DNA from: Tuberibacillus calidus DSM 17572
Lineage (GTDB): Bacteria > Bacillota > Bacilli > Bacillales > Sporolactobacillaceae
DNA length: 64,000 bases
Assembly (NCBI RefSeq): GCF_000430685.1
Contig: NZ_AUMM01000016.1
Span: 1 to 64,000 of the forward strand
Direction: 5' to 3'
Made by a program: the position numbers and the translations under genes. The notes beneath the pieces are model-generated. The model searched no databases and was not told the DNA's origin. It saw only the letters and a program-made list of their open reading frames with translations. Position 1 is the stretch's first letter. Every line of letters starts with the position of its first letter. Below are positions 1 to 64,000 of this stretch, piece after piece.

Positions 1-390
1 CTCGAAACCATTCCGGGATTAGGCCCGGTGAGTTGCGCCGGTATTCTCGCCGAAATTGGCGACATTGAACGCTTTGAGAACCAAGCCGCAATCGCCAAAT
101 TTGCAGGATTGTTTTGGCCGCGTCACCAATCGGGTGACTATGAGGCGGATGACAAAATGCTTGCGCGTACAGGCAATCGTTATCTCCGGTATTACCTGGT
201 TGAGGCTGCCAATCTGGTCCGGCGACACGAACCTGAATACCGCGCCTTTTACCAAAAGAAGTATCGTGAAGTGCAGAAGCACTCACACAAACGCGCCCTC
301 GTCTTAACGGCAAGAAAACTGGTGCGCCTGATCGATGCGCTGCTCCGCAACGGTCAAATTTATGCGCCGAAAAAGAAGGTGACGCGATGA
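1..390 (+). CDS. IS110-family transposase, C-terminal part (cut by window edge)
   Basis: The frame is open from base 1, so the gene begins outside the window and only the last 129 residues are seen. The visible part opens with the helix-hairpin-helix sequence LETIPGLGPVSCAG and continues with SGDY and GNRYLRYYLVEAAN, both typical of the C-terminal Transposase_20 domain of IS110/IS116/IS902 elements. The N-terminal DEDD RuvC-like catalytic domain would lie upstream of base 1. It ends in a basic tail (PKKKVTR). Whether the element is intact cannot be judged from here. Confidence 0.85.
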   Translation, partial: LETIPGLGPVSCAGILAEIGDIERFENQAAIAKFAGLFWPRHQSGDYEADDKMLARTGNRYLRYYLVEAANLVRRHEPEYRAFYQKKYREVQKHSHKRALVLTARKLVRLIDALLRNGQIYAPKKKVTR

Positions 391-579
391 GGTAACCTTC
401 ATCGATAACCTTGGTCTCGTTTACTTCCAGTTATTTACAATATACTGGAGGTTTGGTTTAGTGCACCCTTTTTTATGACATATGGCCAAAAGAATTTCCA
501 ATTCACTTGTTTTTAACTCTTGACATCACACCGTAGGACTTTTGGTAGATTTTATGGTTTTTAGATCATATGCAGTTTT

Positions 580-640
580 TGTGCGACTTAATCGGAACAA
601 GTCGCATTTTTTTGTCGGTACATGTCGGACATGTGCGACA
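580..640. repeat. Dyad-rich TGTCG/GCGAC repeat region
   Basis: An 8-bp perfect hairpin (TGCGACTT 582-589, AAGTCGCA 599-606) is followed by seven Ts and could terminate transcription. It runs straight into a 28-bp imperfect dyad at 613-640 that starts TGTCGGTACATG and ends ACATGTGCGACA. The TGTCGC/GCGACT words recur in the tandem repeats at 17,651-17,740 in the opposite orientation. This may be a binding site for a transposase or replication protein, or an operator for the gene at 781. The remaining sequence between 391 and 780 shows no gene. Confidence 0.5.
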
Positions 641-719
641 GGGGGGAGGGCAAAGAAGCAAGTCGTTATGGTGCTGTCAATCTCTAATGTGTCCAACCTG
701 GTTCGACGTTTTATACCTA

Positions 720-734
720 TTGACCCACGGTCAA
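720..734. promoter_or_regulatory. Perfect dyad upstream of primase-like gene
   Basis: TTGACC and GGTCAA flank a 3-base spacer 47 bases before the next start codon. The arms are perfect inverted repeats, as expected for a small dimeric repressor site, but no repressor can be assigned. The start at 781 has GGGGGT eight or so bases upstream as ribosome binding site. Confidence 0.3.
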
Positions 735-780
735 AATTATTATCCTCGTATTGTAAAGACAATATTGGGGGTAATAAAGA

Positions 781-2001
781 ATGAAAAGTATAGACGAAAT
801 TTTTGAACCAAAAGGAACACCGAAACAATTGCTTAAACAAAAAATAGTCCGATTGAATAAAGGCAAACGCGAATTGCGAATGCAGGGGTTTAGGGGGAAA
901 GAGTTCGCAATTGAAGTATATAAACTGAAGAGAAGAGAGGATCAGATATTAGAGACAGGGGTTTTGGTATCATATCGAAAGGCAAACAAGGTAGTGAAAG
1001 AGATCATTCATCAACATTTGTTGGAAACAGGGAAAATCCATAATTTCGTTAAACGGACATTGGATTCAAGATTACACGATTTGAATATCACAACTCAGCA
1101 ATTTGAACAGTTTGCGTTACAAAACAACCTGTTTGGCAGAATTTATGCCAATATTCCTGGCGAAGAAAACATATTTTTTCCATGTCAATTGGTGTCGAAA
1201 AATGTAGCATGGATTTCAAAAGATCAAAAAGGCGTTTATCGGTATTTCACCAAGCGGCCAAATGGACGGACGATTGGATTCAATATTTTTGATTTTATTG
1301 AAACAGTGGAAGGGATAGGGATTGGAACGCATGTTGCTGACAGCTTTATCAAAGCTCGTCAAGAACTGGCCAAACTGTTTCATATCCTGGAACTTCACGA
1401 TGAATGGAGTCTCCAGGAGAATCAAAAGTATGAATATAATTTAGATTTGCTTCAGGATGGGATAGCTCGAATAAAACAGAGACAACCGATACTTTATGAT
1501 TATACAAAAGGCTTTGTTCCGCTGTTGATTTTGCTAAACTCTTGGGGGAAGGAGCATATTTATCCAAAGTTTCGTTGCAACGGAGAAGCGGTTTTCTTTG
1601 TTTCTTCCACTGAGCTTAAGAATAGGTTGGGGGATCTTTATGAGAGGTCTACGATAACAAGAGCAATCAATATGTTGGCTTTAATCGGTCTCCTCATCAA
1701 AATCCCGCACACAGAACTTTCGGATGAACTTTGGGAGATTGCAAAAGGGATTCATGGAGGGAGAAAAGGGCATAAGTTCATCAATTTTTACCAAATTCCA
1801 CGGTATACAGATAACATTTTGGCGGAAGCGGAACAGGTCGTCACAAATCTTCTTCAACATGGAATGAGCAACGTCGGCAAAATTACGAAAGAAAAAATTG
1901 AAACGTTTTTTGGCAAAGAATATGCCTTGAGAGTTTTCCCTCCAACAAGAAACATTGAAGATCCGCCAAAAGCAGATAATTTTGACGACATTCCTTTTTA
2001 A
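781..2001 (+). CDS. Putative replication/primase-like protein
   Basis: A 406-residue protein with no sure family. Residues about 125-215 (EENIFFPC through YRYFT, GFNIFDFIETVEGI and ARQELAKLFHI) follow the layout of CHC2-type primase zinc-finger domains, in which a short fold is followed by a [DI]-[IF]DF-hydrophobic-EG helix. Most of the zinc cysteines are missing, so the resemblance is structural at best. Residues about 275-310 (ELKNRLGDLYERSTITRAINMLALIGLLIK) look like a winged helix. The ATG follows a GGGGGT ribosome binding site. It is followed at once by a run of hairpins (2011-2233), which would fit a replication protein next to its origin. The function is inferred and uncertain; a plasmid or integrative-element origin is the best guess. 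Confidence 0.5.
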   Translation: MKSIDEIFEPKGTPKQLLKQKIVRLNKGKRELRMQGFRGKEFAIEVYKLKRREDQILETGVLVSYRKANKVVKEIIHQHLLETGKIHNFVKRTLDSRLHDLNITTQQFEQFALQNNLFGRIYANIPGEENIFFPCQLVSKNVAWISKDQKGVYRYFTKRPNGRTIGFNIFDFIETVEGIGIGTHVADSFIKARQELAKLFHILELHDEWSLQENQKYEYNLDLLQDGIARIKQRQPILYDYTKGFVPLLILLNSWGKEHIYPKFRCNGEAVFFVSSTELKNRLGDLYERSTITRAINMLALIGLLIKIPHTELSDELWEIAKGIHGGRKGHKFINFYQIPRYTDNILAEAEQVVTNLLQHGMSNVGKITKEKIETFFGKEYALRVFPPTRNIEDPPKADNFDDIPF

Positions 2002-2010
2002 GCGGGGCAA

Positions 2011-2233
2011 AAAAAGCTTCGCTTTTTAATTTTGCTATAGCAAAATCACTTTAGTGATTTACCGTGATAAAGTCGATTGTCAACAAGTTGTTATTCACTT
2101 TGGAAATTGAATAATTCCAAAAAGCAAGATCGTTTTGGTCTTATAGTTCATAGTCACCCTTTGGGTGACTACGGCGTTCGTAAGGAACGCCCAACTTATG
2201 GGTATTGCATTGCAATCAGGCTTCGAAGAAGCC
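2011..2233. other. Array of eight short perfect hairpins
   Basis: Eight perfect inverted repeats lie within 223 bases: AAAAAGC/GCTTTTT (2011-2027), ATTTTGC/GCAAAAT (2029-2046), AAATCACT/AGTGATTT (2043-2060), TTTGGAA/TTCCAAA (2099-2121), TAGTCACCC/GGGTGACTA (2151-2171), GGCGTTC/GAACGCC (2173-2191), ATTGCA/TGCAAT (2204-2216) and GGCTTC/GAAGCC (2219-2233). Loops are 1 to 9 bases. The first could terminate the gene before it; the rest have no T-tract. The array could be a single-stranded origin or a folded RNA. Bases 2234-2428 hold nothing recognisable. Confidence 0.75.
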
Positions 2234-2428
2234 GAACTTGGAGATAATGTTTTTTCAACAATAATGAATATTCTTGGGGATTTTGCAAACATAATAAAGT
2301 CTATTATTTGTGTTTGACGAGAAGATGGTGCGGGCAAGTCCCTGAATATCGGTGTTGATCTGTCCTGTTTCTCGAAAGAGATAGGGGGCATTTTTATTAA
2401 TTGATTTGGTATAGTTTTGCAAAATGAT

Positions 2429-2962
2429 TTATGAAAAAAGAGATTTTAATCCCTCATCTTCCAGCAACTCTTCAATGTCCGCGAAATCGTAGACGCCCAA
2501 TTCGATGCAACCCAAAACAATCTGATCCCTTAGATCGCAATCGGAAAAGGTATACCCAGCTTTCGCCAACAGTTCATGTGTTTGTTTCAAGTCGCATCTG
2601 AAAAGAATGGCAATACGCAAAATAACCTCTTTCGAAGGTCTTTCATATTTATCGTTGAGCAGTTTTGACCAGTATTGGCGGGTGATTTGAGCCTGTCCAA
2701 AAAACGCCTCATTGTAATGGAACCGTCCCTTATCAGCGGCTAATTTTCGTATATATTTGCCCAGGGATAAGGTGTTCTGTGCAGTCCTGAGTCTTGATTG
2801 GATGGCACTTAATTGATAACTGCTCAAACTGTGCCCAAATACAGTTGTGCCCTCAGTTTGGTTTTCATAGATTGCAGAATATTTCTTGTTTTTCTGAAGA
2901 AAATCATCGGAAAAGGCTAGTTCTTTGATTTTTTGTTTCAGATTAGCGTCTAATTTACCCAT
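2429..2962 (-). CDS. XRE-like helix-turn-helix protein
   Basis: A 177-residue protein when started at the ATG at 2962, which has GGAGG at the right distance; the longer frame to 3022 lacks such a site. The N-terminal half is charged and predicted helical. Residues about 85-150 (ITRQYWSKLLNDKYERPSKEVILRIAILFRCDLKQTHELLAKAGYTFS) match the later helices of Cro/C1-type domains, including the conserved 'ARIL...A.L' helix and the final 'LL.kAGY' turn. It ends with a short acidic segment. It is probably a DNA-binding regulator of this accessory region and lies opposite the hairpin array. Confidence 0.6.
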   Translation of the reverse strand: MGKLDANLKQKIKELAFSDDFLQKNKKYSAIYENQTEGTTVFGHSLSSYQLSAIQSRLRTAQNTLSLGKYIRKLAADKGRFHYNEAFFGQAQITRQYWSKLLNDKYERPSKEVILRIAILFRCDLKQTHELLAKAGYTFSDCDLRDQIVLGCIELGVYDFADIEELLEDEGLKSLFS

Positions 2963-3116
2963 CTGTTGCCTCCTCTTATGTTGCCTGTCAGGCGACAATT
3001 TCCTTCTATTTAATATATACAATGAATCCAGAGACAGGCAAAACAGGGGGAGGGCTGAACAAGCAATTTCAACGTGAAGCCCTGTTTAAATCTCAAATCG
3101 AAAGGAACGTGAGTGC

Positions 3117-3677
3117 ATGTTGAATGAACTTCGAAGTCTGGTGTCAGATATTCAATTTGCAGAAACGGAATTGAAAAGATTAACAAGGGAGAATCAGAAA
3201 ACAGGTGAAGGGATGATAGAGCAGGTATTTGAAATCGCCAAAAACGTCCTGACATTTGAACCCATTTTTAAAAAGGCGTCAATGTTCGGGACGCGAATGG
3301 AGCAAAGGGAATATTTTTACCGATCGGACGGAGAATTGCTAAAGGGGTTTTTGATCAATTCCTCACTTGAATATTCGGGCAATGCCAATGGTGAAGAAAC
3401 AGAGGAATTCAACGAGTTGTTTTTGACGGAAGACAGGAAACTCATATGTTTTTACACTGTCCATAAATATCCAGATTCTCGAAAACATTCGATGCAACAT
3501 GAAGTAACTCGATTTGAAGCCCATTTTGATGATGAGGAAATATACTATGGCTCGGTCATAAGGAGCTTGTCGAAAATGCTGAAAAGCAGGTATCAAGAGT
3601 TGATGACGAGGAAAGAGCTTATGCTTGAACGGTTAAAGGATTTGGATTCAGTACGGATTGATGTGGAGGAATTTTAG
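3117..3677 (+). CDS. Hypothetical protein
   Basis: This 186-residue protein is not recognised. It has charged, coiled-coil-like helices at both ends (residues about 5-30 and 145-180) and a middle part rich in beta-type residues and acidic patches. No signal peptide, membrane segment or catalytic motif is visible. AAAGGA stands about 9 bases before the ATG. The next gene begins 50 bases downstream in the same direction, so the two may be co-transcribed. Confidence 0.6.
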   Translation: MLNELRSLVSDIQFAETELKRLTRENQKTGEGMIEQVFEIAKNVLTFEPIFKKASMFGTRMEQREYFYRSDGELLKGFLINSSLEYSGNANGEETEEFNELFLTEDRKLICFYTVHKYPDSRKHSMQHEVTRFEAHFDDEEIYYGSVIRSLSKMLKSRYQELMTRKELMLERLKDLDSVRIDVEEF

Positions 3678-3726
3678 GTTCATTACCAACCGAAGTATAG
3701 CGGCGGAGGTGGTGAGGAATTTATTC

Positions 3727-4086
3727 ATGAAAGATTTTAAAACATTGACATTGTACCAAAAAGCGATTGCCTTGGAAGACGAAATCGACGAGATCGTAAA
3801 AAATTTCCCGCAAGACGAAAAGTATCGGTTGGTGGATCAGCTCATACGATGTGTCACGAGCATCGGTGCAAACATCGCTGAATCGAATGGCGGGCAGTAT
3901 GCAGGGCGTGAGCGGTACCATTTGGGGATCGCATTCGGATCGGCTAACGAGACCCGCTATTGGATTGAAAGGGCTTTCAGAAAGGGCTACATTGATAAAC
4001 AAACGTTTGAGCGGCTGGATGAAAAAGCCCAGGAACTTCGCCGAATTATGGTCGGGATGTTCAAGCGGCTGAATCAGTCGGCGTAA
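3727..4086 (+). CDS. Four-helix bundle protein (23S rRNA IVP / S23-like family)
   Basis: A 119-residue protein of the family first described from intervening sequences in bacterial 23S rRNA. Conserved signatures are LYQKAIAL near the N-terminus, LVDQLIRCVTSIGANIAES at residues about 37-56, and the ending in long amphipathic helices. Members form homopentamers; their cellular role is unsettled. The ATG at 3727 is preferred because homologues start just before this point and GTGAGG lies about nine bases upstream; the longer frame to 3658 has no counterpart in the family. A GCACCC/GGGTGC hairpin follows. Confidence 0.85.
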   Translation: MKDFKTLTLYQKAIALEDEIDEIVKNFPQDEKYRLVDQLIRCVTSIGANIAESNGGQYAGRERYHLGIAFGSANETRYWIERAFRKGYIDKQTFERLDEKAQELRRIMVGMFKRLNQSA

Positions 4087-4102
4087 TTCCTTTGAACTAT
4101 AA

Positions 4103-4118
4103 GCACCCTTTTGGGTGC
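4103..4118. terminator. Hairpin after four-helix bundle gene
   Basis: GCACCC and GGGTGC flank a TTTT loop. No T-tract follows, so its strength as a terminator is doubtful. In style it resembles the GTCACCC/GGGTGAC hairpin at 2151-2171. Confidence 0.4.
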
Positions 4119-4217
4119 GATTCTACATATGTGAAATACCCCCAATACTGCTCCTTTCCTCACAACAGTCAAAATCCCTTTTTGCAATTTGGAGGAAATG
4201 CTGTATCACAATTACAA

Positions 4218-4246
4218 TTGACAAGCGATGTGTGCATATATAGTAT
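4218..4246 (+). promoter_or_regulatory. Sigma-A type promoter of the chemoreceptor gene
   Basis: TTGACA (4218-4223), a 17-base spacer and TAGTAT (4241-4246) make a near-consensus promoter 112 bases before the start at 4358. No other promoter candidate of this quality is seen in the gap. Confidence 0.7.
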
Positions 4247-4357
4247 GATTGTAGTAATTTCCTATGGTTTAGATAAGAATCGATATGATACGACATTTGA
4301 AATGGGGAATAAAGAACTACAACAAAGGGCTTATATTTGGAGGGGAGAGGAATTATA

Positions 4358-6097
4358 ATGGGCATTTTTATCAAAAAAACAAAAACGTGGAAGGAATATA
4401 TGAGCTTTTCTCATTCAACAGACATATCTCAGATTGAAGAACGAGCCAAAGAGAAATTAATGTTTTTGAGCATCAATCAAGACACGTTAAATCATGTTAG
4501 GGAATCCGCTCGAATTCTAAATCCATATAAAGCTGAGATTATACATCAATTTTACGAAAAACTCCAGTCTGTTGATCATTTGAAGCAAATTATCCTTGAA
4601 CATTCCACTATAGATCGACTGCGACAAACAATGGAGAGGTACTTAGACCAGTTTCTTCATGCAGATATCAATCATGAATACATTATGACAAGAATCGTAA
4701 TCGGTCAAGTCCATAGCCGTATTCATTTGACGGCAGAACATTTCATTTCTGCTCATCATTTGTTAATCCATCTCATGACATCAATCCTGATGGAAAAGTT
4801 GTACCAAAATCCCCACCAAATGATGCAGATGGTTCTTGCCGTACAAAAACTAGCGGCCTATGATCAACAACTTATCGTTGAAGTGTACATGGAAGAAACC
4901 TTGAAATCTTTCTTATTTGGTGTTTCAGATTTACTTAACCATACGACCCGATTAGACACAACGAAACAATTGATTATGTCGATGGACAAGCAGATGGAGG
5001 AAAGTTATAGTGTGACGGCGGCTACAGAACAGATGAGTGCTTCGATTCAAGAAGTTGCCAATCATGCTGTAAGAGTAGCTGAAGGAACCGATGAAGCAGT
5101 GCGATCCGCTGATCAAAGTAAAGTGGAGATCGATGAAGCTTTGGATGATATTAGTCGGGTTGGAGATGTCTATTATCAAGTAGTCGAACAAGTCAACCAA
5201 CTCGACAATGAAATTGGACATATTCAACAAGTCGTTAAAATCATAAAGGAAATTGCAGATCAAACCAATTTGCTTGCTTTAAATGCAAGCATCGAAGCGG
5301 CTCGTGCTGGTGAGCAAGGAAGGGGTTTTTCTGTTGTTGCGTCAGAGGTTCGAAAATTAGCCGAACATACAAAGGAACAAATCAATCAGATTACTTCAAA
5401 TATGAACTCTTTGCGTCATGTATCCGCCAAGGTCATTCAACAGATAAAGCAAACGGGCGAACTTGTTGGAAAGACTGTAGCGGGTGCACAGCATGCCAGG
5501 GAAGTGATCGCACAGATTGTTTCAACGATGAAAGAGATTAGCCATTCTACATCTCAAATTGCGGCAATGACCGAAGAACAGTCTGCTGTGATTACGGAGA
5601 TTACAGAACGAAATTCTGTTATTCACGATCATAGTATTCACACCCGAGAAGTCGCAAAAGAAACTGCAAAGATTATCTACGATTTGAGTATCAAAATGGA
5701 TGAATATCGAAATTCCTTCTTTGGAATTAATGTAAAACTCAATTCGAATGATTTGGTTCGGGTAGCCAAAACAGACCATCTTATTTGGAAGTGGAAAATC
5801 TATAACATGTTGTTAGGAATTCAAACAATCGATTCAAATCAAGTTATTTCCTATGAGGCTTGCAGGCTTGGCAAATGGTATTACGGAGATTTGCCTCCAT
5901 TTGTAAAAGAAAATTCTGCATATCAGGAATTAGAAGAGCCTCATAAGCTAGTTCATCATTACGCAAAAATAGCAGTAGAGAATTATGAGAGAGGAAATAT
6001 TCATGGTGCTGAAGAAGCCTTAAATCAACTTGAACAAGCTTCAGATCAAGTGATTCATCTGCTATCGAAATTAGAAGATAATCTCTCAAAAAAATAA
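4358..6097 (+). CDS. Soluble globin-coupled chemoreceptor with CZB domain
   Basis: A 579-residue cytosolic methyl-accepting chemotaxis protein. Residues about 10-175 are a HemAT-type sensor globin, with the proximal-histidine segment [11 protein letters not shown] signalling domain follows, with the hairpin tip [20 protein letters not shown] and a coiled coil. The C-terminus has the complete zinc-binding CZB pattern: H in HLIW, C in CRLGKW, and the pair in HKLVH. No membrane segment is present. The globin is expected to sense oxygen or another haem ligand and the CZB domain zinc or hypochlorous acid, both acting on CheA/CheW, which are not encoded here. The ATG at 4358 follows GGGGAGAGG; the TTG at 4337 does not have a site. 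Confidence 0.9.
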
Positions 6098-6141
6098 CCC
6101 GAAACCATACATTAGATGCGGGAAAATAAAGTCAATCATTT

Positions 6142-6197
6142 AACAAACGAGAATCCCCTTTTTCTTAAAATGGGAAGGTTCTCGTTTGTTTGTTTTT
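6142..6197 (+). terminator. Rho-independent terminator of chemoreceptor gene
   Basis: A 12-bp perfect stem, AACAAACGAGAA (6142-6153) with TTCTCGTTTGTT (6179-6190), is followed by TGTTTTT. Confidence 0.85.
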
Positions 6198-6270
6198 GCA
6201 TGCAAATGAAATTTTTTGCAGAATTGAAAATCTGTTAACTTAACAATAAAATAAGAGTGAAAGGAGAGGG

Positions 6271-6840
6271 GTGGATTTGGATATTTTAAGATTAACAGAA
6301 AATATAATCACCCAAGCTTTTGAAGAACAAAACGCACTTCTTTTACAAAAAGAAAAAACCTTCTTGCTATACTCCTATGCGATGGTGATGGCTGAGACAT
6401 ATCCTCAGATAGAATATATAAAGCCAACAAATGTACAGCTCAGAGTAGATCCAGACTTCATGTATGAGGAGAACTATGTTTTATCCCTTAAGAAAATGCT
6501 GACTTACATAGAACGGATCCTACAGCAACAACTGGATTTGATTGAAGCCAAACTGCTTTTTGACTCTTGGTTTTACGGTTCTACTGATGCTGGGAGTTTG
6601 CAATATGTCTATCATGAATCAGAGCTGGTCAATATTTCGGAGGCGGCTGATTACCTCAGTGTTTCCCGCACTATTATTTACAAAAATATCGAACGTGGCC
6701 TAGAGACGGTCGGGGAAAAGTACAATCAGAAAATTCCACGCTTTATGCTTGGGGCATGGAAAAAACCAGAAGTTGCTTTCCAACTACAATGGGTTGCTCA
6801 ATTGAAAAGAGCAAGGGAACAGACAATTGACCAGCCTTGA
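6271..6840 (+). CDS. HTH protein (MerR/excisionase-like DNA-binding domain)
   Basis: A 189-residue protein. Residues about 117-150 (LVNISEAADYLSVSRTIIYKNIERGLETVG) form the helix-turn-helix and wing typical of excisionase/MerR-like domains; the N-terminal 110 residues are helical and unassigned. GTG start with AAGGAG four bases before it. It overlaps the next small gene by 14 bases and lies just upstream of the repeat array and the tyrosine recombinase. A role as directionality factor or regulator of that recombinase is reasonable but inferred. Confidence 0.65.
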   Translation: MDLDILRLTENIITQAFEEQNALLLQKEKTFLLYSYAMVMAETYPQIEYIKPTNVQLRVDPDFMYEENYVLSLKKMLTYIERILQQQLDLIEAKLLFDSWFYGSTDAGSLQYVYHESELVNISEAADYLSVSRTIIYKNIERGLETVGEKYNQKIPRFMLGAWKKPEVAFQLQWVAQLKRAREQTIDQP

Positions 6841-7021
6841 CGATGTTTATAAGCAAATTGCCGAATTTGAGAAAAAATTCAGAGGTTCATTCTATACCCT
6901 ATTTTCCAATATGACCGAGCAAGAAATGGATGCACACCCTGAAGCAGTCGATATCCACGATTGGCGTGAACTGGAAAAGGAGAAACAGGAGCTTCTTGGC
7001 AGGTTAAGGGATGAGCGATGA
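6827..7021 (+). CDS. Small acidic protein coupled to the HTH gene
   Basis: A 64-residue, highly charged, helical protein with a TTG start inside the end of the preceding gene. The 14-base overlap suggests translational coupling. No family is recognised. The pair resembles a regulator plus small partner, but there is no direct evidence for a toxin-antitoxin pair. Confidence 0.5.
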   Translation: MTSLDDVYKQIAEFEKKFRGSFYTLFSNMTEQEMDAHPEAVDIHDWRELEKEKQELLGRLRDER

Positions 7022-7070
7022 GGGGAGTCTGTATTTTGTGCATTCCATTACTAAAAATGGCGTAATTAAG

Positions 7071-7256
7071 TTATGTGGCGAGATTTTTCGTTCTTAAATG
7101 CCCCTAAATTATTAAGGTGAACGGGAAAATGATCTTTACTCTCCACATAATCAATAATTATGTAGTCAAGTTATTTGTCAGGTTCGATATGGCCAAAATT
7201 TGGGCTAATACTTGAAAAGACGAGAAATGTCCAATACAATTATTTTAATCACATAA
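7071..7256. promoter_or_regulatory. Candidate recombination (resolution) site array
   Basis: Five copies of a TTATGTGG-like word lie in the 350 bases between the small acidic gene and the recombinase start: TTATGTGG 7071-7078, CCACATAA 7143-7150 (inverted), TTATGTAG 7158-7165, TTATTTGT 7171-7178 and CACATAA 7250-7256 (inverted). Two of them form an inverted pair, ACATAAT and ATTATGT, with a 5-base centre. That is the layout of a tyrosine recombinase core with flanking accessory repeats, as in the internal resolution site of Tn4430. The assignment is inferred. Confidence 0.45.
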
Positions 7257-7261
7257 CCATT

Positions 7262-7341
7262 AAAAAAGTGCTTTTTCATGTGGATGATGTTTCAGCTTAA
7301 AAAAAAAGCGGAACGTTGCCCATTTGAAACAGCACTTTTTT
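7262..7341 (+). promoter_or_regulatory. Structured leader with terminator-like hairpin before recombinase gene
   Basis: Outer arms AAAAAAGTGCT (7262-7272) and AGCACTTTTTT (7331-7341) enclose about 58 bases and end in a T-run about 30 bases before the recombinase start. The right half (TTTCA, a poly-A run, CGG, GTTG, GCACTTTTT, TCTGGCAA) matches the leader before tnsA at 8296-8404 in the same order. The two leaders are evidently duplicates. Premature termination relieved by some factor is a likely mode of control. Confidence 0.55.
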
Positions 7342-7370
7342 TGTTGTCTGGCAAAGAAGGGGAGAGGAAT

Positions 7371-8258
7371 TTGTACCTGGATCAATTTCGCGAAGAATTG
7401 ACGCGGGAAGGAAAGAGTTCGCTAACAGTGGAAGCGTATTTGACAGACATTAGGCAATTTCAATCTTGGCTTAAGGATACATTGGGATACGAGAGCGACA
7501 CCATTACGGAAACCGATGTGCGAGAGTACCGACAACATCTGAACTTGCACAAAAAACTCAAACCGACAAGCATTAATCGGAAACTGAAAAGCATTGTTTT
7601 GTTTCAGCGTTTTTTGGTGAATACAGGTGTTTGTAAAGAGGAAATTCAATTGAACAAAGTGTTAATGAAACATACCACTGAGCTAGATCGGGAAATTAAA
7701 GTCGTTGAAAAAACAGATTTGTATCGGTTGAAAAGAACGATTGAAGCGGAAAACAACAAACGAGATATTTGCATTTACTACTTACTTTTTGGAACGGGAA
7801 TCAGATGTTCGGAGTTAGTGAATATCGAACTGGATGACATTGTTCTGACAGAACGTAACGGCAAGAACAATTACAGCTATATCCTCATTCGCAACGGCAA
7901 AGGGAACAAGTCGCGAAAAGTGAACCTGAATGCCGCAACGGTGAATGCGGTTAAGGAATATTTAAATGTGCGTCCACACACGGATTCGAACAAACTGCTC
8001 ATTGGACAGCGGGGGCCTCTTACGCGATTGGCAATAAACAAAATCCTGGACAAATACAGCAGGAAAGCCCAATTGTCCGAGAAAATAAATCCCCATGCGG
8101 CTCGCCACACTTTTTGTTCCCAATTGATCAAAAGCGGCGTTGATCCAAAGACGGTTTGCCTCTTGACAGGGCATAGTTCCGTCGATCTTGTATATCGATT
8201 CTACGTCAATTCCAGTGCGGAAGATAAGCAAAGAGCGGTTGACGGGTTGCAAATCTGA
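7371..8258 (+). CDS. Tyrosine recombinase (XerC/D-like), putative resolvase
   Basis: A 295-residue integrase with the N-terminal SAM-like core-binding domain (residues about 1-95) and a complete catalytic domain: Arg145 in GTGIRCSEL, Lys177 in GKGNK, His242 and Arg245 in HAARH, His268 in GHSS and Tyr278 in RFYV. The TTG at 7371 has the strong site GGGGAGAGG and gives the usual Xer N-terminus; an in-frame ATG at 7278 lies inside the structured leader and has no site. It is followed by tnsA in the same direction. Housekeeping Xer proteins do not usually sit in a tns operon, so a role in resolving transposition cointegrates is inferred. Confidence 0.85.
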   Translation: MYLDQFREELTREGKSSLTVEAYLTDIRQFQSWLKDTLGYESDTITETDVREYRQHLNLHKKLKPTSINRKLKSIVLFQRFLVNTGVCKEEIQLNKVLMKHTTELDREIKVVEKTDLYRLKRTIEAENNKRDICIYYLLFGTGIRCSELVNIELDDIVLTERNGKNNYSYILIRNGKGNKSRKVNLNAATVNAVKEYLNVRPHTDSNKLLIGQRGPLTRLAINKILDKYSRKAQLSEKINPHAARHTFCSQLIKSGVDPKTVCLLTGHSSVDLVYRFYVNSSAEDKQRAVDGLQI

Positions 8259-8295
8259 TTCCCTGAAACCATACAATCTTACCTTATTTAAAGTG

Positions 8296-8380
8296 AAAGT
8301 GCCATGAGTTGTTGCAGGCACAGTGCCGTTTCAAAAAAACGGATGCTGTTGTCTAAATGCGAACTCATGGCACTTTTTCT
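8296..8380 (+). terminator. Structured leader / attenuator-like hairpin before tnsA
   Basis: A 15-bp perfect stem, AAAGTGCCATGAGTT (8296-8310) with AACTCATGGCACTTT (8362-8376), runs into TTTTTCTTTT. Inside the 51-base loop are two more perfect small hairpins, GGCAC/GTGCC and CCGTTT/AAACGG. The structure ends 25 bases before the GTG of tnsA, so it would act both as terminator of the recombinase gene and as attenuator for tnsABCD. A 31-codon frame beginning at the ATG at 8304 runs through it and stops in the tnsA ribosome binding site. Confidence 0.7.
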
Positions 8381-8404
8381 TTTCTGGCAATGGAGGTGAA
8401 GCAA

Positions 8405-9256
8405 GTGGCAAGAAGTTCAGATTGGACAGAAGCAAAACTGAAACGATTTTTGGCGGAGGGTCGGGGGCAAGGTGAACGTGAAAACTACCGCCCTTGGCTG
8501 ACGGTAATGGATATTCCCAGTCGCGGCAGAGCTAGCCGTGTGTTTTCAAGAAAGTGCAACCGTGTGGTGCATCTGCTCACCGACACACAACTTCGATACT
8601 TTTACCTGCTGGAATGGGATGAATCGATATTTGACATCAAGGAACAGTTTCCACTCCTGGATGTGGAAACCATCGTGGATCAAATGGACGAGTCGCTCTT
8701 AAAGCGGCTGAAGGATCCCAAAACGGAAGTGCCGCATGTGATCACCACAACGTTTGTGATGACGGCAAGGGATCAACAAGGCAGGGAAATCCAGTATGCC
8801 CGTGCCATCAAAGATGCCGCCGAATTGGAGAAAAAGGCGACATTGGAGAGATTGGAAATTCAGCGGCGGTATTGGGAGGAACGCCATGTGGATTTTGCCG
8901 TTGTGACCCAGCACGAAATTCCCGTTCAACGGAGCCGCAATATTGAATGGGTGTTGTCTGCCTTGAATGTCGAGGATTACGGTTTTTCCTCAACGCAAAT
9001 TCAAGAATACGCCTCGATTCTACAAGAGAAACTGTTGTCCTCTGACCAAAGGATCCGTACCATCCTGGCTTCCTTTGAAAGGGAGATGAAAGAAGAGGCG
9101 GGAACAGGTCTCCTGGTGTTCAGGTACTTGATCGCTTCCCGACTCATCCAGATCAACATGGATGCAGACATTCAGTTGTCTGCGACACCCAAGGATCTTG
9201 GGCTAAAGGTCAATATGCTTCAGGGAGGGGAGAGGAGATTTGGAGCTGTGCGTTAA
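8405..9256 (+). CDS. tnsA: Tn7-like transposition protein TnsA, catalytic residues altered
   Basis: A 283-residue TnsA homologue, near the usual length. In Tn7, TnsA is the restriction-endonuclease-like subunit that cuts the 5' strands at the transposon ends, in a complex with TnsB. The match to Tn7 is clear (GRGQG, PWLTV, LLEWDESIFDIKEQFPLL, LERLEIQRRYW). Recalled Tn7 residue Glu63 (SDLE) aligns with Gln62 here (TDTQ), and Asp114 (MSTDF) aligns with Thr116 (TTTF); Lys132 aligns with Lys136 (AIKDAAEL). Two of three active-site residues thus appear lost, while the C-terminal TnsC-binding part is kept. GTG start with GGAGGTG upstream; overlaps tnsB by 17 bases. Confidence 0.9.
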   Translation: MARSSDWTEAKLKRFLAEGRGQGERENYRPWLTVMDIPSRGRASRVFSRKCNRVVHLLTDTQLRYFYLLEWDESIFDIKEQFPLLDVETIVDQMDESLLKRLKDPKTEVPHVITTTFVMTARDQQGREIQYARAIKDAAELEKKATLERLEIQRRYWEERHVDFAVVTQHEIPVQRSRNIEWVLSALNVEDYGFSSTQIQEYASILQEKLLSSDQRIRTILASFEREMKEEAGTGLLVFRYLIASRLIQINMDADIQLSATPKDLGLKVNMLQGGERRFGAVR

Positions 9257-11378
9257 CACGGTCATCCGCTATGTCGGTGACCAGCGGCTTGAACGCATCC
9301 TTTGGATCGATGCGGAACAAAAAGCATGCTTTGTCATCGACATTCAAGGCAGGGAATTTCCAAAAAGCCGTTGGCTGGAGGAAATTCAATACGGCATTGA
9401 ACAAGGCTTGATCGTAATGGAAGAATCCGATCCTTGGGCTTGCTTTGTTGATCCGCAAATGATGTCTGCCAAGGAAAAAGAGAAGTGGGATAAGGATTGG
9501 CAAATTGTTCAGGCGATTGCTTCGAAAGATTTTGAACCGCAAATCTTTGTTTCAGCCGAACGGTCGAAGCTCATTCGCCAGGCGGCGGAGAGGTTTGGAT
9601 TGTCGGAAAAGCAGATTGGGAGAATCCTCAAAAGATATTGGAGCCGAGGCAAAACCAAGCTGGCGGTATTGCCCGATTTTGCCAACCGCGGCGGGAGGGG
9701 AAAAGAACGGAAGCAGACGGCAAGGAAACGGGGCAGGCCCAAAAAGTTTGATTCCATCTACGGGGAAATGAATGTGAGCGAAGAGGTCAAAAAGATTTTT
9801 CGGATTGCTCTGGACAAATATTACTATAAAGCCAATCGCCCCTCCCTCCGCTGGGCGTATGAACAAATGTTGAAGGAATATTGCTCAGAGGTTCGCAAAC
9901 TGGACAACGGAGTCGAGCTTCCCGTCATGGAAAGCGGCACGGCGATTCCTTCGTTTTCACAGTTCCGATACTGGTTTCGCAAATGGCGGGATTTGAAAAA
10001 AGAAATCTCCTTGCGGGAGAGTGCAAAAAAGTTCCATCAACGGTACCGCCCCGTTTTGGGTTCCACTCAGCAGGATGTGTTTGGTCCAGGATCCGTCTAT
10101 CAAATCGATGCAACGGTTGCCGATGTTTATTTGGTCAGTTCATTTGACCGCACAAAAATTATTGGGCGTCCTGTGCTGTACCTGGTGATGGACGGGTACA
10201 GCCGAATGATTGCGGGTCTATACGTTGGGCTGGAGGGTCCAAGCTGGCAAGGAGCGATGATGGCGTTGAAACATGCGTGCGAATCGAAGGTGGAATGGTG
10301 CCGTCAATTTGGGATTGAGATCCGTGAAGAAGATTGGCCATGCGTGTATTTGCCTGAATCGATTTTGGCGGACAGAGGAGAACTGCTTTCCGACAAGGCG
10401 TTGTCCATCATCGAGCATTTGCAAATTGCGGTGAAAAACACTTCCCCGTATCGCCCCGACTGGAAAGCAGTGGTGGAAAAACATTTTGACCTCATTCAAA
10501 CGCATGTAAAACCGTTTTTGCCTGGAGCAATTCAAGAGGACTTTCAGGAGCGGGGAGCCAAAGATTATCGGCTGAACGCCACACTTACCATCCCAGAGTT
10601 CACGCAAATCCTCATTAAATGTGTGTTGTACTACAATAATCGACATTATTTGACAGGATACCAGCGGGATGCTGAACAGATTGCACAAGATGTTCAGCCA
10701 ATTCCCATTCAACTTTGGAACTTTGGCATCCAGCACCGTTCGGGAAGGCTCCGCAGGGTGTCGGAAGATGTTTTGCGTTTCAATCTGTTGCCGACGGCGG
10801 AAGCGACGGTGACGCCTGGCGGCATCCGTTTCCAAGGCATGTATTACAGTTGTCCTACAGCGTTGAAGGAAAAATGGTTTGTTCATGCTCGCACACATGG
10901 CACACGAAAGTTGGTTGTTTCTTTCGACCCGCGGAATGTCAGCCAGATATTTTTGCGGTTAGGCCGAACATCGTACGATGTGTGCAATTTGCTGGAGTCC
11001 CAGGCTCGGTATCGCAATCTAAGTCTGGAAGACGTGAACTACCTGCTTGCATGGGAGAAATATAATCAGGCGACATCGCAAGACCTGGAATTGCGGGAGC
11101 GAATAACGCTGGCGGCGGAAATTGAGGCGATTGTCGTAGAAGCCAGGAAGAAAACCCATGCAGAATCCATTCCTATGTCCAAATCTCAAAAACTGAGGGA
11201 CATTCGAGAGAACAGGCGGCAAGAGAAAGAACGAAACCGAAAACAGGAAAGTTTTTCGTTGGTGAGATCTTCAGCAAGTGAACGTGTGGTACAGCGGAAT
11301 GAGGAGGAACAAGACGAACGAAGCTATTTTGGATTATTGAAGCAAAAACAGGAGGATGCGTTTTGTGGAGATCGTTAG
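9240..11378 (+). CDS. tnsB: Tn7-like transposase TnsB (DDE)
   Basis: A 712-residue transposase of the Mu/Tn7/IS21 rve family, the subunit that binds the ends and performs 3'-end cutting and strand transfer. The catalytic triad is visible: Asp290 in YQIDATVAD, Asp378 in LADRGE and Glu413 in VVEKHFD, with 34 residues between the last two. N-terminal helix-turn-helix domains (about residues 95-170) precede it, with a basic linker RGRPKK near residue 165. A beta-barrel Mu C-terminal domain (about 500-600) and a charged tail that would contact TnsC follow. TTG start after GGAGAGG, overlapping tnsA. All catalytic residues are intact, unlike in TnsA. Confidence 0.93.
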   Translation: MELCVNTVIRYVGDQRLERILWIDAEQKACFVIDIQGREFPKSRWLEEIQYGIEQGLIVMEESDPWACFVDPQMMSAKEKEKWDKDWQIVQAIASKDFEPQIFVSAERSKLIRQAAERFGLSEKQIGRILKRYWSRGKTKLAVLPDFANRGGRGKERKQTARKRGRPKKFDSIYGEMNVSEEVKKIFRIALDKYYYKANRPSLRWAYEQMLKEYCSEVRKLDNGVELPVMESGTAIPSFSQFRYWFRKWRDLKKEISLRESAKKFHQRYRPVLGSTQQDVFGPGSVYQIDATVADVYLVSSFDRTKIIGRPVLYLVMDGYSRMIAGLYVGLEGPSWQGAMMALKHACESKVEWCRQFGIEIREEDWPCVYLPESILADRGELLSDKALSIIEHLQIAVKNTSPYRPDWKAVVEKHFDLIQTHVKPFLPGAIQEDFQERGAKDYRLNATLTIPEFTQILIKCVLYYNNRHYLTGYQRDAEQIAQDVQPIPIQLWNFGIQHRSGRLRRVSEDVLRFNLLPTAEATVTPGGIRFQGMYYSCPTALKEKWFVHARTHGTRKLVVSFDPRNVSQIFLRLGRTSYDVCNLLESQARYRNLSLEDVNYLLAWEKYNQATSQDLELRERITLAAEIEAIVVEARKKTHAESIPMSKSQKLRDIRENRRQEKERNRKQESFSLVRSSASERVVQRNEEEQDERSYFGLLKQKQEDAFCGDR

Positions 11379-12993
11379 ATTGCCAAACGGAACGGAAGCG
11401 GTTGTTGCGGAGTATCACAAGCAGGTCATTCCAGATTTTGCGGGCAATCCATGGATCGAGGCGTTGCCAGACATTTTATCGCCTGAACAGGTGATCGAAG
11501 CATTGTCCAGTTATCCGCCGATGGATTCGTTGGAAAGACAGTTGGAACCGCATCTTCGCATTCACCTGATCCCGCAACGGTTTTCCCAATACTTTCAGCC
11601 TCTGGAACAACATCTGGTGCTTTATGATGCGATTTCGTCAATGATTCGGGGCGGATATGCGGAACGCAATCCGCTTTCGCCGTGCGTCATCAGGCGATTA
11701 TCCCAAACCGAGGACGCAGGGCATAGGGGCAATGTTTATCAGCCGCATTCGACTGCCAAAAGCATGGCGTTGATTGGCATTTCGGGTTCGGGGAAAACCA
11801 GCTCGCTGAACAGAATCCTTGCTCTCTTCCCGCAAGTAATCGTTCATTCCGAGTATCAGGGACAAGACTTTCCCAGATACCAGGTCACGCATATTCGTTT
11901 GGAGGCCCCATATGACGGGAGCCTAAAGGCTTTATGCTTGCAATTGTTTTCCGCCATCGATACGCTTTTGGGAACGCAGTATCTGGAGAGGTACGGAAAC
12001 GGAAAATGGTCAACGAACGTGATGATCCCGATTTTGTCCCGACTGTTGCAAAACATGGGAACAGGAATCTTGGTAGTGGACGAGATTCAACATTTAAGTC
12101 TCGCCAGAAGCGGCGGTTCCGCCCAAGTGCTCAATTTTTTCACGACCCTGATCAACACCGCCCAAATCCCTGTCCTGCTCGTGGGCACACCGAAAAGTTT
12201 GAAGGTGCTCACCTCGGAATTTCGCCAGGCACGACGAAGCTTAAGCGGTTATGGCAGTTTTCTGTGGGATCGTTTGAAAAAAGATGAAAACTGGGCATTG
12301 TTTCTGTCAGGATTGTGGCAGTATCAGTGGACAAGGCACGTGGAGGGGCTGACACAGGAATTGTCCGACGTCATGTACGAGGAGACGCAAGGGATTCCCG
12401 ACGTGGCGGTTAAGTTATTTACAACGGTTCAGGTTCGGGCGATCGTCACGGGAAAGGAAAGAATTACTACCAGTCTGATTCGCAAAGTGGCTAACGAGCA
12501 ATTGAGGATCATTCGTCCGATGCTTGACGCGTTAAGAAATGGCCGTAGGACACAGTTGCTGGATTATGAGGACATTGTCGTTCCCGATGTGGAAGAATTT
12601 ATTCAAAGGGAGCGAATTCAAATCGATGTGCAAACTTTTGTCCAGGAGGCACGAAAACGAACTGAATCGAGGCAAGAACAAATTGTGCGGGTGAAAGACG
12701 AAGCAATTATCAGGCTTCAGTTATTGGGGATTTCCGAACGACAGGCTTCAGAACTGGTGAAAACCGTTTTAACCGAGCAACCGAATGCTTCCGATGTCAA
12801 TGAAGTCGTCAAGGCGGCTTTTCAATTATCGATTCAAAAGAAACAGGACAGACAGGGCGGGAAGGTAAACCCTGCGGAAGACGAACGTGACTTGCGGTTG
12901 ATCGTGAAAAAGGGAAAGGAAGAGGGGATGACCGCTTATGATGCCCTGAAACAGGCAGGCGTCATACGGCTCGACAAGTGGTGTGCGGGGTGA
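11365..12993 (+). CDS. tnsC: Tn7-like AAA+ regulator TnsC
   Basis: About 542 residues. This is the ATP-dependent matchmaker that links the target selector to TnsA/TnsB. Walker A GISGSGKT is near residue 140 and Walker B ILVVDEIQHL near residue 230, followed by the sensor-1 segment VLLVGTPKS. The C-terminal 130 residues are helical and charged. The GTG at 11365 is nine bases from GGAGG, whereas the ATG at 11356 directly abuts it; either start overlaps the end of tnsB. tnsD follows six bases after the stop. Confidence 0.92.
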   Translation: MEIVRLPNGTEAVVAEYHKQVIPDFAGNPWIEALPDILSPEQVIEALSSYPPMDSLERQLEPHLRIHLIPQRFSQYFQPLEQHLVLYDAISSMIRGGYAERNPLSPCVIRRLSQTEDAGHRGNVYQPHSTAKSMALIGISGSGKTSSLNRILALFPQVIVHSEYQGQDFPRYQVTHIRLEAPYDGSLKALCLQLFSAIDTLLGTQYLERYGNGKWSTNVMIPILSRLLQNMGTGILVVDEIQHLSLARSGGSAQVLNFFTTLINTAQIPVLLVGTPKSLKVLTSEFRQARRSLSGYGSFLWDRLKKDENWALFLSGLWQYQWTRHVEGLTQELSDVMYEETQGIPDVAVKLFTTVQVRAIVTGKERITTSLIRKVANEQLRIIRPMLDALRNGRRTQLLDYEDIVVPDVEEFIQRERIQIDVQTFVQEARKRTESRQEQIVRVKDEAIIRLQLLGISERQASELVKTVLTEQPNASDVNEVVKAAFQLSIQKKQDRQGGKVNPAEDERDLRLIVKKGKEEGMTAYDALKQAGVIRLDKWCAG

Positions 12994-12999
12994 TGGCGG

Positions 13000-14835
13000 G
13001 TGCTGGTGTTTTTTCCTACCCCCTATCCCGACGAGCTCCTATATTCCGTTTGTGCCCGTTATCGTAAGCGGACAGGAGATCCAAGTCCCAAGAACCTGCT
13101 TCAGGATTTGTTTGGCAAGAACAACGTTCTGGCTTCCGTGGATTTGCCGTCTCATATCGGGGCGTTGGTTGCTCGGCTTCCTGTCGGTTCCAAAATAACG
13201 GCGGATCGATTGGTCATGGAGCATACCATGTATCCTTTTTACTCCGCGTTTCTTCCTCCGCAACAAGCAGAAGCAGTATTTTTGGCGATGGTCGGCGGAA
13301 GCGGCAACAGCGTTTATACCCGTGCGGGGGTGATGGCCAGTTCAATTCGTTCCGCAACGCATTTTCGGTATTGCCCCATTTGCTTTCAGGAAGATTTGGC
13401 TCGGCATGGAGAATTGTATTGGCACCGAATGCATCAAATTCCTGGCTGGGATGTGTGCGTCAAACATGGAACGTGGCTAAACGACAGCAAGGTTGCCCTG
13501 CGGCAAACGAACAAACATGTGTTTGCGGAACCGACAGAAGAAAACTGTCCATTGAATCAGGTTGCGTACATAACGGATTCGGAACTGCTTTCGCATTACC
13601 GTTCCATTGGCAACGGCATTGAAGCCTTGCTCACGCAACGTTTTCCCCATCGTCCGCTCGATTGGTTCCAGAGGCACTTTGAAGCCAAGCTTCGGCAAAA
13701 ACATTATGCTTCTTTTATCAGCGGGAAAGTGGATCAAACCAGACTTCGCCAGGATTTTGTTCGTTATTATGGAGAGGAATTTTTGGAGCGGTTGCAGTCC
13801 AGCTTGCGGGGAGAAAGCAATTGGCTTGCGTCGATGGTCAGAAAACATCGGCGATCCTTCCATCCCTTGCGACACTTGCTTTTGATAAATTTTTTGGGCA
13901 TCTCGCTTGAGGAAATGTTTTATCAGGATGAGCAGTACAAGCCGTTTGGGGATGGACCATGGATTTGTCTGAATCCCGCGGCGGAGCATTATCAACAAAA
14001 GGTGATTACCGATTTAACCGTAAGCACCTGTGAAAAAAACAAGGGAGTGATTGGTACTTTTTCATGTTCCTGCGGTTTCGTTTATACAAGGCGGGCTGGA
14101 GAAAGTGACCCGAACAAAATATCCAGGGTTAAACAATACGGGGAGGTTTGGGAACGCGAATGCCTGCGGCTGGCTAACGAGGGTTTAAGTTTGCGAGAAA
14201 TTGGCCGAAGGCTTCATGCGGATCCCATGACCGTTAAAAAGCACATCAGGGGAAAGGAAGTGAAGGATGGACGGCGGGATCTGGAGCGGGAACGGGATCG
14301 AACCGAGTGGCTTTCCCTTCAACAACAGCATCCGAATTTCTCCAAAACCGAGCTTCGAAAACTGAATCTCGCTCTGTACGCCCGTTTGTATCGCAAGGAT
14401 CGGATTTGGCTCAATGAGCATTCTCCTGAGCCTGCCCAAAAGAAGACCAGGAACATTAGAGTCGATTGGAATCAACGAGACCTTGAAGTGTTGGCGAAAG
14501 TTCAGCATGCCGTAAGTCGAATTTTGGAATCCGACGGAAAGCCCAAAAGACTGACGGTGGGCAGAATTGGGACCATTGCTGGTGTTACGGCCTTGCTGGA
14601 AAAACATATGAATCATCTGCCCAAAACGAAGAAATACCTTGAGCGAACAGTCGAGAGCGAAGAACAGTATCGGTTGCGAAAAATTCACTGGGCCATGGAG
14701 GAGTTGAAACGGCAAGGCGAACCGTTGCAGGAGTGGAAAGTGCTCAGGAAAGCGGGCATTCGCAAGGAACATGCTCCAATGGAGTTTTCCAGGAAACGCG
14801 ATTTGATTTTCGTTGAGAAGCTGGAAGAGATTTGA
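13000..14835 (+). CDS. tnsD: Tn7-like target-site selector TnsD (TniQ family)
   Basis: A 611-residue protein, longer than Tn7 TnsD. It opens with the TniQ signature FPTPYPDELLYSVCARY. The zinc finger follows at residues about 124-158 (YCPICFQEDL, then DVCVKHG). A second Cys cluster (SCSCGF) is near residue 355. An HTH-like segment (LSLREIGRRLHADPMTVKKHI) is near residue 390, and basic regions follow. TnsD proteins bind one chromosomal attachment site and recruit TnsC. Its target cannot be read from the sequence: no glmS, comM or tRNA gene is in the window. GTG start, six bases after tnsC. Confidence 0.88.
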   Translation: MLVFFPTPYPDELLYSVCARYRKRTGDPSPKNLLQDLFGKNNVLASVDLPSHIGALVARLPVGSKITADRLVMEHTMYPFYSAFLPPQQAEAVFLAMVGGSGNSVYTRAGVMASSIRSATHFRYCPICFQEDLARHGELYWHRMHQIPGWDVCVKHGTWLNDSKVALRQTNKHVFAEPTEENCPLNQVAYITDSELLSHYRSIGNGIEALLTQRFPHRPLDWFQRHFEAKLRQKHYASFISGKVDQTRLRQDFVRYYGEEFLERLQSSLRGESNWLASMVRKHRRSFHPLRHLLLINFLGISLEEMFYQDEQYKPFGDGPWICLNPAAEHYQQKVITDLTVSTCEKNKGVIGTFSCSCGFVYTRRAGESDPNKISRVKQYGEVWERECLRLANEGLSLREIGRRLHADPMTVKKHIRGKEVKDGRRDLERERDRTEWLSLQQQHPNFSKTELRKLNLALYARLYRKDRIWLNEHSPEPAQKKTRNIRVDWNQRDLEVLAKVQHAVSRILESDGKPKRLTVGRIGTIAGVTALLEKHMNHLPKTKKYLERTVESEEQYRLRKIHWAMEELKRQGEPLQEWKVLRKAGIRKEHAPMEFSRKRDLIFVEKLEEI

Positions 14836-14927
14836 TAAGATTAAATCTACTCACAGGTTACTCATTAAGGGAAGATGGAAAATGGGTGAGTGTTCAATTC
14901 GCAAAAATAAACATAAAATTCCAATTC

Positions 14928-14956
14928 AACGCTCAGTCGAAAGACTGGGCGTTTTT
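14928..14956 (+). terminator. Rho-independent terminator after tnsD
   Basis: AACGCTCAGTC (14928-14938) pairs with GACTGGGCGTT (14943-14953) with one G-T pair, a GAAA loop and a T-run. It closes the tns transcription unit. Confidence 0.85.
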
Positions 14957-15005
14957 AATTGTGTTTTCTTTGAAACAGGATTAGGTCTGAAAGGGGTGAT
15001 TGCAA

Positions 15006-15137
15006 ATGAAAAAGATGATGGGGAATCTGCAGGATAAACATTGGCTTCAAGATGTCTGCATGGAAATGTTGGCGTGTTTGCTCATGCTTTGTGCTGGCAT
15101 CGAGATCGGCTCTTTTTTCAAGTCGTTGCTGTTTTAG
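15006..15137 (+). CDS. Small single-pass membrane protein
   Basis: A 43-residue frame with AAGGGGTGA eight bases before the ATG. After a charged N-terminus it has one hydrophobic stretch (about residues 20-43, including LACLLMLCAGIEIGSFF), which would span the membrane. It has no recognised family. It is the first gene after the tns terminator and lies 33 bases before the next gene. Confidence 0.55.
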   Translation: MKKMMGNLQDKHWLQDVCMEMLACLLMLCAGIEIGSFFKSLLF

Positions 15138-15170
15138 GGATTGAACATGGTGGATTGGGAGGGAAGGGAA

Positions 15171-15380
15171 ATGATCATTTTTAAGATTAAGGTATCGGAG
15201 GAACTGAGGGAAAAAATCAAGCAAACGGTGCTGGAGCAACTGCATGAGGTGGAAGACGGTGAGCCCTTTGCCATCCTCGATGGGGGGCGGGTTATTGTCG
15301 GTTACAGGCAAGGCGGCAAGGTAGTGATTGAGCAAATCGTGGATAAAGTGCTCGGTCTCGAAGACATGGCGGGAGACTGA
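15171..15380 (+). CDS. Small hypothetical protein
   Basis: A 69-residue protein started at the ATG at 15171, which has GGGAGGGAAGGG upstream. Its pattern is charged helix, then two beta-type strands around a glycine turn (ILDGGRVIVGYRQGGKVVIEQI), then helix. No family is recognised. It lies between the small membrane gene and the diguanylate cyclase, all in one direction. Confidence 0.55.
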   Translation: MIIFKIKVSEELREKIKQTVLEQLHEVEDGEPFAILDGGRVIVGYRQGGKVVIEQIVDKVLGLEDMAGD

Positions 15381-15427
15381 CGAAGGGTCGGTATTTACAA
15401 CCCTTCATAATTCAGGAGGTTCAGGAA

Positions 15428-16297
15428 ATGGATAAAGAAACAGCCGCCCATCATTTCGAAACATCGAAGTTAAAAGAGATCGTGATGCAGTCAAGGGATA
15501 TCATTTACTACTGCCGCATCAAACCAAAGCCGCAAGTGTTGTTTGTCAATGGGGCCTTGGAGCAGTATTTCGGCAGAGGCTCGGTACAACTGTGTTATGA
15601 GCATCCCGAACACATTTACCGTCATTTGCACCCTGATTTCCGTGACATCATCCAGAAAAAATGGAGTGGGGATTTCGACTATGACAAGCCCATCATTCAA
15701 TGTTGGATGGATGAAAATGGACGGGAACGGTGGTTTGAAGAGGTGGCCACGCCTGTTTATGAGAAGGGTGAGCTCGTTGCAATTCATGGTATTCTCCGAA
15801 ACATCGATGGGTGGATCCAGCTCCAGAAAGATCTGGAGTATCGGATCTCGCATGACGCTTTGACGGGGGCTTATAGCAGGGATTATTTTGAGAGATTATT
15901 GAAAAGATACGATAAAGAAGTAGACGTTCCTATGGCAATCATCCTATGCGACCTGGACGAATTGAAAACGGTGAATGATCACTTCGGACACAGGGAAGGG
16001 GATCGACTGATTAAGGAAGCCGCCAAAATACTGATGAATTTTCAGTCGGAAAAAGTGCTTGTTTCAAGAATTGGCGGCGACGAGTTTGCCATCCTGGTCA
16101 TCGAAATGGATTTATCGGAAGTAAAAAAGCTGGTTGAAAAAATGGATGAAGCCATAAATGGCTACAATAACAGGGATTGGCCGATGAAGATGTCCTATGG
16201 ATACGCTTATTCCCATTCGTCCAAAGGGAACATGGAGCAATTGTTTGAGGAGGCGGATCGGAACATGTATATCAATAAATTTGGAAAAAAGGAATGA
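15428..16297 (+). CDS. PAS-GGDEF diguanylate cyclase
   Basis: A 289-residue soluble protein. Residues about 15-130 are a PAS/PAC-like sensor (ending HGILRNIDGWIQ), joined by a short helix to a GGDEF domain (about 135-288). The domain begins HDALTGAYSRDYFE, has the metal/base-binding run DLDELKTVNDHFGHREGD, and the intact RIGGDEFAIL active-site loop. It should make cyclic di-GMP from GTP. No RxxD inhibitory site precedes the loop. No membrane segment or EAL domain is present. AGGAGG stands before the ATG. It is likely transposon cargo or a flanking accessory gene. Confidence 0.9.
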   Translation: MDKETAAHHFETSKLKEIVMQSRDIIYYCRIKPKPQVLFVNGALEQYFGRGSVQLCYEHPEHIYRHLHPDFRDIIQKKWSGDFDYDKPIIQCWMDENGRERWFEEVATPVYEKGELVAIHGILRNIDGWIQLQKDLEYRISHDALTGAYSRDYFERLLKRYDKEVDVPMAIILCDLDELKTVNDHFGHREGDRLIKEAAKILMNFQSEKVLVSRIGGDEFAILVIEMDLSEVKKLVEKMDEAINGYNNRDWPMKMSYGYAYSHSSKGNMEQLFEEADRNMYINKFGKKE

Positions 16298-16347
16298 GGT
16301 TGAGTTAGCAGAAGGGAAGCCCTCATTCCATGGTTCCGTGAAGGTTT

Positions 16348-16493
16348 AACCCCCCTTTCAGTATCTGCCTGTTCATGTTCGTGCTTTAATACGATAAAGC
16401 TCAGACATCATAGAACCGAATCGCCGTAGATTCTGGATGAATACTGCTTAAAATGAATGAACAGGTAAAAATCGTAAAGGGGGGTTATAAAAC
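16348..16493 (+). ncRNA. Structured 5' leader that sequesters the Shine-Dalgarno
   Basis: Outer arms AACCCCCCTTT (16348-16358) and AAAGGGGGGTT (16476-16486) pair perfectly; the second arm is the ribosome binding site of the gene at 16494. Inside lie a second stem, CCTGTTCAT (16368-16376) with ATGAACAGG (16457-16465), and two local hairpins, GCTTTA/TAAAGC (16383-16400) and GAATC/GATTC (16419-16434). This is the form of a junction RNA controlling translation. It matches no riboswitch class that I recognise. Confidence 0.55.
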
Positions 16494-16706
16494 ATGTATG
16501 GTCATCAGTTCTATCGCTTCCCCGTTGAAAGAAGGGTTCAGTTTATCAATACAGAGCTGAACAATGGTCACTATCAGTCGTTGGAGGAATTGGCGGACGA
16601 TATTTTTCTGGATGTCCAAGATATGAAACGTGAACTGAAACTCCATGGATACACCTTTGTGCCAGAGATCAATCAGTTTGTGAAATATGTGGGCACATCA
16701 AAATGA
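16494..16706 (+). CDS. Small putative DNA-binding protein
   Basis: A 70-residue protein. Residues about 25-55 (YQSLEELADDIFLDVQDMKRELKLHGYTF) look like a small helix-turn-helix. The ribosome binding site GGGGGG, nine bases upstream, is base-paired in the leader just described. The family is not known. Confidence 0.6.
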   Translation: MYGHQFYRFPVERRVQFINTELNNGHYQSLEELADDIFLDVQDMKRELKLHGYTFVPEINQFVKYVGTSK

Positions 16707-16757
16707 CTGCCAGTTTAATGGGCTTCTAAAATCAAGGAAAGGGATCTTGTTTGTGGA

Positions 16758-17579
16758 ATGGAACAAACCAGATATAAGCTGATAATATCGGGCATTAAAC
16801 TGATATCAGATTTTCGTCCGTTGGATACCATTCATAGTCGTTACGTCCGTGATGTTCTGTGTTCGAACGGCGATCGAAATACAGTCATGATAATGGGAAC
16901 GATTTGCAGTGAAGATCAGAACAAAAATTTCTTGATTGCAGAAGACCTGTCCGTCTTTTTTCTCAGGCTGTTTTCCCTGTTCGGGGTGAATTGCCGTGTC
17001 GAACATTTTGAATTGGACAAGGGCGGCGATGTTTTAAGGGGCTATCCGCCAGTTCCCTTGGTTGATGGTAAGATGCTCAATGATCAAATTGGCAACGTCA
17101 TGTCTGCTTTTTTTGAACCTCAATCATCCGCTGAGTTTCAAGTTATCCAAGCGTCAACGGGGGTTGATGTTCCACACCATTTTCGCTCTTTGGCGACGTT
17201 GTTCTTTGAAGAACTGTGTCCCCATTGGGACGATCATGTTTTGGGAGAATATGTGGAGGCGTTGCTGGAGCGGTATGAAAATCAGTACGAAAAAAGACTG
17301 CTGGAACTTATCCATACGTTATGCGATACAGATATCACCGACCCCCGTACCAATCTGAATCAATTATCCAGGTTGCGGTCGGCTATGCAAAACGCTAGCG
17401 GATCCAAAAAACTGGACAGTTTCAATGGATGCCGACAAAGCATAATCAGGGGGTGTCCAGGGTTCGAGAACGCAACAATTTCTGAACCAGCGGGATTAGC
17501 AATTCATGTGCGGATGAGACGAGCTTCCTGGTTAATCTATCATAGTTGCCTTGTCTCATTTGGGAATAAATCGCTTTGA
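16758..17579 (+). CDS. Hypothetical protein
   Basis: A 273-residue protein with no recognised family, signal peptide or motif. The region to about residue 215 is a normal mixed alpha/beta sequence. The last 50 residues are unusually rich in Arg, Ser and Cys and read like out-of-frame sequence, so the true C-terminus may have been lost to a rearrangement near 17,430. The ribosome binding site is weak (GGAAAGGG about 15 bases away). Confidence 0.45.
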   Translation: MEQTRYKLIISGIKLISDFRPLDTIHSRYVRDVLCSNGDRNTVMIMGTICSEDQNKNFLIAEDLSVFFLRLFSLFGVNCRVEHFELDKGGDVLRGYPPVPLVDGKMLNDQIGNVMSAFFEPQSSAEFQVIQASTGVDVPHHFRSLATLFFEELCPHWDDHVLGEYVEALLERYENQYEKRLLELIHTLCDTDITDPRTNLNQLSRLRSAMQNASGSKKLDSFNGCRQSIIRGCPGFENATISEPAGLAIHVRMRRASWLIYHSCLVSFGNKSL

Positions 17580-17650
17580 TGCACGCCAATATGGATTGAG
17601 CAACATTTTCGTCAATTAACATTGGTTATAATAATGGGTGAGGTAAGTTT

Positions 17651-17740
17651 TGTCGCTGACCGACATGCGGCTGATAAATGGTCGGTTTGTTAGTCTGTCG
17701 CTAACCGATACGCGACTCATCAAATAGTCGGCTTGTAAGT
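17651..17740. repeat. Two tandem TGTCGC repeats of about 45 bp
   Basis: Units start at 17651 and 17696, each with TGTCGCT, ACCGA, GCG[AG]CT, ATAAAT or ATCAAAT, then GTCGG and CTTG/TTTG, about 80% alike. Each has an internal dyad ACCGAC/GTCGGT. The same words occur in inverse orientation at 580-640. Direct repeats of this size are typical of Tn7 TnsB sites at transposon ends, but the orientation does not settle which side is inside. Confidence 0.55.
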
Positions 17741-17807
17741 TTGATATTCCATAAAGGTTTTATCACAGTAATGCGTTTGAGGAATATAGCCAACAGAGGT
17801 ATTCAGT

Positions 17808-17951
17808 ATGGATCGAGAAGAAATCTTCAAAAGCTACAAAGGGAAGAAAGGGAATACGTCCCAAAAAATTCTAAGACCTGCCGAAGAACCTGAATGGTTC
17901 AAGTTGCTTAGAAAAGCAAAACGAATTATTGCGTTGAGAAGGCTGGGTTAA
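17808..17951 (+). CDS. Small basic protein
   Basis: A 47-residue, Lys/Arg-rich frame with AGAGGT eight bases before the ATG, followed by a strong terminator 15 bases after the stop. It contains no membrane segment and no known motif. The clean signals on both sides make it likely to be expressed. Confidence 0.45.
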   Translation: MDREEIFKSYKGKKGNTSQKILRPAEEPEWFKLLRKAKRIIALRRLG

Positions 17952-17965
17952 ATAGTATATGATCT

Positions 17966-17999
17966 GCCCCACAACTTGTATTGTGGGGCATTTTTTATT
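17966..17999 (+). terminator. Rho-independent terminator
   Basis: GCCCCACAA pairs perfectly with TTGTGGGGC across a six-base loop and is followed by ATTTTTT. It closes the small basic protein gene. Confidence 0.9.
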
Positions 18000-18014
18000 T
18001 TATTTATCACACAT

Positions 18015-18038
18015 TTCCGAAAAGATACCTTTTCGGAA
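18015..18038. promoter_or_regulatory. Perfect 10-bp dyad
   Basis: TTCCGAAAAG and CTTTTCGGAA flank a four-base centre. There is no T-tract. It lies 100 bases upstream of the promoter for the next operon and could be an operator, perhaps for the XRE-ImmA/IrrE protein, or a second terminator stem. Confidence 0.4.
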
Positions 18039-18137
18039 GAGTTGGAGCGGTCGTAAGCAAATTAACTTGGGTGTTAGACAAACTTTTTAAATGAAGCTCA
18101 AAAACTTTATATTTCAAAGATTATTTTCCATATTACT

Positions 18138-18166
18138 TGACAAAAATAACAATTGGGTAAATAATG
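18138..18166 (+). promoter_or_regulatory. Sigma-A type promoter of XRE-ImmA/IrrE operon
   Basis: TTGACA (18138-18143), 17-base spacer, AATAAT (18161-18166), 31 bases before the start at 18198. Confidence 0.55.
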
Positions 18167-18197
18167 AAATTGTCTACATAGATATGGGGGTGTTCGA

Positions 18198-18881
18198 ATG
18201 AGAGAGATTCTTGAAAAGTGTATGCTTTTGGATGAGCAAAGGAGTCTGATAGTAAAGGGAATCCAGGAGGGGAAGAAAGAATATCAAACAATAAAAGCTT
18301 TGCTTCCTACATTCACAACAAATACTTATGCTCCTCGTTTACAGTACGATTGTGTCAATACTCATGTTGAAAAAATGATCTTAAGCAATCCACATACACA
18401 GATGAAGGTTATTAAGAAACAGGCTGGTCTACATCCATACATTGTTATCCATGATACTGTGAGAAACATATTTATCTTGGTTTCAAAATTACCAAAAAAC
18501 AAATATATTTACAATCCGTGCAGATACCGTGGTGATTTTGCTTCTTCGAATTTCGACCGCCTCTTGGAGCTTGGGGCTCCTGCAAACGAATTGTTGGAGG
18601 ATTCAGTTTACCAACCGTCATTGTCTCTCGGGCCAGATTATCATCCTTTTGGAATCATAGTAAGTTATGATCGGGATAGTGACATGATTTTCGAGGGTGC
18701 TTTAAGACCTGATCAAGAAGATTGGATATATAAAGAAGATATTTCAAATTACATTACACTCAATTCTCAAGACATTATTCCTTTAAACAGCTACAAAGTT
18801 GATGATATTGAACCACGCCTTAAAGTACCACAAGAAGATAGCGATATTGTTATTAAATTGAAAAATAAAACTTCATCATAG
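18198..18881 (+). CDS. Hypothetical protein paired with XRE-ImmA/IrrE
   Basis: A 227-residue protein. The central part (VIHDTVRNIFILVSKLPKNKY then YRGDFASSNF) has the alternating strands of a small alpha/beta fold, and similar proteins are often found next to ImmA/IrrE genes, perhaps DUF5986, though I am not sure of the family. It has no membrane segment. The gap to the next gene is 30 bases, so the two form an operon; a target or partner of the protease is a natural guess. Confidence 0.55.
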   Translation: MREILEKCMLLDEQRSLIVKGIQEGKKEYQTIKALLPTFTTNTYAPRLQYDCVNTHVEKMILSNPHTQMKVIKKQAGLHPYIVIHDTVRNIFILVSKLPKNKYIYNPCRYRGDFASSNFDRLLELGAPANELLEDSVYQPSLSLGPDYHPFGIIVSYDRDSDMIFEGALRPDQEDWIYKEDISNYITLNSQDIIPLNSYKVDDIEPRLKVPQEDSDIVIKLKNKTSS

Positions 18882-18911
18882 AACAACACCTTAGATTAGG
18901 AGTAATTTCAT

Positions 18912-20057
18912 ATGAGTGTAAAACATGAACCAAAGTTCAATCCAAAGAGGCTAAGGGAGGCACGCTTGGTACGCGGCTTGACTATTAGTGAGCTTGCAGA
19001 AAAAATTAATGTTTCTAAGCAAGCAATATCTCAATTTGAACTTGGAGAGCATACACCTAAACCAGAAACAATGATGGCGATAATCAATACGCTTAAATTC
19101 CCAAAGAGCTTCTTTTATCGAGACTTTAAAGAACAATTTGTTGGAAACACGTTTTTCCGTGCAAATGCAACTGCATCAAAGAAAAGTAAGGAGATTCAGT
19201 TTCACAAAACTTTATTAGCTGGGTATATCTACGAATATTTATCAGAATATATTGAGTTTCCAGAGCTAAATTTGCCAGATACTTCCCAGTATTTTAATTC
19301 AGAATGGGATAATGATTCAATTGAACAGTTAGCTTATCAAGTTCGTAAACACTGGGAACTTGGGGATAGACCTATTGCAAATATTGTTCACTTATTAGAG
19401 AAAAATGGGATCATGGTCTTTTCTGTTGATACTGATAATGAGAAGGTCGATGCTTTTTGCCAACAACGACAAGGCAGGCCTTTCATTTTTCTTGGTAACG
19501 ATAAATCAGCATTTAGAAGACAGTTTGATGGTGCTCATGAATTAGGCCACATTTTGATGCACAAGGATATAGATAACCAAGATGTTCTTAGTCGGACTGA
19601 GTTTAAAAATATGGAGAACCAGGCAAATCGGTTTGCTTCGGCATTTTTGATGCCAGCAGAGGCATTTGCCAAGACAGTGACTTCTACATCATTGCTTCAT
19701 TTTGTAGAATTAAAAAAATATTGGAATGTATCCATCGCCGCTATGTTACGCAGGTGCTTAGACTTGAAACTGATTGATGAAAGCAAATACACATCTTTGG
19801 TAAAGCAAATGTCAATGAAGAAAATGAGAACCAAAGAACCTCTCGATGATGTCGTTCCTTTACAGGAACCTGTTGTTTTAAAGAAAAGTATTTTGTTGTT
19901 GTTGGAGAAAAAGATTAAAAATGAACTGCAATTAGTTCAAGAAATATCTGTACCACAAGAATACATCGAAATGTTGTGCAATCTTGAAAAAGGAACTCTT
20001 AATTATAAAGAGCCCGAGCCAACAATAAGATTGGTTAAAAAAACGGACGAAACCTAA
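18912..20057 (+). CDS. XRE HTH plus ImmA/IrrE metallopeptidase
   Basis: A 381-residue fusion. Residues about 10-65 are a Cro/C1-type HTH (LREARLVRGLTISELAEKI, VSKQAISQFELG). Residues about 170-290 are an ImmA/IrrE (COG2856) peptidase with the zinc motif HELGH and the downstream E in ENQANRFASAFLMP. Such proteins bind DNA and are released by proteolysis, as with ImmR/ImmA of ICEBs1, and commonly control mobile or defence genes. The last 90 residues are unassigned. It lies between an unknown gene and the SIR2 cluster. Confidence 0.88.
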   Translation: MSVKHEPKFNPKRLREARLVRGLTISELAEKINVSKQAISQFELGEHTPKPETMMAIINTLKFPKSFFYRDFKEQFVGNTFFRANATASKKSKEIQFHKTLLAGYIYEYLSEYIEFPELNLPDTSQYFNSEWDNDSIEQLAYQVRKHWELGDRPIANIVHLLEKNGIMVFSVDTDNEKVDAFCQQRQGRPFIFLGNDKSAFRRQFDGAHELGHILMHKDIDNQDVLSRTEFKNMENQANRFASAFLMPAEAFAKTVTSTSLLHFVELKKYWNVSIAAMLRRCLDLKLIDESKYTSLVKQMSMKKMRTKEPLDDVVPLQEPVVLKKSILLLLEKKIKNELQLVQEISVPQEYIEMLCNLEKGTLNYKEPEPTIRLVKKTDET

Positions 20058-20063
20058 TACAAG

Positions 20064-20095
20064 AAAGCTCCAGTTCAATTCTGAACGGGAGCTTT
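20064..20095 (+). terminator. Hairpin after XRE-ImmA/IrrE gene
   Basis: AAAGCTCC-A-GTTCA pairs with TGAAC-G-GGAGCTTT. The stem is strong but A-rich sequence follows, so termination efficiency is uncertain. Confidence 0.45.
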
Positions 20096-20150
20096 AAAAA
20101 TAAATGAAAAAGAAGGCGTTCAACATTTTGATATTGAATGAAGGTGAATT

Positions 20151-20984
20151 ATGCTCACAATAGAAGAATATATCGCTCGGCGTAAAAAAGAAGATCAATT
20201 GAACGAGTTCAGTTTAAAAGATCGAATGGAAAACATGAAAATATGCGTCAATTATGTATTTGAATATTTTAATCAGTACCTCGACGTTTCAAAATTAAAT
20301 GAGCGAACGGTATTAAATAATGAGCGGCTCGAAAAGTTTAGAAAAACCATCAGTCAACATGATTCGGACATTCAGGAATGGTTGCTCAATAATTATGATG
20401 AATACGGTAAAAAAGTGAATCACTCGATCATTAATTACTTAAAAAAGGACGACCTCTTCTATCTTTATTATTTGGATAGCGAATTTAGGAGCATTTCATA
20501 TGATTGCTACGCTCATTTGATTAATAAGAATCCTTTTTTGAAGGATCAAACAGAAATGCTATTTTTGTTTATTAAGGATTATCATCAAATTCAAGTTCAA
20601 CAAACAAAATCGGCCTACCAGTTATCTTTTTCAGAAGAAATCGATCAATGGGTTGAAGCGACATGGCAGAAATATAAGGTTGATATAATTGGTTTTTGTA
20701 AGGATTGGACTCATCGTTTTTCAGACAATGAAGATCAATGGCCAGTCAGTCATCGAAAGAAAAGCAACAGTAAATGGCGAAAGTATGATTATGATTACAA
20801 GCAGAAAAATAATTTATTTAATCTGAATTCACTTTACAAAAGGATTTCGAACAGACCCTTCATAAAAGGTAATAAGCAATATCTTGAATTAATAATGATG
20901 TACTTCTGGCTTCATGAAATCGTAGGGGATGAGGACAATTATTGGCAAGAGTATTTAAATAAATCTCTAGTTATTGCCAATTAA
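20151..20984 (+). CDS. Hypothetical protein of the SIR2 cluster
   Basis: A 277-residue, almost wholly helical, aromatic- and Lys-rich soluble protein that I do not recognise. It has no catalytic motif. It lies 37 bases before the SIR2 gene in the same direction and shares its low G+C content, so it was probably acquired with it. A sensor or scaffold role in a defence operon is possible, but only by position. Confidence 0.5.
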   Translation: MLTIEEYIARRKKEDQLNEFSLKDRMENMKICVNYVFEYFNQYLDVSKLNERTVLNNERLEKFRKTISQHDSDIQEWLLNNYDEYGKKVNHSIINYLKKDDLFYLYYLDSEFRSISYDCYAHLINKNPFLKDQTEMLFLFIKDYHQIQVQQTKSAYQLSFSEEIDQWVEATWQKYKVDIIGFCKDWTHRFSDNEDQWPVSHRKKSNSKWRKYDYDYKQKNNLFNLNSLYKRISNRPFIKGNKQYLELIMMYFWLHEIVGDEDNYWQEYLNKSLVIAN

Positions 20985-21021
20985 CAGGTAAACATTTATT
21001 GATTATGAGAAAAGGATTGAG

Positions 21022-22380
21022 ATGGGTACAATGAATTATCAAGATTATATTCTCGAAGTTAGTGAAGATATAAAGGATTGCTTAAAAGAGATGGGGACGC
21101 AACCCATTTTATTCATCGGGTCAGGTTTGTCACAAAGATATTTTAATGGTCCAAGTTGGATTGGATTATTAGAAGCTCTACAGAAACATTGCCCATTAAT
21201 TCCTAATGAGGTAGGGTTTTATCTTCAAGATCAGTACAAGTTAGAAGAGATAGGAACTGAATTTACTAAATATTATCGTGACTGGGCTTGGGCAAATAAA
21301 GATTTATTCCCTGAAGAACTATTTCAATCTCATGTACCAAAATCATCTTACATAAAATATAAAATTAAACGTATTTTTGAAGAAATTACTCCTAATGATG
21401 TAAATGAAATTCAAAATGAAGAATATAAGAGAGAGATCGAGCTATTGAGGAATATTCAACCTCATGCAATTATAACAACCAACTATGATACTTTTTTAGA
21501 AAAAGTTTTTGTTGATTATCAACCGATTATTGGCCAGCAGATATTAAAACCAGATACCATGTCAATTGGGGAAATATATAAAATTCATGGTTGTATCACT
21601 AATTACATTGATTTGGTTTTTAATAAAGAGGACTACGATATTTTTATGACAAAAAAGAAATATTTAAGTGCTAAATTACTTACTTTTTTTGCTGAGCACC
21701 CATTATTATTTGTCGGTTATGGTGGGAATGATAAAAACATTCTTAATATACTTTCCGATATTGATGAAATTCTTTCGAATGAAGGAGAATTGATCCCAAA
21801 TATCTACTTCTTGGCTTATAACAAGAATCTGTCTGGGAATTCCAGACCTCAAAAAGAAAAAATATTTGTTGTGAATGGGAAAGAAATACGAGTGAAATAT
21901 ATAGAAGCTAAAAATTATGATTGGGTATTTGAAGCTTTTTCAGCAAATAAAGCAGTTGATAATGTTCACCCTAAATTACTCAGGGCTTTACTGGCACGAA
22001 CTTACAAATTAGTTAGAAGTGATATTCCAAGACGAAGTGTAGATGTTGATTTCGAAGTGATTGAAAAGGTAATAAGTGAAGATAAAGAACTTCCCAGATT
22101 GTATGGAGTGGCTTTGTTAGATGATCCAAGCCATATCAATATTCAATATCCTTATACTTTAACGCAAGTTGGCGAGTTACTTGGCTACCCCAGTTGGCAT
22201 GGTGCAGATAAGTTGATTAATCAGATTAAATTGGAAAAAGGTATAAACATAAAGGCATCCGACAATAAATATCATGTTACAATCAAAATTGGAAAGTCGG
22301 AAATGAACAAATATTCTCAAGAAGCCGTCAGACTGTTATTAAAAGTGAAAAACAGCAATGAATATAACGTTGAAATTTAA
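21022..22380 (+). CDS. SIR2-family protein (putative NAD-consuming defence effector)
   Basis: A 452-residue protein. The N-terminal 270 residues carry the SIR2 Rossmann signatures of defence proteins: FIGSGLS near residue 33, ITTNYDTFLEKVF near 155, KIHGC near 190 and LFVGYGGNDKNI near 230. There are no zinc cysteines. The C-terminal 170 residues are unassigned and end in a possible winged-helix segment (LTQVGELLGYPSWHGADKLINQI). SIR2 domains in Thoeris, DSR and SIR2-HerA deplete NAD+ on phage infection; the same chemistry is inferred here. AAAGGA precedes the ATG. Confidence 0.82.
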   Translation: MGTMNYQDYILEVSEDIKDCLKEMGTQPILFIGSGLSQRYFNGPSWIGLLEALQKHCPLIPNEVGFYLQDQYKLEEIGTEFTKYYRDWAWANKDLFPEELFQSHVPKSSYIKYKIKRIFEEITPNDVNEIQNEEYKREIELLRNIQPHAIITTNYDTFLEKVFVDYQPIIGQQILKPDTMSIGEIYKIHGCITNYIDLVFNKEDYDIFMTKKKYLSAKLLTFFAEHPLLFVGYGGNDKNILNILSDIDEILSNEGELIPNIYFLAYNKNLSGNSRPQKEKIFVVNGKEIRVKYIEAKNYDWVFEAFSANKAVDNVHPKLLRALLARTYKLVRSDIPRRSVDVDFEVIEKVISEDKELPRLYGVALLDDPSHINIQYPYTLTQVGELLGYPSWHGADKLINQIKLEKGINIKASDNKYHVTIKIGKSEMNKYSQEAVRLLLKVKNSNEYNVEI

Positions 22381-22448
22381 AATATTGCAGTCAAATAATT
22401 CCCGTTGTGAATAATTTATATTTATTTCTCATATTTGGGAGGATCAAT

Positions 22449-22934
22449 GTGGGGTATTTCGATTTTGCTCAAATATGTTTAAACGGCCATGTTGTAAATG
22501 ATTCTGCAGGAACTTATCCCCAATATAACGAAAATTTTTGCACAGAATGTGGAGCAGAAACAATAACAAAATGCCCATCTTGTAATACTCATATTCGAGG
22601 TGATTACCATTCTGACGCAGTAGTCATAATAGGTGGTAGTAGGTATAAACTTCCAAAATTTTGTCATAATTGTGGTCAGCCTTATCCTTGGACAAAGATG
22701 AAAATTGAAGCCGCACAAGAGCTAGCATCTGAAATTAATGAATTAACTGATGATGAAAGGGAACTTCTCGCAAAAAGTATTGACGAAATCATAAAGGATA
22801 CACCGAAGACAACTGTAGCCGCGACAAGATTCAAGAAGTTACTTGCCAAAGTAGGAGCTCCCATTGCGGAATCTTTCCGAGAAGTATTAGTTGACATTAT
22901 AAGTGAAACTGCGAAGAAATCCATTTGGGGATAG
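22449..22934 (+). CDS. DUF2321 zinc-ribbon protein
   Basis: A 161-residue protein starting at the GTG at 22449, with GGGAGG six bases upstream; a longer frame back to 22407 has no site. It begins MGYFDFAQICLNGHVVND, as DUF2321 proteins do, with two to three Cys pairs (CTECG, CPSCN, CHNCGQ) forming zinc ribbons. The helical tail (ELTDDERELLAKSIDEIIKDTP) is also family-like. Its function is unknown. Here it lies between two SIR2-like genes, which suggests a sensor or adaptor. Confidence 0.8.
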   Translation: MGYFDFAQICLNGHVVNDSAGTYPQYNENFCTECGAETITKCPSCNTHIRGDYHSDAVVIIGGSRYKLPKFCHNCGQPYPWTKMKIEAAQELASEINELTDDERELLAKSIDEIIKDTPKTTVAATRFKKLLAKVGAPIAESFREVLVDIISETAKKSIWG

Positions 22935-22979
22935 CTGGTATTTTTTGTTCTACAAAATTTTACATATCGGAGGACAATA

Positions 22980-24005
22980 ATGAAGTCTGACGAGTATGAA
23001 GCTATAATGAAAAATCGCCCCCATGTTGTTTTGTTGGGTGCTGGAGCGAGTGTTGCTGCCATTCCAAACGGAGATAAATATAATAAGCGAACCTCGGTCA
23101 TGGAAGGATTCATTGAAAAATTAAATATGACTGAAACAATTAAAAGGGCTAATTTACAGACAAAAAGCAAAAACTTAGAAGATATTTATTCAGAATTAAA
23201 AAGCCGTCCTGAATGTGAACCAATTGCTATTGAGTTAGAAAAACGTATCTATGACTATTTCTTTAATTTTGTAATACCTGATGAACCTACTGTGTACGAT
23301 TTTTTGATACTTAGTTTAACAAAGAAAGATTTGATAGCTACTTTTAATTGGGATCCATTGTTGTTACAAGCTTACACGAGAGTTCGACAAATAACAGATA
23401 ATTTACCTAAGCTAGCATTCCTACATGGAAACGTTTATGTAGGCTTGTGTCTAGAACATAAACGTGCAGGTCTTATTCAAAATAGATGTCCAGTTTGTAG
23501 AAAAGCATTTAAACCCTCCAAATTATTATATCCTATCAGAGAAAAGGATTACTCGAATGACATATTCATAAGAGATAATTGGAACTTGACTCGATACTAT
23601 TTGGAAAGGGCATATATGTTTACGATCTTTGGATACAGTGCCCCAAAAACAGATGTTTCTGCTATTGCATTGCTTAAAGAAGCTTGGGGAGAAGTAGAGA
23701 ATCGGTCACTTGAAGAAATTGAAATTATTGATATTAAATCAGATGAGGAACTTAGAGATACTTGGAAAGACTTTATTCATACACATCATTATTCTTGCCA
23801 CAAAAGTTTTTTTGATTCTTCTTTAGGGAAATTTCCACGTAGAACATGTGAAGCTACTTTTGATAGATTGATGAACACGAGGCATTTGGATGATTCAAAA
23901 GGTTTTAAGCCTGAAATGGATTTTAAGCAAATTGGAGATTATTTAAATTTCTTACTTGAGGAAGAGAAGGAAGGCAAAAAAGTTCTTAACAATCCGTACT
24001 TATAA
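22980..24005 (+). CDS. SIR2-like protein with cysteine cluster
   Basis: A 341-residue protein with a SIR2-type fold: VVLLGAGASV near residue 18, LIATFNWDPLL near 120, FLHGNVY near 145 and FTIFGYSAPKTD near 215. Between the last two is a C...H...CPVC cluster (residues about 154-175) resembling the structural zinc module of true sirtuins. The C-terminus is unassigned. GGAGG stands before the ATG. A second SIR2-type protein in one operon is unusual; the canonical Asn-Asp pair appears as NWD, and the catalytic state is uncertain. Confidence 0.7.
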   Translation: MKSDEYEAIMKNRPHVVLLGAGASVAAIPNGDKYNKRTSVMEGFIEKLNMTETIKRANLQTKSKNLEDIYSELKSRPECEPIAIELEKRIYDYFFNFVIPDEPTVYDFLILSLTKKDLIATFNWDPLLLQAYTRVRQITDNLPKLAFLHGNVYVGLCLEHKRAGLIQNRCPVCRKAFKPSKLLYPIREKDYSNDIFIRDNWNLTRYYLERAYMFTIFGYSAPKTDVSAIALLKEAWGEVENRSLEEIEIIDIKSDEELRDTWKDFIHTHHYSCHKSFFDSSLGKFPRRTCEATFDRLMNTRHLDDSKGFKPEMDFKQIGDYLNFLLEEEKEGKKVLNNPYL

Positions 24006-24073
24006 ACTATCACTTTTTAACTTACCCCTAATATGTAGACAGCTAATAAATCCCGTCTTGGGGTAATAAAAAC

Positions 24074-24368
24074 TGTCCAGGGACAATAAAAAATGTCCAA
24101 GAAGCCGAGCGTGGTTAGGGGGTTGCCCTGATCCATGCTTGGCTTTTTCTTTTGTTGAAAGTGGTACAGGGGAAAGGGGAAAGGAAAGAACATTGGTATA
24201 TCAAGCAATTTCCCAATATACCCCATCCCGCTATGTTCCGATTGAGCTTCTCCATTTGTTCACTCAAATTATTTCCCTGGACATTTCCCAACGTTCCATT
24301 TCCCTTGACCCTTCCCCCTGATTCCCTAATTTCTTCCAAATGGACGGACACTTTTTATTTTCCTGGCA
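24074..24368. mobile_element. Mini IS21-like element (non-coding, 295 bp)
   Basis: The left end reads TGTCCAGGGACAATAAAAA and then TGTCC; the right end, reversed, reads TGCCAGGAAAATAAAAAGTG and then TCC, so the termini are imperfect inverted repeats in IS21 style. The interior contains an imperfect inverted repeat of about 25 bp (AAGGGGAAAGGAAAGAAC near 24,175 against GTTCCATTTCCCTTGACCC near 24,290) and a hairpin, but no transposase. No target duplication could be recognised. Confidence 0.5.
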
Positions 24369-24612
24369 TTTTGTACCAACTGGTTCCTCAAATGCCGAAA
24401 ACCCTTGTGGCTGTAGGCGAGAGAGGCTTTGGTGGGGCTAAAGTGGGATGGACATGAATTATTTTCTCTTGACATAGTAGGAAATTCAAAATGGGTTGAT
24501 CGGACTCCTGCGGTTGGTTTGCGAAAGGGGGAAGGGGAAAGGACGCCAATTTTCTGTTCTGGTTTGTGATAAAATGATATGCAGAAAGCGAAGTAAAGGA
24601 GTTGAGCATTTC

Positions 24613-25449
24613 GTGACCGTACAAAAGGTAATTGATCAAATAAGCCATGAACTCAATGGAATACCTGGCATTGTGGGTGTCGTTTTGGGAGGTTCAAGAG
24701 CAAGGGGCACAAATCACGCGACTTCCGATATCGATATTGGCATTTATTACGATGAATTAGCAGGTTTTGATATCAAAGCAGTGAGCGAAATCGCGACAAG
24801 ACTCGATGATCAACACAGAGAACATTTGATCACTTCTCTAGGGCAATGGGGACCCTGGGTCAATGGTGGCGGCTGGCTGGTGGTTCAAGGGTATCATGTT
24901 GACTTTTTGTTCCGTGACATCAATCGGGTAGCCAAAGTGATCGATGAATGCTTGCAAGGAAATGTTTCGGCCCATTACCAGACGGGTCACCCGCACGCTT
25001 ATCTCAATGTCATGTACATGGGGGAAATCGCCATCTGTCAAATCCTGTCCGACCCAACGGAACAAATTGCCAAATTAAAAGCGAAGACGGTGCCTTACCC
25101 CGAGGCGGTCAAAGATGCGATCATGGGCTTTTTCTTGTTTGAAGCCTCTTTTTCTTTGATGTTCGCCGAGAATAACGTGGATAAGGACGACATTTCCTAC
25201 GTCGCGGGTCATGTCTTCCGCTCGATTTCCTGTTTGAATCAGGTGATCTTTGCAATCAATGAAGAATACTGCATCAATGAGAAAAAAGCGGTTCGGATGA
25301 TTGAAGGGTTTCGTGCCAAACCCCGTAATTACAAGCAAAGGATAGACAACATCATAACGTTGCTTTCCTCGGATCAGAAAAGCACAAAGAAAGCCGTGGA
25401 ATTCCTTCGGGAACTGATTTCTGAAACCGAAGAATTAATAAAGAATTAG
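24613..25449 (+). CDS. Nucleotidyltransferase-fold protein (DUF4037-type)
   Basis: A 278-residue protein. The nucleotidyltransferase motif is clear: LGGSRARGTN followed by SDIDIGIY, giving the Gly-Ser and two Asp residues. The rest is helical, as in aminoglycoside-type or DUF4037 enzymes. It may transfer AMP to a protein or small molecule. The GTG start has AAAGGAG about 11 bases away. An upstream extension to 24496 in the same frame lacks a site. The substrate is unknown. Confidence 0.8.
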   Translation: MTVQKVIDQISHELNGIPGIVGVVLGGSRARGTNHATSDIDIGIYYDELAGFDIKAVSEIATRLDDQHREHLITSLGQWGPWVNGGGWLVVQGYHVDFLFRDINRVAKVIDECLQGNVSAHYQTGHPHAYLNVMYMGEIAICQILSDPTEQIAKLKAKTVPYPEAVKDAIMGFFLFEASFSLMFAENNVDKDDISYVAGHVFRSISCLNQVIFAINEEYCINEKKAVRMIEGFRAKPRNYKQRIDNIITLLSSDQKSTKKAVEFLRELISETEELIKN

Positions 25450-25535
25450 TGAATGTCGTTCATCCACGATTATCCCCAAAGGAAATCGGGGGCGGATATC
25501 CGAAATAAGGAGTTCTTTTATGAGGAGAGGGTCGA

Positions 25536-26426
25536 GTGAAGGCGGTAGAAACGAATTTATTGAAGTTCATGCAAGGCACAAAACAATTCATCATCCCGAT
25601 TTATCAGCGAAAATATAGCTGGACGATAAAGCAGTGTCGCCAGCTTTGGAACGATATTGTCAGAGCGGCGGAAGACGAAAAGATCAAGGGGCACTTTGTT
25701 GGCTCGATTGTCTATATCGAACAAGGGCTATATCAAGTATCATCCGTTCCGCAACTGCTCGTCATTGATGGACAGCAACGATTGACCACGTTGACGTTAC
25801 TGTTGCTTGCGTTGGGCAAAGCCATCGAGGAAAGCGGACAATCCTTGGATATTACGAAAAAGAAGATCATGAATTACTATCTGGTCAACAGCGAAGAAGA
25901 GGGGGAACTGTATCACAAACTCATCTTGACGGAGAGCGATAAGGACACGCTGATCAACTTGATTTTAGACAAAACACTCCCCGAAGAATACTCCCCGAGA
26001 GTGTACGAGAACTACAATTTTTTTGCGGAATCCATCAAAAACAGTGGTATCGATCTGAACAAGCTGTACAAGGGAATCTCCAAGTTGATTATTGTAGATA
26101 TTTCGTTGGATCGTGACCATGATAATCCACAGTTGATTTTTGAAAGTCTTAACTCAACGGGGCTTGATCTGTCGCAAGCCGATTTGATCCGAAACTTCGT
26201 TTTGATGAAACTGGAGCCGAAAGAGCAAGCGGAACTGTACAGGGAATACTGGTATCCGATGGAAAAAAGCTTCGGGAATCTGACAAATTCCGCTTTGTTT
26301 GACCGATTTATGCGTGACTATTTAACGGTGAAAACGGGGCGAATTCCAAACATTCAAGAAGTATATTCCAGCTTTAAGGAATACGTATCAATAATTATGA
26401 TAGGTAACAAAAAATCAGGAGGATAA
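25536..26426 (+). pseudogene. Truncated DUF262 (GmrS-like) restriction protein
   Basis: A 296-residue protein with the DUF262 N-terminal domain: IPIYQRKYSW, LVIDGQQRLTTLTLLLLAL and IFESLNSTGLDLSQADLIRNF. Full GmrSD or DUF262-DUF1524 proteins are about 550-700 residues, with a C-terminal HNH nuclease. Here the sequence stops after EEYVS-like text with an odd tail, and the nuclease is absent. It could be a remnant or a stand-alone ParB-like NTPase. The stop overlaps the ribosome binding site of the next gene. Confidence 0.7.
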
Positions 26427-26427
26427 T

Positions 26428-26778
26428 ATGTCTAAACATCGGATTTATTCAATGAGCGTCGCAAGCGTCTATCCCCATTATATTGCGAAAGCAGAGAGAA
26501 AAGGGCGGACAAAATCGGAAGTCGATCAAATCATTCGCTGGTTGACGGGGTATAGCCAGGAAGAGCTTGAAGAACATCTTGAAAAACAGACCGACTTTGA
26601 GACGTTCTTTGTGGAAGCTCCCCAATTGAATCCTGCACGGGCTTTGATCAAAGGCGTTGTTTGCGGCGTTCGAGTGGAAGACATCGAAGAACCAATCATG
26701 CGGGAAATTCGTTACTTGGACAAACTCATTGATGAGTTGGCTAGGGGAAAAGCGATGGAGAAAATTTTGCGGAAATAA
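26428..26778 (+). CDS. DUF2200 family protein
   Basis: A 116-residue protein beginning [27 protein letters not shown], which is the well-conserved DUF2200 (COG4898) start, and including [12 protein letters not shown] and [29 protein letters not shown]. Family function is unknown. The full length is present. GGAGG is at the end of the preceding frame. Confidence 0.9.
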
Positions 26779-26828
26779 AATGGGGTCTAGGGATTTGAGA
26801 TATCGACCAACAGGAGCGGGGATGGAAT

Positions 26829-27569
26829 ATGTTTTTGCGACGCGTCACGTTACTTAAAGAGAAAATTACTGATTTTCAAACCTACCCTTTTACAATAGCG
26901 GCGATCAGAGAACTGGAATCATTGCCAATCGATCACCCAGTCACCTTTTTCGTTGGGGAAAATGGGACGGGAAAATCCACTTTGCTTGAGGCGATCGCGT
27001 ATCAATGTGGGTTTAATACGGCAGGAGGCGGACGAAATCATGCCCATGAGGTGGATTCATCTGATGCGGCATTAGGGGACTTCATCCGTCTATCGTGGAT
27101 GCCAAAAATAACACAAGGGTTTTTCTTAAGGGCGGAAAGTTTTTATCATTTTGCCACCTATCTTGACCAATTGGCGAAGGATGATCCTAAGTTTGATTAT
27201 CAGGGTTACGGCGGCAAATCATTACATCAACAATCCCACGGAGAGTCCTTTTTATCTCTGTTTTTAAACCGTTTTGGGGGAAAGGGCATCTACCTCTTGG
27301 ATGAACCTGAGGCCGCATTGTCACCAGCCCGTCAACTGACATTTTTAAGGATTATTCATCAATTAGTGAGCGAAAAAAATGCTCAATTTATTATCGCCAC
27401 ACACTCGCCCATTTTGCTAGGATACCCAAATGCCAACATATATAGCTTTGATTCTGCCCCCATCGCGAGCATCAACTATGAGGATACGGAACCTTATCAA
27501 TTGACAAAATTGTTTCTCAATCGGAGAGACAAGTTTTTGGAAGAGCTGTTTCGTGATGATGAAGAGTAG
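26829..27569 (+). CDS. AAA ATPase (COG3910-type)
   Basis: A 246-residue soluble ATPase. Walker A GENGTGKST is near residue 42; the signature-like SHGES near 136; Walker B GIYLLDEPEAALS near 152; and the His switch IATHSPI near 190. The length and layout fit COG3910 predicted ATPases, which lack membrane domains and whose role is unknown. AGGAGCGGGG precedes the ATG. Confidence 0.85.
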   Translation: MFLRRVTLLKEKITDFQTYPFTIAAIRELESLPIDHPVTFFVGENGTGKSTLLEAIAYQCGFNTAGGGRNHAHEVDSSDAALGDFIRLSWMPKITQGFFLRAESFYHFATYLDQLAKDDPKFDYQGYGGKSLHQQSHGESFLSLFLNRFGGKGIYLLDEPEAALSPARQLTFLRIIHQLVSEKNAQFIIATHSPILLGYPNANIYSFDSAPIASINYEDTEPYQLTKLFLNRRDKFLEELFRDDEE

Positions 27570-27639
27570 GGCGCTAAGATCATCGCTTCTCTATGGCCGA
27601 TGAGGAACAAACGGACTTCTTCCTGAAAGGCGGATCAAG

Positions 27640-28263
27640 ATGTACGTCCCAAAATATTTTGCGGTCACAGATATTCATGAAGTTTGGGATTTTATTCAAA
27701 AAAATGCTTTTGGCACGGTCATTACAACGAATGAAGGTAAGCCCATCGCCACCCATTTGCCTTTGGAACTGCATAAAAAAGGAGACGATTACTTTATTAC
27801 CGGCCATATAGCGATTGCCAACCCCCAGTGGAAAACGTTTGAGACTAGTCGTGATAATGTTCTCGTTATCTATCAAGGTCCGCACGCTTATATTTCGTCG
27901 TCCTGGTACAGTCATGAAAATGTGCCGACATGGAATTACCAAGCGGTCCATGTGTATGGGACGGCAAGCATTATGAGCGAAGAAGAATTAGAAGAGGATC
28001 TGAAATTGCTGTTGCAAAAATACGAAGCACATCGTGAGCATCCCGTTTTATGGGAAAATCTTTCTTCGCAAACAAAAAAACAAATCGTGGGCATTGTCGG
28101 CTTTAAAATTAAAATACAGGAAGTCCAAGCGGCCTATAAATTAAGCCAGAATCGGAATGAAACGGATTACCAGAACATCATTGACGAATTACAAAAAGAA
28201 CCACACCCATATGCGAAAGAAATAGCCCGATTGATGATTCAAAGAAGGAAAAAAGAAACCTAA
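27640..28263 (+). CDS. paiB: PaiB-type FMN-binding negative regulator
   Basis: A 207-residue flavin-reductase-fold protein starting MYVPKYFAV and containing THLPLEL, GHIAIANPQWK, FQGPHAYIS-like (YQGPHAYISSSWY) and NVPTWNYQAVHVYG, all hallmarks of PaiB (COG2808). In Bacillus subtilis it acts with the acetyltransferase PaiA on sporulation and protease genes. paiA is not adjacent here. Confidence 0.9.
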   Translation: MYVPKYFAVTDIHEVWDFIQKNAFGTVITTNEGKPIATHLPLELHKKGDDYFITGHIAIANPQWKTFETSRDNVLVIYQGPHAYISSSWYSHENVPTWNYQAVHVYGTASIMSEEELEEDLKLLLQKYEAHREHPVLWENLSSQTKKQIVGIVGFKIKIQEVQAAYKLSQNRNETDYQNIIDELQKEPHPYAKEIARLMIQRRKKET

Positions 28264-28768
28264 GTCTGCTTGGATCTAAGCCCCACCGGCAATTAGGGTC
28301 CAACCACTGTAAAAAACTGGGACATATGCGCAATTTCAGGCCGATCCGCCACCGAAAATGAGCATAAACCCGATTTATGCGAATTTTTAAGGCTCAAGCG
28401 TGTGGAAAATGAGCAGACGCTCCATAATTTGGAAACCCAGAGGCCGAAAACTGTGATGTGTGCGGGATGATCAAGCATAACGAGCGAAGAAAACGTGCAA
28501 AAAAGCCGGTTAACCCCGTTTTTTAAACAGAGCCAAGTTTTGTTTAGGATTGAATTGGTGGGATTGTCCGACATTCAAACCCCCGATTACTTCCGAGGCA
28601 TGACGCTTTTTCATCACTTTTGCGGTTGATGACTCTTTGCGCAAAAGATGCGGGAGAGTAGAATTTACCACGTAACGATTTTCAGACAAGCTCCCTTGCT
28701 TGATGAACCAGCTCCTTTCACGTTTTTATGGGCGGTCACATAGAATAAAACAATAAAAACGAAGGAGC
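28264..28768. other. 500-bp non-coding stretch, possibly decayed repeat
   Basis: No convincing gene is seen. A GCATAAA/TTTATGC hairpin is at 28,362-28,380, and the words AGAGCCAAGTTTT near 28,525 recall the end of the dispersed repeat found further right. A 93-codon open frame on the minus strand (28,293-28,574) has the composition of an untranslated repeat rather than of a protein. Confidence 0.4.
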
Positions 28769-28774
28769 GTGGAC

Positions 28775-29332
28775 ATGGTGTATGCGAATAACGCTTTTCC
28801 CTATCATCAATTGCGGCAGGGAGTAGCTGGTCCTTATTATTGGCCCTTACAGCAGAATGGGTGGGGCGGACAAACATATGCTTACGGTAACCCGCAATAC
28901 GAATGGGCTACAAGACCTCAATGGGAATGGAAAGATTACGGGGGAAGACCGTTCGTAATAAATATCGAACAAGCAGCCAAATACAATCAAAACTATCGGA
29001 CGGCAATATGGACAGGGAAACATTTACAAGTGACCTTGATGAGCATCGATGTTGGCGCCGATATTGGTTTGGAAGTGCATCCAGAGACTGATCAGTTCAT
29101 CCGCATTGAACAAGGGCAAGGCATTGTACAAATGGGAAAGAGCCGTGACCAACTTGATTTTGTAGAAAATGTGTACGAAAATAGCGCCATTATGGTCCCC
29201 GCGGGGACGTGGCACAATGTGACTAACACAGGGAATATTCCTTTGAAACTATATTCCATTTATGCTCCGCCAGAACACCCATTTGGCACGATACAAAGAA
29301 CAAGAGCCGAAGCTATGGCCCAACACCAATAG
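28775..29332 (+). CDS. Cupin-domain protein
   Basis: A 185-residue protein. The first 75 residues are rich in Tyr, Trp, Gln and Gly and low in complexity. Residues about 75-175 are a single cupin with motif 1 (EVHPETDQFIRIEQGQG) and motif 2 (PAGTWHNVTNTG), giving a His/Glu/His metal site. Similar proteins in Bacillales are linked to spore or stress surfaces, but the function is unproven. The ATG at 28775 has GAAGGAG seven bases upstream. Confidence 0.85.
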   Translation: MVYANNAFPYHQLRQGVAGPYYWPLQQNGWGGQTYAYGNPQYEWATRPQWEWKDYGGRPFVINIEQAAKYNQNYRTAIWTGKHLQVTLMSIDVGADIGLEVHPETDQFIRIEQGQGIVQMGKSRDQLDFVENVYENSAIMVPAGTWHNVTNTGNIPLKLYSIYAPPEHPFGTIQRTRAEAMAQHQ

Positions 29333-29358
29333 GTTTAGCTAAAAATACAAAGAAAAGA

Positions 29359-29383
29359 GCTCGCCGTCGCGCGGGCCTTTTTT
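29359..29383 (+). terminator. Rho-independent terminator after cupin gene
   Basis: GCTCGC pairs with GCGGGC (one G-T pair) across a six-base loop and is followed by CTTTTTT. Confidence 0.6.
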
Positions 29384-29614
29384 CTATAGTGGGAATGGTT
29401 TAACTTTGGCCAATTCAAAACTTTCATTGTTGGATTCCCGACGCGTATAAGTAAGTTAAAAGCATAAATGAAGACGATGTTCATTTAGAAAACCCTGGAT
29501 GCTTCGCTCTTAATTTAATATAAGGTGACCGCTCATGATGTTTGTATTCCGATGAAACCATTCGCCCCTATAAAAAGTCTATAAATCACGAAAAACCATA
29601 AAGGAGTTTTACCC

Positions 29615-30094
29615 ATGAAAAGGTTAGCGGCTGTCTTTTTAGTAATTTTATTGTGCAGCTGTGGCACGGGTGCGGATGGGACAAGGGAAAATATCAAACC
29701 AGGCGCAATGATAAAAAAGTCTTTACCAGTGCGTTTCACATCATGTCCTATTAGGTTTAAAATTGTTGATGGGGAGAAGTATAAACATTATTTGGTTACA
29801 CTTTCATCTAGTGGGAAAGTAACGGAAAATGCGGCCGTGTTACCCATGGTTCAATCAACCATCACCAATGAAGACCAAGAAGTAACGATGAAGTTGGCGT
29901 GTGGTGTAGATTACCACGTCACGATTTCCGATGTGAAGGCGAAGAATATGGAAGAACGGATGGCTGGAAAGAGGAAAGGTACCGATTTGGTCGGACCGGT
30001 TCTGAAAAAGTTTGTCTTAACTCCGAAAAAGGCATCACAAACGGTGTTTGTTCGCCTATACAACAAAAGTGCGGCCGGCCGATCTGAACCATAA
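29615..30094 (+). CDS. Putative lipoprotein
   Basis: A 159-residue protein with a short signal peptide and lipobox LLCSC, so Cys14-16 would be lipidated after cleavage and the protein anchored outside the membrane. The mature part is beta-rich without a known domain. AAAGGAG precedes the ATG. The next gene follows 52 bases later. Confidence 0.65.
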   Translation: MKRLAAVFLVILLCSCGTGADGTRENIKPGAMIKKSLPVRFTSCPIRFKIVDGEKYKHYLVTLSSSGKVTENAAVLPMVQSTITNEDQEVTMKLACGVDYHVTISDVKAKNMEERMAGKRKGTDLVGPVLKKFVLTPKKASQTVFVRLYNKSAAGRSEP

Positions 30095-30146
30095 ATTATT
30101 TTTATGCGTCTATTCATTACGGGAACTATTTATTACGGAGGCTGCT

Positions 30147-30764
30147 ATGAACCATTTTGACATCACACTCTATCATTTTATTAACGATTTATCCGGCCAT
30201 GTACATTGGATCGATGCAATAATGGCTTTTTTCTCGAAATACGGATTGGAAATTTACGCCGCGCTTTTTATTGCCGCATGGTTTGCTTTGCCTAGGCGTG
30301 AAGAAAAAAAGCGCCATCAATTAGTCGTTTCCTTTTTTGCCGGTGTGCTTGCCTTATTAGTCAATGTCCTCATCTCACACATTTGGTACAGACAAAGACC
30401 GTTTGTCGTTTTGCCTCCAGGGGATTACCATCAGCTCATTCCTCATGCGGCCGACGCTTCTTTTCCAAGTGATCATACATCGGGAAGCTTTGCCTTTGCT
30501 GCCGGAGCTTGGGGAGGAACGTCCAAATGGGTGTCCCGAACTTTTTTGGCGGTAGCGATCATTGAAATGGTCTCCCGCGTTTATTGCGGGGTGCACTGGC
30601 CAACGGATGTCATCGGCGGAATGGTCGTCGGAGTGTTATCCGGCATCGTCATTCGCTATTTTTCCAAGTGGCTCCGCCCCGTCACGGCACTGGGACTATG
30701 GCTGTTCCGGTTTGGAAGATTTGCCAGAGCGAATGTTGTGCGCGATACGGATCTAAAAGGATAG
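30147..30764 (+). CDS. PAP2-family membrane phosphatase (BcrC/UppP-like)
   Basis: A 205-residue membrane protein with the three PAP2 signatures: RQRPFVV (near residue 73), PSDHTSGS (near 109) and SRVYCGVHWPTDV (near 144), giving the catalytic histidines. Several membrane helices flank them. It resembles BcrC, the undecaprenyl-pyrophosphate phosphatase of bacilli. The ATG at 30147 with GGAGG is preferred over an upstream in-frame ATG. Confidence 0.88.
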   Translation: MNHFDITLYHFINDLSGHVHWIDAIMAFFSKYGLEIYAALFIAAWFALPRREEKKRHQLVVSFFAGVLALLVNVLISHIWYRQRPFVVLPPGDYHQLIPHAADASFPSDHTSGSFAFAAGAWGGTSKWVSRTFLAVAIIEMVSRVYCGVHWPTDVIGGMVVGVLSGIVIRYFSKWLRPVTALGLWLFRFGRFARANVVRDTDLKG

Positions 30765-30927
30765 GCAATATTGGTCTTGGGACCGCTAAAAATACAAGCC
30801 CTCTCGATTGGATTAGCGTGGGGATATGTTTAAAGGATACGCGTCCCGTTTATGTTTTTAAAGTACCATTCGCGATTTGCGACCAAAGATTATTCCTAAA
30901 TCTATTTTCCAAAGGACGTTCTATGTG

Positions 30928-31992
30928 ATGAAGAAAATCTTTGCAGATGTGATCGCTTTTCGAGGGACGCATTATGATTTTGGCTTTTTTCAAGGAAACA
31001 GGCTGAAACATTCCATCGTGTTGAAAAACAGAGAACAGCAATGGAAAGTGCGAAAGCCACAATTTAAGATTGATGTAAAAGAAACCAAGCAGGTTTTTCA
31101 GCATTTGGCTCCCTTTGTTTGGGACGAATTTTTAGGCCTGCAAGAGGCGTTGGAATGGCCGATGGAACGCGTCTTGCTTGAATTTGGCGGGTATCGGGTC
31201 AATGTGCCGCGTTCAGGTTGCTCAATATATGTTGGCGAAGACTTTTTCATTCGCAATTATGACTACCATCCAAAAACTTACGATGGGCGCTTCGTGTTTT
31301 ACCAACCAACAGATGGCGGGCTGGCAACGGTTGGTATGAGTCAGAAAATCACAGGACGGTGTGACGGGTTAAATGAAAAAGGGTTGACGATGGGTTATAC
31401 CTTTATGAACCGCAGGCGTCCCGGTGATGGCTTTGTGTGTTACATGATTGGGCGATTGGTGCTTGAATGTTGTGCCAATGTGGATGACGCAGTGTCGTTT
31501 TTAAAAGAGATTCCTCACCGCGGCTCTTTCGGTTATACTTTGTTTGACCATAGCGATCAAACGCCGCGGATCGTTGAAGCTTCACCAAGAAAGGTTGCCG
31601 TCCGAGAAGGGTTTTTGTGCACCAATCACTTTAAGATATTGACAGAGGAAAACCGTCATCAATTAGCTGATTCACAAAAAAGAATGGCGATCATGGCGCA
31701 ACATCAACAACAGAATTTAAACGCCAATCAAGCTTTTAAACTTTTAAACGATACCCATCAAGGGGTTTTCTCGAAGCTTTATGGCAGCTGGGCGGGGACG
31801 ATTCACACCGCGGCTTATTTTCCACAGGAGCAAAAGGCGTGGTTGGCGCTTGGTGGAGATCAAAATCCGACAGTGTTTAATTTTAGGAATTGGTTAGCTG
31901 GAGAAGCACTCCCGCGGGATCGGGTTGAAGGTTTGGTAGATACGACCATCCCATTTTTGAATATGGAGAAGGCTGATTGGTTTAAGAGATAG
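30928..31992 (+). CDS. C45-family acyltransferase/peptidase (6-APA acyltransferase-like)
   Basis: A 354-residue Ntn-hydrolase-type protein. The segment VPRSGCSIYVGEDFFIRNYDYHP has the conserved Cys and the N-Y-D run of the C45/choloylglycine hydrolase fold; GLNEKGLTMGYTF and EIPHRGSFGYTLFDHS also match. The Cys would be the N-terminal nucleophile after self-cleavage. The substrate is unknown; Bacillus homologues are called acyl-CoA:6-APA acyltransferase-like. The ATG at 30928 is favoured by AAAGGA; an earlier ATG adds 17 residues. Confidence 0.8.
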   Translation: MKKIFADVIAFRGTHYDFGFFQGNRLKHSIVLKNREQQWKVRKPQFKIDVKETKQVFQHLAPFVWDEFLGLQEALEWPMERVLLEFGGYRVNVPRSGCSIYVGEDFFIRNYDYHPKTYDGRFVFYQPTDGGLATVGMSQKITGRCDGLNEKGLTMGYTFMNRRRPGDGFVCYMIGRLVLECCANVDDAVSFLKEIPHRGSFGYTLFDHSDQTPRIVEASPRKVAVREGFLCTNHFKILTEENRHQLADSQKRMAIMAQHQQQNLNANQAFKLLNDTHQGVFSKLYGSWAGTIHTAAYFPQEQKAWLALGGDQNPTVFNFRNWLAGEALPRDRVEGLVDTTIPFLNMEKADWFKR

Positions 31993-32007
31993 TAACATTT
32001 GTAGTAA

Positions 32008-32034
32008 GGGCTGCAGAAAAGGCAGCTCTTTTTT
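32008..32034 (+). terminator. Rho-independent terminator after C45 gene
   Basis: GGGCTGC and GGCAGCTC pair across AGAAAA and are followed by TTTTTT. Two copies of the dispersed repeat follow. Confidence 0.7.
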
Positions 32035-32062
32035 CGTACCCGTATGAAAGTTTATCATTTTT

Positions 32063-32110
32063 AGGCCAGTATAAGGGCTCTGTCTTCGTCCAAAAGGCTT
32101 GCACTGATAA
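32063..32110. repeat. Dispersed 65-bp repeat, copy 1 (partial)
   Basis: It starts GGCCAGTATAAGGGC and continues CTCTGTCTTCG and AAAAGGCTTG; the central part and the last arm are shortened. The family consensus has GGCTCTGCC and GGCAGAGCC arms around a loop ending AAAAGGCTT. Confidence 0.6.
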
Positions 32111-32128
32111 GAAATTATATTATTTTTC

Positions 32129-32193
32129 GGGCTAGCATAAAGGCAACTAAGGTTCTGCCTTCACCTAAAAGGCTTGATAGAGCCAAGTTTTCT
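32129..32193. repeat. Dispersed 65-bp repeat, copy 2
   Basis: It starts GGGCTAGCATAA, has AACTAAGGTTCTGCCTTCAC, then AAAAGGCTTGATAGAGCC and AAGTTTTCT. The pattern of copies behind genes and the hairpin with T-run suggest a spread terminator-like element. Confidence 0.75.
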
Positions 32194-32391
32194 ATATAAG
32201 AGATAATTGACAATGTAAAAAGTTTTAGAAGAATATTTAAGGCCCAGATCTATCGGGATGTATTCATTAGTGCGGCACGTAAAATCTGGTAATCTATGAA
32301 TGGCCCCCGACGATATCTTTTCGACTCCGAATAGTATATACGTAGCCACTAAAGGCACTAAAAACGAAAAACGGAGGCGAATCGAGATATC

Positions 32392-33057
32392 ATGAAAAAA
32401 TGGATGACGTTCATTGTCGCGGGTATCATTGCCCTCCCTTTAGCTTTTACCCATGAAGCTCACGCCCAAACTCCTGTAAAAACCTATGTTTATTATAAAA
32501 CGTTCTTTCAACCTGCGGACTTTTATTCGTTTTCTAAGTATTTTCCCGATCTGAATAAGTTGATGAGCCAAGTTCGAACGTATCAACCTCATACCGTGCC
32601 ATCGACAGCCCAACATCAACAAGCACAACCGAGCCAACAAGATCAACCGGCTGCAGAATCTAGTGATTCGCTTAATGCCTTTGAAAAGCAAGTCGTAGAA
32701 TTAACGAATCAAGAACGGACAAAACGTGGTTTAAAGCCGTTAGCCATTGACCCGCAATTATCCAAAATGGCTCGGGATAAGTCGGCGGATATGCGTGATC
32801 ATCATTATTTGTCACACCAATCGCCAACCTACGGCTCGCCGTTTGATATGATGAAAAAATATGGAATTAGCTATACAACGGCAGGTGAAAATATTGCAGC
32901 CGGCCAAACTACTCCAGAAGAGGTTGTTCAAGCATGGATGAACAGCGAAGGGCACCGGGCGAATATCCTTAACCCGAACTACACGGCCATCGGTGTCGGG
33001 TATGTCAAAGGCGGTTCATACGGTTCTTATTGGACACAAGATTTCATTGGAAAATAG
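32392..33057 (+). CDS. Secreted CAP-domain protein (YkwD-like)
   Basis: A 221-residue exported protein. A signal peptide ends near HEAHA (residues 1-26). A linker rich in Gln, Pro and Ser follows (about 65-95), then a CAP/SCP domain (about 98-221) with VELTNQERTKRGL, HHYLSHQSP, ENIAAGQ and NSEGHRANILNPNYTAIGVGY, all typical of bacillar YkwD. Function is unknown; such proteins are found outside the cell or in the spore coat. Confidence 0.92.
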   Translation: MKKWMTFIVAGIIALPLAFTHEAHAQTPVKTYVYYKTFFQPADFYSFSKYFPDLNKLMSQVRTYQPHTVPSTAQHQQAQPSQQDQPAAESSDSLNAFEKQVVELTNQERTKRGLKPLAIDPQLSKMARDKSADMRDHHYLSHQSPTYGSPFDMMKKYGISYTTAGENIAAGQTTPEEVVQAWMNSEGHRANILNPNYTAIGVGYVKGGSYGSYWTQDFIGK

Positions 33058-33080
33058 AAGGAAAATCCCAAACCACTAAG

Positions 33081-33112
33081 GCTCTCCGGAAGTTTTTCCG
33101 GGGGCTTTTTTT
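33081..33112 (+). terminator. Rho-independent terminator after CAP gene
   Basis: GCTCTCCGGAA and TTCCGGGGGC pair with a bulge and are followed by TTTTTTT. Confidence 0.75.
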
Positions 33113-33140
33113 ATACTAGTAAGAAAGGCAATCTTTTTTC

Positions 33141-33206
33141 GGGGGGCATTATAAGGGCCACGAAGGTTCTAAGTTGGAAAAAGCTTGGCAGAGCCAAGTT
33201 TCCTTT
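33141..33206. repeat. Dispersed 65-bp repeat, copy 3
   Basis: It has GGGGCATTATAAGGGCC, CGAAGGTTCT, AAAAAGCTTGGCAGAGCC and AAGTTTCC. The left arm of the hairpin is degenerate, the right arm intact. Confidence 0.7.
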
Positions 33207-33339
33207 ACATTATAAACAAACACAGTTGTCGGATGGCTTTTATTTAAAGTATAGGAGCAACCCCTTAATGACAGATTGTTACGAATTGGTATAATATTTG
33301 AAAGCGGCTGGTAAGTTGCTTAAAATGGAGGTGAATAGC

Positions 33340-33780
33340 ATGTCTAAAACGAGTTTTAGCGACATTATGGAAAGGACGGTGGCGTGGTCGGATGGCGATG
33401 CAGCAGGGATCACTTACTATGCCAAAAACTTTGAATGGTTTACGGATGCTTACATGAAGCTTTTGGACAAGTATGGGTTTTCCTATATGGAGACATTCCA
33501 TGAGCGCGGTTTAGCACTGGTTTGTTTAAAAGCGGATTGTGAATATAAGAAAATGGTGCGCCCTCTGGAGAAAATCACCATTCACACCAAACTGGCATCG
33601 CTATCCAGAACGAGAGTATTGTTCATGTATCAAATTTATAATCAAAAAGGGGAGTTGACGGCCATCGGTAGAACGGCCCATGCTTTTGTCAACGACCGTA
33701 AACGGCCGGTTAATCTGCAAAAAAGCCACCCTACTCTATGGAGAGCATTACACGAAAAAATGCCAGAACAACGGAGATGA
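33340..33780 (+). CDS. Acyl-CoA thioesterase (4HBT/FadM hotdog)
   Basis: A 146-residue single hotdog protein. WSDGDAAGITYYAKNFEWF near residue 20 is the 4-hydroxybenzoyl-CoA thioesterase signature, with the catalytic Asp in DAAG. The rest (ALVCLKADCEYKKMVRPLEKITI) fits YbgC/FadM. ATG at 33340 with GGAGGTGA at proper distance. The ketoacyl synthase starts six bases after the stop, so it is the first gene of a three-gene acyl operon. Confidence 0.88.
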   Translation: MSKTSFSDIMERTVAWSDGDAAGITYYAKNFEWFTDAYMKLLDKYGFSYMETFHERGLALVCLKADCEYKKMVRPLEKITIHTKLASLSRTRVLFMYQIYNQKGELTAIGRTAHAFVNDRKRPVNLQKSHPTLWRALHEKMPEQRR

Positions 33781-33785
33781 AGAAA

Positions 33786-35024
33786 ATGACCCAACAACGC
33801 ATCGTCGTTACGGGAATGGGGGCAGTAACGCCGCTTGGCATCGGTGTTTCCTCTTATTGGGAAAATTTGCTTTCCGGGAAGACCGGCATTTCCACTATTT
33901 CCCGCTTCGATCCCGCAGAATGGCCGGTAAAAATTGCGGCGGAGGTCAAAGATTTTCATCCTACCGATTTTTTACCGAAAAAATTAGTGAGAAACACGGA
34001 TCTTTTTATGCAGTTTGCATTGGCGGCGGCGAAAGAAGCCATCGATGAAAGCCAACCGAATATAGCGCCTGAGCGAATCGGTGTGGTGCTTGGAACTGCA
34101 CTTGGCGGCATTGCCACTGTGACTGATGCTCAAGAGCAATTGACCCGGAGCGGCCGTTTTCGACTGAGCCCGCATATCGTCCCGAAGTTTCTCAGCAATA
34201 TCGCCGCAGCGCAAATCGCCATGGCCTATCACTTCCTAGGCCCTAGCTTAACGGTCAGCACGGCGTGTTCTTCGGGGGCGGATGCTGTGGGGATAGCCTC
34301 CATGTTATTAAAAACTAGACAAGCTGACGTTGTTGTCGCTGTCGGCGCGGAATCCATTTTATCAGGTTTTATGGTAGCTGGTCTTTCGTCGGCTCAAGCG
34401 CTTTCCACTCGAAACGATTGCCCTGAAAAAGCCAGTCGGCCTTTTGAACGTCATCGTGACGGTTTTGTGATCGGCGAAGGCGGCGGTGCCATCGTATTAG
34501 AAACTCTAGAGTCGGCAGAAAAACGCGGCGCTCCAATACATGGGGAACTGCTGAGTTATGCCAATACCGCAGATGCCTATCACGTCACGGCCCCTGAGCC
34601 AAATGGACGCGGGGAAATCCGTTGTATGCAAAAGGCGATTGAAGCGGCTGGTTTAGAGCCCTCACACATTCATTACATTAATGCGCATGGTACGTCGACG
34701 CCGCTTGGCGATCGTGTGGAAACACTGGCGATTAAAGCGGTTTTTGGGGAAACACGAGCCAAAAAACTCCCGGTCAGTTCGACGAAAGGTGCCACCGGCC
34801 ATATGATGGGGGCGGGAGGGGTCACCGAACTCATAACATGTCTTCTATCCATTCGCGACAATATCCTGCCGCCAACCCTCAATTACGAAGAAAGCGATCC
34901 GGAATGTGACTTGGATTATGTCCCTAACCAGGCACGGGCCGCAAATGTGGTCATAGCGATGTCTAATTCATTTGGATTTGGCGGACAAAACGCCACTTTA
35001 ATTGTTGGAAAGTATCATAGGTAA
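33786..35024 (+). CDS. Beta-ketoacyl synthase (KAS II/FabF-like)
   Basis: A 412-residue condensing enzyme with the full catalytic triad: Cys in VSTACSSGADAVG, His in NAHGTSTPLGD and His in TKGATGHMMGAGG. It begins QRIVVTGMGAVTPLG as FabF does. It lies between a thioesterase and an acyl-CoA ligase, not with fabH or acpP, so it is likelier to serve a dedicated acyl-chain pathway than bulk fatty-acid synthesis. The ATG at 33786 is nine bases after CGGAG; the upstream ATG at 33777 abuts the site. Confidence 0.92.
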   Translation: MTQQRIVVTGMGAVTPLGIGVSSYWENLLSGKTGISTISRFDPAEWPVKIAAEVKDFHPTDFLPKKLVRNTDLFMQFALAAAKEAIDESQPNIAPERIGVVLGTALGGIATVTDAQEQLTRSGRFRLSPHIVPKFLSNIAAAQIAMAYHFLGPSLTVSTACSSGADAVGIASMLLKTRQADVVVAVGAESILSGFMVAGLSSAQALSTRNDCPEKASRPFERHRDGFVIGEGGGAIVLETLESAEKRGAPIHGELLSYANTADAYHVTAPEPNGRGEIRCMQKAIEAAGLEPSHIHYINAHGTSTPLGDRVETLAIKAVFGETRAKKLPVSSTKGATGHMMGAGGVTELITCLLSIRDNILPPTLNYEESDPECDLDYVPNQARAANVVIAMSNSFGFGGQNATLIVGKYHR

Positions 35025-35052
35025 AAATCATTAGTAATCGAGGCGATTGACA

Positions 35053-36714
35053 ATGGCATTGACTTATGACGTCACGATGTTTAAAGACACTTTTGAAAAT
35101 GAGTTTACCTATATTAACGGCTTTTTACGCAATGTCCACCGGTTTCGCAACCGCCCCGCGTTAACCGATCCCTCGACCGGAAGAACATGGACCTACGAGG
35201 CGCTGAATAAAGAAGTGAATCGGCTGAGTCATGCTCTTTTAGATGATGGTGTCAAGAAAAACGATGTCGTTATGTATGCCCTTTTTAATTCACCCGAATT
35301 TGTTTTTTCCTATCTTGCCCCGCAAAAAATCGGGGCGATCAACTGCCCAATTAACTTCCGCCTTTCCCCAGGAGAAATGGCTTTACATATCGATGACAGC
35401 CAGCCGACAGTTTTTATTTATGATGCGGAAATTAAAGAGACGGCTCTTAAAGCCTTGTCGCTTGCTCAACATCAACCACGCCGAGTGGTCATGGTTGAGA
35501 TGAGTGGCCATCCGGAAGAGGCTCCCGACGACCATGTGACCTACCGCGAATATGTTGAATATTGCTCTGAAGATAATCCGGACATCCCCAGACCTTCCCA
35601 CATTTATGATGAAGTGACCCGGCTGTACACCTCCGGGACGACGGGTAAACCTAAAGGTGTGCCTTTAAACAACATAAATGAAATTTTTTCGGCACATGAT
35701 GTGGCGATGCACTTCCCTTTAACCCCGATGGATAAAACCATGAACATGAGTCCGTGGTTCCATCGCGGCGGCATTCATTCTGGCGGTCCGAATCCGACGC
35801 TTTATGTGGGCGGGGAGGTTGTCATTCTTCGCCAATTCAATCCGAGAAAAGTGCTTGAATACGTTAATCAATACGGCATTACATTTTTGATTGGCGTTCC
35901 GGCGATTTTAAAAATGCTCTATAACACCCAATTAAAGAAACCGGAAGACTTGTCTAGGTTAAAAGGGATTGTCACGATGGGTTCCCCGTTGGAGAAAGAA
36001 GATTGCATAAGGTTCCAAAAAACGTTAACCCCGAACATTTTTAACGGGTACGGCACATCAGAGGCATTTTGGAATACTTTCCTCCGTCCATACGATTTGC
36101 CGGAAATGTCCGGAACGGCAGGGCGGGCTTGTACAGATGATGAGGTCGCTGTCGTTAAAGTCTATCCGGACCGCAAAGCCGAGCCCGATGATTTTGTCGC
36201 CAAGGACGGAAAAGAAATCGGCGAAATCATTGTCAAGGCACCGGGCAAAACCGCTTATGCTTATGTCAATAAAGAAGAGGAAAGCAAAAAAGTCTTCTAT
36301 AAAGGCTGGATCTATATCGGCGATATGGGCACATGGGATGAAAATGAGTTTATTACCATCGTCGGCCGCAAAGATGACATGATCGTTTCATCAGGTGAAA
36401 ACATTCACCCCGTCCAAGTGGAAGAAATTCTTAACCAGCACCCCGGAGTTGAGGAGTCGGTGGTCGTCGGTGTTCCTGATGCATTAAGAGGAGAAGCCGT
36501 TGCGGCGTACATCGTCAAGAAGGATCCTAATTTGACAGTCAAAGATTTGCAACAATACTGCAACCAGCACCCCATGCTTGCCGACTATAAACGGCCGCGC
36601 TACTATCGTTTTATTGATGAATTACCGTATACAGCGACAGGCAAGAAAAAACATTATATGGTGCGGGAGATGGCCATCCGCGACTTAGAAGCCGGTTTAT
36701 TAGAAAGACATTGA
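35053..36714 (+). CDS. AMP-forming acyl-CoA ligase
   Basis: A 553-residue ANL-superfamily enzyme that would activate a carboxylic acid with ATP and CoA. Motifs seen: P-loop YTSGTTGKPKGVPL near residue 192, the aromatic-gate region MSPWFHRGG, the A5 motif NGYGTSEAFW near 340, GDMGTWDENEFITIVGRKDDMI near 420 and the C-terminal lysine segment TATGKKKH. Substrate is not predictable. The ATG at 35053 follows GAGG. It ends the thioesterase/KAS/ligase operon; no acyl carrier protein is adjacent. Confidence 0.92.
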   Translation: MALTYDVTMFKDTFENEFTYINGFLRNVHRFRNRPALTDPSTGRTWTYEALNKEVNRLSHALLDDGVKKNDVVMYALFNSPEFVFSYLAPQKIGAINCPINFRLSPGEMALHIDDSQPTVFIYDAEIKETALKALSLAQHQPRRVVMVEMSGHPEEAPDDHVTYREYVEYCSEDNPDIPRPSHIYDEVTRLYTSGTTGKPKGVPLNNINEIFSAHDVAMHFPLTPMDKTMNMSPWFHRGGIHSGGPNPTLYVGGEVVILRQFNPRKVLEYVNQYGITFLIGVPAILKMLYNTQLKKPEDLSRLKGIVTMGSPLEKEDCIRFQKTLTPNIFNGYGTSEAFWNTFLRPYDLPEMSGTAGRACTDDEVAVVKVYPDRKAEPDDFVAKDGKEIGEIIVKAPGKTAYAYVNKEEESKKVFYKGWIYIGDMGTWDENEFITIVGRKDDMIVSSGENIHPVQVEEILNQHPGVEESVVVGVPDALRGEAVAAYIVKKDPNLTVKDLQQYCNQHPMLADYKRPRYYRFIDELPYTATGKKKHYMVREMAIRDLEAGLLERH

Positions 36715-36786
36715 ACGTCCACCACCCGCTAGCACTTAGGGGGGGGTTACGGGGTATTCCTGCTTTTAAAAGGTCTTCGTTGTGCG

Positions 36787-36818
36787 AATCCCTAGCCGTT
36801 TATGGCTAGGGATTTTTC
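36787..36818. terminator. Bidirectional terminator between acyl operon and qox operon
   Basis: AATCCCTAGCC pairs perfectly with GGCTAGGGATT across a six-base loop and is followed by TTTTT. It lies between convergent operons and can serve both. Confidence 0.85.
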
Positions 36819-36859
36819 GTGGGTGACCAGACACTGTGTGTCGCATTGGTTATGCCAAG

Positions 36860-37015
36860 TCAACCGCCATGTTCCCGACGGTTTGTCCTCTTTGCCAAAA
36901 TCGGAATGGCTCCGGCGACGATCGCTAAAAAGAGTAGAACGTATAAAGAAACAACCGACAGTTTAAAGAGATGCCAAATGGCAAGTGCCAGGAAAACACC
37001 GACAATCATCCACAT
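36860..37015 (-). CDS. Small membrane protein, fifth gene of qox operon
   Basis: A 51-residue frame with AAGGAGG seven or so bases before its ATG (37015). Two hydrophobic stretches (about residues 3-14 and 18-40) and a basic tail (KRTNRREHGG) make it an integral membrane protein. It starts 22 bases after qoxD in the same direction, so it is co-transcribed. It may be an assembly factor or small accessory subunit of the oxidase. Confidence 0.65.
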   Translation of the reverse strand: MWMIVGVFLALAIWHLFKLSVVSLYVLLFLAIVAGAIPILAKRTNRREHGG

Positions 37016-37036
37016 AATGGCGGCCTCCTTTTCATT

Positions 37037-37351
37037 TTACTGGACCTGCGAATTAAAGGTCATGATCCATGCTGAGCCGGCAACGATAGCAAAGACGAAG
37101 ATGATGCCAAGGGCGATGGCCAAAATATTGTAGTGCGGCTCTTCGCTTTCTCTGATATGCATAAAGAACACAAGCTGGATCAGAAATTGTAAGACGGCCA
37201 TAATCATGATGACATAGACCAGAATCATATTGCTGAAGCTATGGTTTAAGACGACGTAAAGCGGAATAATCGTCAAGACGATGGACAAGAGAAAGCCAAT
37301 AACATACGAAACCGTTGAGCCGGGGTGCTTTTCCGAATGGTCGTCGTGCAC
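37037..37351 (-). CDS. qoxD: Quinol oxidase subunit IV
   Basis: A 104-residue protein with three membrane helices, matching the CyoD/QoxD family: YVIGFLLSIVLTIIPLYVV, then QFLIQLVFFMHI with the family's FFMH, then the third helix. GTG start, one base after the qoxC stop, with GGAGTGA as ribosome binding site. Confidence 0.92.
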   Translation of the reverse strand: MHDDHSEKHPGSTVSYVIGFLLSIVLTIIPLYVVLNHSFSNMILVYVIMIMAVLQFLIQLVFFMHIRESEEPHYNILAIALGIIFVFAIVAGSAWIMTFNSQVQ

Positions 37352-37352
37352 G

Positions 37353-37946
37353 TCACATCACTCCTATCAGATAAACAACGGTAAAAATGAAAATCCACAC
37401 GGCATCGAGAAAATGCCAATATAAACTGAGCACGGAAACTTTTCGGCTTGTGACCGGGGTAATGCCGCGGCGGGCAAGCTGAATGATCAGTCCGAGCATC
37501 CACCCTAAACCCAATGTCACGTGAGCCCCGTGGGTTCCCACTAGGGTGAAAAAGGCCGACAAGAAAGCACTTGTTGAGATCGTTGCACCTTCTTGAACCA
37601 TATTTGTAAACTCATTAATTTCAAACCCCAAAAAGGCAAGGCCAAGAACCCCGGTGATGACGAGCCAGGTGATGAGCCCGCCGACGCTTTTTTTATTGAG
37701 TTGAAGTGCCGCCAAACCGCTTGTGAAGCTGCTTGTTAAGAGAATGAAGGTTTCTGCAACAAATCCGGGCACATCGAAAAGTTCTTTTGGCGTCGGGCCA
37801 CCGGCGTAATGATTTCTAAGCACGACATAGGTCGCAAAAAGGGTGGCGAATAAAAGAACGTCTTGGACAAGGAAAATCCAAAAGCCGGCAATTTTGATCG
37901 ATTCATGGTCTTCATGCTTCACTCCGGTTTCAACCGCGTGTGCCAC
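37353..37946 (-). CDS. qoxC: Quinol oxidase subunit III
   Basis: A 197-residue membrane protein with five helices and the QoxC/CyoC pattern (KIAGFWIFLVQDVLLFATLFATY, GTHGAHVTLGLGW, WHFLDAVWIFIF). Its GTG start overlaps the TAG stop of qoxB by one base, which implies translational coupling. Confidence 0.95.
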   Translation of the reverse strand: MAHAVETGVKHEDHESIKIAGFWIFLVQDVLLFATLFATYVVLRNHYAGGPTPKELFDVPGFVAETFILLTSSFTSGLAALQLNKKSVGGLITWLVITGVLGLAFLGFEINEFTNMVQEGATISTSAFLSAFFTLVGTHGAHVTLGLGWMLGLIIQLARRGITPVTSRKVSVLSLYWHFLDAVWIFIFTVVYLIGVM

Positions 37947-39898
37947 TATATATCCCTCCCAAGCGCCGCCTCGGTTTTCTTAATTTCTTCAACGGGAATG
38001 ACATACTCCGTATCATATTGGAAGGAGCGGGCATAAAGCGTTGCGGCAACACCTATAAGCCCAATGACCCCAAGCCATACCCAGTGAAAAGTCAGCCCGA
38101 AGCCAGCAATAAAGAAGCAAACACCCATAATGAAAGGAATCCCTGAGTTTTTAGGAAAATGGATCGGTTTAAGTTCTCGCTTCTCAGGCTTATAATCCGG
38201 CTGGCTCCTTTTTTTCTTTTCTTTCCAGAAAGCATCGCGCCCTTCCACTTTCGGAATGACGGCAAAATTATAGTAAGGCGCAGGGGATGTGGTCGACCAT
38301 TCTAAAGTATGGCCATCCCACGGATCCCCGGTCACATCGCGATCCATGCGTTTGGCGCTGTAGACGATTTGCCAAACTTGAAAAACAAACCCGAGTGCCA
38401 TGATAAAAGCGCCAATCGTCGACACCACGTTATAAGGCGTCCACCCCATATCATCCGGGTACGTATAGATCCTTCTTGTCATGCCCATGAACCCAAGCGC
38501 ATATTGCGGCATGAAGCAAACGTAAAAACCGATATTCCACAGCCAAAAGGCCCATTTTCCTAAAGTTGGGTTAAGCTTAAAACCGAAAATCTTCGGCCAC
38601 CAATAGGTCATGCCGGCGAACATGCCAAAGACCGTTCCACCGATTAACACGTTATGAAAATGAGCGACGACAAAATAACTGTTATGGTACTGATAATCCG
38701 CAGGGGCAACGGACAGCATGACCCCAGTAGCACCACCGACGACAAAGCAGACGATAAACCCGAGCGTCCAAAGCATCGGTTCGGTCATCCGAATCCGGCC
38801 CCGATACATCGTCAAAAGCCAGTTGAACACTTTAACCCCTGTGGGTATTGCAATCAGCATCGTTGAAATGGAGAAGAAAGTATTGACATCAGCGCCTGCC
38901 CCCATAGTAAAGAAATGGTGAACCCACGTGAAATAGGCATAAACACTAATTAAAAGCAGTGAAACGACCATGGAGGTATAACCGAAAATCACTTTTTTAG
39001 AAAACACGCTGACCACTTCGGAAAAGATGCCAAAGGCAGGTAAAACCACAATATACACTTCAGGGTGCCCCCACATCCAAAAGAGGTTCACGTACATCAT
39101 GGGATCACCGCCATGCGTCATGGTGAAGAAATGGGCGCCGGCAAACCGATCCATGAATAGCAAGAATAGGGCAACGGTCAGAACCGGGAAAGCGGCGATG
39201 ATCACAATGCAAGAGGATAATACCGACCAGGTAAAGAGCGGCATATCCATTAATCGCATGCCCGGCGCCCGCATTTTTAAAATGGTGATGAGAAAGTTAA
39301 TACCTGTGGCAATACTTCCGATCCCTGAAATTTGGATAGATAATATGTAAAAGTTTTCACCTGGTCCTGGGTTAAAGGTCAATTCCGATAGAGGGGGATA
39401 GCCCCACCAACTGGCATTCGGTGAACCACCGATGACAAACGATAAATTCAACAGCAAGGCCCCGAAGAAGAACAACCAGAAACTCACGGCATTTAAAAAG
39501 GGATAAGCGACATCGCGTGCCCCAATTTGAAGAGGTACGGCAATATTAAACATCGCAAAAATCAAGGGCATCGCCATAAAAAGGATCATGATGGTGCCGT
39601 GCGTTGTAAAAATTTCATTATAATGTTCCGATTCCAATAGATTCATGTTCGGAAACATCAGCTGCAAACGCATGAGGAGGGCATCCACGCCTCCCCGAAA
39701 AAGCATGAGGAGGGCAGATATAAAATACATAATCCCGATTTTTTTGTGATCAACGGTCGTCAGCCATTCTCTCCAAAGCCAGCCCCATTTTTTGAAATAC
39801 GTTAAAACAAAAATAATCGCTGCGGAAACTAGAATAATGGAAATATCCGCCCCAAGGATGAGCGGGTCTCCGACTATAAAGAAATGTTGAGTTTGCAT
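37946..39898 (-). CDS. qoxB: Quinol oxidase subunit I
   Basis: A 650-residue haem-copper oxidase core. Visible are FTTHGTIMI (haem ligand), the CuB ligand and cross-linked Tyr in WGHPEVYIVVLPAFG, the CuB pair WVHHFF, and HNSYFVVAHFHNVLIGG for the haem histidines. The Glu in HPEVY marks a type-A proton path. It pumps protons while reducing oxygen with quinol. The C-terminus is soluble and charged. Confidence 0.96.
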   Translation of the reverse strand: MQTQHFFIVGDPLILGADISIILVSAAIIFVLTYFKKWGWLWREWLTTVDHKKIGIMYFISALLMLFRGGVDALLMRLQLMFPNMNLLESEHYNEIFTTHGTIMILFMAMPLIFAMFNIAVPLQIGARDVAYPFLNAVSFWLFFFGALLLNLSFVIGGSPNASWWGYPPLSELTFNPGPGENFYILSIQISGIGSIATGINFLITILKMRAPGMRLMDMPLFTWSVLSSCIVIIAAFPVLTVALFLLFMDRFAGAHFFTMTHGGDPMMYVNLFWMWGHPEVYIVVLPAFGIFSEVVSVFSKKVIFGYTSMVVSLLLISVYAYFTWVHHFFTMGAGADVNTFFSISTMLIAIPTGVKVFNWLLTMYRGRIRMTEPMLWTLGFIVCFVVGGATGVMLSVAPADYQYHNSYFVVAHFHNVLIGGTVFGMFAGMTYWWPKIFGFKLNPTLGKWAFWLWNIGFYVCFMPQYALGFMGMTRRIYTYPDDMGWTPYNVVSTIGAFIMALGFVFQVWQIVYSAKRMDRDVTGDPWDGHTLEWSTTSPAPYYNFAVIPKVEGRDAFWKEKKKRSQPDYKPEKRELKPIHFPKNSGIPFIMGVCFFIAGFGLTFHWVWLGVIGLIGVAATLYARSFQYDTEYVIPVEEIKKTEAALGRDI

Positions 39899-39928
39899 AG
39901 TGCTTCTCCTTCCTAAACCTTCAAGCTT

Positions 39929-40828
39929 TTAAGGCGTTCCGGTGGATGGGACATCATGATTTTCGTTCCGCCGTTCGGTATGATGATGACCATTTTTCAT
40001 CAGTGTCTCGACAAAGCTGTTCGGCGGATAGGAAGAATACGTTCGTTGATCGATCAATCCGGGATTTTTTATGGCTTCATATTCGCTTTGGGTCATCGGC
40101 GGCGCAGTTTTCTTTACTTTTTTCACCCATTGATTAAAATCAGCTTGGGATTCGGCAATGACCGGAAAGCGCATGTGAGCAAACCCTTCTCCGGAAAAAT
40201 TGGCTCCCGTGCCAAAATATTTTCCGGGGTGGTCTGCTTGCAGCCATAATCGCATGGCCATGCCCGGCATGGTATATTCTTGACCGCCGAGCTGCGGGAC
40301 CCAGAAGGAATTCATCGGCGCATCGGAAGTCAGAACGAACTGCACGGGCACACCCGTCGGTATGCGCACGTGATTGACGGTAGCAATATTTTGGTCCGGA
40401 TATTGGAACAGCCATTTCCAGTCCAAAGAAGTGACCTGGATGGTAATCGGTGTTTTATCCGTCGTCGGCGGCTTGACCAATCCATAAATGCCTTTGGTCG
40501 TGTGATAACCGAGGATGGCAACGATAATAATGGGAACGCCCCACCAGATGATTTCAAGAAGGCGGCTCGACTCCCAGTTTGGTGCATAAGGGGCGTTATT
40601 GTCTGGTGTGTCGCGGTAACGGTAGACGATATAGAGCATGAGCAAGATGACTGGCACGCAGACGATGGCGATGAGGATCGTCGAGAGGATGATCAACCTT
40701 AATTCCGCATGCCCCACCGGTCCTTTAGGGTCTAAAACGATATAGTTTTTGCTGCATCCGGTCATCACGAAGAGCAGCAGGAGCATGAGTATATTTTTCA
40801 ATCGCACAAGGCGCCGCTTGGTGATCAT
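39929..40828 (-). CDS. qoxA: Quinol oxidase subunit II (lipoprotein)
   Basis: A 299-residue subunit with a lipobox MTGC near residue 24 and two membrane helices before a cupredoxin domain. The CuA-ligand cysteines of cytochrome c oxidases are absent: the equivalent segment reads FSGEGFAHM. That identifies the complex as a quinol oxidase. The His- and Asn-rich C-terminus (HHHTERRNENHD) is unusual but harmless. It is first in the operon. Confidence 0.95.
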   Translation of the reverse strand: MITKRRLVRLKNILMLLLLFVMTGCSKNYIVLDPKGPVGHAELRLIILSTILIAIVCVPVILLMLYIVYRYRDTPDNNAPYAPNWESSRLLEIIWWGVPIIIVAILGYHTTKGIYGLVKPPTTDKTPITIQVTSLDWKWLFQYPDQNIATVNHVRIPTGVPVQFVLTSDAPMNSFWVPQLGGQEYTMPGMAMRLWLQADHPGKYFGTGANFSGEGFAHMRFPVIAESQADFNQWVKKVKKTAPPMTQSEYEAIKNPGLIDQRTYSSYPPNSFVETLMKNGHHHTERRNENHDVPSTGTP

Positions 40829-40939
40829 AATCCATTCTCCTCTATGTCAAAGATTATTCTCGTCCAGACTAGTGAATCGGTTTTATGTTGTCTCCAAATT
40901 CACGGATTATACGAACGGTTGTGTAAAAAAACAGTGACA

Positions 40940-40981
40940 AAAAAGAAAAAATCAACTCGCCGCAACGTGCGCGAATTGATT
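40940..40981 (-). terminator. Terminator of small membrane gene (minus strand)
   Basis: Read on the minus strand, AATCAATTCGC pairs with GCGAGTTGATT (one G-T pair) across GCACGTTGC, followed by TTTTTCTTTTTT. Confidence 0.7.
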
Positions 40982-40986
40982 TCCGA

Positions 40987-41109
40987 TTATTTTGTTCCCC
41001 ATTTTCTGTTTTTCACGAATTTATACCAAATAAATGGGATGAGTAAACCCGCAACTAAGATGACGCTTAACAATATCAAATAACCCCATCTTTCCACGTC
41101 CAATATCAT
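40987..41109 (-). CDS. Small membrane protein
   Basis: A 40-residue frame with one membrane helix (YLILLSVILVAGLLIPFIWY) and a basic cytosolic tail. GGTGGTG precedes the ATG (41109). A terminator follows directly. It lies upstream of qoxA and in the same direction but outside its transcription unit. No family is recognised. Confidence 0.5.
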   Translation of the reverse strand: MILDVERWGYLILLSVILVAGLLIPFIWYKFVKNRKWGTK

Positions 41110-41260
41110 CACCACCCATTTTTAGTTTTAATATGGTCCAGTAAAAACCGAAACTATGCATGGGTGGTTTTATCACTTTGTTGTCACAAGTATGGCGAGC
41201 GTTTTGTCTTGGCGATCCTGCTTGCAAGCCCGGTCAGCCGACTTGTTTTTCTTAACGAAA

Positions 41261-41286
41261 AAAAGACTGCGAAGCGCAGCCTTTTT
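41261..41286. terminator. Terminator-like hairpin
   Basis: AAAAG-A-CTGCG pairs with CGCAG-C-CTTTTT across AAG. It lies between the small membrane gene and queT, and could stop transcripts in either direction. Confidence 0.6.
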
Positions 41287-41306
41287 CATACTGGTAAGAA
41301 AGTTTC

Positions 41307-41371
41307 AGACCAATATAAGTGCAACGAAGGCCCTGCCTTCACCTAAAAGGCTTGGCAGAGCCCTGTTTTCT
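41307..41371. repeat. Dispersed 65-bp repeat, copy 4
   Basis: It has CCAATATAAGTGCAACGAAGG, CCCTGCCTTCACCTAAAAGG and CTTGGCAGAGCCCTGTTTTC. It forms the immediate 3' end of queT. Confidence 0.75.
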
Positions 41372-41855
41372 ATATCATTCTTGCAAAGGGTATTTTCTTA
41401 TTGATGGCCATCATGATCGGCGCGCCGACAGCCATGACGACAAACTCACCAATTGCCGTCGTCAGCCAGGTAATGAGGAACGGCAAATGCAAGGCGAGAT
41501 GGAGTTCCAAAGCGATGAAGCACATGCTGACTGTAAAGACAACGGTATTTAAGGCCATTCGCGTCCATAAGCTTCTAATGTATTTCGCCGAAATAATGGT
41601 GATCAATAAAGCAATCGCGGATTGTCCGACACCAAATATCAGATCATACGCCACCATTGGAGAGAAAAACAGATTGGAAAGGAAGACGCCAATGATAATG
41701 CCGAAGAAATATTTCTTATTAAAGACGACCATGTGATTAAAGATTTCCGATAGTCGAAATTGAATGTTCGTAAAACCAAATGGTTGAATCAAAAAGGTGA
41801 CGGCAATGTACAATGCAGCCAAAACCGCATTGACAACAAATGTTTTCAGTTTCAT
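41370..41855 (-). CDS. queT: QueT-type queuosine-precursor transporter
   Basis: A 161-residue membrane protein of the QueT (S component, ECF-type) family: FVVNAVLAALYIAVTF, NIQFRLSEIFNHMVVFNKKYFFGI and FGVGQSAIAL are family signatures. It imports a queuine/preQ precursor for tRNA modification. The assignment is reinforced by the preQ1 riboswitch directly upstream. The energising ECF proteins are encoded elsewhere. Confidence 0.92.
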   Translation of the reverse strand: MKLKTFVVNAVLAALYIAVTFLIQPFGFTNIQFRLSEIFNHMVVFNKKYFFGIIIGVFLSNLFFSPMVAYDLIFGVGQSAIALLITIISAKYIRSLWTRMALNTVVFTVSMCFIALELHLALHLPFLITWLTTAIGEFVVMAVGAPIMMAINKKIPFARMI

Positions 41856-41863
41856 TATAATCG

Positions 41864-41901
41864 CTCCTTAGTTTTTTTACGTGGGATGGTTTCGAACCAC
41901 G
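41864..41901 (-). promoter_or_regulatory. preQ1-I riboswitch
   Basis: On the minus strand CGTGG and CCACG form P1; the loop TTCGAAACCATC and the tail TAAAAAAACTAAGGAG fit the preQ1 class I pseudoknot. The Shine-Dalgarno AAGGAG lies in the tail, so ligand binding should block translation of queT directly. Confidence 0.9.
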
Positions 41902-42318
41902 GCCAAGATCTTGCTTGTATGGACTCTTGGCTTATCAAAAACCAAAACTTTGAACATCGCTTGATAATGATGAATGGCCTTTCCTTCCTCTCGTTTTCTC
42001 AACCCCCTTATCATGCATGTGAACATTTAGATCCGTGGTGGCATACCTATATATAATAGCACGTTTCCCCAGTTTGGAAATAAAAAAACAGGTCGCTTTG
42101 AAGCTGTTTTGTTTACTATTTTTATAAAAATGGAACGTTACTTGAGCAACTTCCTTAAATGTATGGTTTTGGAATGGACAGAAAATGAAAGATTTTTCCA
42201 CATATATTTTTTCGAAGTGTATTGAAGATAAAGACATTTGAATATATAATGTAACATATGTAATGGTAATGTAATAGTTAGGTATAATTTGTTAAAAAAT
42301 ATGGGAGAAGTGGCGTGG

Positions 42319-43281
42319 ATGCGGAAACGCGGTTGGCATTTTCGAAGGATGGGGAGCGGATTTTTACTTTTATCATTGGCAATAATCGTTTCCATAACTT
42401 TGAATCTTAAATTCTTTAATAGTAGTGCTATCTCTCAAGCATCGATTTTGAATGATGATCTCGACGGCAATGATGAAGTCTATATGCTCATTTGGGAAGA
42501 AAAGAAAGAAAAGATGCTCAACACACTTATTCAGCAATATTACAAAGAACACCCACAAAAAGTTTTGGTTACAGGTAAAAAGGGAAACCTGGAGCGTCAT
42601 AACAAAGGAAAGTCTGAAACAAAGAAACCAAAGAAGGCACCAAAAGTTCAAACGCCCTCACTTCAAGGCCCACAGGGAAATCATGTCGTCTATTTGACCA
42701 TTGATGATGGCCCCTCGACGGCTACTGCGAAAATCGCTCAGATCCTCACTCAATACCACGTTCCAGCGACATTCTTTTTACTTGAACCGAACATGAAAAA
42801 ATATCCGAACGTTTTGAAAGACTTAGCGAAAAAAGGATTTCGTTTAGGACTACATGGTGTGACGCATGATAAAAATAAATTTTATCATTCAAGGGAAACC
42901 GTCGTGGCGGAAATGAAAACAGCACAGAAAACCTTACAGCAAATAACCGGTATTAAAACCGTGTTAATTCGTGTGCCTTACGGAAGTGTTCCCTATATGA
43001 CGCCGGATTATCGAAAAGCAGAGGCAGAGGCCGGGTTCATTATGTGGGATTGGAATATTGACAGCCGTGATTGGGCTTTTAACGATGCACGATATGTTTC
43101 ATATACATTAAAGCAGGTCGATCAATTTCGTCATAAAAAGGAAAGCCCGGTCATTTTAATCCATGATAAACCAGAGACGGCAAAGTATCTAGCAAGTTTG
43201 TTAGAAGCTTTAAAAGCCCGCCATTATGAATTCAAGACGATTGACCCGAACCTTCAACCGCTGCAATTCCGTTGGCATTAA
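42319..43281 (+). CDS. Polysaccharide deacetylase
   Basis: A 320-residue protein. An N-terminal anchor helix (SGFLLLSLAIIVSITLNLKFF) is followed by a Lys-rich linker and a NodB domain (about residues 130-300). The domain has VVYLTIDDGPS (catalytic base and metal Asp), LGLHGVTHDK (metal His pair) and RVPYGSVPY. It removes acetyl groups from cell-wall N-acetyl sugars. The ATG at 42319 has GGGAGA about 10 bases upstream; TTG at 42289 would add ten residues. Confidence 0.88.
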   Translation: MRKRGWHFRRMGSGFLLLSLAIIVSITLNLKFFNSSAISQASILNDDLDGNDEVYMLIWEEKKEKMLNTLIQQYYKEHPQKVLVTGKKGNLERHNKGKSETKKPKKAPKVQTPSLQGPQGNHVVYLTIDDGPSTATAKIAQILTQYHVPATFFLLEPNMKKYPNVLKDLAKKGFRLGLHGVTHDKNKFYHSRETVVAEMKTAQKTLQQITGIKTVLIRVPYGSVPYMTPDYRKAEAEAGFIMWDWNIDSRDWAFNDARYVSYTLKQVDQFRHKKESPVILIHDKPETAKYLASLLEALKARHYEFKTIDPNLQPLQFRWH

Positions 43282-43283
43282 AC

Positions 43284-43328
43284 AAACAAGGATGGTCTGT
43301 TATGACTGTCCTTGTCTTGTTTTTTTTC
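43284..43328 (+). terminator. Rho-independent terminator after deacetylase
   Basis: CAAGGA-TGGTC pairs with GACTG-TCCTTG, followed by TCTTGTTTTTTTT. Confidence 0.8.
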
Positions 43329-43420
43329 TTATAATGAAAATCAAGGCGGTTTAACGAACGCGACTTGATCCGTTTTCGACGCTATAAACGAAAATTCGCA
43401 TAAAGGGAGATCTTTTAAGA

Positions 43421-44164
43421 ATGGCCAATATGGATGAAGCAATGGATGTCTGCCTCTTGGCGGGCAAAATTATGTTGCAAAATGGAGCGGAAACCTATCG
43501 CGTGGAGGATACGATGACGCGCATGGGCATCGCTTTTACGGGTTGTTTGCCGCAAAGTTATGTGACTCCCACAGCGATCATTTTTTCTTTTGACGGATCG
43601 AATTCGACAAGAATGGTGCGCATCGAGGAGAGAACGACAGACTTGCAGAAAGTCGTACTCGTTAACCAAATTTCTCGAATGGTTAGTTCCGGTAGGTTGA
43701 GCCTTTCGGAAGCCCGCAGTAAATTAAAAGGAATTGAAGCCATGAGCCATTCCTTTCCCGTTTGGTTGCAGATTTTATTCGCGGCGATTGCTAGCGGCTG
43801 TTTTTTAATCATGTTTGGCGGCATCTGGCGGGATTTTGCTCCGGCCTTTGTCACCGGCGGCATTGGTCATGCTGCCTTTATCTATTTTAACCGGTGGATC
43901 AAGGTCCACTTTTTTGCTGAATTTCTTGCCTCTTTTATTATTGGTTGCTTGGCTTACCTATTTACCCAAAGCGGATTGGGCATCCACTTTGATACGATTA
44001 CAATCGGTTCAGTGATGTCGCTTGTTCCCGGTTTATTGATTACCAATGCTATAAGGGATTTAATGGAAGGTCACTTGGTAAGCGGCATTTCCAAAGGGGC
44101 CGAGGCTTTTTTGACAGCTTTTGCGATCGGAACCGGGATCGCGATGGTACTGGCTTTTTTCTAA
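43421..44164 (+). CDS. Threonine/serine exporter, N-terminal half (YjjP/DUF1212)
   Basis: A 247-residue membrane protein. The soluble N-terminus (LAGKIMLQNGAETYRVEDTMTRM, GVTPT-like VTPTAIIFSF) is the DUF1212 signature, followed by five or so helices. In Corynebacterium ThrE is one chain; here it is split. The partner YjjB-like gene starts 12 bases downstream. The pair would export threonine, serine or a small acid. Confidence 0.9.
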   Translation: MANMDEAMDVCLLAGKIMLQNGAETYRVEDTMTRMGIAFTGCLPQSYVTPTAIIFSFDGSNSTRMVRIEERTTDLQKVVLVNQISRMVSSGRLSLSEARSKLKGIEAMSHSFPVWLQILFAAIASGCFLIMFGGIWRDFAPAFVTGGIGHAAFIYFNRWIKVHFFAEFLASFIIGCLAYLFTQSGLGIHFDTITIGSVMSLVPGLLITNAIRDLMEGHLVSGISKGAEAFLTAFAIGTGIAMVLAFF

Positions 44165-44176
44165 AGGGGTATGTCG

Positions 44177-44614
44177 ATGATACAACAAATCGTAACGAGC
44201 TTTTTAGCTTCCGTAGCTTTTGGCATTATATTTAACGTCCCGAAAAAATCGTTGCTAAAGTGCGGGTTTACCGGAATGGTTGGCTGGATGTTTTATTATG
44301 TTTTAAAGGACCATGGGGTAAACATTATTTTCGCGACATTTGTGGGTGCGTTTTGGGTAGCGGTGCTCAGCCATGTCTTTGCTAGAAAATATAGGACCCC
44401 TGTTATCATTTTTTCGGTTTGCGGTATCATTCCGCTCGTTCCCGGGGGATTTGCTTACGACGCCATGCGCCATTTTGTCATCAGCGAATACAATGTGGCG
44501 TTGTCATTGGCTGCCAAGGTGTTTTTTATGTCTTTAGCCATCGCCATCGGGCTGATCGTATCAGAGGTCATGAATCAATTGATCAGGGATTGGCGGAAAA
44601 GAAGAGGTGTTTGA
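44177..44614 (+). CDS. Threonine/serine exporter, C-terminal half (YjjB/DUF3815)
   Basis: A 145-residue protein with four or five membrane helices: FGIIFNVPKKSLLKCGFTGMVGWM, IIPLVPGGFAYDAM and the closing helix are family-typical. ATG at 44177 has AAAGGGG seven bases away, while the ATG at 44171 is too close. It is coupled with the preceding gene. Confidence 0.9.
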   Translation: MIQQIVTSFLASVAFGIIFNVPKKSLLKCGFTGMVGWMFYYVLKDHGVNIIFATFVGAFWVAVLSHVFARKYRTPVIIFSVCGIIPLVPGGFAYDAMRHFVISEYNVALSLAAKVFFMSLAIAIGLIVSEVMNQLIRDWRKRRGV

Positions 44615-44793
44615 GCCAAAAAACCACATTTGCTACTACCCGAATGAACCCATCGACAAACATAGTGAAAAAAAAGTAATATATGCTGAGTTTAATATTT
44701 ATTCCATTTTGGATGCGTTTACAAAGGTGTGTTCTGGACGCATATTTTATATTTTGTTATTATTTTTTTAAAATTTAAATAGGGAGGGAAAGT

Positions 44794-45705
44794 ATGGATA
44801 TAAAATCTAGATCCGTTCCTTATAACCTCCAGGTTCGCTGGCTACTTCTTGAGAGGATGCCCTTTACAGAATCAGAATTAAAACAACTTCACGCAGACGA
44901 AAAAGGGTTCGAAGGCGAGTGCTATTTTGATCAGCTCATCGCCCAGTCCCCAGCCTCATCTTACCTCCATCTTAAAGACCTGATTCTAAAATGGAACAAT
45001 TCCACGTTCCAAGTTGATTCCTGCCTCCTTTCTCCGCATCAAGCCTATCTTTTCGAAGTAAAAAACTATGAAGGCGAATACTATATTGAAGGAAAACGTC
45101 GGTTTTCTGTCACTGGCAAGGAAATTAAAAATCCGTTACAGGCGTTGCAACGCAGTGAAGACTTATTCAGGCAGCTTTTGCAACACCTTGGCCTCTATCT
45201 TCCGGTTATATCGAAAGTTATTTTTGTTAATGGGGAATTCACCTTGTTCAATGCCAATAAACACCTTTCCATCATCCTGCCAACACAAATAAATTCCTTT
45301 GTAAAAAAGCTCGGATCTGCCGTCTATGATGAAACGTTCATAGAGAAAGCCCGACAGCTTGCTAGACTGCATGATGAAAATTCCTTTTACCTAAAAATGC
45401 ATATTCCCGACTATTCCTATGACACTTTGAAAAAAGGAATTTCATGTGGTCAGTGCCGCTCGCTTTCGGTAGATGTTGAAGGGCGGTATTTAATATGTAA
45501 AAGGTGCGGGTTTAAGGAAAACTTTGAAAAAGGCATTCTCCGTATGGCAGAATCTTTTAAACTCCTTTTTCCCGACAGACCACTGTCTGTATCTAATCTG
45601 TTGGATTGGTGCCAATTCAATAATGATAAGAGACAACGAATCCATAGAATTCTAAGAAAACATTATAAAATGACACAACGATCCGTTGCTTCCTATTATG
45701 TCTAA
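44794..45705 (+). CDS. NERD-domain protein with zinc ribbon
   Basis: A 303-residue protein. The NERD (nuclease-related) domain at residues about 38-150 has GFEGE, FQVDSCLL and LFEVKNYEGEYYI, keeping the E-D-ExK core of the PD-(D/E)xK fold. Residues about 215-240 form a zinc ribbon (CGQCRSL, then CKRCGF). The C-terminal part is unassigned. It is probably a nucleic-acid enzyme; its role is unknown. GGGAGGG precedes the ATG. Confidence 0.85.
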   Translation: MDIKSRSVPYNLQVRWLLLERMPFTESELKQLHADEKGFEGECYFDQLIAQSPASSYLHLKDLILKWNNSTFQVDSCLLSPHQAYLFEVKNYEGEYYIEGKRRFSVTGKEIKNPLQALQRSEDLFRQLLQHLGLYLPVISKVIFVNGEFTLFNANKHLSIILPTQINSFVKKLGSAVYDETFIEKARQLARLHDENSFYLKMHIPDYSYDTLKKGISCGQCRSLSVDVEGRYLICKRCGFKENFEKGILRMAESFKLLFPDRPLSVSNLLDWCQFNNDKRQRIHRILRKHYKMTQRSVASYYV

Positions 45706-45773
45706 TTGACTATACCCCAAAGAGTATGTTCATTGGCAAAAGATGTTGCTAGTAAAGGGGATAACGCGTCTCA

Positions 45774-46125
45774 TTTCGGTCAAAAACAAGAAAAGCAAAT
45801 TATTTTGGAAGTCGATCAATCAGCCAAATGATACGCAATCCGAAAAAGCATATTATTTCATGAGCTGGGAGCCGCGCAAATGATATACAATCATAGGAAA
45901 TAGAAATAACTGGGCTGAATTTCGACCAAAAACCAAAAAAGCATATCATTTTGAGGTCGATTGGTCAGTCAAATGATATGCAATTTGAAAAAGCATATCA
46001 TTACAGAGGCAGGAGACCGGGAAAATGATACGGAATCACGAAAAATAGGAATACCCGGGCATTGTTTTGGCAAAAAAAGCGCGACATTTTGAGGCCAATA
46101 GCCAAACAAAATGTCACGCAAAATT
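45774..46125. repeat. Tandem 146-bp repeat with nested hairpins (about 2.5 copies)
   Basis: Units start at 45774 (TTTCGGTCAAAAAC), 45920 (TTTCGACCAAAAACC) and 46065 (TTTTGGCAAAAAAA). Each full unit has two inverted repeats, one with arms GCATATCATTT/AAATGATATGC around GGTCGATTGGTCAG-like sequence and one with ATATCATT/AATGATA arms. Unit 3 has GCGACATTTT/AAAATGTCACGC arms, so pairing is kept while sequence changed. The gap 45,706-46,327 has no firm gene. Confidence 0.75.
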
Positions 46126-46327
46126 GACTGGAGATAACTTCAAGAACCACTTATTTATTAGATGTCTCGTCAATGGACCAAGTGAATTTTTACCATGACC
46201 TTCGCTCGTTGAACGATGATTAAAAACTTCCCTTGTTCTTCGCCCATACGATAATAAAGTATGCCCCTGTTGATAAATAGCTCAAATATCAGCTTGTTTT
46301 TGGTGAGTTTCTTCAAAACGTTTTCTT

Positions 46328-48067
46328 TTAGCGGTTGAGCTGGCTTTCAATGGCTTTTTCATATTGGATATGATGCAGTTTGCTAAACACGCCGCCAAGT
46401 TCCAGTAATTCCTCATAGCTTCCTTGTTCAGCGATGCCGTCTTCGGTCACAACAATAATATGGTCGGCGTTTCTGATGGTCGCCAAGCGGTGGGCGATGA
46501 CGAGTGTCGTTCGATTGGCCGATAATTCATTCAGAGCGGTTTGTATAATTTTCTCCGATTCCGTATCAAGTGCTGAGGTGGCCTCATCCAAAATTAAAAT
46601 CGGCGGGTTTTTCAGAAACGTACGGGCGATCGCCAGGCGCTGTTTTTGACCGCCGGATAGCTTCAGACCTCTTTCACCAATTTGCGTATCATAACCGTCA
46701 GGGAGTGATTCGATAAAAGCATCCAAATATGCACGTCGCGCAGCCTCCCGAATTTCTTCTTCGGTGGCATCCAATTTTCCGTAAGCGATATTTTCCCGAA
46801 TCGTCCCGGTAAACAGGAAAACGTCTTGTTGGACGATGCCGATTTGCGACCGCAGCGACCGCTTCGTCATTTTCCGAATATCCAATCCATCAATGGTGAT
46901 CGATCCCCGATCAACATCATAGAAGCGTGGGATTAAGGAACAAATCGTGGTTTTGCCCGCGCCAGATGGGCCGACAAAGGCGACCGTTTTTCCGGCTTCA
47001 ATCGTCAAATCAATCCCTTTAAGAACGGGGTGATTGGCTTCATATTGAAAATAGACATCATGAAATTCAATGTGGCCTTCAAGGTTCTTCACATCGATGG
47101 CACCGGGCTCATCTTGGACGTCAGGTTCAACCGCCAATATATCGAGAAACCGCTTGAATCCAGCCATACCCTTCGGATAGAGCTCCAACAAGGCACTGAT
47201 TTTATCCACTGGCTTGATGAGTACATTCACATATAAAACGAAGCTGACGAGTTCACCGTAAGAAAGCTGATGGTGATAGGTGAGCCATGCGCCGAATACT
47301 AAAACGACAAGTGTCATAAAACGCGTCATCATATACGTGCTCGACTCGGTGAAGGCCATCACTTTGTAAGCTTTGAGTTTGGCCATGCGGAATTTCCCGT
47401 TATCCTTATTAAATCGTTTTTTCTCAAACTCTTCATTCGTAAACGATTGGACAACGCGAATGCCAGAGACGCTGTCTTCCACTCGGGCGTTGACATCGCC
47501 GATTTTCTCATACATCGTGTCCCAGGCTTTATTCATGCGTAGGTTGCAAAAAACGATCACCCAGATGAGAAACGGAACGACGAAAAGCGCAACAAGCGCA
47601 AGCTTCACATTGACGCTAATCATGATGCAGAAAGCGCCGATAAAGGTCATGACCGCAATAAAAAAATCTTCCGGACCATGGTGTGCAAGCTCGCCAATAT
47701 CAAAAAGGTCATTCGTGATTCGGCTCATGATGTGCCCGGTTTTTGTATTATCAAAAAAGCGAAACGACTGGCGCTGGATGTGGTAAAACAGTTCTCGGCG
47801 CATGTCGGTTTCAATGTTGATCCCGAGTTTATGCCCGAGATAGCCAACCACAAACTGCAAGAAGGTGCTAGTTAGATAGACGATAAGCAACAAAATGCTG
47901 ACGGCGACAATCATCGGCCAATGGCCTCCGGGCAGCAATGTATCAATAAACCTCTGTACCGCAACAGGAAAAGCAAGTTCAAGAATGGCAACAATCACAG
48001 CACTTGTGAAGTCAATGAAAAATAACCTTCGATGTGGTTTATAATAAGAAAAAAAACGACGAATCAT
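46328..48067 (-). CDS. ABC exporter (MsbA/BmrA-type, fused permease-ATPase)
   Basis: A 579-residue half-transporter. Six membrane helices (about residues 1-310) precede the ATPase domain with Walker A GPSGAGKTT, Q-loop, signature LSGGQKQRL, Walker B ILILDEATSALD and switch His in IAHRL. It likely works as a homodimer exporting lipids or drugs. It is transcribed divergently from the MFS exporter at 48,234. Confidence 0.93.
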   Translation of the reverse strand: MIRRFFSYYKPHRRLFFIDFTSAVIVAILELAFPVAVQRFIDTLLPGGHWPMIVAVSILLLIVYLTSTFLQFVVGYLGHKLGINIETDMRRELFYHIQRQSFRFFDNTKTGHIMSRITNDLFDIGELAHHGPEDFFIAVMTFIGAFCIMISVNVKLALVALFVVPFLIWVIVFCNLRMNKAWDTMYEKIGDVNARVEDSVSGIRVVQSFTNEEFEKKRFNKDNGKFRMAKLKAYKVMAFTESSTYMMTRFMTLVVLVFGAWLTYHHQLSYGELVSFVLYVNVLIKPVDKISALLELYPKGMAGFKRFLDILAVEPDVQDEPGAIDVKNLEGHIEFHDVYFQYEANHPVLKGIDLTIEAGKTVAFVGPSGAGKTTICSLIPRFYDVDRGSITIDGLDIRKMTKRSLRSQIGIVQQDVFLFTGTIRENIAYGKLDATEEEIREAARRAYLDAFIESLPDGYDTQIGERGLKLSGGQKQRLAIARTFLKNPPILILDEATSALDTESEKIIQTALNELSANRTTLVIAHRLATIRNADHIIVVTEDGIAEQGSYEELLELGGVFSKLHHIQYEKAIESQLNR

Positions 48068-48233
48068 ACCCTAAGGACTCCTTTTATCAACACTAATTGG
48101 ATTATACAGAAACCTAGCCATGACCAACAAGAAATGACGATTATATTGATGCATTTTTTTGGTGCAAAACGCGTCTTTCCGCTATACTTTCTAAAAGTAA
48201 TCTTGGTATTAAAATAAAAAGAGAGGTTAATAT

Positions 48234-49739
48234 ATGATTAAGGAAACAAATCGAAAAATGGTCACCGTGGCCATGTTGGTGGCCATTTTGCTTGTTGCCA
48301 TTGATGTAACAGTCGTCAGTACGGCCATGCCGGAAATTGTGAAAGATTTAAGCGGGCTGAGTTTAATCAGCTGGGTGTTTGCGATTTACACGTTGACAAC
48401 GGCTGTCACAACGCCGATATACGGAAAATTGGCCGACTTGTTTGGAAGGAAAAAAGTTTTTATATTTGGCGTTATTTTATTTGTCCTTGGATCAATGTTA
48501 TCCGGGGCTTCGCAAACCATGAATCAGCTCATTTGGTTTCGAGCCTTTCAAGGGATCGGAGCCGGTGCGGTAATGCCGATCACCTTTACGATTATCGGGG
48601 ACTTGTTCCCGGGTGAACAACGCGCGAAAATGCAAGGCCTTTTTAGTGCCGTCTGGGGAGTGGCTGGTCTATTAGGACCGCTTGTCGGTGGTTTTTTTGT
48701 TGACCAAATATCTTGGCGCTGGATTTTTTATATTAATCTACCAATTGGGGTCATCTCACTCGTTCTCATTTTGGTGTTTTTCCATGAAACGCTTGAAAAT
48801 AAAGCGAAAAGAAAAATTGATTATCTTGGGGCGCTGGTTTTTACCGTTGGGATTTCAGCATTGCTTTATGCATTGCTGAATGGCGGGCAAAAAGGGTATG
48901 CCTGGGATTCACCGATCATTATCAGCCTTTTTGCCATTAGCATTATTTTCGTTATCGTTTTTATTCTGATTGAATCAAAAACGAGCGAGCCGATGCTGCC
49001 TTTAGCCCTTTTTACCATTCCAACCATCGTCGTATCCAATCTTATCGGATTTTTATCAAGTTTTGTTTTAATCGGTGTCAATGTTTACCTGCCGATGTGG
49101 ATTCAAGTTATTCTCGGACATAGTGCAACAAGTTCAGGCTTGACGTTAATGCCCATGTCGATTGCTTGGCCGATTGGGGCGACGTTTGCTGGCCGCTATA
49201 TGTATAAAATTGGCGCCAAGTTCACAGCCGTGATAGGTTCTTTTCTCATTTTGGCTGGTGGGTGTTGGCTGCTTGCCCTTACCCTTGAGTCACCCTATTG
49301 GTATTTTGTCGGGCTAATGGTCGTCATCGGCCTCGGCATGGGGTATGCGACAACACCGACAACCGTCATTGTGCAAGCGGCAGTCGGGTGGCGGATGCGC
49401 GGGGCTGCAACGGCTTCCACCAACTTCATGCGTTCCATGGGCCAAACCGTCGGGGTGGCGGTCTATGGCACGATTTTTAATAATGCCATCACGCATTCTA
49501 TCCATTCACAGGCCGCAGAAGGCCGAAAGCTTAAAGGGGATTTCAATGATCTCTTAAATGCCGACGTTCTCAAACATTTACCGGATTCCGTCATTAGCTA
49601 TATCCAAAAGGTATTAGCCAATGGCCTCCATCATGTCTTTTGGGCGATGTTTATTTTTGCGTTATTAAATATGGCTGCGGTGATTTTTCTACCGTCACAT
49701 AAAAAAATATTGGAACAACAACATTCTGCTTCTGAATAA
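48234..49739 (+). CDS. MFS multidrug exporter (DHA2, EmrB/QacA family)
   Basis: A 501-residue protein with about 14 membrane helices. DVTVVSTAMPEI (helix 1), GKLADLFGRKKVF (loop 2-3) and the motif-C run FSAVWGVAGLLGPLVGGF identify drug:H+ antiporters. GAGAGG precedes the ATG. The gene lies divergent to the ABC exporter. Confidence 0.92.
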   Translation: MIKETNRKMVTVAMLVAILLVAIDVTVVSTAMPEIVKDLSGLSLISWVFAIYTLTTAVTTPIYGKLADLFGRKKVFIFGVILFVLGSMLSGASQTMNQLIWFRAFQGIGAGAVMPITFTIIGDLFPGEQRAKMQGLFSAVWGVAGLLGPLVGGFFVDQISWRWIFYINLPIGVISLVLILVFFHETLENKAKRKIDYLGALVFTVGISALLYALLNGGQKGYAWDSPIIISLFAISIIFVIVFILIESKTSEPMLPLALFTIPTIVVSNLIGFLSSFVLIGVNVYLPMWIQVILGHSATSSGLTLMPMSIAWPIGATFAGRYMYKIGAKFTAVIGSFLILAGGCWLLALTLESPYWYFVGLMVVIGLGMGYATTPTTVIVQAAVGWRMRGAATASTNFMRSMGQTVGVAVYGTIFNNAITHSIHSQAAEGRKLKGDFNDLLNADVLKHLPDSVISYIQKVLANGLHHVFWAMFIFALLNMAAVIFLPSHKKILEQQHSASE

Positions 49740-49827
49740 ATCATTTTTCCACCTCGAATGTTAATCCAGTGTCAACAAGAGCCCTTTTAAACAATATGAT
49801 ACAAGGGAAACATCGGGAGGTGGAAAT

Positions 49828-50253
49828 ATGGCTGTTGTGCAAGCAACTACTAAGGATATTAATCTATTAGCGCGACTGCTACGTGCCGAGGCGGAAGGTG
49901 AAGGGCAACTTGGGGAGTTGCTCGTCGGTAATGTCGGGATTAATCGGGTTCGGGCGGACTGCTCTGATTTTGTAGGGATCCGAACCATCCCGCAAATGAT
50001 CTTTCAACCGCATGCTTTTGAAGCCGTCTTATACGGTTACTTTTACCAAAGAGCGCGGGCCCTGGAAAAACGCCTTTCCAGAAAGGTGGTGAACGGTTTC
50101 CGGCATTGGCCGGCCAAGTATAGCCTTTGGTATTTTAGGCCTCAAGGGGATTGCCCACAACAATGGTATGGTCAACCGCTCGTCGGCCGCTTCAAATTAC
50201 ACTGTTTTTACGAACCTACTAGTGAAACGTGCGCAAACATCTATCGCTTATAA
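49828..50253 (+). CDS. cwlJ: Spore cortex lytic hydrolase (CwlJ/SleB-type)
   Basis: A 141-residue protein that is nearly all Hydrolase_2 domain: DINLLARLLRAEAEGEGQLGELLVGNVGINRV has the catalytic Glu; the end has WYFRPQGDCP, QPLVGRFKLHCFY. There is no signal peptide or peptidoglycan-binding domain, which suits CwlJ rather than SleB. CwlJ acts on cortex peptidoglycan in germination and marks a spore-former. GGGAGGTGG precedes the ATG. Confidence 0.88.
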   Translation: MAVVQATTKDINLLARLLRAEAEGEGQLGELLVGNVGINRVRADCSDFVGIRTIPQMIFQPHAFEAVLYGYFYQRARALEKRLSRKVVNGFRHWPAKYSLWYFRPQGDCPQQWYGQPLVGRFKLHCFYEPTSETCANIYRL

Positions 50254-50714
50254 AAAACGATCGCGGGGTTTCTTGGATTTCAGACCGAGAAACCTCCGTT
50301 TCATTTTGATCATAAGTGGAATAGGTTGCATTGACCAATTTATTTGTTATAAGTTGATTTTCTTTTTTGTATTGCAAGACAATAAGAAAAAATTATGAAT
50401 GAATGGACATCCTCCATAGCTCGAGGTAAAATAGGGATAGCCTCCAATGAATTTTTTTGCTGAGATGGTCACAAAACAGCCCTTGGTACGAAGATTTTAG
50501 TGGTCTTTTTTTATTATTATTGTCAGATTACTCGGTCAAAACATTTAGCCCGCGCTCGGAATCCTTTTTTGTCCCCGTTATGGAATCACCGTAAGCCCAT
50601 CGGTATTTCCCTGCGTTGAATGGTCATCCGAAAACGGAACGTATTTTTGCGGTGTTATTTATCAGAAAATTTAACCACATCTGAGATCTCACATAAGAAA
50701 AGGAGTAGTGAAAA
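50254..50714. other. 460-bp gap without gene
   Basis: A hairpin GGTTTCTTGG/CCGAGAAACC (about 50,276-50,300) lies just after the cwlJ stop without a T-run. Beyond it no open frame, promoter of note or known RNA is recognised. The long leader before the peptide transporter may carry control, but nothing specific can be shown. Confidence 0.4.
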
Positions 50715-52199
50715 TTGGCTTTAATTCAGAACCTTACTCAGGACAAGCCTGAACGGGGATTCTTTGGCCATCCAAAGGGTCTATTTACATTATTTTTTAC
50801 AGAGCTTTGGGAGCGTTTTTCCTATTATGGCATGCGGGCCATTTTACTCTATTACATGTATGACCAAGTCTCAAACGGGGGACTGGGGCTGAAAGATAGC
50901 ACAGCCATGGCTGTTATGTCCATTTATGGAGCACTTGTTTTTATGTCGAGTATTATCGGGGGTTGGATTGCTGACCGTTTGCTTGGAAACCGCCGCACGG
51001 TTTTCTGGGGCGCTGTATTGATTATGTGCGGCCACATTGCACTGTCATTTCCTGGCGGTGTCACGGCATTATTTGTATCAATGGTATTCATTATTTTGGG
51101 TTCCGGACTTATGAAACCAAATATCTCGACGATTGTCGGTACTTTATACAGCCCGACGGATGCGCGGCGCGATTCGGGTTTCAGCATCTTCTATATGAGT
51201 ATTAACATGGGTGCCTTTATGTCGCCATACGTTGCTGGAACGCTCGGACAAAAAATCAATTATCACCTTGGCTTTGGAAGCGCCGCCATTGGTATGGCTT
51301 TAGGTTTATTGATCTATGTGCTAACAGAACGGAAGTATTTAGGGGACGCTGGAAAAGAGGTCAAAAATCCGCTTGCTCCTAATGAGCGCAAAAGAGTCAC
51401 TGTTTTGTTTAGCGCTATCGCGATTGTGATCATCATCCTTGCTCTTATTGCGAAGGCAACGGGTACGCTGACCATTGATAATGTTATCAACTTTATCAGC
51501 TTTTTGGGCATCTTAATCCCGGTCAGTTATTTTGTCGTTATGTATCGCAGTCCGAAAACGACGAAAGATGAACGTTCTCGTATTATTGCCTACATTCCGC
51601 TATTTATCGCAGCAGTCATGTTCTGGGCTATTGAAGAACAAGGCTCGGTAATCTTGGCAAGTTATGCGGATAAGCGGACTCAGCTAGATATTTGGGGGAT
51701 ACATCTTGCTTCCTCCTGGTTCCAATCATTAAACCCGGTATTTATTATCATTTTTGCGCCGGTGTTTGCAGCCTTATGGGTTAAACTTGGAAAGCGCCAG
51801 CCATCCACATCGCATAAATTTTCATTTGGTCTGATTTTCGCCGGCCTGTCTTACTTAATCATGGTCATTCCGGCGTTACACGGCACGCATACACTTGTTA
51901 ACCCGCTCTGGCTTGTAGCAAGCTTCTTCTTAGTTGTTATCGGTGAACTTTGCCTTTCGCCGGTCGGATTGTCAGCCACAACAAAACTCGCACCGAAGGC
52001 CTTTGCTTCACAGATGATGAGTCTCTGGCTGTTGGCGGATGCGGCGGCACAATCCTTGAATGCGCAAATTGCACCGTTATATAACCCAGACACAGAGATT
52101 GCCTTCTTCAGTATCATTGGCGCCGTCGCAGTCATTCTTGGTTTATTGCTTTTTGCGATTGCCCCGGTTATTCAACGGCATATGCGCGGTGTTCATTAA
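50715..52199 (+). CDS. POT-family peptide transporter
   Basis: A 494-residue proton-coupled oligopeptide transporter with about 14 helices. ELWERFSYYGMRAILLYYM near residue 32 is the family's ExxERFxYY motif; GSGLMKPNIS and FSIFYMSINMGAF are the PTR2 signatures. It imports di- and tripeptides. TTG start with AAAAGGAG upstream. Confidence 0.93.
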   Translation: MALIQNLTQDKPERGFFGHPKGLFTLFFTELWERFSYYGMRAILLYYMYDQVSNGGLGLKDSTAMAVMSIYGALVFMSSIIGGWIADRLLGNRRTVFWGAVLIMCGHIALSFPGGVTALFVSMVFIILGSGLMKPNISTIVGTLYSPTDARRDSGFSIFYMSINMGAFMSPYVAGTLGQKINYHLGFGSAAIGMALGLLIYVLTERKYLGDAGKEVKNPLAPNERKRVTVLFSAIAIVIIILALIAKATGTLTIDNVINFISFLGILIPVSYFVVMYRSPKTTKDERSRIIAYIPLFIAAVMFWAIEEQGSVILASYADKRTQLDIWGIHLASSWFQSLNPVFIIIFAPVFAALWVKLGKRQPSTSHKFSFGLIFAGLSYLIMVIPALHGTHTLVNPLWLVASFFLVVIGELCLSPVGLSATTKLAPKAFASQMMSLWLLADAAAQSLNAQIAPLYNPDTEIAFFSIIGAVAVILGLLLFAIAPVIQRHMRGVH

Positions 52200-52213
52200 A
52201 CGATATTTGACGA

Positions 52214-52241
52214 AAAAGCTGCCTTATGGGCAGCTTTTTTT
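52214..52241 (+). terminator. Rho-independent terminator after POT gene
   Basis: AAAGCTGCC pairs with GGGCAGCTTT across TTAT, followed by TTTTT. Confidence 0.88.
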
Positions 52242-52338
52242 AGATAGTTGTCAATGAAAAAAATGGTTCTACGTCAAATGTTGGGGTAGGAGCTAAACCT
52301 CGTACTCCTTAAACATCTGGAATATTGTTTAATTTAAA

Positions 52339-52533
52339 CTAATGATGTAATAAAACACGTAACCGTAAACGGTCATAACGTTTAAATCCAAAGGCATTTC
52401 GTTTAATCACTTTTGTTTGATTGCTGAGTCCTTCTAGGGATCCGTTGTTATAGCCAAAGGCAAAGCTGTTTAAAATTTCGATTTCCCAGTTTTTTAAGGT
52501 TTTTATTACCTGAATAAACTCGTTTATCCCCGA
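52339..52533 (-). pseudogene. ISL3-family transposase, C-terminal fragment
   Basis: The minus strand reads NEFIQVIKTLKNWEIEILNSF, then YNNGSLEGLSNQTKVIKRNAFGF and KRYDRLRLRVLLHH before a stop. The words 'NG..EG..N..K.IKR.AFG' are the end of ISL3 transposases. Upstream the frame is closed by a stop. No catalytic part remains. The surrounding 52,242-52,692 holds no gene. Confidence 0.75.
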
Positions 52534-52692
52534 TTTTTAAGACAAGATCATATTAAACATAACTATAACTAGACCTATTTTCCCATTTTCCTAGGTAAAA
52601 AAGACTTAATTGTTCAAATAGTTATTGACATTTCCCAATATTATAGGTATTTTCAAAAAAGTATCAAAGTCTTTGAAAAGAGGGTGAAGAAA

Positions 52693-53493
52693 ATGGTTAA
52701 AAAAGTAGGAACCTTTGCACTTGTTTTGGTAGTGTGTCTTACTATGTCGGCCTTTTCTTTACAACACGAAGCACACGCAGCGGATCACGCATACTATACT
52801 AATTCTTTTCCCGGTGGGTATAGTTTAGGTGCTTATTCTTGGTTTAATTATGTTGATGTGAGGTGCGGGGCTAACTCTTATATAGACTATTCGGGAAACT
52901 CAAGTAAGCCAATTGATAGTATTTCAATAGATTACGATGCTTACAATGTAAGTGGTGTAATACAATTTTCCGACTATGAACAACGTCCTAATACCGGCGG
53001 ATTTTTATTAGAAACCCCGGTAGGAGTATTGGAGAAATCAACGTCAATATTCGATTTTAAAAATAATGGTTATGAATGGAAACCAACTCAAAGAATTTAC
53101 AACTGTGCTTTTGGCTCTGCCTCTGTATCCCAAATGCCCCAAAAGTATAAAAATATTGCTGACAAGAATAGTCTGGGAAAAGTTAAAAGCATCATTGAAA
53201 ATGATTACGCAAACGATATAAAATCGTTTACCGTCAACAACAGACCATTAAATATTGATGACTTTAAATTAGATAAAACCATCAAAAAACAAGGTTTTGA
53301 TTTTGAGGATGGAACCATGAAATACCATAACACAATCAAAACTAATTATTCATTTGTAAGTATTTCAACCTCAGAAAGTGTTAAAAGAGACGGGAAACTA
53401 TATAATATTAAAGCCTATATTTTGGTTATCGATACAAAAAATCATAATGATGAAGTAAACACATCGTTATATATAGAGCCTGTTAAAAAGTAA
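52693..53493 (+). CDS. Secreted protein of unknown function
   Basis: A 266-residue exported protein with a clear signal peptide (VGTFALVLVVCLTMSAFSL, cleavage after AHA near residue 29). The mature part is rich in Tyr, Asn and Ser, beta-type, with two cysteines that might bond. AGAGGG precedes the ATG; a GTG nine bases earlier is possible. It has low G+C relative to neighbours and lies among ISL3 fragments, so it was possibly acquired. No family is recognised. Confidence 0.7.
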   Translation: MVKKVGTFALVLVVCLTMSAFSLQHEAHAADHAYYTNSFPGGYSLGAYSWFNYVDVRCGANSYIDYSGNSSKPIDSISIDYDAYNVSGVIQFSDYEQRPNTGGFLLETPVGVLEKSTSIFDFKNNGYEWKPTQRIYNCAFGSASVSQMPQKYKNIADKNSLGKVKSIIENDYANDIKSFTVNNRPLNIDDFKLDKTIKKQGFDFEDGTMKYHNTIKTNYSFVSISTSESVKRDGKLYNIKAYILVIDTKNHNDEVNTSLYIEPVKK

Positions 53494-53516
53494 GAGATCC
53501 TTCATTTTTCATCGAA

Positions 53517-53550
53517 AGTCTACCTTTCTTAAATTAAGGTAGGCTTTTTT
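53517..53550 (+). terminator. Rho-independent terminator after secreted-protein gene
   Basis: AGTCTACCTT pairs with AAGGTAGGCT (one G-T) and is followed by TTTTTT. Confidence 0.85.
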
Positions 53551-54048
53551 ATATACCCAAATAGTTTACCAACTGTTAAAACACTTTTTAAAAATTGGTT
53601 TCAGGCAAATTTTCATGGCTTCGATCCTCTCGAGGTCACGGATGGGTTCCACAAATTTCATGAGTTTTTCTTCGTCCATGAATCCGTATTCAAATTTAAT
53701 AGCGCCTTCCAACTGTTGGACAGCGTTAAGTTACATGTTATGTATGTTTAAAATACAATAAGTTACATTGGGAGGCAATAAAAGGGTTCTGATTTCTAAT
53801 TATCCTATACATATAAGTTTTCATTTCATTTTATGATGTAACTTAATATGTATTGTGTTACATTTACAAAGATGGTTTGATTACTGTGAGCTTTAAGAAG
53901 ATGAAACGTTGTGGGTAACCACGTAGGGCGTGAAATAAGGTTTTTGATTTTCTCTAGTGAGTAATCCAATTTCGATTGTAAACGTAAGGGGAAGCGCGAT
54001 TATAAGGATCATTTAGCCGTTACCTATACTCCGAATATTTTGGGAAAG
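53551..54048. other. 500-bp decayed stretch with GTTACAT repeats
   Basis: A minus-strand remnant at about 53,570-53,720 reads EGAIKFEYGFMDEEKLMKF and then VEPIRDLERIEAMKI with no start, probably a gene fragment. From 53,725 to 53,875 the word GTTACAT occurs at least three times directly and once inverted (ATGTAAC), with IS-end-like spacing. No gene is intact. Confidence 0.4.
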
Positions 54049-54216
54049 TCATTTCTTTTTTAAATTTTCAATTTCACTTTCAAGGTTGTTAATTTTTTGT
54101 TGAAGTGCTTTGTTAGGTTCTAAAATTTTTTTCCCCATGAGAAAAATTGATCCAATAACTGTAACAATTCCACCAGCGATTGCTACCCCCAAAAGAATTA
54201 TAAAATCAAGAAACAT
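54049..54216 (-). CDS. Small membrane-anchored coiled-coil protein
   Basis: A 55-residue frame with GAAGGTGAT before its ATG (54216). One membrane helix (LDFIILLGVAIAGGIVTVIG) is followed by a heptad-like Leu/Lys/Glu helix (LQQKINNLESEIENLKKK). No family name is known; the architecture resembles small phage- or IS-borne membrane proteins. Confidence 0.55.
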   Translation of the reverse strand: MFLDFIILLGVAIAGGIVTVIGSIFLMGKKILEPNKALQQKINNLESEIENLKKK

Positions 54217-54299
54217 ATTATCACCTTCAAATAAAAATAAAAGTAGGGATATTCATATCCAATTATAAAAAAGAACCAGTTATTTAACAACACAATAAT

Positions 54300-54880
54300 G
54301 TAGAGGTTGAACATGCAAAACAAACTGAACAAGGCTTCGTAGTTGAGTCAGGGACAAAACTCAGAAAAGTATCGTGCCCAGGATGCAAGAAGAAAACCAA
54401 TAAGGTTCACAGTTATCGAGTTCAACGGATCCGAGGCCGGCTAATCGAAGAACGACCAGTAGAGTTATTACTTCGGAAACGACGCTATAAGTGTATGGAC
54501 TGTGGGCATACATTTTATGAGCGTTTTCAGTTTGTAGATCGTTATCAACGACGCACCGTTTCATTAACTCAATAGGCTTTGAGTTATGTAGCTGAGCAAT
54601 CATTTACACAAGCTGCTCGTTTTCCGAGTTATCTTTATCAAGCCTAATTCGGCTCTCTGATATACGGAGAATGCCCATTCGTCGCCAGCTCCCTAGAGTT
54701 ATTGCGGTTGATGAATTCAAGGGAGACGCAAATAAGACTAAATTCCAAACCATTATTGTTGATGTCGAGAAAAAGGAAATCATTGAAGTGCTCCCTGTTC
54801 GCCGTGTGGAAACGCTAGAAAAATACTTTAAGAGCATTTCGTTTTTGGTAACTGATTATGTAAATGGTAATCACCATTAA
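54300..54880 (+). pseudogene. ISL3-family transposase, N-terminal and early DDE part, disrupted
   Basis: The zinc-finger domain is visible (SCPGCKKKTNKVHSYRVQR, then YKCMDCGHTFYERF) but is interrupted by a TAG after VSLTQ and again near 54,646. After a frame change the first catalytic Asp region VIAVDEFKGDANKTKFQTII appears, ending in DYVNGNHH and a stop at 54,880. The rest of the transposase is missing. Not functional. Confidence 0.85.
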
Positions 54881-54884
54881 CTTC

Positions 54885-55010
54885 TTTACCCTAGTAATTA
54901 CTGCGTCTTTTAATCCAGGTAAAATCTTGTTAAAATTCATGTACACGCAACTCCTATCTTTAACTTGTTTCTGCACAATTCAAGTTTAAAGGATATAGGA
55001 GGTTGCGTGT
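54885..55010. repeat. Long inverted repeat of IS leader sequence
   Basis: Around 54,940-55,010, CATGTACACGCAACTCCTAT and its near-reverse ATAGGAGGTTGCGTGTATG stand head to head with about 13 unpaired bases between arms of about 33 bp. Each arm carries a ribosome binding site and a start codon. On the minus strand the frame starting 54,940 reads MNFNKILPGLKDAVITRV, the usual ISL3 transposase beginning, cut off at about 54,885. The arms therefore are two copies of an ISL3 leader. Confidence 0.6.
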
Positions 55011-55190
55011 ATGATTTTGTCTGAATTTTTCTCATACCCGAACAAATATTATAGAGCCAAAAAAATACCTGTTTTATTGCAGTATGGGTTCATCGTTTTT
55101 TCGCGTTGTAAAATGCTGGGTTATCTTAGAAGGATATTAGCCGGCTTTGGCGAAGTGTTAGCGAAGGAGGTGTTTCGCCGTGTCCGGTGA
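55011..55190 (+). CDS. Small frame behind duplicated IS leader
   Basis: A 59-residue, basic frame with a perfect GGAGG nine bases before the ATG. It overlaps the thioesterase start by 11 bases. It has no family and was probably created when an ISL3 5' end became fused to this place, so it may be fortuitous. It could affect expression of the thioesterase by coupling. Confidence 0.35.
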   Translation: MILSEFFSYPNKYYRAKKIPVLLQYGFIVFSRCKMLGYLRRILAGFGEVLAKEVFRRVR

Positions 55191-55635
55191 CGACCAAGAG
55201 TTGATTTTTCATAAAAAACATTATCAGGAAATTATGGACGTGTTTAAGAACGAACCTTATGCGAAGTTTCTCGGGATTGAACTGACGGCATTAGGTCCGG
55301 GAACGGCTTCTGCTCAGGTTCGGATTGAAGATCATATGCTGAACAGCCATGGAACGGTGCATGGTGCCATTATTTTTGCACTTGCCGATTATGTATTTGC
55401 GGCGGCTTGCAATTCTTACGGAAGGACCGCTGTCGGGTTGTCAACGACTGTCAATTTTATGGCCCCTGCTTTTCGGGGGAAGATGCTTCAGGCAGTGGCC
55501 ACCGAAGAAAAAAGAAATCATCGTACCTCATGGTATCGCATAAAGGTGGAAAGTGAAGGCGAATTGGTTGCCGTCATGGAGGCGATGGCTTATCGCAAAA
55601 GCAGCTGGTTCGTCTCTGATGAGAAAATAGAGTAA
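55180..55635 (+). CDS. PaaI-family acyl-CoA thioesterase
   Basis: A 151-residue hotdog protein. LNSHGTVHGAIIFALADYVFAAACNSYG is the PaaI motif, with Asn/His/Gly and the catalytic Asp; VGLSTTVNFMAPA follows. It hydrolyses aryl- or acyl-CoA esters. GTG start with AAGGAGGTG upstream. Confidence 0.9.
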   Translation: MSGDDQELIFHKKHYQEIMDVFKNEPYAKFLGIELTALGPGTASAQVRIEDHMLNSHGTVHGAIIFALADYVFAAACNSYGRTAVGLSTTVNFMAPAFRGKMLQAVATEEKRNHRTSWYRIKVESEGELVAVMEAMAYRKSSWFVSDEKIE

Positions 55636-55642
55636 ACATAAA

Positions 55643-55672
55643 AAGCATGGGGCTGAAAGGGACCCCATGCTT
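55643..55672. terminator. Strong hairpin after PaaI-like gene
   Basis: AAGCATGGGG pairs perfectly with CCCCATGCTT across ten bases. The T-run is short (TTAAGTTT). It lies between convergent genes. Confidence 0.7.
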
Positions 55673-55705
55673 AAGTTTATGGGTAAGAAGTATAAAATTT
55701 TTTCT

Positions 55706-55769
55706 GGGTAGCATAAGGGCAACTAAGGCTCTGCCTTCGCCTAGAAGGCTTGGTGGAGCCAAGTTTTTT
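55706..55769. repeat. Dispersed 65-bp repeat, copy 5
   Basis: It has GGGTAGCATAAGGGC, AACTAAGGCTCTGCC, TAGAAGGCTTGGTGGAGCC and AAGTTTTTT. The GGCTCTGCC and GGTGGAGCC arms pair. It covers the 3' end of the MFS gene. Confidence 0.75.
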
Positions 55770-57210
55770 ATTTTGCATTCCGGAAGTAAGAAATAAACAT
55801 GCCGAGAAAAGGTGCGAGCATTAACACGAGAAAGGCGTATCGGAACCCTGAAGTGATGAAATGCAAGTCGGATGGCGTCAAACCAGTTGTGGTGCCAGTG
55901 TAAATGATATCTTTCAAATGGTCCGGAAGCGCCACCGTTACGACCATCAATGAGATGGCGGTGCTTGTCACTTGGCCCATATTCCCGAGCATGGAGCGAA
56001 CGCCATTTGCGATGCCGCGCCGATGGGGAGGGACACTTGTCATAATGGTCGTCGTATTCGGTGTCAAAAACAAACCGCCACCGCAACCTATCAAAAATAA
56101 ACCGATCCCGTAGAGCGGATAACCAACAGATGGGCTAATGACGATGACGATAATGAGTAACCCGATAAAGGAAGTGGCCAAGCCGATCGTTGATAAAATT
56201 TGGGCACTGTATTTTCGCGTCAATATACCGGCAACCGGAGACATGATCAACATCCCGAGCGTAATCGGTAAAACTTTTAATCCGGATTGGAACGAACTTT
56301 CATGGTAGACGAGTTGAAAATAGAGAGCGCAAAGCACTACGACTGCCGTTTGCGCAAAGAAATTGAGAAAGTTCGTGACATTGGCTGCTGAATACGACCA
56401 TTTTTTAAATAAGGAAAAATCCAGAAGCGGTGATGCCGCAAACTTTTCTATAATGATAAAAAGCGGCGTCATTGTAACAAATAATAGTAAGCCAAGGACG
56501 ACAAGTGGGTTGCCCCAGCCAAGGACGCTCCCTTCAGATAGACCGGTGATCAAACCTCCTAAAGCAAGCAAGATGGTCAGACTACCCAAAAAGTCAATGC
56601 GTTCACGGGCTTTGGTGGTGCGGGTTCTTTTCAAAGTGAAAAGTCCCCACAATAGGCCGATTAGACCAAATGGTGCACTCGACCAAAACACCCAACGCCA
56701 GCCAAGCGCAGAGGCTAAAAATCCGCCGACCACTGGCCCGAGCAATTGGGCGGTAGAGGCGACAAGCACGTTAATCCCGAGTGCTGTTCCCAGTAATTTA
56801 GAAGGGAATGAATCCGTAATAAGTGCCGTTGTATTCGTGATGACAAGTGCTCCGCCAAGGGCTTGAAGGATTCTTAAAGTGATCAGAACGCCCACATTAG
56901 GAGAAAAGCCGATGAGGAGGGCGGCTGCTGTAAAGACGGACAAACCGATCAGGTACAATTTTTGCCGGCCAAATACATCGGCAACCCGTCCAAATATCAG
57001 GATAAAAATGGTATTCACTAACATGTAGGATAGGAGAATCCAACTGCTGAGATCCGCCGTTGTATGAAAATGCCGGGTAACGACCGGTAAAGCCACATTT
57101 AATGTCCCTACGTTAAGGAGGACGAGTAATGACCCAAGGCTTGTGGTCGATAAAACGAGCCAAGGATAAAAGCGATCTTTGGCGACGCGCGCTGTGGATG
57201 ACATGAACAT
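55768..57210 (-). CDS. MFS drug exporter (DHA2 family)
   Basis: About 480 residues with about 14 helices: LNVGTLNVALPVV (helix 1 motif), FGRVADVFGRQKLYLIG and the motif-C run STAQLLGPVVGGFLA. The start at 57210 (MFMSSTARV) is preferred because GGCAGGTG lies just before it and the longer frame overlaps the upstream region without a site. It follows another MFS gene in the same direction. Confidence 0.88.
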   Translation of the reverse strand: MFMSSTARVAKDRFYPWLVLSTTSLGSLLVLLNVGTLNVALPVVTRHFHTTADLSSWILLSYMLVNTIFILIFGRVADVFGRQKLYLIGLSVFTAAALLIGFSPNVGVLITLRILQALGGALVITNTTALITDSFPSKLLGTALGINVLVASTAQLLGPVVGGFLASALGWRWVFWSSAPFGLIGLLWGLFTLKRTRTTKARERIDFLGSLTILLALGGLITGLSEGSVLGWGNPLVVLGLLLFVTMTPLFIIIEKFAASPLLDFSLFKKWSYSAANVTNFLNFFAQTAVVVLCALYFQLVYHESSFQSGLKVLPITLGMLIMSPVAGILTRKYSAQILSTIGLATSFIGLLIIVIVISPSVGYPLYGIGLFLIGCGGGLFLTPNTTTIMTSVPPHRRGIANGVRSMLGNMGQVTSTAISLMVVTVALPDHLKDIIYTGTTTGLTPSDLHFITSGFRYAFLVLMLAPFLGMFISYFRNAK

Positions 57211-57317
57211 ATGAAGACACCTGCCAAAAAAATTAACGGAAGATGATGCCGTCTTAAGATAGGTACGGGTTTTGAAAACGTCGAAAAGCGGTCGGTCAAG
57301 CCGAACCGCTTCATCGC

Positions 57318-58547
57318 CTAACGAATATTCACCATATATTTTCGTCCGGAAAAGAAGACCAGCAAGCTGAGAATCACACAAAAGGCACCAAAGTAATAAG
57401 GGAACGATTCATTCACCCATTCAGCCAATTTTGTCGAAAGCCAGGGGGCAACGGCTCCGCCGACAAAACGGACAAAGCTGTAAGCCGACGATGCCACCGA
57501 CCGTTCAACAGGTGCCACTTCCATGACGGCTGTCGTGACCAGGGTATTGTTAATGCCGAGAAAACCGCCGATGAGAATAACGCAAGCGATGAGAACAGCT
57601 TGATGGTCAATATTTAATCCCATTACGGCAAGGGTCAACGCAATAAAAAAGAGCACGATGTACATGGTTTTTTTCGTCCCAAACCGTTCTTCCAGTTTAG
57701 GCGCAAGAAAAATGGAAGTAATGGCAAGCAGTACGCCCCAGAAGAAGAAGACGTAGCCAATGCCATGTTCGTCTAACCCGAGCACATATGGGGAATAAGC
57801 AAAAAGGGTAAAGAAACCAAAGTTATAAAGAAGGGCCATGAAACCCATAGAAAGAAGCCCTCCATGACTAAGTGCCTTTATTGGATCAAGAATGGAGCTC
57901 TTTTGCTCAGGCTTCTTGACGTCTTTTAACAAGATTAAAATGGCGAGGAAACCAATGGCCATGAGGATGGCGACACCGAAAAACGGATCACTCCAATTAA
58001 TGGCACCAAGCCAGCCGCCGAGAAGCGGTCCGACAGACATTCCGAGGCCAAGCGCCGCTTCATAAAGAATAATCGCAGCCGCTGTTCCTCCAGTTGCTAC
58101 ACTGACAATCGCTGCGAGAGCGGTCGAAATGAACAGGGCATTGCCGAATCCCCAACCGGCTCGGTATCCGACCAATTGACCAATCGATGTTGAGAAACCA
58201 CCAAGCGCAGAAAAAATAACAATGATAATGAGTCCAAATAATAAGGTCAATTTAGGGCCGATTCGGCTTGAGAGCCATCCAGTGATTAACATCATAAAAC
58301 CTGTGACAACCATATAACTGGTAAAAAGCAAATTGACTTGGGCGTGGGTTGCCCCTAATTGTTTACCGATAGCTGGTAAAATCGGATCGACCAGTCCAAG
58401 ACCCATAAAGGCAACAACGCAGGCAAAGGCAACAGCCCAGGCTGCTTTTGGTTGTTGAAAGATACTTTTGAATGACGGATGATTGTTTTCAACCTCGGTT
58501 GTTGTATAGTCTTGAGTTGTTGCACTTACCGACATGTTTACGCTCAT
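57318..58547 (-). CDS. MFS transporter (drug efflux, 12 helices)
   Basis: A 409-residue transporter: LGLVDPILPAIGKQLGA, TGWLSSRIGPKLTLLFG and LGLGMSVGPLLGGWLGA match YfmO-like/ACDE drug exporters of bacilli. Start at 58547 stands directly after GAGGAG; the ATG at 58535 has better spacing and may be the true start. It is probably controlled by the MarR regulator 35 bases upstream. Confidence 0.88.
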   Translation of the reverse strand: MSVNMSVSATTQDYTTTEVENNHPSFKSIFQQPKAAWAVAFACVVAFMGLGLVDPILPAIGKQLGATHAQVNLLFTSYMVVTGFMMLITGWLSSRIGPKLTLLFGLIIIVIFSALGGFSTSIGQLVGYRAGWGFGNALFISTALAAIVSVATGGTAAAIILYEAALGLGMSVGPLLGGWLGAINWSDPFFGVAILMAIGFLAILILLKDVKKPEQKSSILDPIKALSHGGLLSMGFMALLYNFGFFTLFAYSPYVLGLDEHGIGYVFFFWGVLLAITSIFLAPKLEERFGTKKTMYIVLFFIALTLAVMGLNIDHQAVLIACVILIGGFLGINNTLVTTAVMEVAPVERSVASSAYSFVRFVGGAVAPWLSTKLAEWVNESFPYYFGAFCVILSLLVFFSGRKYMVNIR

Positions 58548-58581
58548 CTCCTCTGAAGTGGTTTATTTTTGTTAGAAAAGG

Positions 58582-58983
58582 CTATTCCAGCATTTTTTGA
58601 CAGAGTCGAACAAATTCTGCTCGCTCCTCAGGGGTGAGTTTGCTGATGTATTTTTCAAGGGCTTTGTCACGAGAAGCTGAAAATGTTTCCAATAGTTGAC
58701 GGCCCTCATCGGTGATTTTAAGATTCACCACGCGGCGGTCTTCCTCCGACCGTTCACGCGTAATGTAATTCCCCTTAATCATCCGATTGGCCAATGCGGT
58801 GGCTGCGCTTTGGCTGATGCCCAGATGCTCGGATAAATCCGACATGTTCACGTGGCCGTTCGTCTCAAGCAAATGTAATAAATGCAGCTGCGGGCCGGAA
58901 ATGTTAAAGTTCCACGCCTTACGAACACTTTTATTGCTTTCCCTGATAAGTGACAAAAATGTCATCAGACCTTTGTTTGTCAT
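58582..58983 (-). CDS. MarR-family regulator
   Basis: A 133-residue winged-helix protein: SGPQLHLLHLLETNGHVNMSDLSEHLGISQSAATALANRMI is the DNA-binding core, followed by the wing ERSEEDRRVVNLKITDEG, the MarR hallmark. ATG at 58983 has AAGGAG upstream; a longer frame lacks it. It is likely an autorepressor that also controls the two MFS exporters. Confidence 0.93.
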   Translation of the reverse strand: MTNKGLMTFLSLIRESNKSVRKAWNFNISGPQLHLLHLLETNGHVNMSDLSEHLGISQSAATALANRMIKGNYITRERSEEDRRVVNLKITDEGRQLLETFSASRDKALEKYISKLTPEERAEFVRLCQKMLE

Positions 58984-59025
58984 TCGTGACCGCTCCTTAA
59001 AATTAAACCATTTATATATATTAGC

Positions 59026-59070
59026 AAAATGATTCACATGTGTAAACTATTTTCGTATATGAATCATTTT
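59026..59070. promoter_or_regulatory. MarR operator candidate
   Basis: AAAATGATTCA (59026-59036) and TGAATCATTTT (59060-59070) are perfect inverted 11-mers 23 bases apart, just upstream of the MarR gene. Dimer sites in MarR promoters have similar length. Confidence 0.6.
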
Positions 59071-59176
59071 TGGCTTTTACCGCTGTTCTTCCACCCTTAG
59101 TCCGATCGGGTCTTTATAAAAGATGTTTCAAAAAGTTATAATGAGAAAAGTGATCCAATGAAAAGGGTGTCTACTT

Positions 59177-60208
59177 TTGTTTGAAATAAATCCAAACCGC
59201 ATGATTTTTACTGTAAAACCGGAATTCCGCCATCTAGGTCTAAAAGAATTGCATCAATGCGATAAAGAAGCAAAGGTTGATTTTTATATCGATGAGGCTG
59301 TTGGGGTCATGACGCTGGGCGATGGTTTTAAAACATTGTCGGATTGCTTAAAAACCCATAAGCCCATCTTTTTGCAACATATTTGCCCCATACATATCGC
59401 ATTGAAACTCAGTGACTCCGATGGTCTTGCATCAATTGCTGAAGCTTGCCAGCCTTTAATACCTTTAATGGATCGTGGGCAATCGTTTTCTGTCCAAACG
59501 CGGATCTTTCATTCAGCCTTCCCATTAAAAGGGTATGAGGTTAACGAAGCGGTGGCGGCTGGTTTTTGTTCGCAAGGCTTCGAACTAAATGTGACTGACC
59601 CCGTGCAGGTAATCTCGATCGTCATCACCGAGGATACGGCTTTTTTGGGGCTATCATTGGCGGAAGACAATATCAGTAACTGGGCTGGCGGGAAACACCG
59701 CCTCGCCCATGAGAAGGGGCAAATCAGCCGCGCCGAGTTTAAGCTTATCGAAGCGATTAAAGTTTTTGACTTAAAGCTGCCAAAACAAGGGCTAGCGCTT
59801 GATCTGGGTGCCGCACCTGGAGGCTGGACCCGCGTTTTATTAAATCACCATCTGGAAGTCATCGCTGTGGACCCGGCGAAACTTGCTCCAACGCTAAAAA
59901 AACACCCTAAAGTCCGCCATTATCGTGAAACGGCACAAAAGTTTTTCCAAAGAAATGTAAAGAAAAAGTTTGATGTCATTGTTAACGACATGAAAATGGA
60001 TACGGCTGAGTCCGTGGATATCATCAATCGGGCAGGCCGTTTTCTAAAAGAGGGTGGGCTCGTCATTTTGACATTAAAATTACCCAAGTCCGGTGTTGAG
60101 AAAAAAATTCATCAAGCCGTCAAAAGCTTGGAGGCCCATTATACGGTTGTCGGTATAAAACAGTTGTTTCACAACCGCTCGGAGGTCACCGTGATTTTGA
60201 AAAAATAG
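59177..60208 (+). CDS. RlmM-like SAM-dependent rRNA methyltransferase
   Basis: A 343-residue protein. After an N-terminal THUMP-like region come SAM motif I (LALDLGAAPGGWTRVLL near residue 212), the catalytic Asp segment VIVNDMKMD, the Lys in LTLKLPKSG and the Glu in NRSEVTVIL. This K-D-K-E order belongs to the FtsJ/RlmM 2'-O-methyltransferases. TTG start with GGGTG nine bases before. Substrate is probably 23S rRNA, but inferred. Confidence 0.85.
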   Translation: MFEINPNRMIFTVKPEFRHLGLKELHQCDKEAKVDFYIDEAVGVMTLGDGFKTLSDCLKTHKPIFLQHICPIHIALKLSDSDGLASIAEACQPLIPLMDRGQSFSVQTRIFHSAFPLKGYEVNEAVAAGFCSQGFELNVTDPVQVISIVITEDTAFLGLSLAEDNISNWAGGKHRLAHEKGQISRAEFKLIEAIKVFDLKLPKQGLALDLGAAPGGWTRVLLNHHLEVIAVDPAKLAPTLKKHPKVRHYRETAQKFFQRNVKKKFDVIVNDMKMDTAESVDIINRAGRFLKEGGLVILTLKLPKSGVEKKIHQAVKSLEAHYTVVGIKQLFHNRSEVTVILKK

Positions 60209-60223
60209 TGGGCGAAAAGAACA

Positions 60224-60257
60224 CCTTCCGCGAATGGCAAGCGGAAGGTTTTTTTTT
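60224..60257 (+). terminator. Rho-independent terminator after RlmM-like gene
   Basis: CCTTCCGC pairs perfectly with GCGGAAGG across nine bases, followed by TTTTTTTTT. Confidence 0.9.
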
Positions 60258-60280
60258 ACGAGTAAAATGTATATTCTTTT

Positions 60281-60340
60281 TGAGGCCAGAATATGGGTAA
60301 CTAAGGCGGCGAAGCGTCCGAAAGGCTGGACAGAATCTAA
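60281..60340. repeat. Dispersed 65-bp repeat, copy 6 (degenerate)
   Basis: It has GAGGCCAGAATATGGGTAAC, TAAGGCGGCGAAG, CCGAAAGGCTGGACAGA. The arms are weakened, but order and spacing are kept. Confidence 0.55.
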
Positions 60341-60675
60341 CGCGCAAAATGGAAAAAGCCGTTCTGATTATTTGTGCCGGGCATGTTCGATGGTCCCATG
60401 ATTTCATAGACATGTTTGTCATCAGCGGAATAGAAGATCATCGTCCCTTCACGCCGGAATTTCACTAAACGCAAAGTTTTTAACGTCCGCAATTGATGGG
60501 AGACGGTGGATTGTAATAATCCTAATGTCTCGGCAATTTGTTTCACGGAGCATTCCTTATCTCGGAGTAAATACATGATTTTTATGCGTGTAGGGTCAGA
60601 CAAAGCCTTAAATATTTGTGAGACCTGAAAAAGTGTCTCTTCGTCTAAAAGATCTTTTTTAGAACTTTCTTTCAT
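60337..60675 (-). CDS. ArsR/SmtB-type zinc repressor (CzrA-like), C-terminus frameshifted
   Basis: A 112-residue winged-helix repressor: [63 protein letters not shown]. The DDKHV pair supplies half of the alpha-5 zinc site of CzrA/SmtB. After EIM the frame continues [19 protein letters not shown], unlike any family member, whereas one base out of frame it reads TIEHARHK then stop, the usual end with the other two histidines. A one-base loss in the GGG at about 60,395 explains this. The start at 60675 fits homologues. Divergent from czcD. Confidence 0.85.
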
Positions 60676-60845
60676 TCTATACACCGCCAAGAATAGATCT
60701 AATATCATCATACCAGCAAAGGGCCGAACAATAAAATGGAAAACGCCTGTCCGTGCAGTTGAAAAGTGGTCATGCCAAGAACGATTAGACTTTATTTAAT
60801 GAACAAATAATACTTGACGAAGGTTGGAGATGAACCTAAAATTTA

Positions 60846-60869
60846 ATATATGAACATATATTCATATAT
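60846..60869. promoter_or_regulatory. CzrA/ArsR-type operator
   Basis: ATATATGAA and TTCATATAT flank a six-base centre, a perfect dyad matching the TATGAA...TTCATA pattern of SmtB/CzrA operators. It lies 26 bases before the start of czcD. Confidence 0.8.
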
Positions 60870-60895
60870 CATTTGTTAAGTTGGGGTGTTCATTT

Positions 60896-61915
60896 TTGTC
60901 ACATACACATCATCACATCCGGCATTCCGGACATGACCACGGTCATGCACACGAACATCATCACCATGGCCACGGACATCATCACGATCATGAAGGGCTT
61001 TTTCATACGCACGCACCGGCAGGAAAAATGAAGCAAGCCTTTTTTCTCGCACTTATCATCCTGATTGCTGAACTCATTTTTGGTTTTATCTCAAACAGTC
61101 TGGCGCTTCTTGCCGATGCTTGGCATATGGCGACCGATGTAGCGGCCATTGGTCTATCATGGTTCGCTTTGGTTCAGGCGAAAAAACCGGCAAACGAAAG
61201 AATGACTTTTGGCTATGAACGAGCGGGTATCTTGGCAGCAGCCATCAACGGGTTAACTTTAGTGATTATAACCATTTGGATTGTCTACTCGGCGATCGGC
61301 CGGATCATTCATCCTCAGGAAGTCACGGGATGGGGGATGTTTGTCGGCGCAGGGATTGGCTTAATCGTTAACTTAATTATTATTTTCGCTCTTCATGGCG
61401 AAGGCGAGAATCTCAACATTCGTGCCGCTCTATTGCATGTTATAGGGGATGTCGGGGCATCTGCAGCCGTCATTGTAGCAGGTATTATTATTTATTTTAC
61501 GGGTTGGCAGATCGTTGACCCGATTCTTAGCGTTGTCATCGCATTGATTGTAGCGGCGAGCGCTTGGAATATCATAAAAAAAAGCTTCCGCATTTTAATG
61601 CAAGCTGCACCGACCAATGTCAATTTGCAAGAAATTGCCGAGCAAATTAAAACGGTTGATGCTGTTCAAGGGGTCCATGATCTTCATCTTTGGGAATTAG
61701 GAAGCCGGCAAACGTTTTTCACCTGTCACGTCGTCGTCTCCGATGATGTCAAAATGAAAGATGCCCATCACATCATCGATCAAATCAACGCAGTGCTTGA
61801 AACGTTTGAGATCAAACATGCTACCATTCAATTGGAAGGCGCAAATACCCCTCATAAGGACCAACTGATTTGCACGACGTTAGGAGAGGAAACGGAAAAA
61901 CACCTTCATGAATGA
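60896..61915 (+). CDS. czcD: Zinc/cobalt cation diffusion facilitator
   Basis: A 339-residue exporter. The N-terminal 45 residues contain about 20 histidines. Six membrane helices follow with ADAWHMATDVAA and HVIGDVGASAAV, the paired HxxxD metal sites of CzcD-type proteins, then a cytosolic ferredoxin-like domain. The TTG at 60896 has GGGGTG seven bases away; an upstream TTG at 60881 lies in it. It sits under the operator shared with the divergent repressor. Confidence 0.92.
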   Translation: MSHTHHHIRHSGHDHGHAHEHHHHGHGHHHDHEGLFHTHAPAGKMKQAFFLALIILIAELIFGFISNSLALLADAWHMATDVAAIGLSWFALVQAKKPANERMTFGYERAGILAAAINGLTLVIITIWIVYSAIGRIIHPQEVTGWGMFVGAGIGLIVNLIIIFALHGEGENLNIRAALLHVIGDVGASAAVIVAGIIIYFTGWQIVDPILSVVIALIVAASAWNIIKKSFRILMQAAPTNVNLQEIAEQIKTVDAVQGVHDLHLWELGSRQTFFTCHVVVSDDVKMKDAHHIIDQINAVLETFEIKHATIQLEGANTPHKDQLICTTLGEETEKHLHE

Positions 61916-61940
61916 AAATGATAAACGGTTTTTATTAAAT

Positions 61941-61988
61941 GGCGTTACATTTTATGGGGTTTTGAACCCTGAAATGTGGCGCTTTTTT
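61941..61988 (+). terminator. Rho-independent terminator after czcD
   Basis: GGCGTTACATTT pairs with AAATGTGGCGC, with one mismatch, across about 19 bases, followed by TTTTTT. Confidence 0.7.
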
Positions 61989-62075
61989 GTACTGGGAGGA
62001 AAATTTTTTAGAACAGGATAAGGGGAATGAAGACTGAGCTGTTTGCCCAAAAGGCTTGGCTTGACTCTTTAATCG

Positions 62076-62139
62076 GGTCAGCATAAGGACAATTAAGGCT
62101 CTGCCTACACCTAAAAGGCTTGGTAGAGCCAAGTTTTCT
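62076..62139. repeat. Dispersed 65-bp repeat, copy 7
   Basis: It has GGGTCAGCATAAGGAC, AATTAAGGCTCTGCC, CCTAAAAGGCTTGGTAGAGCC and AAGTTTTCTT. It is close to consensus. From 62,140 to 62,443 nothing else is recognised apart from an A/T-rich promoter-like stretch. Confidence 0.8.
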
Positions 62140-62443
62140 TAAGGGATAAGAAAGTATAAACATTCGGGTCAGGATTTGTCTAATGACTAAGAAAGTTATC
62201 TCACTCTTTTTAGCCTATAGGAATGTACCTTTCTAATTTTTTTAGCACTGAACATACTTTTTCCGACATTCCTCTTTGTTTGTGCCATTCATTTTATATA
62301 CTCCCTTGCACGATAGAGGAAATTTCCATATAATCCCTTTTTTTATAAGACAAAATACCTATTTACAATTTTTTCAACCTAATTGTAAAATTAATCTAAA
62401 TATTTTTGGTATATTAAGAGATTCTGGCAAGGGGGGAATTATT

Positions 62444-62874
62444 TTGAACAAGATTATTAAAAAAACAGTACCGCCGTTGTTAGCTGCTGGCTTTTTATTT
62501 AGGAGCGTTACTAGCACTGTATCTGCAAAAGCACCAAACAATTTGACAAAATCCAGACGCAACAAGAAGTAATAGATCATGCGTATAAAAAAGGTTCAAA
62601 TAAAATTCAGCCGTATAATTCAATAACTAGTATAGAAAAAAAGGCAATTGTTTCAGCTTTTCGCCATGGCGGACCACTGTTAAGCAAAATGGTTGCCAAG
62701 GCAAGTCCTAAAACAGCAAAATATATTGAAAAATACTCTCATAAAATAGCTAACTTTTTGGAAGAACTGAATAAACAAGAGGGACCTTTTGCTTCTGGGT
62801 TAGTTCATTTAGGTTTACCACCGGATGTTGCTGGTGAACTAGCAAAAATAATTGTGTTCTTCCTTGGTATTTAG
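62444..62874 (+). pseudogene. Small secreted helical protein, frameshifted
   Basis: TTG start with AAGGGGGG seven bases before, then a signal peptide (KKTVPPLLAAGFLF, end near SAKA). The frame then becomes NNLTKSRRNKK and stops at 62,572. One base out of frame the sequence stays open from about 62,530 to 62,874: QFDKIQTQQEVIDHAYKKG, SIEKKAIVSAFRHGGPLLSK, then a Lys-rich helix and a hydrophobic end. One missing A in the run near 62,527 would join them. The product would be about 140 residues, perhaps bacteriocin-like, but no family is recognised. Confidence 0.65.
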
Positions 62875-62921
62875 TCTTAAAGGGTAAATCAGAATATGAT
62901 AACACCTAAGGATGATATAGA

Positions 62922-63110
62922 ATGACAAATAAAGATAACAATAAAAAAAATGAAGTAATGGATAATACTTCAAAGAAAATTCTAGAAATTTGGATGTCTA
63001 TTCCGAGATCTATAAGAATTTTAGTATTTTGGGTTATTATTTTTATCATAGCATTAATAGGATGGACAAGGTTTTTAATTGATTTAAAAATAAAGTTTTT
63101 CCCTCATTAA
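62922..63110 (+). CDS. Small membrane protein
   Basis: A 62-residue protein with charged N-terminus (NKDNNKKNEVMD) and one strong membrane helix (ILVFWVIIFIIALIGW). It follows the small secreted protein by 47 bases and shares its low G+C. It could be an immunity or accessory partner by position only. The ribosome binding site is weak (AAGGAT). Confidence 0.55.
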   Translation: MTNKDNNKKNEVMDNTSKKILEIWMSIPRSIRILVFWVIIFIIALIGWTRFLIDLKIKFFPH

Positions 63111-63155
63111 TTCTTTATTGAAAAAGAGAAAAATCGTCCAAGACAGAATTCGTGA

Positions 63156-63202
63156 GGACACTGATCAAGGCAGGTAATCTGCCCTGATTGGTGTCCTTTT
63201 TC
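63156..63202. terminator. Bidirectional terminator
   Basis: GGACAC-TG-ATCA-A-GGCAG pairs with CTGCC-C-TGAT-TG-GTGTCC, followed by TTTTTC. It lies between convergent genes. Confidence 0.8.
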
Positions 63203-64000
63203 TTAGTGGCCTTCCCCTGGATACCACGGGTTTAAGTGAATCAGGACTTCTTCGACTTTTGGATCTTCTTTTTTGATCGCATCGCGGATTTTTCGAGTGA
63301 TGTCATGGCCTTCTTGTATCGTCATGTCTCCACGCACCCCTATGCGAATATCGATGAGAATATAATTGCCATGCTCTCTTGCTCGGAGCAAATCAATGCG
63401 TTTCACCTCGGGAAAGGATAAAATCAGGTCCTGATAAAATTTTTGCTTCTCCTCGGAGACACTGCTTTCCATTAACACATTGATGGCTTGGATGCCCATT
63501 TCGTAAGCGACCTTTAAGATTAAAAGGGAAACGATGATACCAGCGATCGGGTCACCGTAAACCGCATAGGATAAATCAAAGACATCGCCGACCTTTGCAA
63601 AACCGATGCCGATGACAGCGGCCAGTGATGCCCAAACATCAGCCAAATGATCATAGGCTGTAGCGATCAGGCTCTTGCTATCCAGTCTTTTACCGACACG
63701 AATGGTATAAAGATAAAGGCCGAGTTTCCATAACAGAGAGACTAATGCGGCAGAAAGGGCCCAAAGGCTGGCTTCACTCGCCGGATGAAATAAAGCAACC
63801 ATCGATTCATAGATCAAATAAATACCGGCAAAAGCGAGGATAAGGCTTACGATGCCCGTGGCAATATCTTCAGCTTTTCCGTGGCCATATGGATGTTCTT
63901 TATCGGCGGGTTGATTGGCAAGCTTCATGGAGCTTATAGTGGCGATGGAGGCGATAAAGTCACCCCCGTTATGGACACCGTCTGCAATGAGCGCCGTACT
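63203..64000 (-). CDS. Cation diffusion facilitator (partial, cut by window edge)
   Basis: The frame is open through base 64,000; the visible part is 265 residues. It contains ALIADGVHNGGDF, HPYGHGKAED, DHLADVWAS and the C-terminal cytosolic domain (DIRIGVRGDMTIQEGHDITRKI). It is of the FieF/MntE/YdfM type, with DxxxD-like metal sites rather than the HxxxD of the czcD at 60,896, so it more probably moves iron or manganese. The N-terminal helix is beyond the window. Confidence 0.9.
   Translation of the reverse strand, partial: STALIADGVHNGGDFIASIATISSMKLANQPADKEHPYGHGKAEDIATGIVSLILAFAGIYLIYESMVALFHPASEASLWALSAALVSLLWKLGLYLYTIRVGKRLDSKSLIATAYDHLADVWASLAAVIGIGFAKVGDVFDLSYAVYGDPIAGIIVSLLILKVAYEMGIQAINVLMESSVSEEKQKFYQDLILSFPEVKRIDLLRAREHGNYILIDIRIGVRGDMTIQEGHDITRKIRDAIKKEDPKVEEVLIHLNPWYPGEGH

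Follow-up and report, generated by a model that had tools for sequence, protein, structure and literature searches.

The window, by which we mean the whole 64,000-nucleotide stretch of Tuberibacillus calidus DNA that was analysed, carries a member of a Tn7-like clade that probably retains TnsA as a non-cutting subunit and integrates by copy-in transposition, with a cointegrate as the product. Members of the clade have lost catalytic residues of TnsA and are associated with a recombinase gene, and relatives of the window element contain duplicated mini-elements with target duplications at their outer junctions. The circular donor and the task of the recombinase, which are discussed below, we infer from these patterns.

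The window operon (7278-14835, plus strand throughout) consists of a tyrosine recombinase gene directly followed by tnsA, tnsB, tnsC and tnsD. The Pfam matches agree with an earlier sequence-only reading of the window, which had recognized a complete tyrosine recombinase upstream of tnsABCD in one direction; the ordered homologues of TnsA, TnsB, TnsC and TnsD/TniQ make the element Tn7-like. The recombinase (7278..8258) is XerC/XerD-like, with a Phage_integrase and an N-terminal SAM-like domain, and its start may be further in, at about 7371. The residues R, K, HxxR, H and Y, which we take to be the motif of a complete enzyme, were all found by eye. The tnsA gene occupies 8405..9256; the TnsA N and C domains were matched over 8357-9256, and the GTG at 8405, preceded by GGAGGTGA, is the likely start as judged by eye. 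The product of tnsB (9240..11378) has a Mu-transposase C domain, with the DDE residues identified by eye only, tnsC (11356..12993) encodes an AAA ATPase matching TniB/AAA, and the tnsD product (13000..14835) has TniQ plus TnsD domains. A gene for a PAS-GGDEF protein (15428..16297, plus strand) lies in the DNA beside tnsD that is kept in the relatives L168-L170. It is followed by AT-rich, defence-like cargo (18198..24005, plus strand) with ImmA/IrrE-HTH, SIR2-like and unknown genes. Further right (28-62 kb), the gene content looks chromosomal.

A profile built from the TnsA of the window and of nine relatives was aligned to 1F1Z, the solved E. coli TnsA (E 4e-59). The columns of E63, D114 and K132 contain Q, T and K in the window protein, as the sequence-only reading had proposed for the first two, a different set from the E63, D114 and K132 that mark the cut-and-paste Tn7 group. 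We collected 130 distinct TnsA loci by profile and protein searches and from fetched stretches. D114 is missing in 70 of these, the window included, although such proportions are not population frequencies because the profile was made from D-less TnsA and one search was confined to its best 80 loci. All 70 have T, S or N in place of D114. The other 60 loci have D114; 59 of them are E-D-K and one is without the E stretch. Among the 70 D-less proteins, E63 is replaced by Q in 46 and by G in one and is kept in 23, and K132 is kept in 129 of the 130 loci. The dN/dS of TnsA is 0.11-0.13, and therefore the protein is kept by selection. In Tn7, TnsA contacts TnsB and TnsC, and TnsA is presumably retained in the D-less group for such contacts. 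The group has spread through Bacilli and Clostridia. In a FastTree of 114 TnsB rows, 63 of the 64 D-less rows fall on one side of a 98% branch, apart from 51 others. The sole D-less row among these 51, L083, is on a long branch.

The residue changes would suggest that the D-less proteins have lost the nuclease activity. One could argue instead that the changes have been compensated, that other acidic residues serve and that the enzyme still cuts, since K132 is nearly invariant, E63 persists in 23 of the 70 and the protein is under selection. We regard this as improbable, because no D-less protein has an acidic residue at the D114 position and the insertions examined (see below) are cointegrate-shaped.

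A recombinase gene beside tnsA is a feature of many D-less loci. Among loci for which 1 kb or more of upstream DNA was available, 38 of 65 with a D-less TnsA and none of 59 with D114 have a recombinase gene on the same strand that ends no more than 2 kb from tnsA (Fisher 1.7e-14, kinship ignored). If the upstream part is 8 kb or longer, 34/43 D-less and 1/25 D114 loci have such a recombinase somewhere in the fetched stretch. The 38 comprise 24 tyrosine recombinases, including that of the window, and 14 serine recombinases. The latter were found by clustering upstream ORFs in loci without a tyrosine recombinase; four were confirmed with Pfam and the rest were recognized with profiles of those four. 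Two of the 14 are fragments of 68 and 89 residues. Nine of the 24 tyrosine recombinases have only 191-221 residues, and the one that was tested (L169) matches the catalytic domain alone. The predicted link between an inactive TnsA and a Xer-type resolvase thus holds as an association, but the recombinase is often of the serine class instead.

Two observations had been named in advance as speaking against such a link. One, a recombinase next to a normal TnsA, was not encountered in the 59 D114 loci sampled. The other, a D-less TnsA without a recombinase, was encountered in part, as 27 of the 65 D-less loci have none on the same strand within 2 kb. Eight of these 27 have an opposite-strand tyrosine recombinase whose near end is 2.4-6.2 kb upstream, and L083, also one of the 27, has a same-strand tyrosine recombinase 2.5 kb away. 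In four loci with glmS upstream (L032, L044, L046 and L053) a recombinase is located 26-40 kb downstream, and in the one-contig genome G644 none was found within 1 Mb of the tns locus.

The 27 loci would be expected if the recombinase were unrelated cargo, or part of a neighbouring element, placed there by chance. We give this explanation very little credence, because the D114 loci have no recombinase at that place and because in the D-less loci the gene is on the same strand as tnsA, often under 150 bp away. Moreover, the spot is occupied by one class or the other through at least 10 tyrosine/serine changes on the TnsB tree, and the window recombinase is under purifying selection (dN/dS 0.069 against L168 and 0.055 against L170). 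A serine recombinase can replace a tyrosine one even between closely related elements. The sharpest case is L169, where the tns block has 87% DNA identity to the window and the recombinase is of a different, short type; the DNA similarity starts at 8291, at the hairpin before tnsA. We regard the recombinase gene as an exchangeable module of either tyrosine or serine type.

The DNA upstream of the window recombinase had been described as a pair of genes, one for an HTH and one for a small protein, followed by an inverted-repeat array at 7021-7370. The coding part is present (6271..7021, plus strand), but its two ORFs are probably one frameshifted HTH-type gene, because L170 has a single ORF there. 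The repeats are also real, but they split into a res-like site and a hairpin. The dif/res-like core (7139..7170, plus strand) has two inverted arms and a 7-bp spacer, CTCTCCACATAA-TCAATAA-TTATGTAGTCAAG, and a possible accessory recombinase motif, TTATGTGGCGAG (7071..7082, plus strand), forms an inverted pair with 7139-7150. This block of core and third motif, between the HTH gene and the recombinase, is also present in L168 and L170, although in both of these an additional minus-strand gene stands between it and the recombinase. Recombinase, adjacent core and accessory motif together form a putative TnpI-type layout in the window that is kept in these two close relatives. In the genome of the window, the 20-bp centre of the core occurs once as an exact match; at two or fewer mismatches there are eight matches, two of which are the site itself on both strands, against six for the reversed control, which is chance level. 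The hairpin at the start of the recombinase gene (7262..7341, plus strand) has 22-nt arms (86%), and only sub-threshold matches were obtained for it, with no Rfam family above the gathering score. A second hairpin of matching layout, with 21-nt arms (90%), is located between the recombinase and tnsA (8290..8382, plus strand). Both end in T runs, and they may attenuate the recombinase and tnsA, respectively.

The ends of the window element are not around its tns genes. A 441-bp mini-element (24034..24474, plus strand), with its ends and tips read by eye, is located nine kb after tnsD, behind the GGDEF gene and the defence-like cargo. It consists of a TGT tip, R sites, an interior, L sites and an ACA tip, and its longest ORF has 101 aa. 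The R end (24044..24098, plus strand) has three TnsB-like sites 20 bp apart, TAATAAATCCCGTC / TAATAAAAACTGTCC / CAATAAAAAATGTCC, a layout that matches the relatives G770 and G541. The L end (24346..24474, minus strand) has at least two inverted sites (24346-24359 and 24450-24463) and the ACA tip. Both flanks, CCCCTAATA and TAGTAGGAAATTC, belong to the donor (inner) type, and therefore the window mini-element looks like a circle junction or a tandem. An 88% copy is present directly after glmS (Pfam) on another contig (C28) of the same genome; a second identical copy was not found in that genome, nor were the chromosomal junctions of the window element when they were looked for. Homologues of the window mini-element are also present in G428, with R1 right after glmS (Pfam) and 32.8 kb upstream of tnsA, and in G666, where the contig ends inside R2, 19 kb downstream. 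Repeats at 17651/17696 and at 539-618 were tried as element ends and rejected. The arrangement with rec and tns between the ends was also rejected, as in the window and in the delimited relatives the tns genes are outside the minimal ends; the outermost ends of the composite, R1-L2, do enclose them.

In nine D-less genomes a short R-L mini-element occurs on both sides of the tns block, in the same orientation. The outermost 5-bp flanks are equal in eight of these nine, in which both outer junctions can be read, as in target duplications; the chance of equality is about 1 in 1024 per case. In the glmS-adjacent group, glmS is followed by an R end, 1.2-4.2 kb of DNA, an L end and then tnsABCD. 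The R end has a TGTTAAA-like tip and three sites 20 bp apart, and the L end has three spaced sites, ATTTAACA. In G769, G768 and G770 the R-L unit is repeated after another 34-65 kb. The copies have 2805 bp and are 100% identical in G770 (outer flanks ATAAT), 3191 bp and 99.9% in G768 (AATAG), and 1027 + 1021 bp and 100% in G769, where the middle is a run of N (AAAAT). In G159 both units are cut at contig ends, at which the flanks can be read (TGTGG). Shorter pairs were found in G406, with a tyrosine recombinase and glmS by Pfam (555 bp, 100%, ATTGT), in G644, with no recombinase (499 bp, 100%, GGATG), in G053, with a tyrosine recombinase (474 bp, 98.7%, GCAAT), and in G012, with a serine recombinase (475 bp, 100%, GTTTT). 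The ninth pair, in G541 (tyrosine, behind an RNA-methyltransferase gene), is 608 bp and 100% identical with unequal flanks, AGTGG vs GCTAA. The paired structure is thus common to elements with a tyrosine, a serine or no close recombinase. The inner flanks, for example CCCTACTA and TAGTAGGG on the two sides of the mini-element in G541, are alike between families and roughly inverted, which would be the case for sequences that move together with the donor.

Most delimited members have TGT...ACA tips; the shared copy in G406 and G644 does not start with TGT. Both of these genomes have another R-like end directly after, which suggests tandem elements. In G772 and G781, repeated ends of the unit are also seen at contig ends, and these two genomes were left out of the nine.

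Of two blind scans for paired ends, one gave nothing clear, and in the other the clear pairs were confined to the glmS-adjacent group. The remaining pairs were obtained by a scan for R-site spacing together with self-BLAST across tnsA, and a shorter-range self-BLAST missed them. A stricter joint filter had no hits in the window and did not recover the G541 pair that was already known. Self-BLAST across tnsA did not find a clear mini-element pair in G277, G686, G171 or G086, and the L-end pattern gave one unit in G771 and none in G782. The only repeats in G686 may be insertion sequences. Contig ends truncate G428 and G666, and runs of N interrupt G121. None of four catalytic-TnsA chromosomes had a pair (at least 97% identity, 200 bp) from about -40 to +60 kb, a range to be read against the upstream copies in G541, G406, G644 and G053, which lie at -42 to -45 kb; two of these controls (G038 and G160) are also clear from -60 to -40 kb, and the other two (G009 and G066) are clear only to about -40 kb.

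These cointegrate-shaped insertions with target duplications look like the result of copy-in transposition, as the sequence-only reading had anticipated, and the insertion next to glmS, the target of TnsD, in several relatives fits the TnsD-guided targeting that it proposed. We suggest that TnsA is kept as a structural subunit, without cutting the 5' strands, and that TnsB joins the ends of the short R-L mini-element to a site chosen by TnsD. Replication would then copy the mini-element and bring in the whole donor circle, including tnsABCD, the recombinase and the cargo. The product would be a chromosomal block between two matching mini-elements with a 5-bp target duplication, i.e., an integrated cointegrate, and the circle could be released again by recombination between the copies, either by the host RecA or possibly by the encoded recombinase.

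An alternative is that the whole block is an ordinary composite transposon, bounded by R1 and L2, that moves replicatively and is resolved at its single internal res, with the inner ends being relics or gene-converted. Outer target duplications would be equally expected in this case, the inner flanks look conserved within families, and rec and res are inside R1-L2 just as they are inside the transposon ends of Tn4430-like elements. However, the copies are 98.7-100% identical within a genome and widely different between genomes (from 441-608 bp to 4.2 kb), and a fresh duplication at each insertion fits this pattern better than old paired ends. We therefore consider the composite transposon unlikely and prefer copy-in of the mini-element from a circle.

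The role of the recombinase is more difficult to explain. The earlier proposal that it resolves the cointegrate as TnpI does was not upheld. The recombinase, the res-like site and tnsABCD are all outside the minimal ends, so a simple cointegrate has only one res, in the backbone, and TnpI-like resolution is not predicted; from its position, the res-like site would be doubled only by transposition of the composite. Could the recombinase be an excision/integration enzyme that acts on sites in both mini-elements and so excises the integrated circle? Its place beside tns in 38 of 65 D-less loci and the use of two unrelated classes would fit such a role. However, a dif-like core was not found in the seven mini-elements examined, so no observation places the action of the recombinase at the duplicated copies. 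Furthermore, the res-like site that is conserved belongs to the backbone, and the paired structure is the same in elements that have no recombinase nearby, so that an excisionase is also a rather doubtful explanation. Since the backbone contains the putative site and none was seen in the seven mini-elements, we favour a recombinase that most likely acts at the res site beside its gene, where it would resolve circle multimers, or cointegrates produced when the whole composite (R1, L2) jumps between replicons.

Taken to its full extent, the preferred reading describes a circular plasmid-like replicon that uses a dead-TnsA, TnsD-guided Tn7 transposase as its 'integrase' at attTn7. A half-kilobase mini-element would be copied in, exit would take place by recombination between the copies, and an exchangeable recombinase would keep the circle monomeric or resolve composites. 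We see about an even chance that this complete picture is correct. The ParM-like and P4-type primase genes upstream in L169 and the primase-helicase gene upstream in L170 fit a circular replicon. By contrast, the ten genes tested on the 28.8-kb backbone contig of G159 include some for metal transport and type I restriction and some that are CBASS-like. A free circle was not found in the plasmid searches, in which the best TnsA matches were under 60% identity, and a G053 stretch had no match among plasmids by megablast. The best plasmid relative, from Peribacillus asahii, is the one of four plasmid matches that was compared residue by residue, and it has the catalytic E and D. Plasmid NC_009130 carries TnsE. 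No relative of the window TnsA was found in viral contigs.

If this reading is correct, a cointegrate product that so far is known mainly from laboratory mutants is used in nature, and selection can preserve a TnsA that has lost its catalytic acids. It would also mean that island boundaries drawn with tns inside one R-L pair miss the real structure in this Bacillota group, and that there are natural site-specific integration systems for large cargo that bring in a whole circle.

The D-less elements resemble Tn7 and the catalytic Tn7-like elements in the TnsABCD set, in the insertion next to glmS in several members, in the 5-bp duplication, in the mostly TGT...ACA tips and in the closely spaced TnsB-like sites of the R end and the widely spaced sites of the L end. 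They differ in that TnsA is without D114 and often without E63, that tns is outside the minimal ends and that the ends are present twice in an insertion, together with the donor backbone. Tn4430 has a Tn3-family transposase and encodes the tyrosine recombinase TnpI beside a core of inverted motifs and an accessory motif, with res between the ends. The window has a putative site of the same design beside its tyrosine recombinase; unlike Tn4430, its transposase is Tn7-like and the res-like site is outside the minimal ends.

In the part of Benler et al. 2021 (PMC8649781) available to us, replicative transposition is predicted from the loss of tnsA with the gain of tnsR, and in Tn5053/Tn402-like and clade 2/3 elements it goes together with a resolvase (tnsR) of the serine or tyrosine class. 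The same part judges the role of serine resolvases outside those branches to be unsupported, partly because tnsA is present, an argument that our reading, if true, would weaken. The window element is like clades 2/3 as so described in being a probably replicative Tn7-like element with a candidate resolvase, but its tnsA is present and two of the catalytic residues are gone. The accessible portion of Faure et al. 2023 (PMC10293859) describes an inactivated tyrosine recombinase as a target selector, which is a different thing, and that of the review PMC11406308 mentions no dead-TnsA group; the literature searched, which covers the field in part, gave no description of a natural D114-less TnsA with a recombinase.

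Two other systems are closer in their products. According to the sections of PMC8188705 that we could consult, over 95% of the reads from the V. cholerae CRISPR-transposon with TnsA-D90A, a mutant, were cointegrates in which the backbone lay between duplicated mini-transposons, and, as in that mutant and in type V-K CAST, the D-less insertions have a duplicated mini-transposon and a whole inserted backbone. Those systems are a laboratory mutant or TnsA-less, whereas the D-less group is a natural lineage under selection. The IS26/IS6-family translocatable units and pseudo-compound transposons, as outlined in the portion of PMC7986276 at hand, are also similar in that a circle with one element gives two direct copies around the cargo. 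The IS26/IS6 elements have their transposase inside the IS; in the D-less group the mini-element does not include tnsABCD, and TnsD presumably selects the target.

The hairpins before the recombinase gene (7262-7341) and before tnsA (8290-8382) of the Tn7-like element resemble each other, and both end in a run of T residues. Neither matched an Rfam family at the gathering score. Among the relatives' tns loci, L043, L174 and L175 form a group whose TnsA lacks the D114 residue (E. coli TnsA numbering), and no recombinase was found upstream in this group. All three loci have a conserved ORF of 160 residues with no assigned function, which overlaps the start of the tnsA frame.

The mini-elements, short R-L units of minimal transposon ends, contain no long ORF in the copies checked, namely those of the window (24034-24474, 441 bp) and of the related genome G541. 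A purine/pyrimidine asymmetry is apparent by eye in these and in other mini-elements, and in several of them a hairpin that resembles a terminator lies immediately inside the R end. The window copy is flanked on either side by a cluster of defence-like genes (18198-27569), which includes SIR2, ImmA/IrrE, GmrSD, nucleotidyltransferase and AbiEii-like AAA genes. A repeat of about 130 bp (28306-28435) has more than 50 diverged matches throughout the T. calidus genome, where its copies often form short tandem arrays.

The proteins encoded at window 781-2001 and L043 7242-8366 are alike, as judged by eye only, and they are possible replication proteins of these elements; the window protein has no match in Pfam or NCBIfam. 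A short conserved repeat region is present at window 539-618, where what looks by eye like an IS110-like transposase end directly borders it, and also in two related loci, L170 (2836-2915) and L169 (6204-6260). The L170 DNA is similar to the L169 region, which adjoins a gene that is ParM-like according to Pfam. Possibly, this repeat region is a partition or origin site.
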